The translations under genes and the position numbers were made by a program. From positions 38,281-102,280 of the forward strand of contig WION01000199.1 of the NCBI GenBank assembly GCA_015039365.1: 64,000 nucleotides of DNA, given 5' to 3'. Positions 1 through 64,000 of this stretch are shown one piece after another; the first letter of the stretch is position 1; the number at the start of each line of letters is the position of its first letter. The notes beneath the pieces are model-generated. The model saw only the letters and a program-made list of their open reading frames with translations. It searched no databases and was not told where the DNA came from. Source of the DNA: Amanita rubescens. Its lineage: Eukaryota > Basidiomycota > Agaricomycetes > Agaricales > Amanitaceae.

Positions 1-113
1 TCGTTCACCTTCGCATTCGGCACCCTCTCTGCCTCCGAGGCACCCCCAGGACTGACCTCCGAAGCCCCTTTGGCCGAACGCACTTCCGCATCGGCCTTCT
101 TCTGATCGTTTCA
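1..113 (+). repeat. 5' LTR, right-hand part
   Basis: These bases match the last 113 bases of the complete LTR at 2347-2743, with a few mismatches, and end in the same GTTTCA terminus. The left part lies outside the window. Confidence 0.88.
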
Positions 114-115
114 AC

Positions 116-132
116 TGGAGCCCACCGCGAGG
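116..132 (+). other. Primer-binding site of the gag-only element
   Basis: TGGAGCCCACCGCGAGG begins two bases after the 5' LTR. It starts with TGG, the complement of a tRNA CCA tail, and its complement reads like a tRNA acceptor/T-arm end. The tRNA is not identified. Confidence 0.6.
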
Positions 133-499
133 GGCTCTTAGGTCAGTCCGTCGGTCATTCCTTTCACCCAACCGCTGCACAGAAAGCATCGGACAAGTTC
201 CGGTGTCACTTGGAATCTGCTCCGAGCCACTCCAAGCACTCTGCCGGCCCTCCCATAGCTCAGAGACCATACCCCGCCGACCTTTCTTCAATTATACCCT
301 CCCCGCTCTTTACACTGCAGTAGCCTTCACCACTCGGCCCCACAGCACTGACACAGCATCAGCCGAACAACGCCCACACGTTCCACTACTCCCGATCCAG
401 CTCCGATCGATCAATAGCTTTTGTCCCTGAAGCCCCTTGCTTAATCCACCTCGCTTTCCATCAGAACAGCTCGCTTTGCTTCGGCCTGCCAGTAACATC

Positions 500-2442
500 A
501 TGACCGAACCAAGACGCCGCATGCCCATCCGAACGAACAAGGAGGCACCCTGCTTCCGAGGCACTGCCGCTGGCCTTGAGAGATACCTCGAAGATATCGA
601 GATGATCTGCGAAGATAGACAACGCTCCGGAGATGCTGAACTGATCAAATGGGCCGTCTACTACACTGATGAGAAATCTTCCGAGATCTGGAGAGCCGCT
701 CGGGACACCCTATCGGATCCGAAAACCTGGGACGCGTTTAAGAAAGCGATTTCCGAGATCTACCCCGAGGCACAGCCTGATCGCCGCTGAAACAATCAGA
801 AGAAGGCCGATGCGGAAGTGCGTTCGGCCAAAGGGGCTTCGGAGGTCAGTCCTGGGGGTGCCTCGGAGGCAGAGAGAGTGCCGAAGACGAAGGTGAACGA
901 GTGGAAGGTGTCCGAAGCACCGAGGAACGAAGGGAACGGAAGGAATCGAACTCGGAACGAAGCTGGGGTGATAATTCGCTAAGTACAACTACGTACACAA
1001 TGGTATATATACTACGGAGGCACGAGGTGACCATGTGACAATTCCTGCACCGAGTCCGAGGCCTGTGCATGCGTCCAAACACAAACGATCATCCTCCGGG
1101 ATCGAGCATAGGCTCGGAGTGCTTCGGGGAGCTTCGGAAGGATTCGGAGATCGGTTCCAACGTAGCCGGAATCGGCTCGTTACACCGCCACACTATTGCA
1201 GCACTACACGCCGTTTCCGACCGCTTCTCAGCGCAAAATGTCACATCCGAGACAGCCCTTGCTGAGTATCACAGGGAATTTTCCGGAACAGCTCAATACC
1301 TCATCGGAAAGCGCCGCATGACACGCCGTGAGGCAAGCATCATGTACATGTCCGCATTCCCTCCTGAGCTCCGACCCGATATCACTACTCGGCTCACAAT
1401 CAAGTACCCGGACGTCCACCCCGATGACGGCTATGATCTAAAAGACATGAATAGTGCCGCGCAATTCATTATCAGCTCAAGGTCTGCTATAGCCTTGCTC
1501 GCCGCGACCACCCCACAAGCTCCGACGCTTCCGACGCCTCCGACGCCTATCCCTACTCCCCCCCCGAGCACAGCCTTCACTCCGAGCACAGCTTCCACCC
1601 GTCTCCTTAGCGGATGCATTTTCTGTGGAGATATCAATCATCGGACGGCCTGCTGCCATATCAGGGATGAATACGCAAGGCAAGGGAAGATCAAAATAGT
1701 CGACGGACGGATTCAATTTTTGGACGGCAACGAACCGAATGCATTCCAATACTGCCACTTCGGACAATGGTTCAAAGAACGCATTGATGTATGGCTGCTG
1801 AGGTACACACAGCCGACCGCTCCGAAGCCATTTGTGTCCTCCAACTACTTCCTGGAAGCTCTAGACCACTCCGGAACGCATACCGCCGAGCCTGTCAATA
1901 CTGAAGCACTGCAAAACGTACATACGACTCCGACGCACATACACATTAGCACCCTGCTGAATACAGTCCCTAATCAATCCACACTCCCTAATACCGCCCC
2001 CTCCGAACCCTCCAGACCCTCCGACGCTCCTACCACTACAACGCATGATACCACCGAGACCTCCGAGGCTCCTGATGACCCCACCACTGCTATGCCAATT
2101 TCTGCCACCCCGGGAACCCTCGGCGACCCCATCGCCGAAGTCTTTATCATTTCCGAGCCATCTGGCATCCCGACAGCTGCCATTCCGAGACCTGATCCTG
2201 CCGAAATTCCGACCGCTGCCCTGACCGCCTGCACGATTGAAGAAAGCGAGATGAGAAGAACCCACCCACCACTTCCCTTCTACTTCCTGTCACCATCCGA
2301 TCTCCCCGTCCTGACCAGGAGGTCAGTATTAAAAGTACCCAGGAGGTGTAACGAGCCAATTCCGGCTACGTTGGAACCGATCTCCGAAACCTTCCGAAGC
2401 TCCCCGAAGCACTCCGAGCCTATGCTCGATCCCGGAGGATGA
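500..2442 (+). pseudogene. gag of the gag-only retroelement, split by an LTR
   Basis: The N-terminal part is open from ATG 500 to 787 and is a short helical gag-like segment. It stops exactly at the TGA that begins the inserted LTR at 788. The C-terminal part resumes after 1188 and stays open to 2442, with its last ~95 bases inside the 3' LTR. It carries a CX2CX4HX4C zinc knuckle (CIFCGDINHRTACC, about 1617-1658) followed by a long Pro/Thr/Ser-rich tail. LTR plus target duplication is 401 bp, which equals the frame offset between the halves, so the ORF was intact before insertion. Gag normally packages the element's RNA. This copy cannot make a full protein. Confidence 0.8.
788..1184 (-). mobile_element. 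Solo LTR inserted in gag, reverse orientation
   Basis: This is a 397-bp inverted copy of the LTR at 2347-2743, with ends TGAAAC and GTTACA. The four bases CCGC occur on both sides (784-787 and 1185-1188) and fit a target-site duplication. No internal sequence remains, so this is an insertion later reduced by LTR-LTR recombination. Confidence 0.88.
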
Positions 2443-2743
2443 TCGTTTGTGTTCGGATGCATGCACAGGCCTCGGACTCGGCACAGGATTCATCACATGG
2501 TCACCTCGTGCCTCCATAGTATATATACCATTGTGTACATAGTTGTAGTTAGCGAATTATCACCCCATTACTGCTCCGAGTTCGATTCCTTTCGTTCCCT
2601 TCGTTCCTCGGTGCTTCGGACACCTTCCACTCGTTCACCTTCGCATTTGGCACTCTCTCTGCCTCCGAGGCACCCCCAGGACTGACCTCCGAAGCCCCTT
2701 TGGCCAAACGCACTTCCGCATCGGCCTTCTTCTGATCGTTTCA
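2347..2743 (+). repeat. 3' LTR of the gag-only element
   Basis: This 397-bp LTR begins TGTAAC and ends GTTTCA (imperfect 6-bp terminal inverted repeat). The purine run AGGAGG abuts its 5' edge. A TATA-like stretch (TATATATACC) lies near 2521-2530. Confidence 0.9.
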
Positions 2744-3281
2744 GCGCGCTCCACATTAGAATTAGTCAACGATGACATATCCGGAACGTCTAACACCGAT
2801 GATGCAAAATCCTCAAGTCTCTCGGTATTGGCAAACGACAGGAGCGAGCCTGACCCAAAGATCTCCATCTCATCCTCTACGCCAGTCGATCCTCCCCAGC
2901 AACTTAATTTGACTAATGAACAATTGGCGGTTGCCATCGCTTTGGCCCTCTCTGCCATGAAGCCCTCCTCCAGCGATGGTCCAGCAATTATCCAGGAACA
3001 GCCACCGAATCACGAGCGTGGTGTAAAAAAGACAGTCGTTAAAGAAGCTCCACCTGAACAATTACCTCCAGTATCGAACCCTGTCAAACGTAAGCGTCAA
3101 GAACGTATTCCACTTAATGTCGAGCCCCCGAGCAAAAAGTCAAAGACTCTGCCGGATCCTGGGAAGCGCGTGTCGGCGAGGTAAGTAACCTCCATTACTA
3201 TAACCTCCTTCGTCTGGTGATACCATAATCAGATTGCACTCCGACGGATACAGCAACAAGCACGTGAACGTCCGATAACTT
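2744..3281 (+). pseudogene. 3' end of an unidentified host gene, broken by the retroelement
   Basis: An open frame starts at the first base after the LTR, with no start codon. It encodes a Ser/Pro-rich segment followed by a basic, nuclear-signal-like stretch (PVKRKRQER, then PPSKKSKT). At 3181 a canonical GTAAGT donor begins a 52-nt intron ending in AG at 3232. The second exon keeps the frame for about 16 codons to a stop near 3281. I do not recognise the protein. The regular intron argues for a real host gene tail rather than retroelement coding sequence. Confidence 0.5.
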
Positions 3282-3587
3282 TGTGAGTTTAACGTCTATC
3301 GCATCACTGCCTTCAGCTAATTAACATCTTCAGACTTCTCTCGTTTAGCAGCCTAAATAGTCTATTTGATACATTGTCTTGGACTATCAGTTTAATACTG
3401 GAGTACGAACTAAAATACTTTTGAAGTCCATCCTAGACATCTACTATGACAGTCGTCTTAGACTAAATAATAGGTCTTAGCCTACTATCGCCAATGGTTT
3501 CGTCATCTAATCCTATCGAAAAATATGGTTCTAGACTAAGACTTTGGTTCCATCATTTGTTGGGTAGTCTGAAGACTACCAAATGAT
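3282..3587. other. Non-coding stretch with AGTCTA-type motifs and a long palindrome
   Basis: No gene is seen. AGTCTA/TAGACT words recur and the stretch ends in an inverted repeat (ATCATTTG..GTAGTCT facing AGACTACCAAATGAT, 3552-3587) that abuts the truncated copia reverse transcriptase. It may be a 3' UTR followed by a small element or a rearrangement junction. Confidence 0.4.
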
Positions 3588-4251
3588 ATCACCGGGGACC
3601 TGATGGTCAAATCGAGCGCTACAAGGCCCATCTCGTCGCCCAAGGTTTCTCGCAGGTAGAAGGTATCGACTATAACGAAACTTTCGCACCGGTGACGAAA
3701 TTCAACTCAATACGACTACTTCTCGCCCTCTCTGCCCGTTTTGACTGGGAAATTCACCAAATGGACGTCAAGTCTGCTTTTCTGAATGGGGAACTCGAAG
3801 AGGAGATCTATATCCGAGTCCCACCTGGCTACAACGCTGCTCCCGGAACTGTCTGGCGACTCAAAAAGGCTCTTTACGGTCTGAAACAGGCAAGTCGAGA
3901 ATGGTACCGAAAATTCTCAAGTGAGCTCGGTGCTCTCGGTTTCACTCGAATTCAAGCCGACCACTGCGTTTTCTACAAGAACGTAAACGGCCACCACATC
4001 ATAATCGCGGTCTACGTCGACGACAACCTTATCATTTCTGACTCACCAGATCTCGTGACGCAAACGAAGAAGGACCTCAGTTCATGCTTCGACATGACGG
4101 ATCTCGGCGAGGTTCACTGGATTCTAAACATGGAAGTCACACGCGACCGACCAAAGCAAACCATTAGGCTATCCCAATCGCAATACATCGAGGATATCCT
4201 CGAAAGACATGGAATGGCTGACTGCAAACCAGCAGCTACCCCAATGGAGGC
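3588..4251 (+). pseudogene. Copia reverse transcriptase fragment (old element)
   Basis: The frame opens just after the palindrome and reads through typical copia RT blocks: RGPDGQIERYKAHLVAQGFS, FAPVTKF, QMDVKSAFLNG, KALYGLKQASREW, and the catalytic YVDD at 4013-4024. It ends at TPMEA, where the young element's LTR begins. The fingers and everything upstream (integrase, protease, gag) are missing, so it is inactive. Confidence 0.88.
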
Positions 4252-4956
4252 TGTTGAACTTATAATATACGATATACATACAGTATATAGTAAATATAAG
4301 TGATATCATTAGTTTACACTAACTAATGTAATAACGCTCAGTTACTTACTCGTCTCTCAACCAATCATAATAGTGGATGATTGAGTGTGAGATAATATAT
4401 TGACATGAGAATATATTCGACATATTCTCATACTCATCTACCAATCATAATAGTGGATGATTGATGATGAGAACATATTCTGACATGAGAATATCCTAGC
4501 GATATTCTCATAAGATCATCCAATCATAATAGTGGAACTATTGATGATGTGAATATATGTTGACATGAGAATAGAAGACATATATACGTTATGGTTATCG
4601 ACCTATCACATTGAAGATTGATAATGTGATGAGTCAGTCAATATAATTGATGAGTCAAGTGCTGTGCAAAGCTATGCATTGCTGTACAATAGCTGTGCAT
4701 TGCTGTGGAATGACGCCTTATGAGTCAAATACCTTTGACTCATACTGATAAGACTCTTTGTACTTATTTGTAGTTTAGTAGTATATAAACTGTACTCTAG
4801 TAGCGTCAATCCCTATCCTATTATCCTCTCTACTGTCTACTGTTGAGCCCCAGCTCCAGTAAGCTCTTAACAACTCCACACCACACTTGGTAAGTAGTAC
4901 ATTCCATGTACTAGACTGCGCTGCTCGCTAGGGACTTGTTCCCCCTAGTTTCAACA
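4252..4956 (+). repeat. 5' LTR of the young copia
   Basis: Perfect 7-bp terminal inverted repeats TGTTGAA/TTCAACA. The U3 part contains degenerate internal repeats of CCAATCATAATAGTGG (about 4360, 4440, 4510) and of GACATGAGAATAT. The R/U5 part holds a splice-donor-like GTAAGT at 4890. Confidence 0.95.
4630..4789 (+). promoter_or_regulatory. LTR promoter: four TGAGTCA sites and a TATA box
   Basis: TGAGTCA, the consensus of Gcn4/AP-1-type bZIP factors, occurs at 4630-4636, 4651-4657 and 4721-4727, and in reverse at 4736-4742. TATATAAA follows at 4782-4789, so transcription should start ~25-35 bases later. The same arrangement is in the 3' LTR. Regulation by a Gcn4-like factor is inferred. Confidence 0.65.
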
Positions 4957-4970
4957 GGTTATGGGCCCCG
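4957..4970 (+). other. Half-tRNA primer-binding site (initiator tRNA-Met type)
   Basis: GGTTATGGGCCCCG directly follows the LTR. It is complementary to an initiator-tRNA-Met anticodon arm (GGGGCCCAUAACC). Drosophila copia primes reverse transcription with a cleaved initiator tRNA half paired at a GGTTATGGGCCC-type site, and this element appears to do the same. Confidence 0.7.
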
Positions 4971-6122
4971 AAACCAGACGCCTTTGGCGCTATTGGTTGT
5001 GAAGCCAAGCGACGCACACTCTCAAGTCATTGACGGAGAGAAAAGGTAAAACAAAGGTAACTGGGCGAGGCGCCCAGTGTGGTTTTCATTTTCTTGTTAG
5101 ATTAGTCACCGCACTTGGCTAACCCTTCTGGGAAGTGAGGGATAGACTCAGAGTCATCCGCTTACCTGGATTGTATACGCCCGGACCCAGGGCTAAGGGG
5201 ACCCCGTTAATTACTCAGCGGTCTAAATTACGAGTATCCCTGTACAAGGGACAGTCTTGGATGACGTTAAAAACCGGCCTAGATCGCCTTAAAAATCTCG
5301 CAGTGGACCATTACTGCGTCAATAGAAATTGGCTCACTTGTGAAGTGTGAACTTCACCGGTTATTACCTACCGTATAAAAGGGTGACGTCCCACACTGTA
5401 TTACCGCTTGGGCAGTGTGATGTGATTGGACGTATTGAACCACGCTATACCATCATCAGGATTTTCGATCCTGTAAAATACCTAATATATGTACAAGTAA
5501 TAATAGATTCTAGTATAAGGGGTGAGATGAGGTCACATTGTGGACCGTACACTCTGCCTATCGAGAATGCGCCCTTAGGGACTTCTCTAGATTAGGAATA
5601 CACTCAGCTGTAACCCAGCGGTGTCTAGATTAATTCTTAATACTTGTACATACACGTCTAGTGGGGGATTGAGACCCCATAGACCATCTAAGTGATGGAC
5701 TTATCTCATGCATTTGGGAATGCAGTCGTTATCGTCATGGTTATTCCAGAGATTAAACGGTTATCATTTGATCGTTTAAGAAGGGACAAGGGCCGATCCC
5801 CGAGTCTTTAATCTATTGTCAGACGCTTAGGTTGGCTATTCTTACCTACATTGGATCATATCCCACGCAAATATAATACTGCGTTATTAGATGCTAAAAA
5901 CATCGAAGCGGATACCAATGTGACATAGATCTTGGTTAATATAACACCTTTCATAACGATTAGTACCAAATTCAACATGCATGACAAGAAGAAACAATGA
6001 TGTGCGAAACTTGTGCCGAAACATCCAATTTGCGTACAAATTATCTGTTTTCTGGGATTAGTAAGGGCTGAAGGCTCTGAACGCCCATTCCTGTCTTTTG
6101 ATCTTATCCAAAGAACTATGTG
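4971..6122 (+). other. Long leader of the young copia, probably structured RNA
   Basis: About 1.15 kb without a plausible gene separates the primer site from the first ORF. It contains strong local inverted repeats, for example CTGGGCGAGGCGCCCAG near 5061-5077. Two short open stretches (5135-5350 and 5347-5595) look like chance. Roles in packaging, dimerisation or translation control are possible but not shown. Confidence 0.5.
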
Positions 6123-7439
6123 ATGATTAAACCTCCTGATTTCAGCAAAATTTTAAAATCAATTTTTTCATTTTATATAAAAATGTCGTTCGAAAATTCC
6201 TTTTCGTTGTTGTCCCGCACTGGTGTTGCCCCTGGCACACCGACTTTTTCACGCGGGAGCAGCCGCCAGAACACCTTTGGCAACGCTTTGCTGAACTCTG
6301 GTGCCCGGCACCTCCAGGCCCCCGTTAGGGCCTTACCAAAGAATTCGCCGCCGCCTGCAAAGGCACAGGTACCAGAAATGGTACCTTCATTACGTTTTCC
6401 TGTTCCGACTTCTGCGCCTCAAGCTGTGAGGCTTAATAGGAACTATAAAAAGTATCCTGTTCCCCTGGGCTCGCGCCCATATATGCCTCATGCAGCAAAG
6501 GGCTGCCACTGTTCGCATCCCGATGCGATACATCATGTACACCGCTGTGTACAAAAAGTCGTCTTCGACTATAAAGGAGTCCCGACGGCTCCCAAATCAA
6601 TGCGGAGCCCAACAGGTCAGTCTTCTAAAAATACTAGGTGTGCATCTTTATCTCATAAAGATAATCTAGTCTCATACGCCAAGGCCGCGAAGGCTGTTGG
6701 GCCAGTCTCTCGTCCACAAGGACGACCTGTTATCGTCAACGAAGGTTGGCGATATAATAAAGATCGTAGATCACCTTGGATCCACAACACTAAACCGGAA
6801 GAGTGGTCCTATGGACCACCAAATAATGCCCATGTCCAATTTAGGCCAGTCACCAAAAACGACTGGCATAAGGGTAATCGTCAATGGAAAAATAAGACGA
6901 ATATCCCTAATGCTTTGGATTCGGATGCGTACCGCCAACATTTCCTTGGCATCGCATCTGACGAAAGGGGCAGAATTCCTCTTCCGGAGGAGATCACTCA
7001 AATATACAAAAAAGGAAAGGTAAATATACCTTTTAACGTATATAAGACCCAACTAAAACGTAATACAGAACAAAAAGGATGGCGAAAGTCAACAACACCT
7101 ACCTGGAGTAGATGCACCCCCAACATTGCAAGTTGGGGATATATCGTATCTAAAACTCGAGCCCAAAGCAGAGCGGCTGGAGTGTTTCCTTCAAATCAAG
7201 AGGGAACCGAAGTGAAAAGGGTTGTTGACGAATATAGTAATGATATGGGAATATGGCAGGAAACTGGAAGGCTTCCCGGACGGTATAAAGACTTTCCTCA
7301 CATAAAATTACCTAAAGAATCTATTTTCGACAAACTTGTCGATGATAGAGACAATAGGAGGGCTAGATTCGCATCTAACCCTGTGACGGAAATTCGATAT
7401 TACATACCTGAAAGGACGTGTAAAAAAGATATTCCCTAG
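6123..7439 (+). CDS. Unknown protein encoded upstream of gag-pol in the young copia
   Basis: About 438 codons from ATG 6123; ATG 6183, after an AT-rich stretch, is an alternative start. It lies wholly between the LTRs on the coding strand, 192 bp before gag-pol, so it belongs to the element. I recognise no family. It is basic, Pro/Arg/Lys-rich at the N-terminus, with a compact Cys/His cluster (CHCSHPDAIHHVHRC) around residues 128-142 that could bind a metal. The C-terminal half is charged and looks folded. It is not env-like: no signal peptide or membrane segment is visible. It might be a second nucleocapsid-like or RNA-binding protein. The ORF is intact, which suggests it is needed. Confidence 0.75.
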   Translation: MIKPPDFSKILKSIFSFYIKMSFENSFSLLSRTGVAPGTPTFSRGSSRQNTFGNALLNSGARHLQAPVRALPKNSPPPAKAQVPEMVPSLRFPVPTSAPQAVRLNRNYKKYPVPLGSRPYMPHAAKGCHCSHPDAIHHVHRCVQKVVFDYKGVPTAPKSMRSPTGQSSKNTRCASLSHKDNLVSYAKAAKAVGPVSRPQGRPVIVNEGWRYNKDRRSPWIHNTKPEEWSYGPPNNAHVQFRPVTKNDWHKGNRQWKNKTNIPNALDSDAYRQHFLGIASDERGRIPLPEEITQIYKKGKVNIPFNVYKTQLKRNTEQKGWRKSTTPTWSRCTPNIASWGYIVSKTRAQSRAAGVFPSNQEGTEVKRVVDEYSNDMGIWQETGRLPGRYKDFPHIKLPKESIFDKLVDDRDNRRARFASNPVTEIRYYIPERTCKKDIP

Positions 7440-7631
7440 TTTACTTTCTAGTATTGACACTAGATAGTAAAAATACTATATTCTTGTCATTTCTGACATG
7501 AACGACATTAAGCTTAAGAAATCAGGACGGAAATTACATCATCACATATATTCTTATGCCTTATTATTATTTAAACCTTTTCTTACGAAAAATCTTCTTA
7601 GATTTTAAACAAACTTAACCAAAGTAAGAAA

Positions 7632-10600
7632 ATGTCTTCTTCCAATTCGATAAACTCCATTGTTCCTGTCCTTACTGGATCAAATTGGCTTGCATTCGAA
7701 AGACTTATGACTGCGTACTTGAACAGTCAAGGTCTTGGTGCACATATTGATCCTAAACTTGACTGGCCCAGAGATCTTGAACCGTCTGAAAAAGCGGCAA
7801 TAAAGACATCTGACATAAAGCCAGATCAATTAAAAACCCTTAAAGAAATTCGCAAAGAATACGTCGAATTTAAAGAGGACAATATGAAAGCCAAAGGTTA
7901 CATTACCTTAAAACTAGCACCTAATCTTGTACACCTTGTTGACGATAAAAATGATAAAGCCGAAGTCCTTTGGAAATCTCTAAAGGATAAATTTGGTAAA
8001 CAAGGTCTGGCTGCTACGTTTGGACTCTATAGACAAATTGTCGACTGGAAACTCAAAGAGAATTCCAATCCAAACACTCAAGTTCCGCATCTTATGGACT
8101 TGATTAATAGAGTGTCAAACCAAGGTGTAACCTTAACCGTCAAAATGCAAATTATGACGATCCTACATGCCTTACCTCCTTCATGGGACAGCTTTGTCGC
8201 AAATCTGTTGGCACATTCCGCAGATGATGACACTGTAGATGAATTCCTTAATCTCATATCTGAGGAATGGTCCCGAAGGAAAGGTAACAGGAACAATGCC
8301 AATACTTCTGTTGTCACGAGAGGGAATAAACATTCTAACTCTCAAGTAGTTGCAAATATGGCACGCCAACAATTGCAACAAGGACAACCTCGCACCCCTT
8401 GGAATTCCTATCGTGGGAAATCCTTTCGAGGCAGAGGTGGAAGAAAACCAATGGGAAATCGAAGAAACCCAACACAACATACTTCGACAGGTGGACCATC
8501 TAATGGACCAAAACATACACCTGGCCAATCTCAGACTCCTTTTAGACCCCAATGGGCTGGTCAAGTCCCTAATCAGTCTAAAGGACCAAATTGGGAACGC
8601 AATAAGGCAGCTAAAGCAAAGAATCGTGCGAATAAACTTGCTGCTCGGACAGCAGCTCAATCAACACTTGGTTCTGGGCATGCTATGGCATCTTCGACAT
8701 CAGCATCTTTACCTCTGATTGCCAGAATTGGAGATCAGGTAATGACAGATTTTGATGAAGAATTTGTCCCCAAGATTTACAAGTACAAAGGTACTCGTGC
8801 GGTTCCCACGGACGACTTCATGGGGAGAATTGATGAGATATCCGAAGATTCGGGAGATTCTGTATCCAGAGATGTACAAAAAGTACGAACTGAATCAACG
8901 GACTACTCTGATATCTTTGATTCTGCAATATTTGCAGATACTAAGGATACTCAAAGTTTGGACGATCTTGCTAGTCCTATCTTTGCTTCCTCTAGTATAT
9001 CCCATCATCAAACCGATAATGAAGGATATCAAACAGATAATGAATCACATCAATCTGAGGCCAATTCTTCAGGGTATGAAGGACTTTATACCGATGAAGA
9101 GCCTGAGGAACCAATGCCTGGTTCCTTTGATGATGAACAAATAAGTTGGTGGTATGTACATACCAGACAATATTATGTGGATCAAGTTCGACGAGCTAAT
9201 TTGGAAGCTCGAAGAATGAATACTAATGCACGCACCTTAGAACACTTACAAAATATGTTGAGAGGGATGGTAAATGACCATGACACTGTATCCCTCCGAC
9301 CAGAATCTGTAAGTTCATCAGATTTAAATTACTTTTACCAATCTGATCAAGATTCTGTTTACCATACGGCTCCAGAATCTATGGCATCATCTCAAATCCC
9401 AACAAGGCCTATTACGCCTTATGAAGATTTTTTCAATATATACGATTATCCAACTAATCGTACTATTGATACTGTACCGGTAATACCATCTAATGTACCG
9501 ATTGTATACCCTACACCAAGAAGATCTACGGATCTTCGAAATTTATATTATTTTGATGCCAATATGCGTGAAAACTTAAGTAATCATCAAAGAATAGCTC
9601 GTCTTTATGATCAAAATCATATAGATGAACTTTATAATCAATATAACTTGGATGAATTCATAATAGAAGAAAACAATCGTAGACGTGCTAATGTTATTAA
9701 CATTGGACATCTTCAAGATCCATATAATTTACCTTGTAGTAAATCACCTTCTTGCAAATGTCCTGAATGTTATAAAAATAATAAAGGACTTACAATATGG
9801 ATGTGTGACTCAGGTGCATCACATCATTTTACCGCACACTTAGAAGATTTTGTCAGCTATAAAAAATATGAAGTTCCTACTTCAGTATTTACAGCTGATA
9901 ATCAAGCAGATATATTAGGTATAGGGACTGTGATTTTGGATCACACTCTTAAAAATGGTTCGGTTTCAAGATTGAAACTTTATCCGGTCCTCCATATGCC
10001 AAGTGCCACACTACGACTAATAAGCAATGGAACATTGTGTAAACAAGGTTTTATTGCAAAACAAGATAATGATAGGATTTCTTTCTACAGAGAAGGCTCT
10101 GAAAACGCATCACTGGAAGGATTTCCAGGAGATGGTAACGAAACATTAATGTGGACAGAAGGTCAAATTATTAAACCTTCAAATTATAAATTAATGATGA
10201 CCACAATTAATGTTGTTGGATATGAAATTTGGCATCAACGGATGGGTCATCCTAGCCAACAAATATTAAAATTAGGCTCTAAAAACTTAGAGGGTTTCCC
10301 TCCCTTAACAATTCCTAAAGACTTAGAACCTTGTAACGGTTGTCTAAAAGGAAAAGCTGTTTCACAAAGCTTTCCTCTTTCAGAAAAACGTGCTGCCCAA
10401 CCCTTTGAACGTATACACTGTGACTTGATGACTTTTCCAATACAATCTTATCATAAACAAAAATATTTACTTGTAATATTTGATGATTGTACATCTCATG
10501 TATGGGTAAAACCATTACAGAAAAAGTCTAACGTCGCTGTAGTGTTTGAAGGATGGCACAAACAAATATACAACCAATATGGATATAACATAAAAATAGT

Positions 10601-13595
10601 TCGTTCCGATCGAGGGGGCGAATTTATGTCCACCAATATACAAGATTACTTAACTGATGTAGGAATTATTCATGAAAAATCTACTCCATATATACATCAA
10701 CAAAATGGAAAGGTTGAACGCATGAATAGAACACTTTGGGAAAAAAGTGAAGCATTGAGATTACATGCTTCATGTCCTCAATCTTGGTGGAACTTTGCGA
10801 TCGAAACTGCTGTACATGTTTATAATCGTACTCCACTTAGACGAACCAAATGGAAGACCCCTGTTGAAAATCTTACTGGAAAGAAACCTGATGTTTCTTA
10901 CTTTAAGATATTCGGATCTAAAGCTTGGGTATTTATCCCACATGAATCGCGCGAAAATAAATTAACACCAAGGTCTGAAATAATGACCTTTATTGGATAC
11001 GAACCGAATGCAAAAGCATACCGCTTCATGACAAATACAAATCAACTTCGAGTATCCACCCAAGCTGAATTTGATGAAACCAAATTTCCAAGAGCCAAAC
11101 CTCAAGATGAAAATTATACAAAAAACTTGGACCCTATCAGGCCTATTGAGCAGGATAATTCTGAAAACTCAGATAAAAATATCTCTGATGGTAAACCAGA
11201 TAATGAAGGAGATATTTCATCTGAACAGCAGCATTCAGATGATGATTTCTTTGATTTCAACTTTGAAAATCATCCTAGTTCTGATTCATCAGATAATGAT
11301 GATGATGACACTAAATGGGATGATAAATTAGAATCTTTCTTTGAAAAGAAAGATACATCTTCAAAAGACAAAGGTGCTGAATTAGATCAACCTACAGGTG
11401 TTGAATTAGATCTACCTGTACAAAGTCTTAAAGATAAACCTATTAAAGGAAAAGGCAAAGGAACTGCTAAAAAACCTGTAGAACCTACTCGAAGATCTGA
11501 AAGATCTAGAAAACCGGTTATACAGAAAGACAATGCTTATGGTAATAAAACACCATTAGAAATTGAAAAAGAAATTACAGAAGAACAAGATGTTGTTCGA
11601 GAATTAATTCAAGATCTTAAAGAAAAAGATAAATCTGATCCAAGACTTGATGTCACAATCAGATATTCTCTTAGATCTAAAATACGACAACATATTGATA
11701 AAGTTAAATTACTTTATTCAACATTACACAATGCTCAAATTAATGAAATGTCATGTCTCATCAAAGAGCATGGTAATGGTTTTCTGAATTACTTACTCGC
11801 ACAAGCAATTCCTGCCATTGATATTTCAAGAGATAATATCAGAGAATATCAATACAAAGATATTCAAAAAGTCAAAATTGCTGATCCCAAATCTTATGAA
11901 CAATGGGAGACAGCAATGAATGATGAAATGAAATCATTGAATGATAGAAAAATCTGGGAGCTTACAGAATTACCTCATAATCGTACACCTATTAAATGTA
12001 GATGGGTATATGATATTAAATCCGACGGTCGGAAAAAGGCTCGACTTGTCGCCAAAGGATTTTCTCAAAGACCTGGACTTGACTATGATGAAACGTTTTC
12101 GCCAGTGGCAAGATATGAAACGATTCGCCTTTTGTTAGCAATATCTGTGCTAGAAAAATGGGATATTGAAGCACTAGATGTTAAAACAGCCTTTTTGTAC
12201 GGAAATCTCGAAGCGGATATCTATATGCAACAACCAGAAGGTTATGTAGTCAAAGGCCAAGAACAAAAAGTTTACCAACTTAAAAAGGCAATATATGGAC
12301 TTAAACAAGCCTCATATGCCTGGAATAAACAAGCTAATAAATCCTTAGAGGATTTAGGATTTATACGCTGTTTATCTGATTCTGGCGTATACGTCAGAAG
12401 AGAAGACGACACTATAATAGTGTGTATAGTATATGTCGATGACATGCTTTTCATGGGTGACAGTACACCAGAAATTCATAAAGTTAAAAATGCTTTTATG
12501 AAGAAATGGGAATGTCACGATCTTGGAAAAGTTAAAGAATACTTAGGTATGCAAATCAATTACAATAAGAACATGGGTACTCTTATTATTGATCAACATA
12601 CATATGCTAAAAAGGTTGTAACAAGATTTGGTTTAGAAAATTGTAAACCAACTCGTACACCTTTACCAACAGGATATATTCCAACTGCTGCTACAAAAGA
12701 ATGTACAGCAGAGATGCGATCTTATTTTCAACAAATAATAGGATCGTTGTTATATCTTGCATTAGGAACAAGACCTGATATTACTTATCAAGTAATATTA
12801 ATGTCTCAGTTTTGTGCAAACCCAAATGAAGAACACATACAGAAAGCATTATACATAGTACGCTATGTGAATACCACTGTACAAACTAAAATAGTTTATA
12901 ATGGTTTAAATAAAGAAGGCTTTGTAGCTTTTACTGATGCTGACTGGGGTGCTGACAAGATTACAAGAAAATCTGTCACTGGATATATAGTAAAACTCGC
13001 AGGAGGAGCTATATCATGGGTTTCACGAAAACAAAAAGTAGTGGCACTGTCTTCAACTGAAGCAGAATACATGTCAATGTCTGATACATCAAGACAAATA
13101 GTTTGGATTGAATCACTTATGAGTGAACTCGATTTTCCAATTAAAACTATTTTCTTATGTTGTGACAATCAAGGAGCAATGTTCTTAGCCAGTAACCCTG
13201 CACAAGAACATCGTTCAAAACATATTGACATAAGATTCCACTACATTAGAGAATGTGTCGAAAGTGAGAAAGTTAAACTCACATACATTCCTACCAATGA
13301 ACAAGTTGCGGATATAATGACCAAAAATCTACCATATTCAAAATTTGTAATATTCCGAATGAAGATGGGATTGATCCTAGATGATAGTCAAATATCATTA
13401 AGCAATCATATTAAGGCATCACAAACTTTTGCTAATTATATTAAAAGTAAAACCCTTAATAAGTCCCCAGGACAACATAGTAAAATATTTGAAAGGATTC
13501 AAGATCTTGAAGTGCGAGGATATCTTGAAGAAATCTTTAAATACTATGAAAGAGAAAATGATAAATTAACTACCCTTTTGAAAGCTAATAAATAA
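7632..13595 (+). CDS. Copia Gag-Pol polyprotein
   Basis: A single 1987-residue ORF without frameshift. Gag (about residues 1-235) is of the copia/UBN2 type and is followed by a basic, then acidic low-complexity linker (about 250-700). A Cys-rich knot (C702 onward, CSKSPSCKCPEC) precedes the aspartic protease (DSG at 726-728). The integrase has an HHCC zinc domain (H868, H873, C901, C904) and a DD35E core (D931, D993, E1029). After a charged linker come reverse transcriptase (YVDD at 1601-1604) and RNase H (D1769, then TEAEY and DNQ). All catalytic residues seen are present. The polyprotein copies the element RNA and integrates the cDNA. The ~60-residue tail after RNase H is charged and helical. 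Confidence 0.97.
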   Translation: MSSSNSINSIVPVLTGSNWLAFERLMTAYLNSQGLGAHIDPKLDWPRDLEPSEKAAIKTSDIKPDQLKTLKEIRKEYVEFKEDNMKAKGYITLKLAPNLVHLVDDKNDKAEVLWKSLKDKFGKQGLAATFGLYRQIVDWKLKENSNPNTQVPHLMDLINRVSNQGVTLTVKMQIMTILHALPPSWDSFVANLLAHSADDDTVDEFLNLISEEWSRRKGNRNNANTSVVTRGNKHSNSQVVANMARQQLQQGQPRTPWNSYRGKSFRGRGGRKPMGNRRNPTQHTSTGGPSNGPKHTPGQSQTPFRPQWAGQVPNQSKGPNWERNKAAKAKNRANKLAARTAAQSTLGSGHAMASSTSASLPLIARIGDQVMTDFDEEFVPKIYKYKGTRAVPTDDFMGRIDEISEDSGDSVSRDVQKVRTESTDYSDIFDSAIFADTKDTQSLDDLASPIFASSSISHHQTDNEGYQTDNESHQSEANSSGYEGLYTDEEPEEPMPGSFDDEQISWWYVHTRQYYVDQVRRANLEARRMNTNARTLEHLQNMLRGMVNDHDTVSLRPESVSSSDLNYFYQSDQDSVYHTAPESMASSQIPTRPITPYEDFFNIYDYPTNRTIDTVPVIPSNVPIVYPTPRRSTDLRNLYYFDANMRENLSNHQRIARLYDQNHIDELYNQYNLDEFIIEENNRRRANVINIGHLQDPYNLPCSKSPSCKCPECYKNNKGLTIWMCDSGASHHFTAHLEDFVSYKKYEVPTSVFTADNQADILGIGTVILDHTLKNGSVSRLKLYPVLHMPSATLRLISNGTLCKQGFIAKQDNDRISFYREGSENASLEGFPGDGNETLMWTEGQIIKPSNYKLMMTTINVVGYEIWHQRMGHPSQQILKLGSKNLEGFPPLTIPKDLEPCNGCLKGKAVSQSFPLSEKRAAQPFERIHCDLMTFPIQSYHKQKYLLVIFDDCTSHVWVKPLQKKSNVAVVFEGWHKQIYNQYGYNIKIVRSDRGGEFMSTNIQDYLTDVGIIHEKSTPYIHQQNGKVERMNRTLWEKSEALRLHASCPQSWWNFAIETAVHVYNRTPLRRTKWKTPVENLTGKKPDVSYFKIFGSKAWVFIPHESRENKLTPRSEIMTFIGYEPNAKAYRFMTNTNQLRVSTQAEFDETKFPRAKPQDENYTKNLDPIRPIEQDNSENSDKNISDGKPDNEGDISSEQQHSDDDFFDFNFENHPSSDSSDNDDDDTKWDDKLESFFEKKDTSSKDKGAELDQPTGVELDLPVQSLKDKPIKGKGKGTAKKPVEPTRRSERSRKPVIQKDNAYGNKTPLEIEKEITEEQDVVRELIQDLKEKDKSDPRLDVTIRYSLRSKIRQHIDKVKLLYSTLHNAQINEMSCLIKEHGNGFLNYLLAQAIPAIDISRDNIREYQYKDIQKVKIADPKSYEQWETAMNDEMKSLNDRKIWELTELPHNRTPIKCRWVYDIKSDGRKKARLVAKGFSQRPGLDYDETFSPVARYETIRLLLAISVLEKWDIEALDVKTAFLYGNLEADIYMQQPEGYVVKGQEQKVYQLKKAIYGLKQASYAWNKQANKSLEDLGFIRCLSDSGVYVRREDDTIIVCIVYVDDMLFMGDSTPEIHKVKNAFMKKWECHDLGKVKEYLGMQINYNKNMGTLIIDQHTYAKKVVTRFGLENCKPTRTPLPTGYIPTAATKECTAEMRSYFQQIIGSLLYLALGTRPDITYQVILMSQFCANPNEEHIQKALYIVRYVNTTVQTKIVYNGLNKEGFVAFTDADWGADKITRKSVTGYIVKLAGGAISWVSRKQKVVALSSTEAEYMSMSDTSRQIVWIESLMSELDFPIKTIFLCCDNQGAMFLASNPAQEHRSKHIDIRFHYIRECVESEKVKLTYIPTNEQVADIMTKNLPYSKFVIFRMKMGLILDDSQISLSNHIKASQTFANYIKSKTLNKSPGQHSKIFERIQDLEVRGYLEEIFKYYERENDKLTTLLKANK

Positions 13596-13598
13596 CTT

Positions 13599-13610
13599 AG
13601 CGAAGGGGAG
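13599..13610 (+). other. Polypurine tract of the young copia
   Basis: The purine-rich run AGCGAAGGGGAG directly abuts the 3' LTR, the expected place for the plus-strand primer. Confidence 0.8.
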
Positions 13611-14315
13611 TGTTGAACTTATAATATACGATATACATACAGTATATAGTAAATATAAGTGATATCATTAGTTTACACTAACTAATGTAATAACGCTCAG
13701 TTACTTACTCGTCTCTCAACCAATCATAATAGTGGATGATTGAGTGTGAGATAATATATTGACATGAGAATATATTCGACATATTCTCATACTCATCTAC
13801 CAATCATAATAGTGGATGATTGATGATGAGAACATATTCTGACATGAGAATATCCTAGCGATATTCTCATAAGATCATCCAATCATAATAGTGGAACTAT
13901 TGATGATGTGAATATATGTTGACATGAGAATAGAAGACATATATACGTTATGGTTATCGACCTATCACATTGAAGATTGATAATGTGATGAGTCAGTCAA
14001 TATAATTGATGAGTCAAGTGCTGTGCAAAGCTATGCATTGCTGTACAATAGCTGTGCATTGCTGTGGAATGACGCCTTATGAGTCAAATACCTTTGACTC
14101 ATACTGATAAGACTCTTTGTACTTATTTGTAGTTTAGTAGTATATAAACTGTACTCTAGTAGCGTCAATCCCTATCCTATTATCCTCTCTACTGTCTACT
14201 GTTGAGCCCCAGCTCCAGTAAGCTCTTAACAACTCCACACCACACTCGGTAAGTAGTACATTCCATGTACTAGACTGCGCTGCTCGCTAGGGACTTGTTC
14301 CCCCTAGTTTCAACA
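13611..14315 (+). repeat. 3' LTR of the young copia
   Basis: Identical to 4252-4956 except C instead of T at 14247. It is followed by the target duplication GAGGC. Confidence 0.96.
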
Positions 14316-15035
14316 GAGGCAAACCTCAAGCTCGAGAAACTCGACGCCGCTGAAGTGAACGTTACTGAGTATCAACGACTCATCGGTTCACTCATGTACG
14401 GATCTATTGGTACTAGATTCGACGTTGCGCATGATGTGGGCGTACTTTCACGCCATAACCATGCACCTGGCAGACGACATCACACTGCTGTCAAACGAGT
14501 ATTCCGCTACCTTCGAGGCGCCTCTGACACCTATATTCTCTACGACGGCAAGTCCGCTATTGAAGGACCAGTAATCTACTGCGACGCAGACTGGGCAGGC
14601 GATCCTAACAACCGCAAGTCCGTTTCCGGATATACTGCTATCCTCTCCGGTGCCGCTATCAGCTGGTCATCCAAAAAGCAAGCAACCGTCTCTCTTTCCT
14701 CTACCGAAGCCGAATATATCGCTGCTGCCCGCGCCGCTCAAGAAGCAACCTGGATTCACACTTTCCTTTCCGAGATTGGTCATCCACTCAAAAAACCGAT
14801 TACGCTCTACGTGGACAATCAATCTGCCATCAAACTCATTCAAAATCCAGTTGCACATGACCGGACAAAGCATATCGATATCAAATACCATTTCGTTCGA
14901 GACACTCAAGCTAGAGGAATCATCAAAGTTGAGTATTGCCCGACAAATGATCAAGTTGCCGATGTTCTGACAAAACCGCTATCACGCGAAAAACACAAGC
15001 GTTTTACGGAGCAGATGGGACTTAGAACTGCCTAG
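14316..15035 (+). pseudogene. Copia RT tail and RNase H of the old element
   Basis: This continues the frame of 3588-4251 after the inserted element: the RT connection (LIGSLMYGSIGTRFDV), then RNase H with CDADWAGD, KQATVSLSSTEAEY and YVDNQSAIKL, ending at the 15033-15035 stop. It is open throughout, so damage to the old element lies mainly at its 5' end and in the insertion. Confidence 0.88.
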
Positions 15036-15051
15036 CTCGCCTGAGTGGGCG

Positions 15052-15517
15052 TGTTGAAATTCGTACATTCGTTACTTATATCTTTTCAGTCAAGCATAGC
15101 TGCTATTCTATTACTTGGAATTATGGGCCGCTGCTGTGCATGGCAGGTCCGAGGCTGTTTGTTAGTATGTGCATGTATTTGTTTATTCGGTAATTACCGG
15201 CGCTTACCAAAAAGGAAATAAAAGCGGCTCAAGTTTCGGAATAAAACCGAGTCCTTCGTTTCACTCGGCCTCGGAATTTGTCACTATTTGTTCCTACTTA
15301 CATAATACACTCTTTTGGACACGTATTTTCTTCGTGTACCTCAGTCTTCGTATCTGAAGGACTGAGGTATGATACCACTCTTTTATGTTGTATATTACCT
15401 ACTAAACATTAGTTTAGACATATCTATCTTTACAGGTAATAGAACAAGTCTTCGTATCTGAAGGACTGAGACATATCTATCTTTACAGATAGACCTTCAG
15501 GTTTTCACACATCAACA
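15052..15517 (+). repeat. 3' LTR of the old copia
   Basis: It begins TGTTGAAAT after a purine/G-rich run (CCTGAGTGGGCG) and ends ACATCAACA, giving a 6-bp terminal inverted repeat TGTTGA/TCAACA. Its right edge cuts straight into the microexon array of the minus-strand GTPase gene. Confidence 0.75.
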
Positions 15518-18500
15518 TGTTTTTCACGAATATGTGGTGTACTTGCATTCTGTTGGTCATAGGAAAAAAATGTGATGGAGCTGCCTTTCACAAAATGTGC
15601 ACTGTCACTCACTTGCTGTTGGTCATATGAAAACATGTGATGAGACTGCTTTGCAAAATGTGCAATGTTACTTACAAACTGTTGGTCAAAGGATGTGATG
15701 AGACTACCTTTCACAAACATGTGCTGTCACTCACATTCTGTTGGACAACATGTGATAAGACTGCCTTCCTAGCATTGTGCAATATCACTCACTTGCTGGT
15801 TGGTCATAGGAAAGCATGTGTTGAGACTGTCTTTCACAACATGTGCACCATTGCTCACTTCCTTTTGACCAAAGGAACAGATTCAGTGTCACCACCTTTC
15901 ACAACATGTGCAATGTTACTCGAAAAGATGTGATAACACTACCATTCATAAAATGTACAATATCACTTACTTCCTGTTGGTCATAAGAAAAAATGTGATT
16001 AGACTGCCTTTCACAAAATGTACAATGTCAAGGCTCACTTGCTGTTGGCCATAGGAAAATATGTAATGGCACTGCCTTGACACATTGTGTAATGTCACTC
16101 ACTTGCTGTTGGAACTGGTCATAGGAATAAAAGTGATAAGATTGCCTTTCACAAAATGGGCAATGTTACTCACAACCTGTTGGTCATAAGGCAAAATATA
16201 ATGAGGCTGCATTCACAAATGTGTGGTTTTACTTGCATTCTGTTGGTCATGGAAATAATGTAATGAGAACCTTTCACAACATTTGCAATTTCACTCACTT
16301 CCTGTTGGTCAGTGATGAGACTGCCTTTCTCAAAATGTACAAAGTCACTCACAAGCTGTTGGTCATAGGAAAAAAGTGGTAATTCAGCCTATCATAAAAT
16401 ATATAGTCACTGACTTGCTGTTTGTCATATGATGAGAGTGACTTTTACAAAACATGCAATGTCACTCACAAGCTGTTGGTCATAGGAAATGATCTGATGA
16501 GATTGCCTTCCACAAAATGAGCAATGTCACTTGCAATCTGTTGGACATCAAAACAGAAGTGATGAGACTGCCTTTCACAAAATGTGCAATATCACTCACA
16601 TCCTGTTGATTGTGGGAAATGATCTGATGGGACTGCCTTTCACAAAATGTACAATGCCACTCACAAGCTGTTGGTCATGGGAAAAGATGTGATGAGACTG
16701 CCTTTCACAAAATATTCAATATTACTCACTCTCTGTTGTTCATAGGAAAAAATGTGATGAGATAGGCTTTCACAAAATGTGCAATGCCACTCACCTTCTG
16801 TTGGTCATATGAAAAGATGTGATGAGACTGCCTTTCACAAACTCTGTAATGTCACTCACTTTCTGTTGGCCATAGGAAACATGTGATGAGACTGCCTTTC
16901 ACAAACTCTGTAATGTCACTCACTTTCTGTTGGTCATAGGAAAGATGTGATGAGACTGCCTTGATATGTCACTCACTTGCTGCTGGTCATAGGAAAAGAT
17001 GTGATGAGATTGCCTTATGAATGGGTAATGTCACTCACAACCTGTTGGACATAGGGAAAGATGTGATGAGACTGCTTTCACAAATGGGTAGTGTCACTTG
17101 CTTTCTATTGGTCATAAGAAAAAATGTGATTAAGCTGCCTTTTACAACATGTGCAATGTCACTCACTTGCTGTTCATCATATGAAAAAATGTGATGAGAC
17201 TCCTTTTTTGCCACTCACTTTCTGTTGGTCATATGAAAGGAAGTGATGAGACTTCATGTCACAAAATGTGCAATGTCACTCACAACCTGTTGGTCATAGG
17301 AAAAGAAGTGATGAGATTGCATTTCACACAGTGGGCAATGTTACTCACAAGCTATTGGTCATAGGGACAGATGTGAGACTGCCTTTCACAAAATGTGCAG
17401 TGTCACTCACTTGATGTTGGCCATATGAAAGCATGTGATGAGACTGCTTTCACCAATGTGTGGTATCATTCACATTCTGTTGGTCACAGGAAAAATGTGA
17501 TAAGACAGCCTTTCAAACATTGGGCAATGTCACTGACAAGCTGTTGGTCATAGGAAAGGACACATAGAGCAGCCTTTCAGGAATACTTGAAATGTTACTC
17601 ACATAGAACTGTTGGCCATTATAGGCAAACTTTTCATATGGTCATCTTTTGAATCATTAAACCAGTATGACATGATGCTAACCCCCTATGTTTATACAAA
17701 AAAATTCAGTGCTTTTCACAAAACAGCCAGTATCATTCACAATCTGTAGAGCAAAAGGATTGTCCAGATTGTCTTGTAGCAGATTGGCCTGCATCACTTA
17801 CTTCCTTTTAAAAGAATTAGGATAATAAAATTGAATGAAAGAAAACAATCCCACTGACTCTCTTTTAAAGTATTGCATATGATGAGCTCATATCTCACAA
17901 AAATATTACATACATCCTGTTTGTTTTGTAATTGCTTGTGATGAATGTTTGAAAAGGAGACATATTTACCGTCTGTTATTTTGGGACTCATGTAATGTTT
18001 ATGAGCAGACAGAAAGGAAATCTCACTGACTTTCTGTTATTAATCCAATGAGGCTTGTTGAGACCATCTTTCAGATAACATTATGTCACTAACCTTCTAT
18101 TGTTCATTGGGTTGTGTTTGATAAACTGCTGCACAATGAAGTTGCTTACTTTCTTTAAGCAGGTCAAATGTTGTGTGAGGCAGTCACACTGTATCACTCA
18201 CTCCCTGCCCATGAGAGACTGGGTTGACAAGTCTGCTTACAATGATTATAGATTAACTCACTTCCTATTGGTCATATGATGCACCATGGGATCATTTACC
18301 CAAATCAAAATTGAGTCATGTCACTCACTTCCTGTAGATTATGGGACAACCCTGCTGATCACAAAAAAAAGCATTACTCACAAACTGTTGTCATGAGACA
18401 ATATATCAGATCTATCTTAGTTCAATGTCACTTACCCACTGATATCAATATCATCAGATCCTGCCACCAAGAATATGGCAACAACTAACCTGTGCTTCAT

Positions 18501-18562
18501 TGGCCATCTGAACAATGACTAATCTTGTTTTCATGTGAAGGTATCAGAGTGTTACTTACCTC
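15518..18562 (-). repeat. Array A: tandem introns separated by single-codon exons
   Basis: Read on the minus strand, every ~50-67 bases the pattern acceptor AG, three variable bases, donor GTGAGT (or GTAAGT, GTCAGT, GTTAGT, GTATGT, GCAAGT) recurs. About 46 single-codon exons can be read (TTT 18384-18382, GAA 18331-18329, GAA 18264-18262, down to AAT 15549-15547), plus one 6-nt exon (17608-17603). One unit has lost its acceptor (17415-17414, AT for AG) and one is fused by a deletion near 15921. Each intron contains a CTCATCAC-like branch region, a TTTTCC tract and AACAG. Units from 17600 down are nearly identical in their intron part; those nearer the G domain are more diverged. Confidence 0.8.
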
Positions 18563-19960
18563 CTGATGCACTTGTTGCAAAGATTTATCATTCCAGACCA
18601 AGGTCACCTACCTTCCTGTCCACCTATTTCTGTGCATTCTTTCTATGGTGATATGTAGTTTGACAAAATACATACCCAGAAATGTGGAAATTTTGAAAAA
18701 ACCATGAGAAAGCCATGATCCCATGTCCAATCTTTACATCCCAGAGCATGTCTGAGCAATGTCAATGTTAGTGAGTGACATTTTGAATATGACATTCACC
18801 GAAGTGCAGATTTAATACAAAGACCAAGATTATTCATCTGTGTTGAAACAAACAGCTGATGTATGCTTTCATTGTCTATTGCATCAGCAGTTTGCTGAGT
18901 TAATTCAGCACAATTCTTCTCAGGTAAATCCATGTCTATGAAATGACATTACTACCATGTTTCAGGAAGAAATCTTGTCATTCTCACCTTCCAACTGCAC
19001 ATATGCCTTGGGAGGATATTTGGCATCCAAAACTTTAGGAAGATAAACTTTCTGAAAAGTGATTTCAGCAATTTCCCTGGCTCTCTCCCACTTATCTTCA
19101 TCCTTTGAATCAGTCAAGTTGACAAATTCACTTGCTATTTGACCATCAAACTTAGTGAATATAACCACCAAAGGAACTGTAAAGGACTAGTCAGTGCACT
19201 GTGGTGAATTTTGTGGAAATTTGGCCAATGGAAAGCAGATAACAACAAGATAAGAACTTACCACTGCCTGTCCCTTTATTGAAGAATTCAAGTTCTGTGG
19301 GCAGAATGGGACGAGGGCTGTCCATGGGTATACAGTACCTACAGGAAATCAGGTCAGACAGTACTGTAAAGGGAAAATGCAAAATACCAAATTGCATGCA
19401 ACTGATTCTTCAGCTCAGTTTCTGCAGACCTCTTTTCAATGAACTTCCAAGCAAGCTCCAATTCATCAGTTGAACCAGATTCAAAACCCATAGAGTCATG
19501 GAAGATAAAGTCACTTCCAGGGTATGTAATTTGATGCTCAATACCATGCATGCCTCTCTGTTATCCTTGATTGTGAATGGATACATCTATACATCATTAT
19601 CTGGCTCACCTCAATTGATGGCACCAAATGAATCACAGACTGTTCAAGCTGATTACCTGCAAGAAACTTGACAGTCAAAGGAAGCACAAAGTCCAACTGA
19701 CATACCATCCTTGTCATATATGCTGGTCTTTGTCCCCTTTGCTACACCACAAACCTTCTCAAGGATGGTTGTCTTGCCTGCATTAGCCCTTCCAATGACA
19801 AGGATGCGAAAGTGTGGGCATAGATAGCGTTCCCTGAGTACTTGAACATGTGTCTCATGATCATCATGATCTGCATCTGATATGTGTCAATCAGGGATTA
19901 ACAATGCTGAGACATATAAATTAGCCTACTCAAAGAAGGTGCACTAGTTGTAGCTGCCAT
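15518..19960 (-). CDS. P-loop GTPase gene A with single-codon exon array, 3' end cut by copia
   Basis: The start is ATG 19960-19958. Conserved exons are 19960-19930, 19876-19706, 19656-19610, 19557-19388, 19338-19262, 19176-18988, 18935-18800 and 18751-18676. They encode a G domain: P-loop GRANAGKT (residues 39-46), DSMG as G3 and TKFD as G4. Further exons are 18623-18612 (12 nt), 18562-18560 (GAG), 18507-18490 (18 nt) and 18438-18436 (TGG), all phase 0. The array of one-codon exons then runs to 15547. The encoded tail is Lys/Gln/Glu/Leu-rich and starts WFEEGKKKTDREIG. The old copia LTR replaces the expected last exons, so the allele is probably truncated. Paralogue of the gene at 55882. The substrate is GTP; the pathway is unknown. 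Confidence 0.8.
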
Positions 19961-20514
19961 GACTCATGTTCTGCTATAGCCTATGATCATTGTTCGATGA
20001 GGGTATGATGGAAAGGAAATGCACACCAGAGATGATGGAAAAAAGCAATGATAGCCAGTGTGTGAATCAAGAAGTGTCCTGGACTTGATAGGAGCAATGG
20101 ATGATGTGTCTGGCTTCTGGATTAAGAAATCAGAGAACAGTGGTGAGTTAGATGATGTAGTTTACTAGATGTAGGTGAGGTTCAGAGTGCGTGGGCTCAA
20201 GATCGAAGAGATAACGGTGTGTCGGGTGACCGTGGGCTGCGCGTGAGAACGAACTTCTCCATTCGGCAACTCGGGTACCCACTCATCGTTTTTGTTACGG
20301 GAAAAAGACCTGGAACGCATTTCGGATCTTGAGCTGAGCACATACTACCGTGACCATAGTGCCATCAGTCTCAACTTCCCAGCCGTGCACTAGTCCACCA
20401 TACGCACGCAAGACACGCTCAGGCCGCCGCCTGCTCGAACACAGCACGCCCACTCTAGGCCCAGAGACGATCAACTCACTTCGGCCTCGGCTGTGGAATG
20501 ATTCTGCCTCTCAA
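19961..20514. other. Upstream region of GTPase gene A
   Basis: No gene is seen. The left part is AT-rich and CpG-poor like the gene. From about 20180 the base composition changes to CpG-containing sequence, marking a segment boundary. Confidence 0.4.
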
Positions 20515-21145
20515 TAATCCAACTCAATCTCTACCAGTCCAGAACTCCCTTGTTCATGTCTCCCGTCCCTGCCAGTCCCGTCATTACTGCCACCTCCGCG
20601 GACACCGTCTTCTTCCCACGTAAAAACCGCCGCTCCCGTCCTTTTTCCTCTCCTCGTCGTCATCTATCTGGGACAAGATCAAACGACGCCAAGGCTGGTC
20701 CGAGATGGTCGACTTACCATATCCACAGACTGGAAAATCATGTTCGCAGCTTCTATCTGACACTACATAGTAGCCGCCAGCGCTTGCAACTCGGAATTTT
20801 TCGTTCAACCCTCAGATTCGTCCCCTTACTTCCCCCTCACACAACATGGCTCAGATTCGCTGTCAAGGTACAGGTCTGCGGAACGCCGCTCTAGCTGAGG
20901 CGATGAATGCATATCTCGCATTTCATTTGCAGATACTGCTACCCACATCTCCTCTGCTACCGACCTCGCCCTTCCAGACCCTCGTCATACAGCCTTCACT
21001 TCCTGTGCCACTCGCGCATTTCCATTCTGCTTATGCGTCGCCTCCTGTCCCCTATAGTATCAACCAACGTGATGATCGTACGGATTCGGGCCCAAGCTTT
21101 CCGTCCCCGTCTTCTCCTGTCTTAGTCACTCAGCATAAGCTCATC
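20515..21145 (+). repeat. Degenerate copy of the sequence upstream of the SDR genes
   Basis: Pieces such as TCTTCTTCCCACG, CTCCTCGTCGT and ATCAAACGACGCCAA recur in the same order at about 31950-32190, upstream of the intact SDR at 32639. The block therefore duplicated together with the SDR. Short ORFs here are not convincing genes. Confidence 0.5.
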
Positions 21146-21583
21146 ATGCCCGTCGTACCTCCAGGATCAAAAATACTCGTATCAGGCGCGAACGGCTTCA
21201 TCGCACCCTCCTTGAACAAGGGTGCTCTGTTCATGGTACCGTTCGGTCAAGGGAAAAGAGTGCTTTTCTAGTAGATGTGTTCAAGTCGTACGTGGGACAA
21301 TTTTGAGCTTGTCGTTGAGGATACCACAAAAGTGAGTTTGGCGGATGATTTATGGCGCGATATCCTGACGTTATCATAGGAAGGAGCGTTTGATGATGCT
21401 GTAAAGGGTATAGATGCCATCCAACATGCGGCTTCTTCGTTCCATTACAACGTCGACGATCCAAAGGGTGCGCAAATCTCATCACTCCTTTTCTATAACT
21501 TATGCATATAATCAAGAACTAATCGAGCCTGACGTGAATGGAGCCGTTGGAATGCTCAAAAGCGCCGTGAAGAACTCGTAGCT
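21146..21583 (+). pseudogene. SDR (NAD(P)-dependent epimerase/reductase) pseudogene
   Basis: The ATG and Rossmann start (PPGSKILVSGANGFIA) match the intact SDRs at 32639 and 38592. About 30 bases are then deleted and the frame runs into a TAG at 21269. Homology continues through exon 2 (EGAFDDAVKGIDAIQHAAS) and exon 3 (ELIEPDVNGAVGMLKSA) and ends near 21583. The catalytic YxxxK region is absent, so it is dead. Confidence 0.8.
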
Positions 21584-23541
21584 CGCTTACTACTCGGAAC
21601 TCCTCAAACTTCCGCCTCGACTTTCAACTATCATTCTCCCTTTCACCCCCGCTCTCATGTCTCCCGTTTAAACCTGAACTCTCACTTAGCCCAATTTCTC
21701 CTCATCTGCACTCATACCAAGTTGCTAATGCATACATTCGCCTGGGCACAAAGTGGGATTGAAACGCGAACGGGCGATTGTGGACACGTTCCCAAGTTTG
21801 TCTGCTCCGGGATGCGGGCCTGGCGTCATTTCGGCTCAGCAGTCGTTTAGGCCGGAGGATTTGAGGGAGGAGATGGTGCATCCGTAGATTGGCTGGTCAT
21901 ATTCCCAGGGCGCTGAAGGAGGCGCCTTGGATCAGCGGCGACGTTGCCTGGAGAGGGAGATTAGGATTGCTGAGTTGGCGATAGGATTCAAGTTGGGGCT
22001 TGTGAGCCATTCGGTCTGTGATATGCAACTGAAGGACGGTATGGAAGGTGATGATGATCCGTCGGAGGTTTATTGCACTTCGTTGGGAGTCTGGTGAGTC
22101 GTCGTTCCGCATTTCCGACCTAGGGCTAAGAAAAGTGGATTTTGTCCCAACAACTTTGGCCGTAGCCCTGGCCCTGCCTACGCTCACCGGATGCCTCAGT
22201 CAATCTCAGCGTTTTTGGAAGCAACTCGCGCGACATACTCAAGCCTTTCACACCTAATATACCTTCAAAACCTTCGTCTCAACCATCTTCCGGACGTCCG
22301 ACGGTTCGCTTTCAAACCTCATCTACTCTACCAGTCTCTCCCGTTCAAACCCATACTATCACCCAACCTGATTTCTACGTAATTCTCCTATCGAACAAAA
22401 TTTGTTGGCGCATACATGTTATTCTCGGGCGAACACGATAATCGGGTTGAAAAGGGGTAGAAGTTCAGGCTGAACGAGCATAGGAGCTCGGACCTCGCCC
22501 AAAGTAACCTCATCAGACATGCGAATGGGTCGTTCCCAGATATGCTGCGCTTCTCTTCGCTCCAGGATACAAGGAGCTGCGGGAGCGCACTCAGTGACAT
22601 ATCGACCAAATGCGGTAAACAATAATGGGTTCAACCCTGGTTCGGGAGGAGCAGTTTCGGAGTGCGTTTGTGAGGTTTGTCGTGAGGCAGGAATACGAGA
22701 AGGGATGATGAGGATCCCTGTTGGGGAGTTTGGGGCAAGGTGAGTGGGCGCTTGGGTACTTATGGTGATGGCTAAAAGATGCCGGTATCGATAGTTGCCG
22801 TTGTAAGATGCGGAGCTTTCGTGGTATTCGACCTTGTTTGTCAAAGTGCAGGTGTTAAAAATCATGTGCTCCTTGGTCAAGTACAGATTGTATCAGTTCT
22901 ATTCTACTCGTAAAGTCAAATGAACCCAATGCAGCTGATGACAATGTATTTGATAGTTTTCATGTTAATCTTGTTGATCATCTATCATCTACCAGATGAT
23001 GAATCGACAGATATCACGGACATCATGACGATGCGTCGACAGATACGGCCCCGCCACTTGCGCGTAGCATTCTAAAAAGGTCGGCACATGTAGAGCAGGA
23101 ACTGAAGGGGTGACTGTTTAGTTCAATCGGATAAAGTTGGCGGGCCATACAACTCACCACGTCGAATTCATCTGTCAGCAGGTGACTCAGTAATGGGGAA
23201 AGCAAAACCACATCGACGACGGGGCGAGGTGTGAACCAGGCATTGAGGTGATAAGCTTGTGCAGGCGACCAAATTATCCGTGGTGGGAGGAGCTTAGCCT
23301 GCACTAAATGTTCAATATATGCGATTGTTTGTTCATCAGTTCCACCACGTGCCGGATTGCGCCGAGACTCGAGAACCCTTTACCACGAAGTTTCATGTGA
23401 CATGTGACATCACTCCCTTTCTTCTTGACCACCATATAGCACATCATTCATTGCACAACACCCAGGTAGCCTTGTTTTTGCTTATTCCAAGCATAACTCT
23501 CAATTCCATATATGATTTTTTCATAGACTGTGGTCACCATC
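21584..23541. other. No recognisable gene
   Basis: Fragments of open frame occur (for example near 21740-21880 and 22390-22740), but none has a start, introns and a recognisable family together. A protein-like stretch near 21760-21880 ends in a stop and may be a decayed gene. The right end (from ~22880) is AT-rich and leads into the NB-ARC gene. Confidence 0.4.
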
Positions 23542-26500
23542 ATGATGTCAGCAGACCCACCTCAGGTAGAAGTGAATACTGGTATCTTTGCTGGATTCCA
23601 GAATGTCATTGTTATGGATGGCCAATTCATAGAGGTATTGCATTTCAGCATTATTACACCAGGATTTTGTCAATAATGAAGACTCATACATAGATGAACT
23701 ACTATCTTTCAGACCCTTCTGACATTGATCTACCTCCTTTACCTGCTATTAAACATTCTAGTACTTTCTTTACAGGTCAAGATAAGTATTTGCAGAAGCT
23801 AAAGGACCATTTTACCTCCCAAGATCAAGGACAAAGGAATTTTTTCCTATTGCATGGTTTAGGTGGGATTGGAAAGACACAGATTTGCCTTAAATTCATT
23901 GAAGAAAATACTGATTTGTGAGTATCTTATAATATTAGTATGGCAATTTAAGTAACTGTCATTATAATGAACCTCTTCAAGGTTCTCTGACATATTCTGG
24001 ATCAATGCTTCTTCAGAGAAAAGTGTTGAATTCATGCTCACACAAATATCCTCAACCTACTGTACTTCACCAGATGGTAGACCCTCAGCCAGATCTGCTC
24101 TTCATTGGATCTCTCAAAGGCACAATTTTTTGATGGTGTATGATGGAGCAGATGAACATTACTCAGTAGTTGAGAATTTCCTTCCACCAGGAAATGGAGG
24201 AAATGTTATGATAACAAGTAGGAATATTGGGTTGAAGAAGTTTGCATTGAGCAAGAACTCAATGGAGATTCATGGGATGGAAGATGAGGATGCTATTTCT
24301 TTGCTTCTGAAGTCAGCCATGCTTGATGACACAGATGATGATATCTATAATCTGGCACAGAAGTTTGTGTCACAATTGGATGGAATACCCCTTGCCATTG
24401 ACCAAGCAGGAGCATATATGCATTCCTGTGGTTGCAGCATTAATGACTATTTGGCATTGTACACAAGATACAAGCACAAATTAATGAGGGACACTCCTGG
24501 ATTTGAGGGTGCCTCAGATTATGGAACATCTACATATGGGACATGGGACATTTCCATAAAAAAGATGGAGGATATGGCTGCAAAAAATAGTTCACAGGAA
24601 TCTGTTGGAGCACAAAGTGCCATCAAGCTCTTGAGGATTTTTGCTTTCCTGGATCATGCCAATATACCACAAGAATTATTCAAAAATGCTGCTGAGAATT
24701 ACAAGGAAAGAAATATTGAGGATCATGTGTATGTTTCATCATCATTGAGTTTACTGGATGATGAAACTGTGTTCTTGGGGGAAGACGGGGATTGGGACAA
24801 ATTACATTTTCTGCATGGCATCCAGGTTTTACTCTCCTTCTCTTTAATCAGGAGTCATAATCACTTGTATTCTATGCACCTACTAGTAAATGCCTGGAGT
24901 AGGAACTGCATACCAAAAACACAAGTAACTGATCAATATTACAGAGCAAGAGCACTTTTATCCTGTTCAATAGCCCTTGACTGGAATACTGATAATTATG
25001 AATTCTGTCAATCACTCACACCACACATCAGGTCAAACTTTTTGCATGGATTGGAATTAAAGTTGAATGACAAGTACTATGATGATGAATATGCAAGATT
25101 TGCACTTGCATTTGATCGTGCTGGGAGCTGGGATGAACAAGAAAAATTGTTACATGTTGCAGTGCATCAAAGAAAAATGAAACTTGGATTGGACCACCCA
25201 GACACTCTTATTAGCATGGGAAATTTGGCAACAGCATACAGGAATCAGGGAAGGTGGGATGAGGCAGAGAAGCTTCAGATTGATGTAATGAATGCATTCA
25301 AAGTAAACTTTGGATCAGACCACCCAGGTACTCTCACCAGCATGTCCAATCTGACATCAACATACATAAATCAGGGAAGGTGGGATGAGGCAGAGAAGCA
25401 TCAAATAGGTGTGATTGATGCATTCAAAACAAAGCTTGGATCAGATCACACGGACACATTCACCAGCATGGCCAATTTGGCATCAATATATAGGAATCAA
25501 GGGAAGTGGGATGAGGCAGAGAAGCTTCAGATGGATGTAATAGATGGATTCAAAATAAACCTTGGATCAGACCACCCATCCACTCTCGTCAGCATTGCCA
25601 ATCTGGCATCAACATACAGGAATCAGGGAAAGTGGGACAAGGCAGAGAAGCTTGAGATGGATGTGATGAATGCATTCAACACAAAGCTTGGATCAAACCA
25701 CCCTTCCACACTCACAAGCATGGCCAATTTGGCATCAACATATAGGAGTCAGGGAAGGTGGGATGAGGCAGAGAAGCTTGAGATGGATGTGATGAATGCA
25801 TTCAAAACAAAGTTTGGATCTGACCACCCAAACACTCTCAGTAGCATGGACAATTTGGCATCAACATACAGGAATAAGGGAAGGTGGGATGAGGCAGAGA
25901 AGCTTGAGGTGGATGTGATGAATGCAAGAAAAACAAAGTTTCAATCAGTCCATCCTTCCATTCTCACCAGCATGTCCAATTTGGCATTAACATACAAGAA
26001 CCAGGGAAAGTGGGATGAGGCAGAGAAGCTTCAGACAGATGTGATGGATGTGTTCAAAACAAAGTTTGGATCAGACCACCCTTCCACTCTCAGCAGCATG
26101 GTCAATTTGGCATCAACATACAGGGATCAGGGTAGGTGGAATGAGGCAGAGAAGCTTCAGATAGAAGTGACAAATGCATTTAAAACAAAGCTTGGACCAG
26201 ATCATCCATCCACTCTTGGCAGCATGGCCAATTTGGCATCAACATACCAGAATCAGGGAAGGTGGGATGAAGCAGAGAAGCTTGAGATAGATGTGATGAA
26301 CACATCCAAAACAGAACTTGGATTAGACCACCCAGATACACTCACCAGCATAGCCAATTTGGCATCAACATATAGGAACCAGGGAAGGTGGGATGAGGCA
26401 GAAAAACTTCAGATGGATGTGATGAATGCAAGAAAAATAAAGCTGGGCTCAGACCACCCTTCCAGTCTCAGCAGCATGGCTAATTTGGCATTAATATACT

Positions 26501-28245
26501 GGAATCAGGGAATGTGGGACAAGGCAGAGAAGCTTCAGACAGATGTGATGGATGCAAGAAAAATAAAATTTGGATCAGACCACCAAGACACTCTTGCTGC
26601 CATGTCAAGTCTGGCATCAACATACAGGGGTCAGGGAAGGTGGGATGAGGCAGAAAAGCTTGAGATAGATGTGATGAGTGCATTCAAAACAAAGCTTGGA
26701 TCAGACCACCCTTCCACTCTCAGCAGCATGGTCAATTTGGCATCAACATACTGGAATCAGGGAAGGTTGGATGAAGCAGAGAAGCTTCAGATAGATGCAT
26801 TGAATGAGTTCATAACAAAGTTTGGGTCAGACCACCCAGACACTCTCACCACCATGTCCAATCTGGCATCAACATACTGGAATCAGGGAAGCTGTGATAA
26901 GGCAGAGAAGCTTGAGGTGGATGTGATGAATGCAAGAAAAGTAAAGCTTGGATCAGACCATCCAGATACTCTTGTCAGCATGTCCAACTTGGCATTAACA
27001 TACTTCAACCAGGAAAGGTGGGATGAAGCACAAAAGCTGCAGATAGAGGTGATGAATGCAAAAACAACAAAGCTTGGATCAGACCACCTAGACACTCTTA
27101 CCACCATGTCCAATCTGGCATCAACATACAAGAATCAGGGAAGGTGGGATGAGGCAGAAAAGCTTGAGATAGATGTGATGAATGAATTCAAAACAAAGTT
27201 TGGATCAGACCACCCAGACACAGTCAGTAGTATGGCCACTTTGGCATCAACATATAGGAATCAGGAAAAGTGGGATGAGGCAGAGAAGCTTGAGACAGAT
27301 GTGATGAATGTATTCAAAACAGAGTTTGGATCAGACCACCCAGACACTCTCACCACTATGGCCAATCTGGCATCAACTTACTGGAATCAGGGAAGGTTGA
27401 GTGAGGCAGAGATGCTTGAGACAAATGTGATGAATACAAGAAAAACAAAGCTTGGATCAGACCACCCAGACACTCTTCTCAGCATGTCTGATTTGGCATT
27501 AACTTACTTCAACCAGGAAAGGTGGGATGAAGCACAGAAGCTGCAGCTAGAGGTGATGAATGTGAGAAAAACAAAGCTTGGATCAAACCATTCAGACACT
27601 CTTAGCAGCATGACCAATTTGGCATCAACATACAAGATTCAGGGAAGGTGGGATGAGGCAGAGAAGCTTGAGATAGATGTGATGGATGGACTTAAAACAA
27701 AGTTTGGATCAGACCACCCATACACTCTCACCACCATGGCCAATCTGGCATCAACATACAGGAACCAGGGAAGGTTGGATGAGGCAGAGAAGCTTCAGAT
27801 GGATGTGATGAATGCATTCAAAACAGAGTTTGGATCAGACCACCCAGACACTCTCACTGGCATGTCTAATTTGGCATCAACCTACAGGGATCAGGGAAGA
27901 TGGGATGAGGCAGAGAAGCTTGAGACAGATGTGATGAATGCATTCAAAGCAAAGCTTGGACCAGACCACCCATCTACTCTTGCTAGTATGTCCAATTTGG
28001 CATTAATATATTTGAAGCAAGAAAGGTGGGATGAAGCACAGAAGCTGCCAATGGAGATGTTGAATGAAGAAGGGTTGAATGATGCAGAGGAACTGGAGTT
28101 GGATGTGATAAATGCCAAAACAGTGAAGCCTGAATCAGGCCATCTGGATGCAACTGTCACCAGTATCACCAACCAAGCCCCTTCCAATCAAGTTCTTCTG
28201 ACAGTTCAGCAAGATCATAACCAACATGAGAACATGGTAAACTAA
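23542..28245 (+). CDS. NB-ARC ATPase with C-terminal TPR array (fungal NLR-like, STAND)
   Basis: Three exons: 23542-23634, 23694-23917 and 23982-28245, with 59- and 64-nt GT-AG introns; 1526 residues. A short N-terminal module (NTGIFAGFQNVIVMDGQF) is followed by NB-ARC: FTGQDKYLQKL, P-loop GLGGIGKT (K92), Walker B LMVYDGAD (about 157-163), MITSRN, and GIPLAIDQAGAYM as the GLPL motif. From about residue 517, 42-residue kinesin-light-chain-type TPRs follow, 22 full plus degenerate ones at each end. Such STAND proteins act as ATP-switch receptors in heterokaryon incompatibility or innate recognition; a sensing role is inferred. The short acidic/Gln-rich C-terminus has no recognised domain. ATG 23545 is an alternative start. 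Confidence 0.92.
25211..28059 (+). repeat. 126-bp tandem repeats encoding TPRs
   Basis: Twenty-two full 126-bp units encode the motif NLASTYRNQGRWDEAEKL followed by DVMNAFKTKLGSDHPDTL. A degenerate unit precedes and another follows. Units are highly alike at DNA level and in phase with codons, so unequal crossing over can change repeat number without breaking the frame. Confidence 0.93.
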
Positions 28246-29192
28246 GCAAGCTGACCTTCACTTATATCTAATAACTTCTTTTGCTTAGTCAAAGCCCCTT
28301 GACCAACTATCTGAGATCCAACAACCTGAAGAACAAGAGCCCATAGTAGGTCGCATGCACATTCATTTTAATTGTCATACTAGATTTGTATTCTGTATAG
28401 ATCCCCAGTACCTTTGACCATTTCAAAGAGGTTGCCTGTCAGGTACATGGGCAGGGTCAAGATTTGGTGCCCATGGTATTCTATCATTGCACACCAACTG
28501 CCAAGTTACTGACCAGTTCTTTGATGTAGCCTTCCAATCCTGGTCACAGTGAACAACAACTTGAACACATTGCAACACAACCTAAGAATAAGTTTGTTAA
28601 GGAACTCAAAGGCATATGGAGAAAACTGAAGTGTTAAGTACACCTTACTTAACATTTTCAATATGATAGCATACAGATTGTGATGGGGCACTTATCATTC
28701 ATACACATTGATAGAACAATAGCAGGATCATCGGATGGGAGTCCAGCAATCTCATCTGGGAATACATATCAATTGTGCTCCTCGAGATTGCGGACCTGCG
28801 GTGCCTCATAGCTACGGCGCGAGCGGAAGCAGACGACCTAATCCATGCCTTTCCAAGGCAACACACTCTTGAAAGCTTGAACCATAGCTCAGACAACTAA
28901 TGGTTGATCACCATCTTGGCCACGTCAACGTCAGCGACCAAGGCTGCACGAAATCGATCATCTCTTCCCTATCCAGCGCGTCAGGATGTCCCATGATGGC
29001 CGAGTTTCTGGATGTAAGATACGTGAAATGGGAGAAGCTATCCAAACAAGTGTACGCGCCATATCAAGTATTGAGGGCGAAAGGCGCATTGCTCTCACGT
29101 CTAACTTAATCACTCGCTTCTATCGCATCATCGTCATTGCATCATTAAGTAATTATAGCTTTCGAGAGAAAGAATTACATTGCGGGTGTTCC
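28246..29192. other. Intergenic, no gene supported
   Basis: 3' flank of the NB-ARC gene. Composition switches from CpG-poor to CpG-containing at about 28770. Short ORFs on both strands lack introns, starts or motifs that would support them. Confidence 0.4.
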
Positions 29193-30630
29193 TTACGTCC
29201 GTTGAATCGCTTCGTCATCCCAACCGCTCATGATGAGTGGTGTTTCGTAAAAGATTGGTTCCGGTATCAGCTCTATGCTAAAACCCACATAGATTAATTA
29301 CAACATAGCCATATGCAGGAGTTCCATACCTGAGTTTGAGGGTATTTATCGCGTTTTGAGCTATTGTGTCGGCATTATCGAAATACGCCGCTTGACGCAT
29401 TAGTTCTGCTCCACGGGACTTACTTAGCGCCTCCTCCGCACGTTGGACTGCCAAATTCCATTTGTCCAAGCTCTTTATTGGTTCCCCCTGTTTGATACCT
29501 TGCCTGAACGACCGGTCACGATAAGCTGTCAAGCTTGATATATATCCAACCACCATTATATCAAAGATGGACTCGCATATCGGCCGCAAGTCACAGATGA
29601 ATTGTGTAGTCTTCTCCATCAATGTGAAATCGCTGAGCCGCAGACCTCGTCGAAGATGTTTAGGATCTCCTGGGAAGCATCCCCGGTAAAAGTCGGACGG
29701 TCGGGTACTTCCATCAAACAAGAAGAATTCGAACGTTATACCGTCACAGAGAATGCCGTAGATAGGGATGCCGCAAAAGTTTGCTTGCGTGTTATCCCAG
29801 TCACATGCTACAGGATTGCTTGGATCAGATTAGAGTTGTGCGTCAAAATGAAAACTAACCTTCGCATTCGGCTATGACTTGAGCGATCGCATTTAAACGC
29901 CCATCTTTGTCTCCAATTTCAGGCTTGATTTCGATGCAGAGAATTGCGACGGCGCCAAATGCTTTGAAGTAATATTCAATCCTTCCTCTTGTAGTGATGC
30001 GGCTTTCGATTACTGGCTCAGGTTCATTTCTGAGAATGAAACCGAATTGCGCTACGAGGTTATTGAATATCTGCGCACATCTTGAGATTTGTGTCGTAAA
30101 TGAAATCATAAAGTACTTACAGGAGAGAGGAAGCGAGATCTAGTTTCTTCAGTTTGATGATCATGGAATGGGCCATACTGAACGAGCATAACGTCCAAAT
30201 CTTGCACTATGGACTTGAGAAGTGGTGTCGGGATGCGAGAGCGATGGAGTGTGAAAGTTTTGGCGTCAGAAAACCGTTTCCAATGGTCAAGTCCAACGAA
30301 CGGAGCGATTTGTTTGTACTTGACTTTAGAAAAGCTGACTTGCAAGCCTTCCTCTGAAATAGATATTAAAATTCAACCAACCTCGACCCGAGAATATTGA
30401 ATGAGGGACTAACCGGACAAGATTTGTTCCAATTGGCCAGGATGGAAATTAAACTGCTTCATGATGTGAAGCACTGCAATTTCGGCTGACTGGTGAGTTG
30501 TAATAGCTGATGAGAGCCGCTGTCGAAGGTTATTGCTGGGTTGTAGGAGCTGTTTAATGTCCCCGGCGCGTTTTCTTTTACTCGCCATTTGTCCTTCAGC
30601 CTTATGTTGACGTTCTGCCTGAATCCGCAT
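29193..30630 (-). CDS. Hypothetical protein, possible PD-(D/E)XK nuclease fold
   Basis: Five exons on the minus strand: 30630-30414, 30353-30121, 30070-29860, 29817-29330 and 29277-29193, joined in frame by GT-AG introns and ending in a TAA at 29195-29193. The N-terminus is basic and Gln-rich (ASKRKRAGDIKQLLQ), then helical. The central block has RIEYYFKAFGAVAILCIEIK, then IAQVIAECEG, IPIYGILCDGITFEFFLF and a helical C-terminus. An acidic residue, E-x-K (EIK) and a following conserved helix/strand pattern resemble restriction-like nuclease folds found in fungal unknowns. I do not recognise an exact family; the nuclease idea is inference only. Confidence 0.7.
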
Positions 30631-32638
30631 CTTCACGGTTGGGGGGCTCTCCCCCTGCGGTACTATTCCTGAACATTTGGTTTCCAGTCAAGGGCATACG
30701 CGACCGCACCTCATCCTCATTCATAGACTCGCCCCTTTCGAAGCCTTCGTCTACACACTCGCTCCCTCCGTCAGCATTTTGACTTGGCTAGACATCCCAT
30801 TCAATCAAAATTTTCAAAAATTGCGGAAATACGAACTTGTCTAGAGACGAGATTGCTTGATGCGACATCAACTTCTTCCATTGTCTCAACGCCTGAATCT
30901 AATAGTGGGGCTACTCCTCTTGTCCAATGTCGGCGGATGACTCCAAGCCCGTGTGTTAGCTAAGAGCGAACAGTGATCGGTCACCGGTCACAGTGCACGG
31001 GTATCGTCGAGAAAATCCTGTGTGTCACGCGTCGGGATGCGTAGCGTATGTCGAGTCATCGCCGACGGGGTGCCTTACGTCGGCCCCTTCTTCTCAGCCT
31101 GTAGTGTTGCCGCCGGCAGCTCAATGCCACGAGCCAGCTTAGCTCAGCCAATCGGGAGAGCCGAAGCCTATTTTTGGCTCAGGCTTGAAATGCGCTCTAT
31201 CTTTAGAGCGGTCGTCGCCTCTCGCTCGTGCGCTCTTCAAACCAACGTTCCTGCCATCCCGGAGAGTCCCAGAAACTCTACTTGCAGTTGCTTTCCGGGG
31301 CCTATCAGTCACCTGTGATCTCGTCAACGCGTGCACTGGTTCCTCTGCCACCCAAAAAAGTTCGTAAATCCCCTGCTTATTTGTTTCATTATCTAACGGA
31401 ATCTGCATGCTCCAGCTCCATGTCACCCGCTACGAACACCTGCTACTTGTGTTCTCGAGGCAGAACCAACCCGACCCTCAGGCTTCCCGCAATTCCCCCA
31501 ACATCACGCCACACACCACTCCCCACGGTCTCCCCAACAACACCCAACCTCCGGAACATGCAGGCGATCACGATTGAAGGACCAATTTCCGTATGCACTA
31601 CTTTTTCATTGTTTGCAATTCAACTCACAACTCCTAGGACGAGTTTATGGGCAGCCACTCCACTCCAGCTATCACCGCATCTCCCGATCGCGCCCCGCAA
31701 ACCGTAACGCCACTCCCTGCCGAAGCGATCGACACCACCGTCCTCAACGCCACTGCCAGGTACCTCAGCTGAACGTGCCCGTGTGCGCTCACCCGGGCCA
31801 CGTGTTGAGCCTCCCGTAGGCCTCAGGTCCTTCATTCAGGCTTACAACATCCTTTATCCACACCCTGCGCCCATCCACCAGGTTCCATCCCCCACCCGCG
31901 GATTACTGCCCATCTCGTCGAACTTTTGCCCCGGTTGTGGAACGATTCTGCCTCTCAATTACTCCAACTCAATTTCATGTCTCCCCTGCCAGTCACATCA
32001 TTACTGCCAACCACTCCGCTTCATCAGGCTCGGTCCCTGCCGCCGCGAACGTGTCTCTCAACACGGCCGCATCTTCCGCGCCTGTCTCCCAATCTTCTTC
32101 TTCCCACGGAAAGCCCACCACTGTCGTCCTTCTTCCTCTCCTCGTCGTCACCGGCGCCATCGTGATCTGGAATCAAACGACGCCAAAGCAAAGAAAAACT
32201 CCCTGCTGCAGACGGATTCCAGATATGGTTCGTAGATGAGGGAAGTGCAGATGCTCCGCCACCCATTGAGCCAGGTCCAGTGGATCGTCCCAAGTCGCAT
32301 CATCCCTGAGCAGGTTTGGACAGGAAATTCTCAAAAAGATTGTAATTTGAGCTTTCTGAGGGACGGGGGCTTCTGGCGGAAATCGCCCGTTTGTAATGAG
32401 ATGAAGAGGAATACATGATTTGCGTCTTGTAGCCCACTCGAGTCGATGATATAGACGAGTCCCAGTTGGCGACCAGTTCGGTGCGAGATGCCAGGAAGTT
32501 GACTAAGCGGAGCATAGCTTGTTAAATTGTCTCCGACGCGATCGGTAGAATCAAGTTGCCAGCCAACTTGAATAACGGTGCTCTACCACTTTAGGTCGAC
32601 AACGTGTAGGCAGCTGTGGCTTGATATCAACCTTTATC
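30631..32638. other. Intergenic; decayed duplicate sequence and SDR upstream region
   Basis: Pro/Ser/Thr-rich overlapping ORFs (31228-32239) look like chance frames in C-rich DNA. The block 31950-32200 matches 20520-20720. The segment 32420-32520 resembles 34895-34990 and 38370-38430, so it is a repeated upstream segment of this cluster. No gene is supported. Confidence 0.4.
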
Positions 32639-34129
32639 ATGACTGTCGTAGCCCCAGGATCCAAGATACTTGTCTCCGGCGCGAATGGTTTTATCGCCGC
32701 CTGGTTGGTCCGTATTCTCCTAGAACAAGGGTATTCTGTTCGTGGTACCGTTCGCTCGAAAGAAAAGGGTGCCTTCCTCGAAGACAAATTCAAGTCATAT
32801 GGTGATAAGTTTGAGCTTGTTGTTGTTGAAGACATAACCAAGGTTCGGTTAAAGTTTGCGCTCGTTTCGTGGAAATGATTTGGTCATAGGAAGGAGCGTT
32901 TGATGAAGCTGTAAAGGGCGTCGATGCCATTCAGCATACCGCTTCCCCCGTCCACTTCTGGAACATTGATGATCCGAAGGGTGAGTAAAGCCGGCCATGG
33001 CCTTTTCGTTGATTTACGCAGTTGGTCAAGAATTGATTGAACCTGCTGTGCGTGGAACCGTTGGATTACTCAAGAGTGCAACGAATAACGCGTACGCTCC
33101 CTGTTCTTAATGATTTGTAGTCGCGATCCCTGATGCGTATGAACATGCTTTTCAGGCCAGAAGTCAAGCGCATCGTTATCCTATCCTCAATCTCTTGCGT
33201 CATGCGGGATGTCGGAAATGAACCCCTCGTTTTGAACGAGAATGATTGGAACACTTCAGCGATCGAGGCGTGTGAGAAGCTGGGACGGAATGCTATGCCC
33301 GGACAAAAATATCTAGCTTCCAAGGCACTCGCTGAAAAGGGTGAGATCTCAGTCTTCGGGGCGTGACAAGTTGATGGAGGTCGTGTAGCTGCCTGGGCTT
33401 TCTACCACGAGAACAAGAAAAACGTGAACTGGGATCTCGTTGTAATCGTCCCGCCTTATGTATGTTTCCGCGTGCCGCTGTTTCAGACCGTGAATTGCTT
33501 ACTGAAAACGTGTACACAGGTCTTTGGGGCAAGTTACTATACATTCGTGCTTAAAGCGTTTTCTGATGCGAGCGTAAAATAGCCTATCCTGTACCCGTGT
33601 TCATCTCCTGCGGTGCTCAACTTCTCAATTAAGGCCTGGTACAACACTGTTGCTACTCCCAACAGTGCCGGTCAATCCAATGAACAATTGGCCACTACCG
33701 GAGGCTCTTATGTCGATGTCAGGGATTTGGTAACTGCATTAATCAAAACGCAGTCTGTGCCAGAAGCTTCCGGAGAGCGAATTATTGTCAATGCTGGTAA
33801 GCATCATAAGCCATGTTTTTCGTACACCCTTGCTCAAGCGCCTGTATGTAGGCGAGTTCCACTGGCAAGATTGGAGTAAGTAATATGATGCTTGCTTACC
33901 GAAGTGGACTGACGGGTTCTGTTTACAAGTCGACGTAGCAAACTCGCTTTCTCCTCCTGCGGCTCCTGGTAAGACTCTCCCAGTGGGTAATCCAGGTGCT
34001 GGGAGGACGGCAACTCATATGTATACCTATGACACAAGTAAGGAGAAGAGAATCTTAGGATTGAAATATAAGACAATGCATGAAATTGCCAGGGATATGC
34101 TAGTTGACTTCAATAACCGAGGCTGGTGA
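32639..34129 (+). CDS. Extended SDR: NAD(P)-dependent aldehyde/ketone reductase
   Basis: Nine exons: 32639-32842, 32890-32980, 33022-33091, 33156-33340, 33389-33459, 33520-33528, 33583-33796, 33852-33875 and 33930-34129; 355 residues. Rossmann motif SGANGFIA (G14, G17, A20) and catalytic YLASK (Y174, K178) mark the Gre2/dihydroflavonol-reductase-like branch of extended SDRs, which reduce aldehydes or ketones with NADPH. Exon 6 has only 9 nt (Val-Phe-Gly). The intron after it uses a GC-AG pair (GCAAGT at 33529), and only this reading gives VFGPILYP in frame. It is a close paralogue of 38592-40081. Substrate unknown; the neighbouring P450s suggest a shared pathway. Confidence 0.9.
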
Positions 34130-35226
34130 GTGTTCAAGTAAAATTTCACCTACACCATTCTCAGCACGCTTCAAGGTGAAACCTTACCCTTACAATAAAA
34201 TTTGTATTATATACAACATCTCATGGGCCGTAAATGACTGCTCCGAAAACGTAAAAGGATAAGAACTCATATCATATATTTATGTGCTTCGACACACCAA
34301 CTCGTGCGAGACGCGTACATACGTTCCATCCCGTTTCTGACCATCTATTGTTCCTTCTGTAGAAAGGCAGATTAGTTCTGACTGTTCCCGCAAATTCAAA
34401 TTGAATTTGGTATTCTCTCCTACTCGATGTTGGGCCAAAGGTGGGCCGTTGCCCACAGCAAACAATATGGGCGCGGACATTCCACCGCCCGTACGACAGG
34501 TGACGCGGAAACATTAAGCTTCATTCTCGTCGCTGATGTTTGTGGAGACTGAGAGCGCCTTGTCTGACATGCTGCTCGGTGTCAACGGGGTGATGTTGTC
34601 CAGTAAGGTCAAAAGGGTGAAAGGCAGATTTATCCTAACGATTCAACTGATGGTCCTGGATATGTGGGGAATCGCACTCTGAACTAATTAGAACTTTCCG
34701 ATGGAACGAGGGCTTCTGGCGGATATCGCCCGTCAGTGATTCGAGATGAAAAGGGGAATGTTTCTCACCATCTCTTCCAGACTGGGACGCTAGGGTGCTA
34801 AAAAAAGCGGACGAGGGTTCAACACCTCCTTTACTTTCCCCTCATCTTCCTCCGATTCCTCTCTCTTTCAAGTTGATCATACTTTCGTGTCTTACCAACG
34901 ATACACCAGGTTGGATCCGAATCGCCAGAAAAGACCGACTTGTAGGCCCACCTCGATGATATTGACGGGTCCGAGTCGGCGAGAAGTGGTTGACTAAACT
35001 CAGCCTCTGCCGCAATCCGTTACCGGGCACCATCTCGGAGGGGAGGAGCCGCTTTCAACTGAGACGCGAGCACCGATGCTGTTCGCTACCTTTGCATGTG
35101 CATTCAATATATATGTTCTGACCAGTACCAATTAATAGTTTGCATGAGTGGAAATGAAGGGAGAACGATGTCTGTATACAAGAATTCTCCGTACTGATAG
35201 CGATTGCCATAACTATCGTCAACTGT
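34130..35226. other. Intergenic between convergent SDR and P450; repeated segment
   Basis: No gene is seen. 34890-35010 closely matches 38345-38455 (direct copy). From about 34990 the sequence is the outer part of the inverted duplication shared with 52070-52230. Confidence 0.5.
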
Positions 35227-38200
35227 TTATGTTGTGCTTGTGTTTTTCCTCACAGCCATAGAAGCCGCACGAACGACTTTGGCAGCTTGAGGAGATCGAG
35301 GGGCAATAGTGCATTTGAATGGCTTTGGGGAGCTTTTAAGATCCCGGTTAACTTCAGCATAGCTATCCGAAAATGTATGACCGTGACATACCTTGAGAGT
35401 CCGTTGCTAAATGCATCCAGATCAATATCAATCTCCCTTCCGTTTTCATCCTTTGCTTTCGAAATGTTGAAGACCGATAGCACTGAAGCAATCATGAACC
35501 ACATCTATTGAACAATATCAGAGAGACTACTAGTATATCTTTGAATGTGCGAGACTTACGACATGTCTAGCCATGAACTTTCCGGGACAGAACCTGTTAA
35601 GTAGCGAATGACGGATAGTAGAACATGTCCAGGAAAGGTGCACACCTGCGTCCATAGCCAAAAGTATATTCAACCGTGTCGTCGACCAGATCGCCGTCCG
35701 GATTAAGAAAGCGTTCAGGATAGAACGAGTTGGCTTCCTCATATACTGTTTCATCCTGGCTGATTGCCCTGAGAACGTGTTGGAAATGAACCAGATGATC
35801 CACAAAAAGCTTGGAAACCTACCACGCGTTCGCCATAACCAGCGTGCCTGAAGAATAAAGAATACGAGTAGTAATGGTAACTTGGACGTGACGAAATCAG
35901 CTTACCATTTGGAATGTAATAGCCTTTGTATACATCATCCTTAACTGTGGCATGGGGAACACCAAGAGGTACAACGGGCCTCCAGCGTAAGGTCTCCCTC
36001 ACTACAGCCTCGACAATAGGCAACGAGGGCTTATCCTCGTACGAGGGTAGTCGATCCGTTCCCACAACTCTGTCAATCTCATCCTGAACTCGTTTTTGTA
36101 CCGAAGGGTAAAGCGCCATGGCCATAAAGAACACCAGTTGTGTGGCTTGAATCTGTTCAAGGTTAGTTGGCGAGAGTAATAACATATAATACCCATTGCT
36201 GCATACCGTTTCTATGCTAGCTGATCTTCGCGTTCAGCAACTTTGCAAGAAATGAAATTTGAGGAAAAGCGTACCGAGATAAGCCTGTGCCATCGTATCC
36301 CTAAGGCTTTCTTCATCTTCGAATGTCACACCATCATCCTTGAGACGATGGCTCATCAACCTCGTCAATACGCAATCTTTAGCGGTCCCTGCGAGCTGAG
36401 AACAACTTTCAGCTTACTCCAAACACGGGAAGCGAGGTGAGTAAGTACAAATCTCGATTTGACCCATTCAAATGGCTCAGTCTTGTATGCCATCGTGGCT
36501 TTCCTTGCGTTTGCTGCGTATCTCTGTGTAAACGCTCCAGGAAACCAAGGGGGTATATGCCTGAGGATTGGAATCGCATTGATAATTGTCCCTGACGGGG
36601 AACAAAGGACAGTCACTGCGGCCAAAATCCGTTCCGCCGAAGTAATATATTTATGATGTACATCTCCGGCGGGAATATCGTACCCAAATGTCGTTGACAT
36701 GGTAATGGCAACGCTTAGCCTGTAAGGTGAAATAAGCAGCTGTCAATCGAAGTATATCTAGAAAACGCACCATTTGCATTGTTCTCTGAAATCGTTTGGA
36801 TTGTCAAGCAGCTGATCGATCATGAGATGGACTTTTTCTGTATGTGTTCCCTCGTAAAGTGGCATTTGTTCCTTTCTGAGACCTTCGTGAAAGAAATTCC
36901 TGTGCCTTCGCCATTCATTGCCGTAAGGAATTAAACCGGTGATATTGTCAACGCCGAGCCTTGAAAATGCGTGTCAGAATTGGACGTCATTGTCAAAGGC
37001 CTCCTCACAGTTCAGTAATTGGGATATAGGGACGGTTGCTGTATATAGCCGAGCGCTTCTCTAAGAGCTCGTTTATATCTTCCATCTTGTGTAGGACGAC
37101 GATGTGCTTGCCCAACGCTGACATGTGAACGATGTCGCCTAAAATATGGTATCGTCCAGATATTCGATAGTCTCTGATACCAAGAGTAAAACATACTATT
37201 AAGACGCTTCGACCATTCCAAGTACTTGACCCATGGCAGGTCAATGGGAATATCAAGCGCATTACGGATGAATGGTTTTGGCCGCGGTCCAGGAGGGTAA
37301 GGAAGACGTGATTTCTTGCGCGGGATGAGTGCAAGAACAGCAGCAAGGCTGAAAAGAAGACATAGCACTAGAGTTAGCATACCCTGGGGATGGCAGCTTG
37401 GAGAGGGAGCCTTGGCAGTGTCGACAGCTGGTGATTGTTTTATATTCGTCGCTACCCTAGTTTTGACATACTGTAACAGAGTCCAGGGATCTGGACACAG
37501 CTGCAAGGGCGACGTAATGCCGGCGGTTGATGATCGATTTCATGATCGATTTCATGGTACGAAACAATATGAATTCAACATACTACCTCACGGATTAGCA
37601 GTTATATGCGTACCTGGGGATATGTGGAAGACGGAAGGAATAAGAGCTTGAACCCGCAGGAATTGGCGTGTCCCAGTGCCTTACACTGTTACTACACAAA
37701 ACGAACATCAATAGTCATGGGAACATTACCTGCTATAACATGTATTTACGGGAGTAGCCGTTGGTCGTAGTACTGAATCTTGCCAGAAAATCCTAGTTGA
37801 GATGCGCATACTACCCTCTTCAGTCAAGCTCAGCCGGAGTACTGATTGTTGTTTCAATTGTTCTAGCTCACATGTTCACACATATAAGGCACACATACAT
37901 GATGACCATCCCCATCTGTCTGTCCAGCGAGCTCATCGGGCCAAGCTGATCCCACGTTTTAAGACGCAGTGTGAAGTGTTCGTCTTGGCATGCTATTAAA
38001 CAGATGGTATTAAGCGTAACGGTCATATAGCTCACTGATTAAAACGTTGGTTCGCTCGGAGGCAGGTCGCTTGTGTGAGCGTTGGCAGGTCCAAATAAGT
38101 AATAACGTGAGAATCATCCTCGTCAACCATGCTGGTCTTGGTACGGTTTTGGAGACCTCAGTAGCTGTCCACTCTTTCTAAAAATAAGATCAAAGCCTGG

Positions 38201-38320
38201 ACCAATGTGCCTAACAGACTCACGGGTGGTACGAATTGAGCACCCTCACGCCCCCGCGATCTTGCTCTCCGTTGCAACCTTTCCTGGCGCCCATGCTGGC
38301 ACATCTCAGCCACTGTTGCA
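34990..38320 (-). repeat. Inverted duplication, left arm (contains P450-1)
   Basis: The arm matches 48960-52230 in reverse orientation, including the whole P450 gene, its 3' flank (34990-35226) and its upstream flank (37381-38310). The copies are alike but clearly diverged. Confidence 0.8.
35227..37380 (-). CDS. Cytochrome P450 (P450-1), membrane-anchored
   Basis: Twelve exons: 37380-37197, 37138-37009, 36959-36771, 36719-36449, 36395-36275, 36220-36207, 36152-35906, 35847-35823, 35768-35646, 35593-35560, 35504-35392 and 35332-35227. They have the same sizes and phases as the other three copies. N-terminal anchor LVLCLLFSLAAVLALI, Pro hinge PYPPGPRPKP, WRKHR in helix C, I-helix ASIET (from the 14-nt exon), ETLR as ExxR, PERFLNPDG and haem loop FGYGRRFCPGK. 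All catalytic parts are present, so it should be a working monooxygenase of the ER. Local oddities against its paralogues are PNG for PKG before the exon-7 boundary and RHV for RDV after the haem loop. Class-E fungal P450; substrate unknown. Confidence 0.9.
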
Positions 38321-38591
38321 ACATAGTATACCTACTCTGACACTTACCAACGATACGCCAGGTTGAATCCGAATCGCCAGAAAAGACCGACTTGTAGGCC
38401 CACCTCGATGATATTGACGAGTCCGAGTCGGCGAGAAGTGGTTGATTAAACTTGAGCGCTCCGGGATCGTAGCTTGTCACGTTGTCGACCATCTGACGCG
38501 ATCGGCCGAACAGATCAAGATGCCGGCCGACTCCTCGTCGGTTCCACCACTTACCGTGTAGGTAGCCGTGGCTTGATCATCAACCTTCATC
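37381..38591. other. Divergent intergenic region between P450-1 and the second SDR
   Basis: Shared, in reverse, with 49000-49870 up to about 38310. From 38330 on it matches the upstream region of the other SDR copies. It must carry promoters of both divergent genes; no clear TATA box could be assigned. Confidence 0.45.
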
Positions 38592-40081
38592 ATGACCGTC
38601 ATAGCACCAGGATCCAAGATACTTGTCTCCGGCGCGAATGGCTTCATCGCCGTCTGGCTGGTCCGTATTCTCCTAGAACAAGGGTATTCTGTTCGTGGTA
38701 CCGTTCGCTCGAAGGAAAAGGGTGCCTTCCTCGAAGATATGTTTAAGTCATATGGTGATAAGTTTGAGCTTGTTGTTGTTGAAGACATAACCAAAGTGCG
38801 TTTAACGCTTGTATGTGCTCGCTTTGTGGAAATAATTTCGTCATAGGAAGGAGCATTTGATGAAGCCGTAAAGGGCGTCGATGCCATTCAGCATACCGCT
38901 TCTCCCTTCCATTGGAATGCTGACGATCCGAAGGGTGAGCAAAGCCAGCCATTGTCTTTTCGTTGATTTACGCAGTTGCTCAAGAATTGATTGAACCTGC
39001 CGTGAACGGAACCGTTGGAATACTCAAGAGCGCCGCGAATAACGCGTACGCTTCCTATCCTTAATCACTGTCCCTGATGCGTATGAACATGCATTTCAGG
39101 CCAGAAGTCAAGCGTATCATTGTCCTTGCCTCAACCGCTTGCATCATGCGGGATGCCGGAAATGAACCGATCGTTCTCAACGAGAATGATTGGAACACTT
39201 CAGCGATCGAGGCGTGTGAGAAGCTGGGACGGAATGCTACACCTGGACATAAATATCGAGCTTCCAAGACACTCGCTGAAAAGGGTGAGACCTCAGTCTG
39301 CGGGGCTTGACAAGTTGACGATGGAGGCCGTGTAGCTGCCTGGGCTTTCTACCACGAGAACGAGAAAAACGTGAACTGGGATCTCGTCGTAATCAACCCG
39401 CCTTTTGTATGTTTATGCGTACCGCTGTTTCAAACCGTGAATCGCTTACAACGTGTCATAATTCTCACAGGTCTTTGGGGCAAGTCACGGTCTGTTCGTA
39501 GTTAAAGTGTTTTCTGATGCGAGCGTCAAATAGCCTATCCTACACCCATGTTCATCCCCTTCGGAGCTCAACACTTCAGTTCAGGGCTGGTACGACGCTG
39601 TTGCTACTCCCAACAGTGCTGGTCAATCCAATGAACAATTGGCCACTGGCGGAGGATCTTATGTCGATGTCAGGGATTTGGTAGCTGCATTAATCAAATC
39701 GCAGTCTGTGCCAGAAGCTTCCGGAGAACGAATTATTGTCAACGCTGGTAAGCATCATAAGCCACGTTTTTTCACACATTCATACTCAAGCGCCCGTATG
39801 CAGGTGCGTTCCACTGGCAGGATTGGAGTGCGTAATATGGTATTCACTTAACGATGGAGACTGACGTGATCTGTTCATAAGTCGACGTTGCAAACTCGCT
39901 TTCTCCTCCTGCGGCTCCTGGTAAGACTCTCCCAGTGGGTAATCCAGGTGCCGGGAGAATGGCACCTCACAATTTAACCTATGACACGAGTAAGGAGAAG
40001 AGAATCTTAGGATTGAAGTATAAGACAATGCATGAAGTTGCTAGGGATATGTTAATCGACTTCCATACCAGAGGCTGGTGA
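38592..40081 (+). CDS. Extended SDR, second intact copy
   Basis: Nine exons with the same structure as 32639-34129: 38592-38795, 38847-38934, 38976-39045, 39100-39284, 39336-39406, 39471-39479 (9 nt), 39534-39747, 39804-39827 and 39882-40081; 354 residues. SGANGFIA and catalytic YRASK are present. The 9-nt Val-Phe-Gly exon and the following GC-AG intron (GCAAGT at 39480) are conserved. Exon 2 is one codon shorter than in the first copy. Intact; it probably acts on a related carbonyl substrate with NADPH. Confidence 0.9.
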
Positions 40082-40412
40082 GTGTCCAAGCAAAGTTTCG
40101 TCTACATCATTCTCAGCATGCTTCAAGGTGAATCTGCATGGCTTACCCCCTTAAAATAAAATCTGTTTATATGCAATATATCTCATGAGCAGTGAATGAC
40201 TGCTCCGAAACAGGATAAGATATAATCATCCCATTGCTCTGCTCCAGGTGGGACTGTCTCTTGAATCAAATGGGCATTTACAAGGTGAGGAGAAAGAAAG
40301 TGCTTTCACTATTACGAATTATATGCGTATTGTATGCGTATGTATCTATTCGTATCGTCAAGTCATACTGTACAAGTTTCTGAAGTGGAATAACGTGGTC
40401 CATACCTCAATG
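40082..40412. other. Short intergenic region
   Basis: 3' flank shared by two convergent genes. It begins with the same tail sequence as the other SDR copy. No further gene is seen. Confidence 0.4.
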
Positions 40413-41428
40413 TCAACAGGGCTGAACAGCCACGTCTTCCCGCCAGTGGGCCAATCTCACCGCACGCTCCTTCTGTATCTGTTTTTTCTGCTTCTCCTCT
40501 TCTTGCAAGTATCTTCTAAGCTCTCCCTTCCATACCGGATCGTCGTGCGCCAACAATGTGAGTTCGTCTAGCATGGTAGCATCGGGGCCCTCCGCGTCCT
40601 CATCGACACCTTCGAGAACCAGGAGACCGTACTTGGCGGAGAATTGCTCTACCCCCGCCTCAGCTACCTCCTCTCCCTCCCCATCACCGATAATGGTTGA
40701 GGAGGTGGTTACCGACGATACTCCGGAGGCCGTCGATCCTCCCCCGTCTCCAGGAGGGTTGGAGCTTCCTTGTTCATCTCCGCTCTGATTGTGGGCATTT
40801 GTGATTTGTGTGCTCCAGCGCAAGGTTTCCCGGTAACGATCGATACGGTACAACACCCAGCCAGGCATTATGAGGAGAGGCTCCATTCGTTTAAACTGGA
40901 TCCAATAGCAATCGAAAAAAACTGTCAATGATCGAACAAAAGACTGACCGGCCTGGACCTGGGCATAGTGAGCTGCCTAGAAATGACATGAAGAAATGCA
41001 TCTCTATGGTCTGACCAGCCCCCGAAATCAAGCGGATTAAGCGGTGCACCAAAAGCGTTAGGCGAGGGGTGACGCGATGACAAAGGTGGGAGTGGGAGAA
41101 GTGTCGCTTTGCCGGCGTCGGTCAGTTGATGGAAGCCGCGAACAGCTCCCCCGCTCCTGGAGAAGGAAACTAGAGGGTAGACGTCAAGCACGTAACTACC
41201 ATCCTGCAGATGGTACTTTTGACGAATGAATGCTAAGTGCTGAGGGCTTTGTCCCCTTGAAGTGGGCGGGAGATCGGTTCCAACGGCGGTCCCTTCGTCA
41301 TCATATTCAGGGTCTACCTCAATACGACCAGGAATCGGGACAAAAACGCACTCGCCAGTGGTAAAGGGAAGAGCTCCGTCCTGCAGCGAAAGAGAGGGTC
41401 CCAGGCGGTGGTGGTGTGCTGAATCCAT
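40413..41428 (-). CDS. Hypothetical protein with acidic linker and charged C-terminus
   Basis: The start is ATG 41428-41426. The first part (to about 40970) is open and looks folded (VFVPIPGRIEVDPEYDDEG, YVLDVYPLVSFSR, PLNPLDFGGWSDH). The second part continues AAHYAQVQAGQSFVRSL, then FFDCYWIQFKRMEP, an acidic Ser/Gly-rich linker, and ends with a charged helix (RRYLQEEEKQKKQIQ) and a stop at 40415-40413. The two frames join near 40975, but the only nearby GT-AG pairs give introns of 11-30 nt, so either an unusual intron or a frameshift separates them. I do not recognise a family. Confidence 0.6.
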
Positions 41429-41950
41429 CAAGGTTGAAAGAAAGAGAAATCGTGACGCGTTTGGTCAATGTGACGTCATCACAGTGCGCTCCTTTTCTGC
41501 AAGCATCTCACATCTCAATGATGTTTCCCCGCATCTCATTACGCCGTTGAGTTCGTGGAGCTGATCATTTGTCAATGGGAGAATTGTAAACTCGAGACTG
41601 TGGCAACTCATCGTTCTCTCAACAGAAATAGGAATTGGGCAAGCAGCAAGTTTTTTTTCGGGAATAACAGGGTGCCAATAGTTATGTGTGTTGCGTGAAA
41701 CCTGACAATGATCATTCCTCTAACCACTGCTTTTCTCGCCGCTCGACGGAAAATAAGGCCTTAAGGGGCGAATGTGATGGTGGCTGTGCTAGTAGGAAGT
41801 GGCTGACAAAGCGATCACACGCGCTCACACGACGATGATACACACGACACACGCCAAACTCGCTAGCCGAGGTCCGATTCGGAATTATTGACCTCATATT
41901 TATAAGCCAAGCCACGGTACGCCTTGCCTTCTTCCAACCCCGTCCTCGCC
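41429..41950. other. Shared divergent promoter region
   Basis: It lies between the minus-strand hypothetical gene and the plus-strand GST. A TATA-like TATTTATAAGCC sits near 41898, about 50 bases before the GST start. Otherwise nothing distinct. Confidence 0.45.
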
Positions 41951-43150
41951 ATGTCTGCTAACGGAGATTCAGGAAAGCTATACCACACAAAATGCACTGG
42001 CGATGCGGCAGTCACGGCCGAAGCTCATACCGCGGATGCTCCTTTCACGCTCTTCGGAAGCTGCTTTTGCCCATTCGTGCAGAGGGCTTGGGTCGCATTT
42101 GAGTATCTTGGAATCCCGTACAAGGTGAGTACATATATGATGACCTGTGCTGCCGGTATGCGATTGGATTGATTGATCTCTGCAGTACTGTAAGTTTCGG
42201 GACGTTATTCGATCTGATTGGCAAGGTCTGATACGTGGCTGGCAGACGAAATCAATCCCTATCAGTCTCCAAAACCCCAGGAACTCCTTGAGATCTCGCC
42301 CAAGGGTCTCGTACCAGCTCTAAAGTTGAACGAATACAGCCCACCGCGAGCTCTCAACGAGAGCACTATCATCGTCGAGTTTCTCGAAGAGTAGGTTCTG
42401 CGTTTTTCTGTATGCAATATCCTGATAATCATCCTTCCGTGTATAGTCTCGCTACAAAAAGCGGCAAAGAGCATACCTTGCTGCCCCCTGCCAGCGAACC
42501 GTGTATGTACACAACGCCCTATCATAATCTCCTCGACTGACCGTATAATCACAGATGCACGTGCTCTCATCCGTCTTCAAAGTGACCATATCGGCCGAAC
42601 ACTTGTTCCATCGTTCTACCGCTACCTCCAGGCTCAGGATCCCGAAAAACAGGTCGCGGGGGGTCGCGAATTCCACCAAGCCATCGAGACCCTCGTAGGG
42701 TTGTTTGAACGAGCGACCGCTGAGCTCGGGAATGATCCGAAATTGAAAAAGCATTTGGGCTTGTACGCTGGGGGTGAATTGGGTCTCGCAGATGTCTTAG
42801 TGGCGCCTTGTACGTGTCATCTCTCGTTGTTCAGTGAATGGGGCAATTTCATTTCGCATTTATATTATAGGGATATTCAGAGCGACGAACGCACTCAAGC
42901 ATTACCGCGGGTTTGAACTTCCCAAGGGCAACAAGTTTTCTGCGTGGGTGCAACGATTGTTCGACCACCCTGCCTTCAAGGCGACGTGCAGCACTGAACA
43001 ATTGTATCTCGATAGTTACGAGAGGTACGTGGTTAATGTTGCTGTCAGCGCTACGTGATTCAATTTTTTCTTCTTGGTAGGTACGCGTACAATAGGCCGA
43101 ACACAAGCCAAGTTGCGGATGCTATCAATTCTGGAAGGGCGCTTCCTTGA
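41951..43150 (+). CDS. Glutathione S-transferase, omega-like
   Basis: Seven exons: 41951-42124, 42186-42189 (4 nt, TACT), 42246-42390, 42447-42502, 42555-42809, 42871-43024 and 43081-43150; 285 residues. The thioredoxin-fold N-terminus has LFGSCFCPFVQRAW, where the Cys-Pro-Phe site replaces the Ser/Tyr of other GSTs, as in omega-type enzymes. Then come YKYYEINPYQ, ISPKGLVPALK and NESTIIVEFLEE, and a helical C-terminal domain. Only the 4-nt microexon restores YKYYEINP in frame. Omega-type GSTs carry out glutathione-dependent thiol transfer and reduction. Cytosolic: no signal peptide. The context suggests detoxification or pathway chemistry beside the P450s. Confidence 0.9.
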
Positions 43151-43997
43151 TACTACGATATGTATGAAAGATTCAACTACATAATTCAATGTACGATATT
43201 TGGACGATGTGAATGTCGATATGTGTCTCAATGCCATCATCTCATCTCAGTGACCGAAATGCTGTAAACCGTTAGTACGGCAGCAATGGCTGTGAAGGAA
43301 AACGCAAGCGTAGGCACAAGAAAAATGTTTAGCGATGTTGAGAGATCACCCAGTTGGGATGTATCTTGCTGTTAAAAATTTTTAGGGGGGCGGGGGATCA
43401 TGTGGATAACAATGTGATACTTAAAATTATTTACTTAGCATGCCGTTCTGGAGCTGTGATAAAATCTAACTCCGCTCAACAACAAACATGATTCGGGAGA
43501 GACGCTTGGCAGTGAGAAGCAGATCAAACTCAACTCGGCAATGACCGAATAGCGTTGACGCTTTTCAACGTTCAAATTTATGCCACTCACGGGTTTCTAC
43601 AATTCCTTGCAACCCTGATCACCCGCTTCACGAAATCGCGACCACGGATTCCGGCTAAAAAGGAAACTCAGTCACATTTCGGACAGCAAGCAGGTACGAT
43701 ACTAGTATACCTTAACGCGGTAGTGATTCTGACACGGCTACCACGAGGCAGTCTTGCGTACGGACATTCGCTGAGATGGAAGAGCCAAACGATATGATGA
43801 CAGTTGACTCCCTTCTGTAAGTTTTCTTTCTCAACTTGAGGCGATCATCCGAATATATGGGGCATTGCTTTGACTCGGGGCTCCTCCCCATCTCACTACG
43901 ATACCCATGGAGAATAATGGAATCTAAACTATTACTCGAGGCCTATAAATGTGACGAACTCCGGGGAGCCCTTGTCTAACCCAGCACATTGCACTAA
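43151..43997. other. Intergenic, no gene supported
   Basis: No coding sequence with supporting features. A TATA-like CTATAAATG lies near 43944, about 50 bases before the first ATG of the next gene. Confidence 0.4.
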
Positions 43998-45489
43998 TGT
44001 CTCACTCGTCTAAATCTTCAATCGATAGCACTCATAGGCTGTAGCGCTCGCAGTACTGACAGCGCGTTAACCTCGTTATCATCATTATCAACGACATCCA
44101 GGGCGTCAGCCATCACCATCTTAACGGATGACTTCAAACAACGTTACGCGGAAGTCGATAACAAGAGTCTCCCGATACCCCAGCTCGTTTCACAAGCTGA
44201 ACGTCTCATCAGAGCACTGGGCGCCTCAAACCTCGACAACGTGATCGAATACGAGAGCGTCAAGATCCAAGCAGACAAGGTACTTGAGGCGATGCTTGCG
44301 CACGCTGAAAGCTGTGGCGGGGAAAATGGCAAACGATACACCGCTACAGCAATTTGCGCATGTGTTCACGAGAAACGATGGAATAGCCCAGAGACACTCC
44401 AGACGCTTCATGGCCTCGCCCTGACATGGGTAACTCACCTCCTTTTTGTTTGTGAGTAATTAATCATCGGCTCGATCGGCTCTGATCAGGCGTAAATAGT
44501 CAGGTGCGGTAACCACTCTCAACAACCGAATCGTACTCCATCGGATATAGCAACACCTACTATTGATGACACTTCCACGTTTATGGACACAACGTCAGGC
44601 GCTCGTCATCGAAGAGATGGTCTCAGAGATGAGGTGAATTCTATCTATTGTTCCAATGTTACATTCATGGATTGTGGGTACCACTTGCAGATACTGAAAC
44701 GAGACGGCTACCAGTGTGTTGTGACAGAATTGAGAGAGATTGAACATCCACTTTACAAGCACTTGGATCATCCCGATCCGCGCTTTCGTTTGGAGGCATG
44801 TCATATTCTACGCCGAGCGACTGCAGTATTTGGCTCTGGCCGTGATAATTCATCTGTGCGTCTTATATGAGAGCATTCCCCTTTGTACCATTCTGAGTTC
44901 ACTCAACAGTATATATCTGCAACGTCTACTTTCGATATACTGCGGAACTACGCTAGTCTGTCGGAGCAGGTCATAAATAATCTAAAGGACGTTATTGATG
45001 CACCTTCAAATGCTATTTTGTTAGCACCGCAAGTGCATCATGGTTGGGATATTTTCAAGTGGTGTTTGAAGCCTACAGAGGTACCGTGAATGAAAATTCT
45101 CGCTCCTAAATTCCTAATGCTAAAGTCCTTAATGACAGACTCCAAACAAATATATTGTCAAGTCATTCGGAGCTGCGTCCGGCTTATATCCAAATCAAGT
45201 GAACCGGATCGTTGTATTCCGAGATCGCAGTGCGGAATTTGAGAAATCTAGCTCCCGTAAACGCAAGGCTCCCGATATTGACCTCCCTGACACCAAATTT
45301 ATTGCGATACATGCTGCCATTGCAGAGATCTTGCATATGAGTGGTGCGGGAAGGTTCTTCGATGAACTATTTAGAAAGTTTGGCCCAAGCGGAGAGTCTT
45401 CTCCTGTCGGGTGTTGGGAGGATTTCGAGATGATGGTTCGGGATGCCAAATTAACAAAGAGCTGTGAACAAGTTATACACGTACCATGA
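43998..45489 (+). CDS. HNH nuclease-like protein, start uncertain
   Basis: Coding exons that join cleanly: up to 44451, 44500-44633, 44691-44855, 44910-45080 and 45139-45489. The N-terminal part is Ser/Thr-rich then helical (DDFKQRYAEVDNKSL). The core reads LKRDGYQCVVT, EACHILRRATAVFG and INNLKDVIDAPSNAILLAP, then HHGWDIFKWCLKPTE, the pattern of the fungal HNH family (Cys pair replaced, His of CHIL, Asn of SNA, His of VHH). The ATG at 43998 is in a different frame from 44050 onward, with a TAG at about 44043 and no usable intron, so either the start lies elsewhere or a 1-base indel is present. Such proteins may cut nucleic acid; the cellular role is unknown. Confidence 0.7.
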
Positions 45490-46601
45490 ACATCGTCAAA
45501 CTGCCGTATTCTTTTGCTCAATATATACCATTTGTTAGCATGAGCGCATGGCAAAGCCTCTAGCGACTCAAATGTTCAAGGGGCCGGTTCTCGGGCTCGG
45601 TAGGGCAGCGGCGTGGTCGCCCCATTAAGAATCGCCCCCCCTTCACACTCCGCTCGGATATCTCTGCCCTGCCCAGTTGAACACATCTGCCAGGAACGAA
45701 GCTATCAAGTATCTCGACAGATCTCGACTCATCCCACTGCCGATCGTAGGTGAGATCAGTTTAAAGTTATTGGTGGTTGTTGTAGGTTGTTCCGAGTTGG
45801 CACGCGTGACATCCGTGTGAACGTGACTGCTCACGAGAACTTTGTCCAAGGCAGAATCCCGACCTATCCCGGCTACATGCAACATGTTGCCTACTTCCGA
45901 GCGAACCGATGTTTCAACCTGTGAAGTTACATAACGGTCTGTACACTTAATACAACCTACTTAATTTCCCGACTAGAGGTCTGTAACCAACATTTGGCGG
46001 CGTCCGACAACGTGGGATTCGCTTGGTCTGGTGTACTCGTGGGGCAAGCGGATGGGGGTATACTGGACCCACGAGGTAAGTTACTAAGTATACTTACATA
46101 TGACCGAGAACAATAGAAATAACAATAAAACTACCACAGTGCAACTCGAAAATGATAGCCTGTTCCCGGCTCCCGCTTTTCCAATACTCAGTGCTACCCA
46201 AATCCCATTGGCACACGCGTCCTCATGTGCGATAGCTACTGGAAGTGCGTTCATGTTTCCAGGAGTATTGACGTTTGTTTGGGGCAGGGCACTTGGGACA
46301 TGCCCGGCTCGCGCTTTTCATAGTATTCCTTCCAGCTTACGGGATCATGTATGCCTCAGGTACGCATGCTCACCGCTTTCCAAATTTGGGACTACGCTGA
46401 ATCCTTATTGTTTCGAACCATAGTGTCATTCATTACGTCGTCCCTGCATTAGAATCCGTGATCCCTGCTGCATCCGATCGCGCTCAGCAAGGACAATAAA
46501 ACGATATCCCATCACTGAAACTGTGACGAATATATAACAATGCCCTTGCATCACGGGCCATCGACGCCACTACTCCCCCTCCAAGCTGCCGTCCGCAAGA
46601 C
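45490..46601. other. Intergenic; upstream region of P450-2
   Basis: No gene is supported. From about 46200 the sequence shows weak likeness to the upstream regions of the other P450 copies. AATATATAACAATGCCC (46529-46545) is probably the TATA/leader of P450-2. Confidence 0.4.
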
Positions 46602-48722
46602 ATGCTGACTTCGCTATTATGCCTTCTTTTTGGCCTTGTCGTCATTTTTGTGCTCGTCTCGCGCAAAAAATCACGTCTCCCCTACCCTCCTGGACCGCCA
46701 CCAAAACCATTCATCGGCAATGCGCTCGATATTCCCACTGATATGCCATGGGTGAAGTACTTGGAATGGTCGAAGCGTCTTAATAGTATGTTTCCCTCCT
46801 GCAACAAGTGACTCTCAAATATCTGACTATCGTGTTTTAGGCGACATCATCCACATGACAGCATTGGGCAAGCACATCGTCGTTTTGAACAAGTTGGAAG
46901 ATATAAATGAGCTCATGGAGAAGCGCTCGGCTATATACAGCAACCGTCCCTGGATCCCAGCTACTGAAATGTAAGGAGGCTTTCGATAATGACGTCCAGT
47001 TCTGACTTGCACTTTCAAGGCTCGGCGTCGACAATATCACCGGTCTAATTCCTTACGGCAGCGAATGGCGAAAGCACAGGAATATTCTCCATGAAGGTCT
47101 CAGAAAGGAACAGCTGCCGCATTACGAGGGAACACATACGAACCAGATCCGTCTCATGATTGATCAACTCCTCGATAATCCAACCGAGTTTAGAGACCAT
47201 TGCAAATGGTGCGTTTCTAGCTTTACTTCAATTGACGGCTGCTCATTCCATTATTTAGGCTGAGCGTCGCTGTTACCATGTCGACCACGTTCGGGTACGA
47301 CATCCCTGCTGGAGATATACACCATAAATATATCACTTCGGCGGAAGAGATTTTGGGCGCCGTCTCTGTACTTTGTCATCCATCAGGGACCATTATCAAT
47401 GCAATTCCGTTCCTCAGACATATACCCACTTGGCTTCCCGGAGCGTTTACACAGAGATACGCGGCAAACGCAAAGCAAGTTGCGATGGCATACAAAACTG
47501 AGCCGTTTGAATGGGTTAAATCAAGATTTGTGATTATTTACGTTACTCGTGTATTCAAGAAGCTGAAAGATGTTCGCAGCTTGCAGGGACCGCAAAAGAT
47601 TGTGTATTGGCGAGGTTGTTGAGTCGTCGGCTGAAGCATGACGGCTTGACATTCGAAGATGAGGTCAGTCTTAGGGATACGATGGCACAAGTTTATCTTG
47701 GTACGCGCTATTATCAGATTTCATGTCCTGCTGTTGCTAAACCCGAAGATTAGCTAGTATAGAAACCGTATGTGGAGCCAAGAATCCGCTATTTACTTAC
47801 CAACTAACAAAAGAACAGATTCAAGCAACCCAATTAGTTTTCCTGATGGCAATGGCGCTTTACCCTGCTGTACAGAAACGGGCTCAGGATGAGATTGACA
47901 GAGTCGTTGGAAGGGAACGACTGCCTTCCTACGAGGATAGGGCTTCATTGCCTATTGTCGAGGCTTTAGTGAGGGAAGCCTTACGGTGGAGACCCGTTGG
48001 GCCTCTTGCCATTCCCCATACGGCAGCTAAGGATGATATATACAAGGGCTACTACATTCCAAAAGGTAAGCTAACGTCGTAACGTTCAAGTCACTAATAC
48101 TCATGTGCGTTATTCCTCAGGCACGCTTGTTATGGGGAACGCGTGGTAGGTTTCCGGACGTTGTGGATCATTTCCTTCGTTTCGAACACGTTTTTCAGGG
48201 CAGTCAGCCAGGACGAATCGTTATACACGAATGCCAACTCGTTCTGTCCAGAACGATTTCTTAACCCGGACGGTACCCTGACAGACGACAAGGTTGAGCA
48301 TGCTTTTGGCTACGGACGCAGGTATGTATTTTGTACCAGTTACATCCCTCACCGCTCACTACGCATCAGGTTTTGCCCCGGAAAATATATGGCTAGAGAT
48401 GTCGTAAGTAGTCGCCACACGCAAAGTCGTAGATTCTTCTGATAACGTTCCATAGATGTGGTTGATGGTTGCTTCAGTGCTATCCGTCTTCAACGTTTCG
48501 AAAGCCAAGGACGAGAATGGAGTTGAGATTGATATCGATCCTGATGCGTTTAACAGTGGACTTTCAAGGTACGTCACATTGCAAAGTTTCGATTATCGTG
48601 AAGTTTAACCGTGATCTTGAAGTCCCCCTAAACCGTTCAAATGCGCGATTGCCCCTCGATCGCCTCAAGCTGCGAGACTCGTTCGTGCGGGTGCCGTGAC
48701 CGCGAAGAAAAGGCAAGCGTAA
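46602..48722 (+). CDS. Cytochrome P450 (P450-2), membrane-anchored
   Basis: Twelve exons: 46602-46785, 46841-46970, 47020-47208, 47259-47529, 47580-47700, 47754-47767 (14 nt), 47819-48065, 48121-48145, 48199-48321, 48370-48403, 48456-48568 and 48623-48722; 516 residues. N-terminal anchor LCLLFGLVVIFVLV, PYPPGPPPKP hinge, WRKHR, ASIET in the I-helix, EALR as ExxR, PERFLNPDG, haem loop FGYGRRFCPGK. No stop or frame break. The basic C-terminus is TAKKRQA. It is the most diverged of the two outer copies and lies head-to-tail with P450-3. Confidence 0.92.
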
Positions 48723-49870
48723 CAGTTGGTGATGGATGAAAATGAACATTCACTCAATTTTGTCTGGTAAATCCGGAGGGCGGATTGTATTATTAGGCAA
48801 ATTATTGTAAACAGACATCTACTATACTTCGTTCTTCCACTTCTACCCATGCAAACCTCCGAATGACTTTCATTAGAATGTACGCATTGAATGTAACTGC
48901 CATGAGGCCCATAATCTGCCCCGACGATTCGGAGATCACGAGCTCAGGGTAGGTATGCAACAGTGGCTGAGGTAGCAACGGCAAATGAGGGACGGTGGCA
49001 TGGGCGCCAGGAAAGGTGTTGCAATGTTGCAACGGAGAACAAGGTCGCGGGCGGCGGCTGCGCGAGGTTCACCCATTCTTATTAGAAAGAGGCATAATGG
49101 ACGAGCACGATCGCGTGTTGATCGGTTGACGAGACAATTGTGGGAACATTATTACTTATTTGGACCTGCCAACGCTCATAAGTTACGCGGCCTCCCACAA
49201 GCGCCTCGCAGCGAACCAACGTTTTAATCAGTGAGCTATACGACCGTTACACTTAATGCCATCTGTTTAGTAGCATGCAAAGACGAACACTTGACACTGC
49301 GTCTTAAAACGTAGGATTAGCTTCAAGGCCTGATGAGAGGCTCGCTGGACAGACAGATGAGGATGGTCGTCATGTATGTATACTTTATATATGTGACCTA
49401 GAACAGTTGAAACAATAATCACCAGACGTAGCTGAGCTTGACTGAAGAGGGTATTATGCGGCGCATCTCAACTAGGATTTTCTGGCAAGATTCAAGGTGT
49501 CCTCATGTGCAACGGCTACTCCCGTAAATTCACAGGTAATGTTCCCATGACTATTGATGTTCGTTTTGTGTAAGGCACAGGGACGCGCCCAGTTCCAAGT
49601 TGCAGGCTCAAGCTCTTATTCCTTCCGTCTTCCACATATCCCCGGGTACGCATATAACTGCTAATCCGGGAGGTAGTTGTTGAATTCCTCCATCAAATCG
49701 ATCATCAAATCGATACCGCCGGCATTACGTCGCCCTTGCAGCTGTGTCCAGATCCCTGGACTCTATTACAGTATGCCATAACTAAGGTAGCGACGAATAT
49801 AAAACAATGCCCCCGTATCACCAGCTGTCGACACTGTGCCACTCCCTCTCCAAGCTGCCATCCCTAGGGT
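48723..49870. other. Intergenic; right arm of the inverted duplication begins
   Basis: From about 48960 the sequence is the reverse of 38310-37381, up to the start of P450-3. No gene is supported. The gap resembles the intergenic spacers before P450-2 and P450-4. Confidence 0.45.
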
Positions 49871-52230
49871 ATGCTAACTTTAGTGCTATGTCTTCTTTTC
49901 GGCCTCGCCGCTGTTCTTGCACTCATCTCGCGCAAGAAATCACGTCTTCCTTATCCTCCTGGACCGCGGCCAAAACCATTCATCCGTAATGCGCTTGATA
50001 TTCCCATTGACCTGCCATGGGTCAAGTACTTGGAATGGTCGAAGCGTCTTAATAGTATGTTTTACTCTTGGTATCAGAGACTACCGAATATCTGAACGAT
50101 ACCATATTTTAGGCGACATCATTCACATGTCAGCGTTGGGCAGGCACATCGTCGTTCCACACAAGATGGAAGATATAAACGAGCTCTTAGAGAAGCGCTC
50201 AGCTATATACAGCAACCGTCCCTATATCCCAGCTACTGAACTGTGAGGAGGCCTTTGACAATGACGTCCAATTCTGACTCGCATTTTCAAGGCTCGGCGT
50301 TGACAATATCACCGGTTTAATTCCTTACGGCAATGAATGGCGAAAGCACAGGAACTTCTTCCACGAAGGTCTCAGAAAGGAACAAATGCCACTTTACGAG
50401 GGAACACATACAGAAAAAGTCCATCTCATGATCGATCAGCTGCTTGACAATCCAAACGATTTCAGAGAACAATGCAAATGGTCCGTTTTCTAGATATATT
50501 TCGATTGACAGCTGCTTATTTCACCTTATAGGCTAAGCGTTGCAGTTACCATGTCAACGACGTTTGGGTACGATATTCCCGCCGGAGATATACATCATAA
50601 ATATATTACTACGGCGGAACGGATTTTGGCCGCAGTAACTGCACTTTGTCACCCGTCAGGGACAATTATCAATGCGATTCCAATCCTCAGGCATATACCC
50701 CCTTGGTTTCCCGGAGCGTTTACACAGAGGTACGCAGCGAACGTAAGGGAAGTCACGATGGCATACAAGACTGAGCCGTTCGAACGGGTCAAATCGAGAT
50801 TTGTACTTACTCACCTCGCTTCGCGCGTTTGGAGTAAGCTGAAAGTTGTTCTCAGCTCGCAGGGAATGCTAAAGATTGCGTATTGACGAGGTTGATGAGC
50901 CATCGTCTCAAGGATGATGGTGTGACGTTCGAAGATGAAGTCAGCCTTAAGGATACGATGGCACAAGTTTATCTCGGTAAGCTTTTCCTCAAATTTCATT
51001 TCTTGCAAAGTTGCTGAACGCGAAGATCAGCTAGCACAGAAACGGTATGCAGCAATGGGCATTGTATCTTATTACTCTCGCCAACTAACCTTGAGCAGAT
51101 TCAAGCCACACAACTAGTGTTCTTTATGGCCATGGCGCTTTACCCTTCGGTACAAAAACGAGTTCAGGATGAGATTGACAGAGTTGTGGGAACGGATCGA
51201 CTACCCTCGTACGAGGATAGGGCCTCGTTGCCTATTGTCGAGGCTGTAGTGAGGGAGACCTTACGCTGGAGACCCGTTGCACCTCTTGCTGTTCCACATA
51301 CCACAGTTAAGGATGACGTATACAAAGGCTATTACATTCCAAAAGGTAAGCTGACTTCGTCACGTCCAAGTTACCATTACTACTCGTTTATTCTTCAGGC
51401 ACGCTGGTTATGGCGAACGTGTGGTAGGTTTCCAAGCTTTTTGTGGATCATCTGGTTCATTTCCAACACGTTCTCAGGGCAATCAGCCAGGACGAAACGG
51501 TATATGAGAAAGCCAACTCGTTCTATCCTGAACGATTTCTTAACCCGGACGGCGATCTGGTCGACGACACGGTTGAATATACTTTTGGCTATGGACGCAG
51601 GTGTGCATCTTTCCCGGACATGTTCTACTATCCGTCATTCGCTACTTAACAGGTTCTGTCCCGGAAAGTTTATGGCTAGAGATGTCGTAAGTCTCGCACA
51701 TTCAAAGATATAGTCTCTCTGATATTGTTCAATAGATGTGGTTCATGATTGCTTCAGTGCTATCGGTCTTCAACATTTCGAAAGCAAAGGACGAAAACGG
51801 AAGGGAGATTGATATTGATCCGGATGCATTCAGCACCGGACTCTCAAGGTATGTCACGGTCATACATTTTCGGATAGCTATGCTGAAGTTAACCGGGATC
51901 TTAAAAGCGCCCCAAGGCCATTCAAATGCACTATTGCCCCTCGATCTCCTCAAGCTGCCAAAGTCGTTCGTGCAGCTGTGAGGAATAACACAAGCACAAC
52001 ATAAACAGTTGACGATAATTATGGCAACTTTGGCTATCAGTACGGAGAATTATTGTATACAGACATTGTTCTCCCTTCATTTCCACTCATGCAAACTATT
52101 AATTGGTACCGGTCAGAACATATATATTGAATGCACATGCAAAGGTAGCGAACAGCATCGGTGCTCACGTCTCAGTTGAAAGGGGCTCCCCTCCGAGATG
52201 GTGCCCGGTAACGGATTGCGGCAGAGGCTG
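48960..52230 (+). repeat. Inverted duplication, right arm (contains P450-3)
   Basis: Reverse counterpart of 34990-38320, with matching flanks on both sides of the P450. The rest of the cluster (second SDR, unknown gene, GST, HNH gene, P450-2) lies between the arms. Confidence 0.8.
49871..52004 (+). CDS. Cytochrome P450 (P450-3), membrane-anchored
   Basis: Twelve exons: 49871-50054, 50113-50242, 50292-50480, 50532-50802, 50856-50976, 51031-51044 (14 nt), 51099-51345, 51399-51423, 51478-51600, 51653-51686, 51736-51848 and 51908-52004; 515 residues. Closest to P450-1, consistent with the inverted duplication. ASTET in the I-helix, ETLR, PERFLNPDG and FGYGRRFCPGK are present. The exon-3 donor is GTCCGT, weaker than the GTGCGT of P450-2 but still GT. 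Intact; probably the same reaction class as P450-1. Confidence 0.92.
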
Positions 52231-53173
52231 AACGTACTCTTGAACCTCCAGCTCCCGTTCTCCATCTGGCTTTGCTGATTTTCACTGTTGATGATGCTAA
52301 TGAGTCCACATCATCGCTCTCAACAAGTCACTCGACAAGCTCGTCAAGATGAAGGTCAACGAAAGAAGGCTAGCGACGCGCCATTTGCGAGGTATACTTA
52401 GGGATTCTAATGCTAGGCAATTGAGATAGAAAAACGACGAGATGAGGGGCAGTGAAAACTTCACGAATGTTAAACTGAAAAAGTCTCTGCCTCGTCCTCG
52501 CACTCTCAGCTCGCCGAGGTGATACGATGTGTGGATATACGTAATTTCCTCGTTCCAGCCTTCATGAAGAATTAAAGATATTGGAAACTTATTTTTTATT
52601 CCAAACATGAAGTTTTCTGCAATAGCCGGATCCCCAGCCGTGAGTCCAATTTCCAGAACCAAAGATAGAAGCCCAAACGCAGTACTGGAGTCCTGTCGAG
52701 AGAGCGTGGCAACAAGGCACGAGAAGTCGGCGACAGGGCGGGCGTCACACTGGCGTCACAACCGCCAAAGCCTGCCTCCGTCCCGCATCCTCCTGAGCCC
52801 TGGCAATACATAGCATGAAGTCATTCATCGTTCATTACAATAATCACATCATCCATGCGGTGAAATTCGTCATCGTGCTCGACAATGAAAAGCTGTACCA
52901 TTACTCGGATTGCGGCGGGCATACTATGCCTCAGTCTTCAGATATGCTTGCCCGCTGGATTCCTATTGGTTCGTACCATCAAGTCATTATATTCATCACC
53001 TGGCATTACGTCGTCCCGCATTGGGATCCGTGGTCTCTGTACGCCGTTACATCCGATCACGAACGCTCAGAATGTACAAATTGATATGCCATAACTCCCT
53101 GACAGATAGCAAATATATACCTTTACATACCGGGCCGTAACGCTGCCTTGCTCCAAACCGTCGTTCGCGGGAC
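52005..53173. other. Intergenic; upstream region of P450-4
   Basis: 52005-52230 belongs to the inverted duplication. The rest holds no supported gene. CAAATATATACC (53109-53120) precedes P450-4 by about 60 bases and is a possible TATA element. Confidence 0.4.
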
Positions 53174-55310
53174 ATGCTAGCCCCACTTTTATGTCTTCTC
53201 TTTGGCCTCGCTACCATTCTTGTACTCATCTGGCACAAGAAACCACATCTCCCTTATCCTCCGGGACCTCCACCAAAACCCATCATCGGTAATGTGCTCG
53301 AGATTCCCACTGAGATGCCATGGATCAAGTACTTGGAATGGTCGAAGCGTCTCAATAGTATGTTTCCCTCCTGCAACAAGAAGTATTTGACGATATCAAA
53401 TTTTGGCAGGCGACATCATCCACATGTCGGCGTTCGGCAAGCACATCGTCGTTCTACACAAGATGGAAGATATAAACGAGCTCATGGAAAAGCGCTCGGC
53501 CATATACAGCAACCGTCCCTATATCCCAGCCACTGAACTGTAAGGAGGTCTTCGACAATGACATCCAATTCTGACTCGCACTTTCAAGACTTGGCATCGA
53601 CACTATCACCATTGTAATCCCTTATGGTGCCGAATGGCGAAAACATAGGAATTTCCTTCACGAAGGACTCAGAAAAGAACAAATGCCACTTTATGAAGGA
53701 ACGCATACGGATCAAGTTCGTCTCATGATTGATCAGCTGCTTGACAATCCAAACGATTTTAGAGACCAATGCAGATGGTGCATTTCTAGTTGTACTTACT
53801 TCGATTGACGGCTGCTTATTCCATTTTTTAGGCTAAGCGTCGCCATTACCATGTCGACGACATTTGGGTACGATATTCCCGCCGGAGATTTATACCATAA
53901 ATATATTACTTCGGCGGAACGGATTTTGGCCGCAGCCGTTGCACTTTGTCACCCATCAGGGACAATTATCAATGCGATTCCATTCCTTAGACATATACCT
54001 CCTTGGTTCCCTGGAGCGTTTACACAGAGATACGCAGCAAACGCAAGGGAAGCCGCGATAGCGTACAAGACTGAACCATTCGAATGGGTTAAATCGAGAT
54101 TTGTAAGTCGTCAGCTTGCGCGCGTCTGTATAAGGCTGAAAGTTATTCGAAGCTCTCAGGGACCGCAAAAGATTGTGTATTGACAAGGTTACTGAGTCGT
54201 CGTCTGAAAGATGACGGCGCGACGTTCGAAGATGAAGAAAGCCTTAGGGATACGATGGCACAAGTGTATCTCGGTACGCGCTATCTTGGATCTCACGTTC
54301 TGCATTGCTAAGCCGAACATCAGCTAGCATAGAAACGGTACGCAGCAATGAGTATTATATCTTATTACTCTCGCCAACTAACCATGAGCAGATTCAGTCC
54401 ACGAAACTCGTGTTCTTTATGGCCATGGCCCTTTACCCTTCGGTACAAAAACGAGTTCAGGATGAGATCGACAGAGTTGTGGGATTAGACCGATTACCTA
54501 CCTATGAGGATAGGCCTTTACTGCCTATCGTTGAGGCTGTAGTAAGGGAAACCTTTCGGTGGAGACCCGTTGGACCTCTTGCTATGCCCCACACCGCGGT
54601 TAAAGATGACGTATACAAAGGTTACTACATTCCGAAAGGTATGATGTTGTAGCCTCTTTGCGAGCTACCATTACTCATTTATGTTATTCTTCTTCAGGTA
54701 CAATTGTTTTGGCGAATGGGTGGTAGGTTTCCGACCTTGATGTATCTTCTTGTTCGCTTCAAACATGTTATCCGAAGGGTAGTCAGCCAGGACGAAACGT
54801 TATATCCAAACGCCAACTCTTTCTGTCCAGAACGATTTTTTAACCTGGATGGCACCCTGACGGACGATAAGGTTGAGTATGCTTTCGGATATGGACGCAG
54901 GTATGTGTTATCATTTACTGGATATGTTCTACTGTTCGTCGCTCACCATTCAATAGATTCTGTCCTGGAAAATATATGGCTAGAGATATTGTAAGTCATT
55001 ACAATCACAGACGCAGTCCCTCTGATATCGTTCACAGATGTGGTTGATGGTCGCTTCGGTGCTATCAGTCTTCACAATTTCGAAAGCAAAGGACGAGAAC
55101 GGAGTTGAGATTGATATCGATCCAGATGCGTTTAGCACAGGACTCTCCAGGTAAATCACAGTTTTATGTTTTTCGAATTGCCGTGAGTTTTAATCGGGAT
55201 TAAGCCAACCCAAACCGTTCAAATGCGCTATTATTCATCGGTCGCCTCAAGCTGCGAAACTCGTTCGTGCGGCTGCTCTAGTTGCGAAGAAAAACGCAAG
55301 CGTCGCATAA
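53174..55310 (+). CDS. Cytochrome P450 (P450-4), membrane-anchored
   Basis: Twelve exons: 53174-53357, 53410-53539, 53589-53777, 53832-54102, 54153-54273, 54324-54337 (14 nt), 54392-54638, 54698-54722, 54778-54900, 54957-54990, 55038-55150 and 55205-55310; 518 residues. Anchor LLCLLFGLATILVLI, PYPPGPPPKP, WRKHR, ASIET, ETFR as ExxR, PERFFNLDG and haem loop FGYGRRFCPGK are all present. Two acceptors are weak (ATTCGAAG and TCCGAAG), but both keep the frame. Third tandem copy in this direction; a likely diverged paralogue acting on a related substrate. Confidence 0.91.
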
Positions 55311-55881
55311 ACAGCTGGCAGTAGTCGTGGATGGTAGTGGCTTTCTCGGGTTGACCTGGAAGGTGGATTGTATTACTAAGAGATTATTATACATCACAGA
55401 CATCTTTCGCGCTTCATCTCTACTTATGCACAGTTTCGAATGGCATTGATTAGAGTGAATTCCGCTAATCCTTCGTCTAGCATGGCTCCTCGTGGCGATG
55501 ACTGGAGTGGTATATTCCAGAGTCCTGATCGGAAGGGCCCAGAACTTCCGGTGTGAGATGCGAAGTCCAGATGATGGCCTAATGGAGAAATGCCACTCCA
55601 GGGGTCAGTTACCTCGTGAACTGCCTAAATTGCTGTCACACGGCGTGACATAGGCTGTGCCAAACCAATCAATCTCTACGATCTCGAGCCTCAGGCTGAC
55701 GCACACTGCCAGTAGGTCGAGCCATATAAACTGCCATACTCTGCAAGAGCCAGGACCATTCTTGCTTCATACACTCAATTCCCAAGCCAAACACTCCATT
55801 ACTCTGTTCTCTCTCAGGTTGGATAGATCTCTCCTGGGCCCTCCCTCTTGCACACCACCATCAAAGCAAAAATTGTCAGTG
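55311..55881. other. Upstream region of GTPase gene B
   Basis: CpG-containing DNA changes to CpG-poor sequence near 55650. CCATATAAACTGCC (55721-55734) gives a TATA-like element about 155 bases before the start codon, followed by a pyrimidine-rich leader. Confidence 0.5.
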
Positions 55882-58800
55882 ATGGGAAATACTGCTAGTG
55901 CACTGTCAGGTAATTCAATATTCATGTCTTGACATTGTCTATATTTGCCAATTGCTGCAGATATAGATGATGCACATGTTAAAATGCTCAGGGAACGATA
56001 CCTATGCCCACACTTTCGCATCCTGGTCATTGGGAGGGCCAATTCTGGAAAGACAACTATCCTTGAGAAGGTCTGTGGTGTATTAAAGGGAACAAAGCCT
56101 ATCATATATGACAAGAATGGTAAGTTAGCTGAGTTTTGTGCTTCCTCTAAATATTCAATTCCTTGTAGGTGAAATACTTGCTGAAACTCATTTCCTTGAG
56201 AAAGTTTCAAAAGGAATAAAGTCCATCATAAGTGACAAGAATGGTAAATTAGCTGGACTTGGTTCTTCCTCTAAGTATTCAGTTCCCCATAGGTAAAGAA
56301 CTATTGGCTGCTGGGACTACCCATTTGGTCCCATCTATTGAGGTGAGTCAAATGATAATATATGAATGTTTGAGTCATTCCTGTTCTTCTTGTTAACAGA
56401 GAGGCTCACATGATATTGAACATCAAATTACATACCCTGAGAGTAACTTCATTTTTCATGACTCTGAGGGATTTGAATCTGGTTCTGCTAAGGAACTAGA
56501 GATTGTTTGGAAGTTTATTGAAACAAGATCTACAGAAACTGAGCTGAAAAATCAGTTGCATGCAATTTGGTATTTTGTTTTGGCCCTTTGGAGAACTGGC
56601 TGACCAAGCCCCATGAAGGTACTGCATACCCATGGACAGCTCTCATCCTATTTTACCTACAGAATTTGAATTCTTTAACAAGGGGACAGGCAGAGGTGGG
56701 TCAATTGACCAAGTATATTATCACACACACACACATTATGATTGGCTGTCACTTTAAAAAAATAATATATCAAGCACCAAAGGTACTGACTAGCAAATTG
56801 TTCCTCATTACAGTTCCTTTGGTTGTTATCTTTACCAAATTTGATGCTCAAATGATCAAGGAATTTGCCAACTTGGCTGATTCAGAAGATAAATATAGGT
56901 GGGAGAGGGCTAGGGAAAATGCTGAAAGTGCTTTTCAGACACTTTATCTTCCTAAAGTTTTGGATACCAAATATCCCCCAAAGGCATATCTCCGATTGGA
57001 AGGTGAGAATGATGAACATTGTTTCATCAAAACAGACATAATGTTGCTCAATATGTAGACATGCATTTACCAGAGAAGAATTGTCCTGAGTTGACTCAGT
57101 GCACTGCTGATATAATTGATGATGCTAGCATGCATCAACTATTTGTGACAACACAGATGAATAACCTTGATCTCTGCATTATGTCTGCAATTCAGTGAGC
57201 ACTGAGGTTCACATTCACATATCTCTTTCTAACATTAGCCTTGTTCAGACATGTCATGAATAAAAACTATTTCATGTGGAGTGATGTTACTACAGTTTTT
57301 GCTAAATTTCCACATTTCTGGGTCAGCATCTTCTTCCAACATATCCATATGAGCATAAAAATTAACTGCCAGCAGAAGGAGAGAGTGGTGGGTAGCTTTT
57401 ATACAAAATGATAAATAGTTCACAAAATGCAACAGGAGGTAAGTAACACTTCAATGCTTTACTGTGGAAGATAAATTATGTTTCAGATGTCTGGCAAACA
57501 ATTGGATGAAATACCAGTGAGTTTTTATCATATCTTTGGTGGCAGGATCTGATGTTATGTATATGTAAATAACAGTTAGTATGTGACATTTAACTAGCAT
57601 ACGTCTGGTGTTTCTCTTATGAGAATAGTTTGTGAGTGATGTTTCCTTTGATTATTAGCATTCTTGTGTCATGATTAATAGGAAGTGAGTGGCAATGCTC
57701 AGTTTCTAGTGGATTGTTTCATGTTACATCATGCAACCAACAGGAAGTGAGTACATATGTACATATGTGTCTTTGTAAGCAGTCTCATCATTCCCATTTT
57801 CTAATCAACAGGAAGTGAGTGACACAACACTTTTTTTATCTTACATTCACATATCATGCCACATCAAATTTGCAAAAAGAAAGTGAGCAACCATGACACT
57901 TGTGTGGTTTGTCAAATGTGATTCAACCAACAACAGAAAGTTGGTAACAAGCTTTTATCTGAAAGAGTGACTTATTGTGAATTCATTAATAACAGGTGGC
58001 AGTAAGGGAATTGCCTTTATTTCTGCTGAAACAAGGTATCATGATGTAACTATTTTGAAATTAGCTTGTGAGTGGCAATGTACATTTTTGTGAAAGGCAA
58101 TCTCAGTGCATCCTTTCCTACTATGACCAACAGGGAGTGAGTGACATTGCATGTTCTCATGAAAGATTAGTCTCATCACGTATTTTGCAGTATGACCAAC
58201 AGGGAGTGAGTGAAATTGCATGTTCTTGTGAACAACAGTCTCATTACATCTTTTCCTATGACCAACAGGGAGTGAGTGTCAATGTACACCTTTGTGAAAG
58301 ACAGTCTCATTGCGTCTTCTTTTTTTATGACCAACAGCTTGTAAGTGACAATACACACTGTGTGAATGGCAGTCTTATCACATCCTTTCCTATGGCCAAC
58401 AGCATGTGAGTGACAATGTACACTGTGTGAAAGGCAGTCATCACATCTTTTCCTATGGCCAACAGTATGTGAGTGACATTGCACATCTTGTGAAAGGTAG
58501 TCTCTCATCACAGCATTTCCTATACTGGACAGGATGTAAGTAATATTGCACATTTTCATGCAAGGTAATCTCATCATATCTTTTGTTATGACCAATAGAT
58601 TGTGAGTGACATTGCACAATTTTGTGAGAGGCAGTCTCATAAGCATGATCAACAGGGTGTGAGTGACACTGCACACTTTGTGAACACAGCATCATCACAT
58701 CTTTTTTCCTGATTACCAGTTTGTAAGTGGCACTGCACAATTTTCTGTGACAGTCTCATTACTTCTTTACAACCAATAGCAAGTGAGTCACACACATTAT

Positions 58801-59918
58801 TGTGAATGGCGGTCTCTCATCTCATCCTTTCACATGCTGGACAGGATGTGAGTGATATTGCACATTTTTATGCAGGCAATCTCATTACATCTTTCATTAT
58901 GACCAACAGGGAGTAAGTGACATTGCACATTTTGTGAAAGGCAGTCTCATCACATGTTTTTTCTATGTCCACTAGTATGTGAGTGGCATTACATATTTTT
59001 GTGAAAAGCAGTCTCATCACATCTTTTCCTATGACCAATAGCTTGTAAGCAATAATTCACATCTGGCCCTGTGAAACTCAATCTCATCACAACTTCTTCT
59101 ACAACTACCAGAAAGTGTGTGACAATGCACATGATTTTGTGAAAGCAGTCTCATTGTATATTTTCTCATGACCGATAGCTTGTGAGTGACAATACTGTAG
59201 GTTTTGTGAAGTCAGCCTCATCACAACCAACAGCAAGTGAGATGTTGCATACTTTTGTGAAGGACAATCTCATCACATTGCTTCTCATGACTAATAGCAA
59301 GTGAGTGAAAATTCTTGTCTCAAGCCATGATTCTTTGACATATTATTATGTCCTTTGTTTATCAGAAAGTGAGTATATGCATAACATCATTCCTTTTATG
59401 CTCTTGTGTGACATCATTTCATTCATAGATTGTAAGTTTCAATTTCAGCCTATCCAATCCCACCTTATAGGAACACTTCTCTTACCTCTGTGACTTTCCC
59501 TGATTTCTAGGTGAGTAATGTTAATTCATGAGGTATCAATTGTATCATATCAGTCATGTTAGCGTGTAGGTCCAGTGTTAAATCAAAGGTTTTACACTCT
59601 CTCATAATCAGCATGAACTTTACTATGTATTTGGAGATGATGAACAAATGCTTAATAAAGTAACTGTATGGGGTATCTTTCTTTTGTAATAAGAAACTGA
59701 GGCAATTGAAATTAGCCCACTGGCTGTCAAAATTTAGTTTGTATGTAAATCACTGCACTTCATTTACTCTATTTGTGTTTAAACTTTTAAGCAATTGTTC
59801 TCATTGCCAAACTATCATTTTGGATCAAGAAACCATTCCTGTCATCAGTCATGGAAGCCTTGCACCAATGCAAGAGAAATGGCTATTTTCAGAAGCTGAA
59901 AGCCAAAATTACTCGTAA
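55882..59918 (+). CDS. P-loop GTPase gene B with single-codon exon array
   Basis: Exons: 55882-55909, 55961-56119, 56169-56243, 56293-56342, 56400-56569, 56619-56695, 56814-57002, 57059-57194, 57249-57321, 57376-57387, 57436-57438 (GAG), 57487-57516 and 57576-57578 (TTA). About 28 more one-codon exons and one 6-nt exon follow to 59431, then probable C-terminal exons (59612-59659 and one ending at the 59918 stop). The N-terminus MGNTAS fits an N-myristoylation signal. G domain: GRANSGKT (residues 34-41), DSEG, TKFD. Exon 56169-56243 is an extra in-frame duplicate absent from gene A. The array tail starts LFEEEKK. The acceptor before 56619 (GAAG) is weak. Paralogue of 15518-19960. The exact join after the array is uncertain. 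Confidence 0.8.
57436..59431 (+). repeat. Array B: tandem introns separated by single-codon exons
   Basis: Thirty three-base exons: GAG 57436, TTA 57576, TTT 57629, GAA 57682, GAA 57744, GAA 57812, AAA 57880, AAA 57937, CTT 58065, GGA 58134, GGA 58203, GGA 58269, CTT 58338, CAT 58403, TAT 58466, GAT 58533, ATT 58599, GGT 58656, TTT 58720, CAA 58780, GAT 58845, GGA 58910, TAT 58976, CTT 59042, AAA 59112, CTT 59179, CAA 59234, CAA 59298, AAA 59366, ATT 59429. One 30-nt exon (57487) and one 6-nt exon (GTGGCA, 57996) also occur. Introns run 48-67 nt, mostly GTGAGTGAC...CCAACAG, with CTCATCAC and CTTTTCC before the acceptor. All exons are phase 0 and none is a stop. Confidence 0.82.
59432..59611 (+). 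other. End of the array; unclear splice sites
   Basis: After the ATT codon the regular pattern fails. An acceptor at 59510 (TTTCTAG) is directly followed by a donor GTGAGT at 59511 with no exon between, a zero-length or recursive splice site. An acceptor at 59553 is followed by short candidate exons. The coding path to 59612 cannot be fixed from sequence. Confidence 0.4.
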
Positions 59919-62900
59919 CTCTATGCCTTCTGGCCATCAAGATTTGGTTGCATTCCTCTATAAGCAGGTGACCAACATTGATGGTATGTATTTCATTTAT
60001 GGATGTGGCACCACCTATGAACATTTATGCCAGGGTGAAACACACAGCATCATCCCTAGGTCACTTTTTGACCATACCATTGAGCTAGACTACTTCTCAT
60101 ATGCCTTCCCTTTCTCATGCATGTATTTCAAATGTTTCCATTTCTACCTGAAATTTATTTTCTGATGTAATGATACATATGTGCTTGTCTATAGGACAGA
60201 TTTATTTTTTAATGCAGATTTTTCATGTCAAATGAGAAATAGGGTTGTGACAGGGACAGCAGAAGGATGAGTTGCAGCTTGAGACATGCTTAATCAGAAA
60301 GGCAGACATACTATCAAAATTAGTACTAGAGGTTTATTTTCTATTGTGAGGGTTGAAATTTTGCAAAAATTGATGCCAACAATCTCTTACTAAGTGACAA
60401 TGTTAACACAGGGCTGGTTATCTGAGTGCTACCGCAAATACCATCCAATCGCCTCGCATCATTAACCTATTGCCTTTGTACTAGCCTTCATGGATAAGTG
60501 AGTAATACATCACACGTGAAACTGAAAGAACTTTTGAATGGGGACTCGCCCGATGCTGGAACCGATGTGTAGACAGAGATCAAAAGAGTAGATCCAGGAC
60601 CACTCTAGCAAGATCAACTCTCTTGTACATCGTCGGTCTCTTGTCACTAGGGTCTGCAGACAAAAAATCTCGGTATCATCAAATGCGCCGAATTCGAATA
60701 GTTACAAACCGTGCGCTAGCCGACCGCACATCTTCGTCCGTCTTTAGAACAAAGTCCTCGTAGAAGTTTTCCGAAAAAGATTTTTGTCCTGGCATATTCA
60801 AACAAAAGGGGATGAAAAGGAAGAGCGGGAACCTAAAACAATGATGTAAACGCCCACAAACGAGTCAACTCGTTGTAACGGATTACACACGGCGCAAACG
60901 AGTCAACAGCTGAAAACGCGCGTGGCTGCATAGCACCGGCAGAACCATTCCAACCATAGGTCGAATCACGTTGCATAATCGCGCATCACGGTGACACTAA
61001 ATAAGTCAATCGACACCCTATATTCCGGTTCCGAATACCTCTAAGCACTGCGGCTCCGTTGGCATACTGCACCCGGGTTGGCTTATAAACTTGATGACGC
61101 GTCCCGGGAACGAGCCGCCCAGAATCGGAGTCGAGAGCGTCCTAGGGGTTATGCGGATTGTGGTTGACCCGACGTTACGTACCGTGGTAACTGGAACGTA
61201 TGTTCGCCACTGACCTCGTCGTGCGTACAGATGTGGGGATAACAGGCGCCGACAACCCTGGGGCTCCCGCTCAACAAGTCAGGTGTGACGCGTGACATGA
61301 TGCATGACCCGACACACGTCCAGAAAAGGAAGGCCGACTTGATGATTCACTCGCGCGGCATCTCGGCGCGCTGATTTGACTCACCTCGTGTCCGGTGGAA
61401 TGGAGCCGGAGCCGGAGAGGCGCGAGGTATATATAGTGGAGGAGAGGGCTCCGCTGAAGGGTTTTGACTGCTCCGCTGTTTGAATTCTGGTGTCCTCTGC
61501 TCTGTCTAGACGGGATCCGGTCGCCCCAAACGGTTCCAATCTGCCCGCACTTGGTGTTATCGATGATCACAAGGAATGTGTTTCTATATCTGGGTGGCGC
61601 ATCTGATTCGCACGTCAAGCGCCTCGTTCCAGCATATGAAATTGGATGCCTTACGGAACAATGCCGCAAGCCCATGTACCCAAAGGCTAAAGCTCTTAGA
61701 AGGACAAAACGTCGACGTCTTCAAATACAATGATTGGGCAAGTTCTAACATTGGTTCTGGAAGTTGATCCCCACGGTCCGGAACGGCTGGCAACCGGTTA
61801 TTCCAGAAAACCGTGGATTTGAACAATAGGATTCCGATATCTTCTCGTTTACGGAACAATGGGGGTTCTTCTTCAGTTTTCTTCGACGAGGCTAGAACAC
61901 GATTGAATAGCGGTTACAACGATGAATGCCGATGCCCATATGCCCGCAGCCCGGATATCTGACACCTGCCACCAGCTTGTCGACGCGTAACCCTTGGACT
62001 ATAGAGCAGTCACGTACCTGGTGCCCATGGAACTGGAACAAGTGTCAAGTGTACCATTCAAGTCGAGATTGGTTGCATGATGTCATCCCTAGTGGAGCGC
62101 ATCAAGGCCTGGCGCATCAACACGTTGGGAATGCGTGTTGCTGTGGTCGGGCTGTGTGGGACGCGTGCCTGGGCCGGAGATACGCGAATACGTACGCGTC
62201 ACCCATTGCTAGGCAGGTGGAGCTCCGCAACGGAAAAGTGCTCACAAATCATTACGAAACCTGAGATGGTTGTCAATAGGCGACGCAAGCTACTGCTGTG
62301 CATAACTCTGATTCTCTCGGTGGGTTGTACATTCCGCGTCTGCTGACCAAATGATTTGTTACGGCAACGACAGTGTCGCGCCGGTGGAGCGCCCATGAAG
62401 CACACGTTCAAGCCCTTGGCCCTTGGCAAAAGATTTATTCCACCACGTTCCCCAATCTAGGCCGCCTTTTGTCCGCGGAATATGGAGGCCATGGGTATAT
62501 TTGGATCTTCAAAGGCCTCGTTGCACAAGGCGCTGGACAGCTATGTAGAGAACTGTATGTGAAAGTGTCGCCGAGTCAAACTGAGTCAGACGCGGTTCCT
62601 TGATTGTCGGGAACGACAGAAATCACCTGAACACAGCACTTGCCAAATATGGCATTGGAACATGACTCGACTTTGAGAAATGATTTTTTTGCTGAGTAAA
62701 AATCCATTGTAAAAGCCTGAAAAGGCATTTGTACAGCACGATAAGGCTAGATTAACACAGCCTTGAAGGGGGCTGCGGGGGCGTGGGTAGACACGGCAGT
62801 GCTTACGAAGAAAAGCGCGGACGCGGAGGGGCGGCGGGCGGAGTTTTAAAAAAAAGCTGTATGTGTTGCTTATAAAGGCGTTCCCGAGTCATACCCGCCG

Positions 62901-63063
62901 CTACCCTCTCTTCCCCCAACTACCACCCTTCCCAAAGCCAGTCCTTTTTATTTTGACTGGCTTATTAACCCTTGTCGAGCGTGAGTTGTAGTTTCTGCCC
63001 TTTGTTTGCTTTCGCCATCTTGTTGCCTGGCACACACCCCTCTACCCTGTTGAAAAATTTGCA
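59919..63063. other. 3' flank of GTPase gene B and gene-poor DNA
   Basis: An open frame at 59851-60165 overlaps the end of GTPase B in another frame and could be an alternative C-terminus (TNIDGMYFIYGCGTTYEH). CpG-poor composition ends near 60420. 60420-63063 has many short unsupported ORFs on both strands and no recognisable family. TATAAA at 62871 followed by a C/T-rich stretch is a plausible promoter for the next ORF. Confidence 0.4.
62871..62876 (+). promoter_or_regulatory. TATA box of the ORF at 63064
   Basis: TATAAA is followed by a pyrimidine-rich stretch (62898-62930) typical of fungal transcription starts, about 190 bases before the ATG. Confidence 0.5.
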
Positions 63064-63534
63064 ATGGCATCGTCGTCGGCTGTAACGATCGATTCCATTC
63101 CTGGTTCTTATAAAGCTGCTGAAGGCACGTCGCCCGCAGCTATGCCGGAAGATCGTCTTTCCGGCATCGCAGTTATGTCTCGCAAGCCAGGTTACGAGGC
63201 TCAGTGGGGCATTGATGACCCATCCTCTCCGATGCATGACGAGCATCGCGACCAGTTCGTCGATGAATCGAGACTGACAGAGAGCTATGATTCCAGAACT
63301 TCCAGGCTACGAATCGTGCCTGAACCGTCGACGCTTTTCACCGACCCCTCGTTTCACTCAGCCATTCCCGCCGCATCGAACGACATTACTCGTAACTTAT
63401 TCGCTCAAGATGTCCCAGGCTTTGTAAATACCTCGGTCGCATTACCGTCTCCAACACCTCGTACTCGGTCCATCCGTCACGGCTTCTTGAAACAGACGTT
63501 TCGAGTCTTTATTCTCATAACCATCATGGCTTAA
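63064..63534 (+). CDS. Hypothetical 156-residue ORF, possibly a first exon
   Basis: The ATG lies in a CAATGG context after a TATA box and C/T-rich leader. The product is Ser/Pro/Asp-rich and looks disordered (MASSSAVTIDSIPGSYKAA). No domain is recognised. The frame stops at 63532-63534. The same style of Pro/Ser-rich coding continues downstream in other frames, so this may be the first part of the gene continuing to the window end, with introns I could not define. Confidence 0.4.
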   Translation: MASSSAVTIDSIPGSYKAAEGTSPAAMPEDRLSGIAVMSRKPGYEAQWGIDDPSSPMHDEHRDQFVDESRLTESYDSRTSRLRIVPEPSTLFTDPSFHSAIPAASNDITRNLFAQDVPGFVNTSVALPSPTPRTRSIRHGFLKQTFRVFILITIMA

Positions 63535-63782
63535 AACAACGACAACCGTCTTCGGACGTCCAACCAGGTCTTTGAAACCGGTGAAGAACTCGCCCTCCAC
63601 TATGGAATCCCTACTTTGCTCCCACCACCTCCGCAACCGTCACATAAAGCTCAGCAGAAGCAGCAGGAACCCCCATCGCCTGCATTCGATTTTGAATCTT
63701 TGCGCGCCAACTATATAAACATGATCAACCAAAAACCAACCGATAATACCATGGCAGTCGATTCCGTTCCAACGCCAGCAGA

Positions 63783-64000
63783 TTACTCCCATCCTCGCAC
63801 CTGCAGCATCCGGAACTGGAAGACTGGATGCTTTCTATTACGTGTGAGCATGCTGTGTTTGATTCGTCAGGACACGTCATTGACTCGGCACCGTTATTAG
63901 CACCGCTTTTGGCATCGCCACAGTTCCAAGAGTTCCTGACGTCACCCGTGTTGCACACGCCTGCGCAGGACTTTGAGTCATCGCCCAATGAAACTCCGTA
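63783..64000 (+). CDS. Partial ORF resembling the N-terminus of a Gcn4/Cpc1-like bZIP regulator
   Basis: The frame is open from 63783 to the window end and encodes HPELEDWMLSITCEHAVFDS, then short acidic/hydrophobic motifs ending QEFLTSPVLHTPAQDFESSP. Agaricomycete cross-pathway-control bZIP proteins start with similar LLxSPxxxEFLTSPxLxTP activation motifs. The bZIP itself would lie beyond 64000. No start codon or upstream exon is fixed, and a different frame is open across 63616-63900. The identification is tentative. Confidence 0.35.

Follow-up and report, generated by a model that had tools for sequence, protein, structure and literature searches.

A GTPase-like gene family of Amanita rubescens with a linker probably encoded one codon per exon

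Introduction

The middle of a GTPase-like gene in the fungus Amanita rubescens encodes, with high probability, a protein linker at one codon per exon, each exon predicted to lie between introns of about 60 nt that are likely removed by recursive splicing. The evidence is drawn from sequence—exon lengths, phase, few stop codons, genome-wide spread and the agreement of two arrays with proteins of relatives—and we infer from it the full splicing of the gene studied here and the sequential removal of its introns.

Several systems resemble these arrays in part. Schistosome micro-exon genes, whose products are secreted, also contain runs of short symmetric exons and encode variable proteins, but their exons vary in size (about 6–36 nt), whereas those of A. 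rubescens are one codon each with a few exceptions of 6 or 9 nt, which places them outside that class. Drosophila homothorax reportedly has a 3-bp exon, and human RPS24 is said to have consecutive microexons, one of them 3 nt long, although there the series is only three exons and is alternatively spliced. Fungal introner-like elements and stwintrons, which reportedly insert into many genes or nest within one another, share with our arrays the multiplication of similar introns in a fungal genome; here, however, the units stand in tandem at a single site within one gene family (50 of 61 sampled) rather than in many unrelated genes.

Single microexons of 1–3 nt have been described in Arabidopsis APC11 (PMC4674806), plant VPS55 (PMC8831610) and Fusarium CYP621A (PMC12940212). 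In these reports they share with the present exons their length, complete flanking introns and a tendency to be missed by annotation, but occur one per gene or, in one case from rice, as an adjacent pair (PMC8831610), whereas here 47 in succession match a transcript-like protein and one genome contains thousands of units. Very short exons are thought hard to recognise because complexes on the flanking splice sites interfere with each other, a difficulty raised in the APC11 paper, which proposes intron definition and recursive splicing (PMC4674806). Recursive splicing proceeds at ratchet points, where an acceptor is directly followed by a donor and the intron is removed stepwise (PMC8605326). 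Our literature searches returned no precedent for long runs of one-codon exons; to the initial annotation of this DNA, too, no described gene of that kind was known.

Materials and methods

The window, meaning the whole stretch of DNA analysed, comprises 64,000 nt of A. rubescens (assembly GCA_015039365.1, contig WION01000199.1, positions 38,281–102,280, forward strand). Both strands were scanned with a regular expression of the form acceptor–N(k)–donor, with k = 0–15. A longer query that combined the donor with the branch-like motif gave 0 hits, and an acceptor–codon–donor pattern was used instead, in the genome-wide count CAACAG-NNN-GTGAGTG. L001–L030, which overlap the larger stretches, did not enter the codon sample, peptide read-outs, length tallies and comparison of splice sites in diverged arrays; L038, L042, L046 and L048 were dropped from the latter comparison and from that of intron lengths.

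Proteins were compared with arrays by spliced alignment. The first aligner rewarded good splice sites, so that long chains won whatever the residues, and with it the best matches of six transcript-like proteins on 13 arrays were no better than those of shuffles. In the later aligner the splice reward was capped, and GC donors were then allowed.

Results and discussion

On the plus strand of the window, all 25 matches at k = 3 fell inside 57400–59450, with 0–3 matches at each other k; the recurrence of AG, three bases and GTGAGT, as noticed in the initial annotation, is thus real. Of the 30 matches at k = 3 on the minus strand, 23 fell in a second array (15.4–17.7 kb); each other k gave 0–4.

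Upstream of its array, the plus-strand gene consists of exon 1, with MGNTASALS (55882..55909), a GTPase-like exon with the P-loop GRANSGKT (55961..56119), an exon that partly repeats the end of the preceding one (56169..56243), a short exon (56293..56342), exons containing DSEGFES (56400..56569), TKFD (56814..57002) and ..FVTTQMNNLDLC.. (57059..57194), and an exon ending in KFPHFW (57249..57321). All keep an open frame on joining, and those with GRANSGKT, DSEGFES, TKFD and ..FVTTQMNNLDLC.. are also supported by paralogues. The exon ending in KFPHFW closes with a complete codon at 57321 and sets phase 0, as the initial annotation had held; the downstream exon HELYYVFGDD (59612) likewise starts in phase 0.

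Counted by eye and by script, 57436–59431 contains 30 predicted 3-nt exons and one of 6 nt, all in phase 0, all with sense codons, and separated by introns of 48–67 nt. The count, the 6-nt exon, the lack of stop codons and the intron lengths given by the initial annotation stand, with one addition: a 30-nt exon, MSGKQLDEIP (57487..57516), separates the first one-codon exon, GAG (E, 57436..57438), from the others, so the long run begins only at TTA (L, 57576..57578). The 30-nt exon, this TTA and the 12-nt exon KERV (57376..57387) are supported by exon read-out and spliced alignment, and the remaining array exons by exon read-out. From TTA the predicted run continues with TTT (F, 57629..57631), three GAA codons (E, 57682..57684, 57744..57746 and 57812..57814), two AAA codons (K, 57880..57882 and 57937..57939, the second with a weak donor, GTTGGT) and the 6-nt exon GTGGCA (VA, 57996..58001). 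Then come CTT (L, 58065..58067), three GGA codons (G, 58134..58136, 58203..58205 and 58269..58271), CTT (L, 58338..58340), CAT (H, 58403..58405), TAT (Y, 58466..58468), GAT (D, 58533..58535), ATT (I, 58599..58601), GGT (G, 58656..58658), TTT (F, 58720..58722), CAA (Q, 58780..58782), GAT (D, 58845..58847), GGA (G, 58910..58912) and TAT (Y, 58976..58978). The array finishes with CTT (L, 59042..59044), AAA (K, 59112..59114), CTT (L, 59179..59181), two CAA codons (Q, 59234..59236 and 59298..59300), AAA (K, 59366..59368) and ATT (I, 59429..59431), its final exon.

Beyond the array, a possible extra one-codon exon, CGT (R, 59563..59565, donor GTAGGT), is predicted; its spacing is like that of an L codon in array L031. 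Paralogues support the two exons that follow: HELYYVFGDDEQMLNKVTVW plus one base (59612..59672), its end placed by the donor GTATCT, and a C-terminal exon with ..IVLIAKLSFWIKKPF.. (59792..59967, extending at least to 59967), which resembles the C-terminal part of the relatives' protein P0047.

Across the A. rubescens genome the acceptor–codon–donor pattern occurs 2,461 times and its reverse twice, so the array pattern is not due to chance. The arrays lie in a large GTPase-like gene family, members of which were also found in A. brunnescens, A. polypyramis and A. muscaria. Among 364 exons flanked on either side by intron-like sequence, 355 measured 3 nt, six 6 nt and three 9 nt, with no other length from 0 to 30 (duplicates L038, L042 and L046 were dropped, while the minus-strand window array and its copy C3 were both kept in the length and splice-site tallies, so that about 28 units are counted twice). 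The 355 are thus microexons in the usual sense, internal exons of a few nucleotides bounded by AG and GT. The last base of the codon is A or T in 94% of cases. Array exon lengths are always a multiple of three; intron lengths are not.

Exon lengths in multiples of three mean that skipping an entire array would keep the frame, as it would if the array were a minisatellite in one large intron, with flanking exons joined and the 3-nt blocks never in mRNA. Deposited gene models can be read in this way. P0088 (407 aa, on a 976,794-bp contig) has almost nothing between FPHYW and the C-terminal part, yet an array is present at its C650 locus (k = 3 gave 12 matches, other k 0–1), and P0001, a deposited A. 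rubescens model, ends just before its array. We consider a never-translated minisatellite very improbable, given that P0047 and P0081 carry the one-codon residues of arrays L031 and L052 in order, that stop codons are avoided and that copy pairs lack any splice-site change. On our reading of the blocks as one-codon exons, such arrays are instead an annotation blind spot, which, among the deposited models inspected, one model stops short of and another skips.

The 2,461 slots hold no TAA, no TAG and two TGA, against roughly 131 TAA plus TGA and 14 TAG expected from position-specific base frequencies in a 470-codon sample. A TAA or TGA placed after CAG gives rise to a second, rival GTRAGT donor, so that splicing constraint could account for part of the avoidance of these two codons; TAG creates none. 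The TGA codons are in L049 and L050, which were included for that reason and so raised the stop count of the array-region set. Three rare codon types, each listed in full for one pattern only, comprised 61 units. Of these, 50 had a GTPase-like exon on the same strand 0.9–11.7 kb upstream of them, where about 1.5% would be expected at random; four of the other 11 were on C3 just past the distance limit, an explanation that does not apply to the remaining seven.

Both results bear on whether introner-like introns have simply spread into dead GTPase-like copies, with the window gene making no protein. The many copies, the two TGA-bearing arrays, the proximity of a Copia element to the array on the minus strand and an extra base in L031 would suit such decay, but the constraint on frame and stops across arrays and the placement of those 50 units argue against it, and we give it very little credence.

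The strongest evidence for spliced one-codon exons comes from codon-by-codon matches between two arrays and apparently intronless proteins of relatives. P0047 has 478 aa on a contig of 1,486 bp, which leaves no room for introns, and P0081 has 418 aa on 1,669 bp; their small contigs mark both as transcript-like, probably of RNA origin. P0047 aligned with 48 one-codon exons of L031, in order, with 40 identical and six similar residues and a longest run of 47, whereas 40 shuffles gave at most 16 identical residues (score 235 vs ≤93) and the reversed linker 14. P0081 aligned with 33 one-codon exons of L052, again in order and in a run of 33, with 24 identical and eight similar residues, vs at most 10 in 40 shuffles (score 153 vs ≤71) and five for the reversed linker. 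GC donors recovered W and G exons in L031, both matching P0047; L031 lacks one P0047 codon and has its extra base before the last exon. These agreements suggest that the codons are included in mature mRNA in two paralogous genes.

Two L031 peptides had been read out before P0047 was retrieved. One, of 20 residues, matched it at 17 positions with a score of 93, above all 300 shuffles (≤43); the other, of 10 residues, matched at eight with a score that only equalled the best shuffle (38). Nine of the 11 array peptides tested had no transcript match, and the P0047 linker, used as a query, recovered P0047 alone. On paralogue L037, P0055 gave 19 identical residues and P0045 15, vs at most 11 in 10 shuffles each; on L051 the scores of both were not above shuffles. 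P0004 on L033 had a better score than shuffles (95 vs 58) with hardly more identities (13 vs 12).

For the window genes, the capped aligner gave weak or no support: P0004 did not beat six shuffles on either, and the only genes on which P0059 exceeded six shuffles, slightly, were the plus-strand one and L038, a copy of it. Searches for a transcript of the window gene, or of any copy close to it, found none. The proposal that every 3-nt block is spliced and translated is supported by four tests, namely exon lengths, scarcity of stop codons, agreement with intronless proteins and changes in copy pairs; the splicing of the window gene itself we infer.

Four near-identical copy pairs, two of which have a portion of one array in common, differ by few events, and these tend to spare exons and splice sites: 27 substitutions in 12,249 other sites, none in 2,316 splice-site positions and one in 591 exon sites, with seven of seven indels outside exons. 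With that single exon change the pairs diverge too little for selection to be tested at the level of codons. We place no weight on the conservation of splice sites in diverged arrays: a scan that demands GT and AG and favours good sites makes the comparison partly circular.

Inclusion might also be irregular, each mRNA retaining a different in-frame subset of codons through noisy splicing, so that every gene yields a combinatorial linker in many variants. Introns in young arrays are near-identical (mean similarity 0.95 in L041) and all units are in phase 0, which would allow a donor to pair with any acceptor downstream of it without a frameshift; the codon absent from L031 and the full skipping modelled in P0088 also fit. 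We regard this as possible but rather unlikely, because P0047 and P0081 contain the codons nearly complete (40 of 48 and 24 of 33 identical), as ordered inclusion would predict, and no isoforms were observed.

The likely mechanism is recursive splicing. A 3-nt exon offers little room for 3′ and 5′ splice-site complexes at once, so neighbouring introns would be taken in turn, by intron definition, each step adding one amino acid to the linker. The sequences have the expected form: 3-nt units throughout and, after the array in eight of 10 regions, a zero-nt AG/GTRAG site, which in the window gene is a ratchet-like, zero-length exon AG/GTGAGT within the intron after the array (59509..59516). As at known ratchet points, the donor follows the acceptor at once and splicing would be stepwise, but those points leave nothing in the mRNA, whereas in A. 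rubescens every step would contribute a codon. A unit made up of an intron and a codon was probably multiplied, by tandem duplication or unequal exchange, to give the arrays. With one complete codon in each exon, the frame would be preserved whenever a unit is gained, lost or skipped, and linker length and sequence could change freely.

We lean towards a broader reading, in which codon equals exon by design: the Amanita spliceosome would put together a whole stretch of protein residue by residue, each 3-nt exon acting as a ratchet with a one-codon payload, and thousands of them (about 6,800, extrapolated) would form a linker that changes rapidly across the large GTPase-like family, with frame-neutral unit changes. 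If true, the arrays, with dozens of such exons in a row in many genes, would be a natural test bed for intron definition, recursive splicing and the accuracy of ordered splicing, and would illustrate a possible route by which introns allow part of a protein to lengthen or shorten in steps of one codon while the frame is kept.

The predicted structure of P0047 (pTM 0.83) has linker residues 319–329 and 337–359 below pLDDT 50 and a helix from 361. With regard to IRG-like and dynamin-like GTPases, which combine a G domain with a helical domain, its best PDB match was IIGP1 (1tq6; E 5e-5, but TM 0.37/0.42), and the Pfam match to MMR_HSR1 was below cut-off.

The second array, found by regular-expression scan and exon read-out, occupies 15518..18438 on the minus strand, in a paralogue whose GTPase-like exons (18802–19880) were recognised by similarity to the family. 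This array and C3 are 98.8% alike.

Structure of the window gene and its array

The product of the plus-strand gene carries the motifs GRANSGKT, DSEGFES and TKFD, which we take to be GTPase-like; its Pfam matches all fell below cut-off (AAA_23, E 0.0031; MMR_HSR1, E 0.0056). The exon ending in FPHFW closes at 57321 (+) in phase 0. Next in order come exons of 12 nt, of a single codon (a one-codon exon, predicted to be 3 nt long between two short introns) and of 30 nt; a further 29 one-codon exons, with one 6-nt exon among them, complete the array at 59431. This read-out bears out the initial annotation, which had reported phase 0 upstream of the array, 30 one-codon exons, one 6-nt exon and introns of 48–67 nt, the range seen across the array stretch. 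The frame resumes in phase 0 in the exon HELYYVFGDD from 59612 (+) and continues into the C-terminal exon (..IVLIAKLSFW..), 3′ of it on the same strand. Between the last one-codon exon and HELYYVFGDD lies a zero-length site, AG/GTRAG, at 59509–59516 (+). Such a site occurred 3′ of the array in eight of ten regions examined (the exceptions being loci L032 and L034), 49–85 nt from the last codon, which in locus L052 was placed by spliced alignment.

When an acceptor-N(k)-donor expression was run over the plus strand of the window for k = 0–15, k = 3 gave 25 matches, all within the array, and each other value gave 0–3. Across the genome, CAACAGNNNGTGAGTG had 2,461 exact matches, compared with two for the reversed pattern. 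Given the excess at k = 3 in the window and the genome-wide count against the reversal, the pattern is not due to chance.

Extent of the family

Best protein matches were Amanita rubescens models (F5887DRAFT). Contig C3 holds a near-identical copy of the window gene (98.95% over 7,639 aligned columns), its GTPase exon was found again at 100% on contig C268, and one GTPase exon alone had at least 150 matching places in the genome (150 of the 237 candidates scored). Three unit types are rare enough to be listed completely across the genome (ATT 27, AAT 21, TGG 13; total 61): 50 of these 61 units had one of the listed GTPase exons on their own strand, 0.9–11.7 kb upstream (median 2.2 kb; random expectation about 1.5%). 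Four of the remaining 11, at 128.6–130.0 kb on C3, have their GTPase exon at C3:115096, past the 12-kb limit, and the other seven had no such neighbour among the listed exons. The arrays belong to the GTPase-like family of the window gene.

In the sampled arrays, 220 strict-pattern matches corresponded to 609 one-codon exons; extrapolation from the 2,461 strict matches gives an estimate of about 6,800 one-codon exons in an assembly that includes near-duplicate copies of some loci, which we infer to be haplotypes.

Frame, stops and constraint

Exons with intron-like neighbours on both sides, counted without the duplicates L038, L042 and L046, were 3 nt (n = 355), 6 nt (n = 6) or 9 nt (n = 3) long, with no other length between 0 and 30. 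Intron lengths were spread over the three length classes, with 299, 156 and 121 of the 576 introns in each, so whole-codon length is kept in the exon only. Among the 2,461 units there were no TAA, no TAG and two TGA, both inside arrays, against a rough expectation from position-specific frequencies (470 units) of 131 for TAA and TGA together and 14 for TAG; since TAA or TGA after CAG creates a second GTRAGT donor, TAG provides the only clean stop test. TGG, by comparison, accounted for 13 units genome-wide.

Four near-identical copy pairs differed by 27 substitutions at 12,249 other sites, by none at 2,316 splice-site positions (about five expected by share of sites) and by a single one, which turns CGA into CAA, at 591 exon sites; none of the seven indels fell within an exon. 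Across eight diverged loci (164 introns), donor and acceptor were kept and many interior positions fell to 36–60%, a comparison in which the scan itself picks good sites.

Codon choice

Of 609 one-codon exons, 94% had A or T as the third base; in the ordinary exons of these genes the share was 65% (45 matches comprising 2,461 codons, a figure that equals the pattern count by coincidence). The ratio CAA:CAG was 70:3 in one-codon exons versus 72:60 in ordinary exons, and GAT:GAC was 34:0 versus 133:52; CAG, GAC and TTC were nearly or wholly missing as one-codon exons. Synonymous choice therefore tracks the base preceding the donor. CAG/GT is a strong donor context, and the A/T rule may serve to weaken the donors or to prevent exons from ending in AG.

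Comparison with transcript-like proteins and deposited models

JGI-sourced proteins from relatives include two on contigs too short for the family's many introns (P0047, 478 aa on 1,486 bp; P0081, 418 aa on 1,669 bp), which are therefore probably transcript-like. Two peptides of the L031 array, SADNAAAKER and YYGGEKISEKERDKRKDFVE, had been read out before comparison with P0047, whose counterparts are SADDAAGKER and YYGGKKISEKERDHRRDFVE; the longer pair scored 93 (at most 43 in 300 shuffles) and the shorter 38, equal to the best shuffle. Nine other array peptides found no match among the transcripts compared.

When GC donors were permitted in the guided spliced alignment, P0047 on L031 covered 48 one-codon exons, 40 identical and six similar, with a run of 47 and a score of 235; the best of 40 shuffles had 16 identities and the highest shuffle score was 93. 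P0081 on L052 covered 33, of which 24 were identical and eight similar, with a run of 33 (score 153; shuffles at most 10 and 71); its final seven residues aligned poorly. Weaker support came from P0055 and P0045 on L037 (19 and 15 identical; at most 11 in ten shuffles) and from P0004 on L033 (score 95 versus 58; 13 identities versus at most 12 in six shuffles). On L051, P0045 and P0055 did not score above shuffles; nor did P0004 on the two window genes (62.9 versus 66.2 and 47.4 versus 49.0). P0059 exceeded shuffles on the plus-strand window gene (90.5 versus 74.0; 11 identical versus 9) and not on the minus-strand one (65.4 versus 65.7). As queries, the predicted window linker had no match at E 0.001 among 126 candidates and the P0047 linker returned P0047 alone.

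At 3251 and 4320 in L031, one-codon exons for W and G have GC donors (GCAAGT) and still match P0047. One extra base near 6310, 5′ of the HELLSLF-homologous exon, would break the post-array frame in that copy.

Deposited A. rubescens model P0001 (249 aa, on the 325,529-bp C268) stops at ..MSAIQ, 5′ of the array. Model P0088 joins FPHYW almost directly to the C-terminal part; its locus on contig C650 (L053) bears an array (12 matches at k = 3, against 0–1 for every other value in the range k = 0–12), so this gene model counts the array as intron.

An AlphaFold2 model of P0047 (41 sequences) reached pTM 0.83, with pLDDT below 50 at linker residues 319–329 and 337–359 and a helix from 361; the best PDB match was immunity-related GTPase IIGP1, at a low TM of 0.37/0.42.

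Proposed route of splicing and array growth

The structure demonstrated here is one of a codon per exon, and the introns between one-codon exons would be removed sequentially. For two introns flanking a 1-nt exon, PMC4674806 considers simultaneous splicing unlikely and puts forward recursive splicing combined with intron definition; that reasoning would hold about 30 times over in the single gene described here. Chiefly open-access literature yielded nothing on single-codon exons, on microexons and introns in Agaricomycetes or on Amanita microexons, and among the papers listed on one-codon, consecutive or fungal microexons, recursive splicing, introners or micro-exon genes there were no one-codon-exon arrays, which does not establish absence from print.

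Mean intron similarity within an array was 0.95 in L041 and 0.55 in L031, and TRF found multi-unit periods in the minus-strand array (e.g. 307 and 372). Because array units are homogeneous, the arrays probably grew in tandem.

Neighbouring elements

Near the minus-strand array, a Copia element with a 1,997-aa frame (7602–13595, within 3587–15035) is flanked by a pair of similar tandem-repeat blocks, spaced about 9.36 kb and probably part of its LTRs, and by two fragments resembling another Copia; 3587–15035 is likely a nested Copia insertion. A Copia stretch on C3 that is 98% alike (L039 1–5521) adjoins the start of the homologous array (L039 5515 onward), and apparently sits between that array and the GTPase exon at C3:115096. 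A single 1,424-aa open frame at 23971–28245 matches NB-ARC and contains 23 stretches of TPR_10, the latter encoded by a 126-bp unit in 22.7 copies. Several repeated open frames at 35.5–37.5 kb (−) and 47.2–54.6 kb (+) presumably represent cytochrome P450-like copies.
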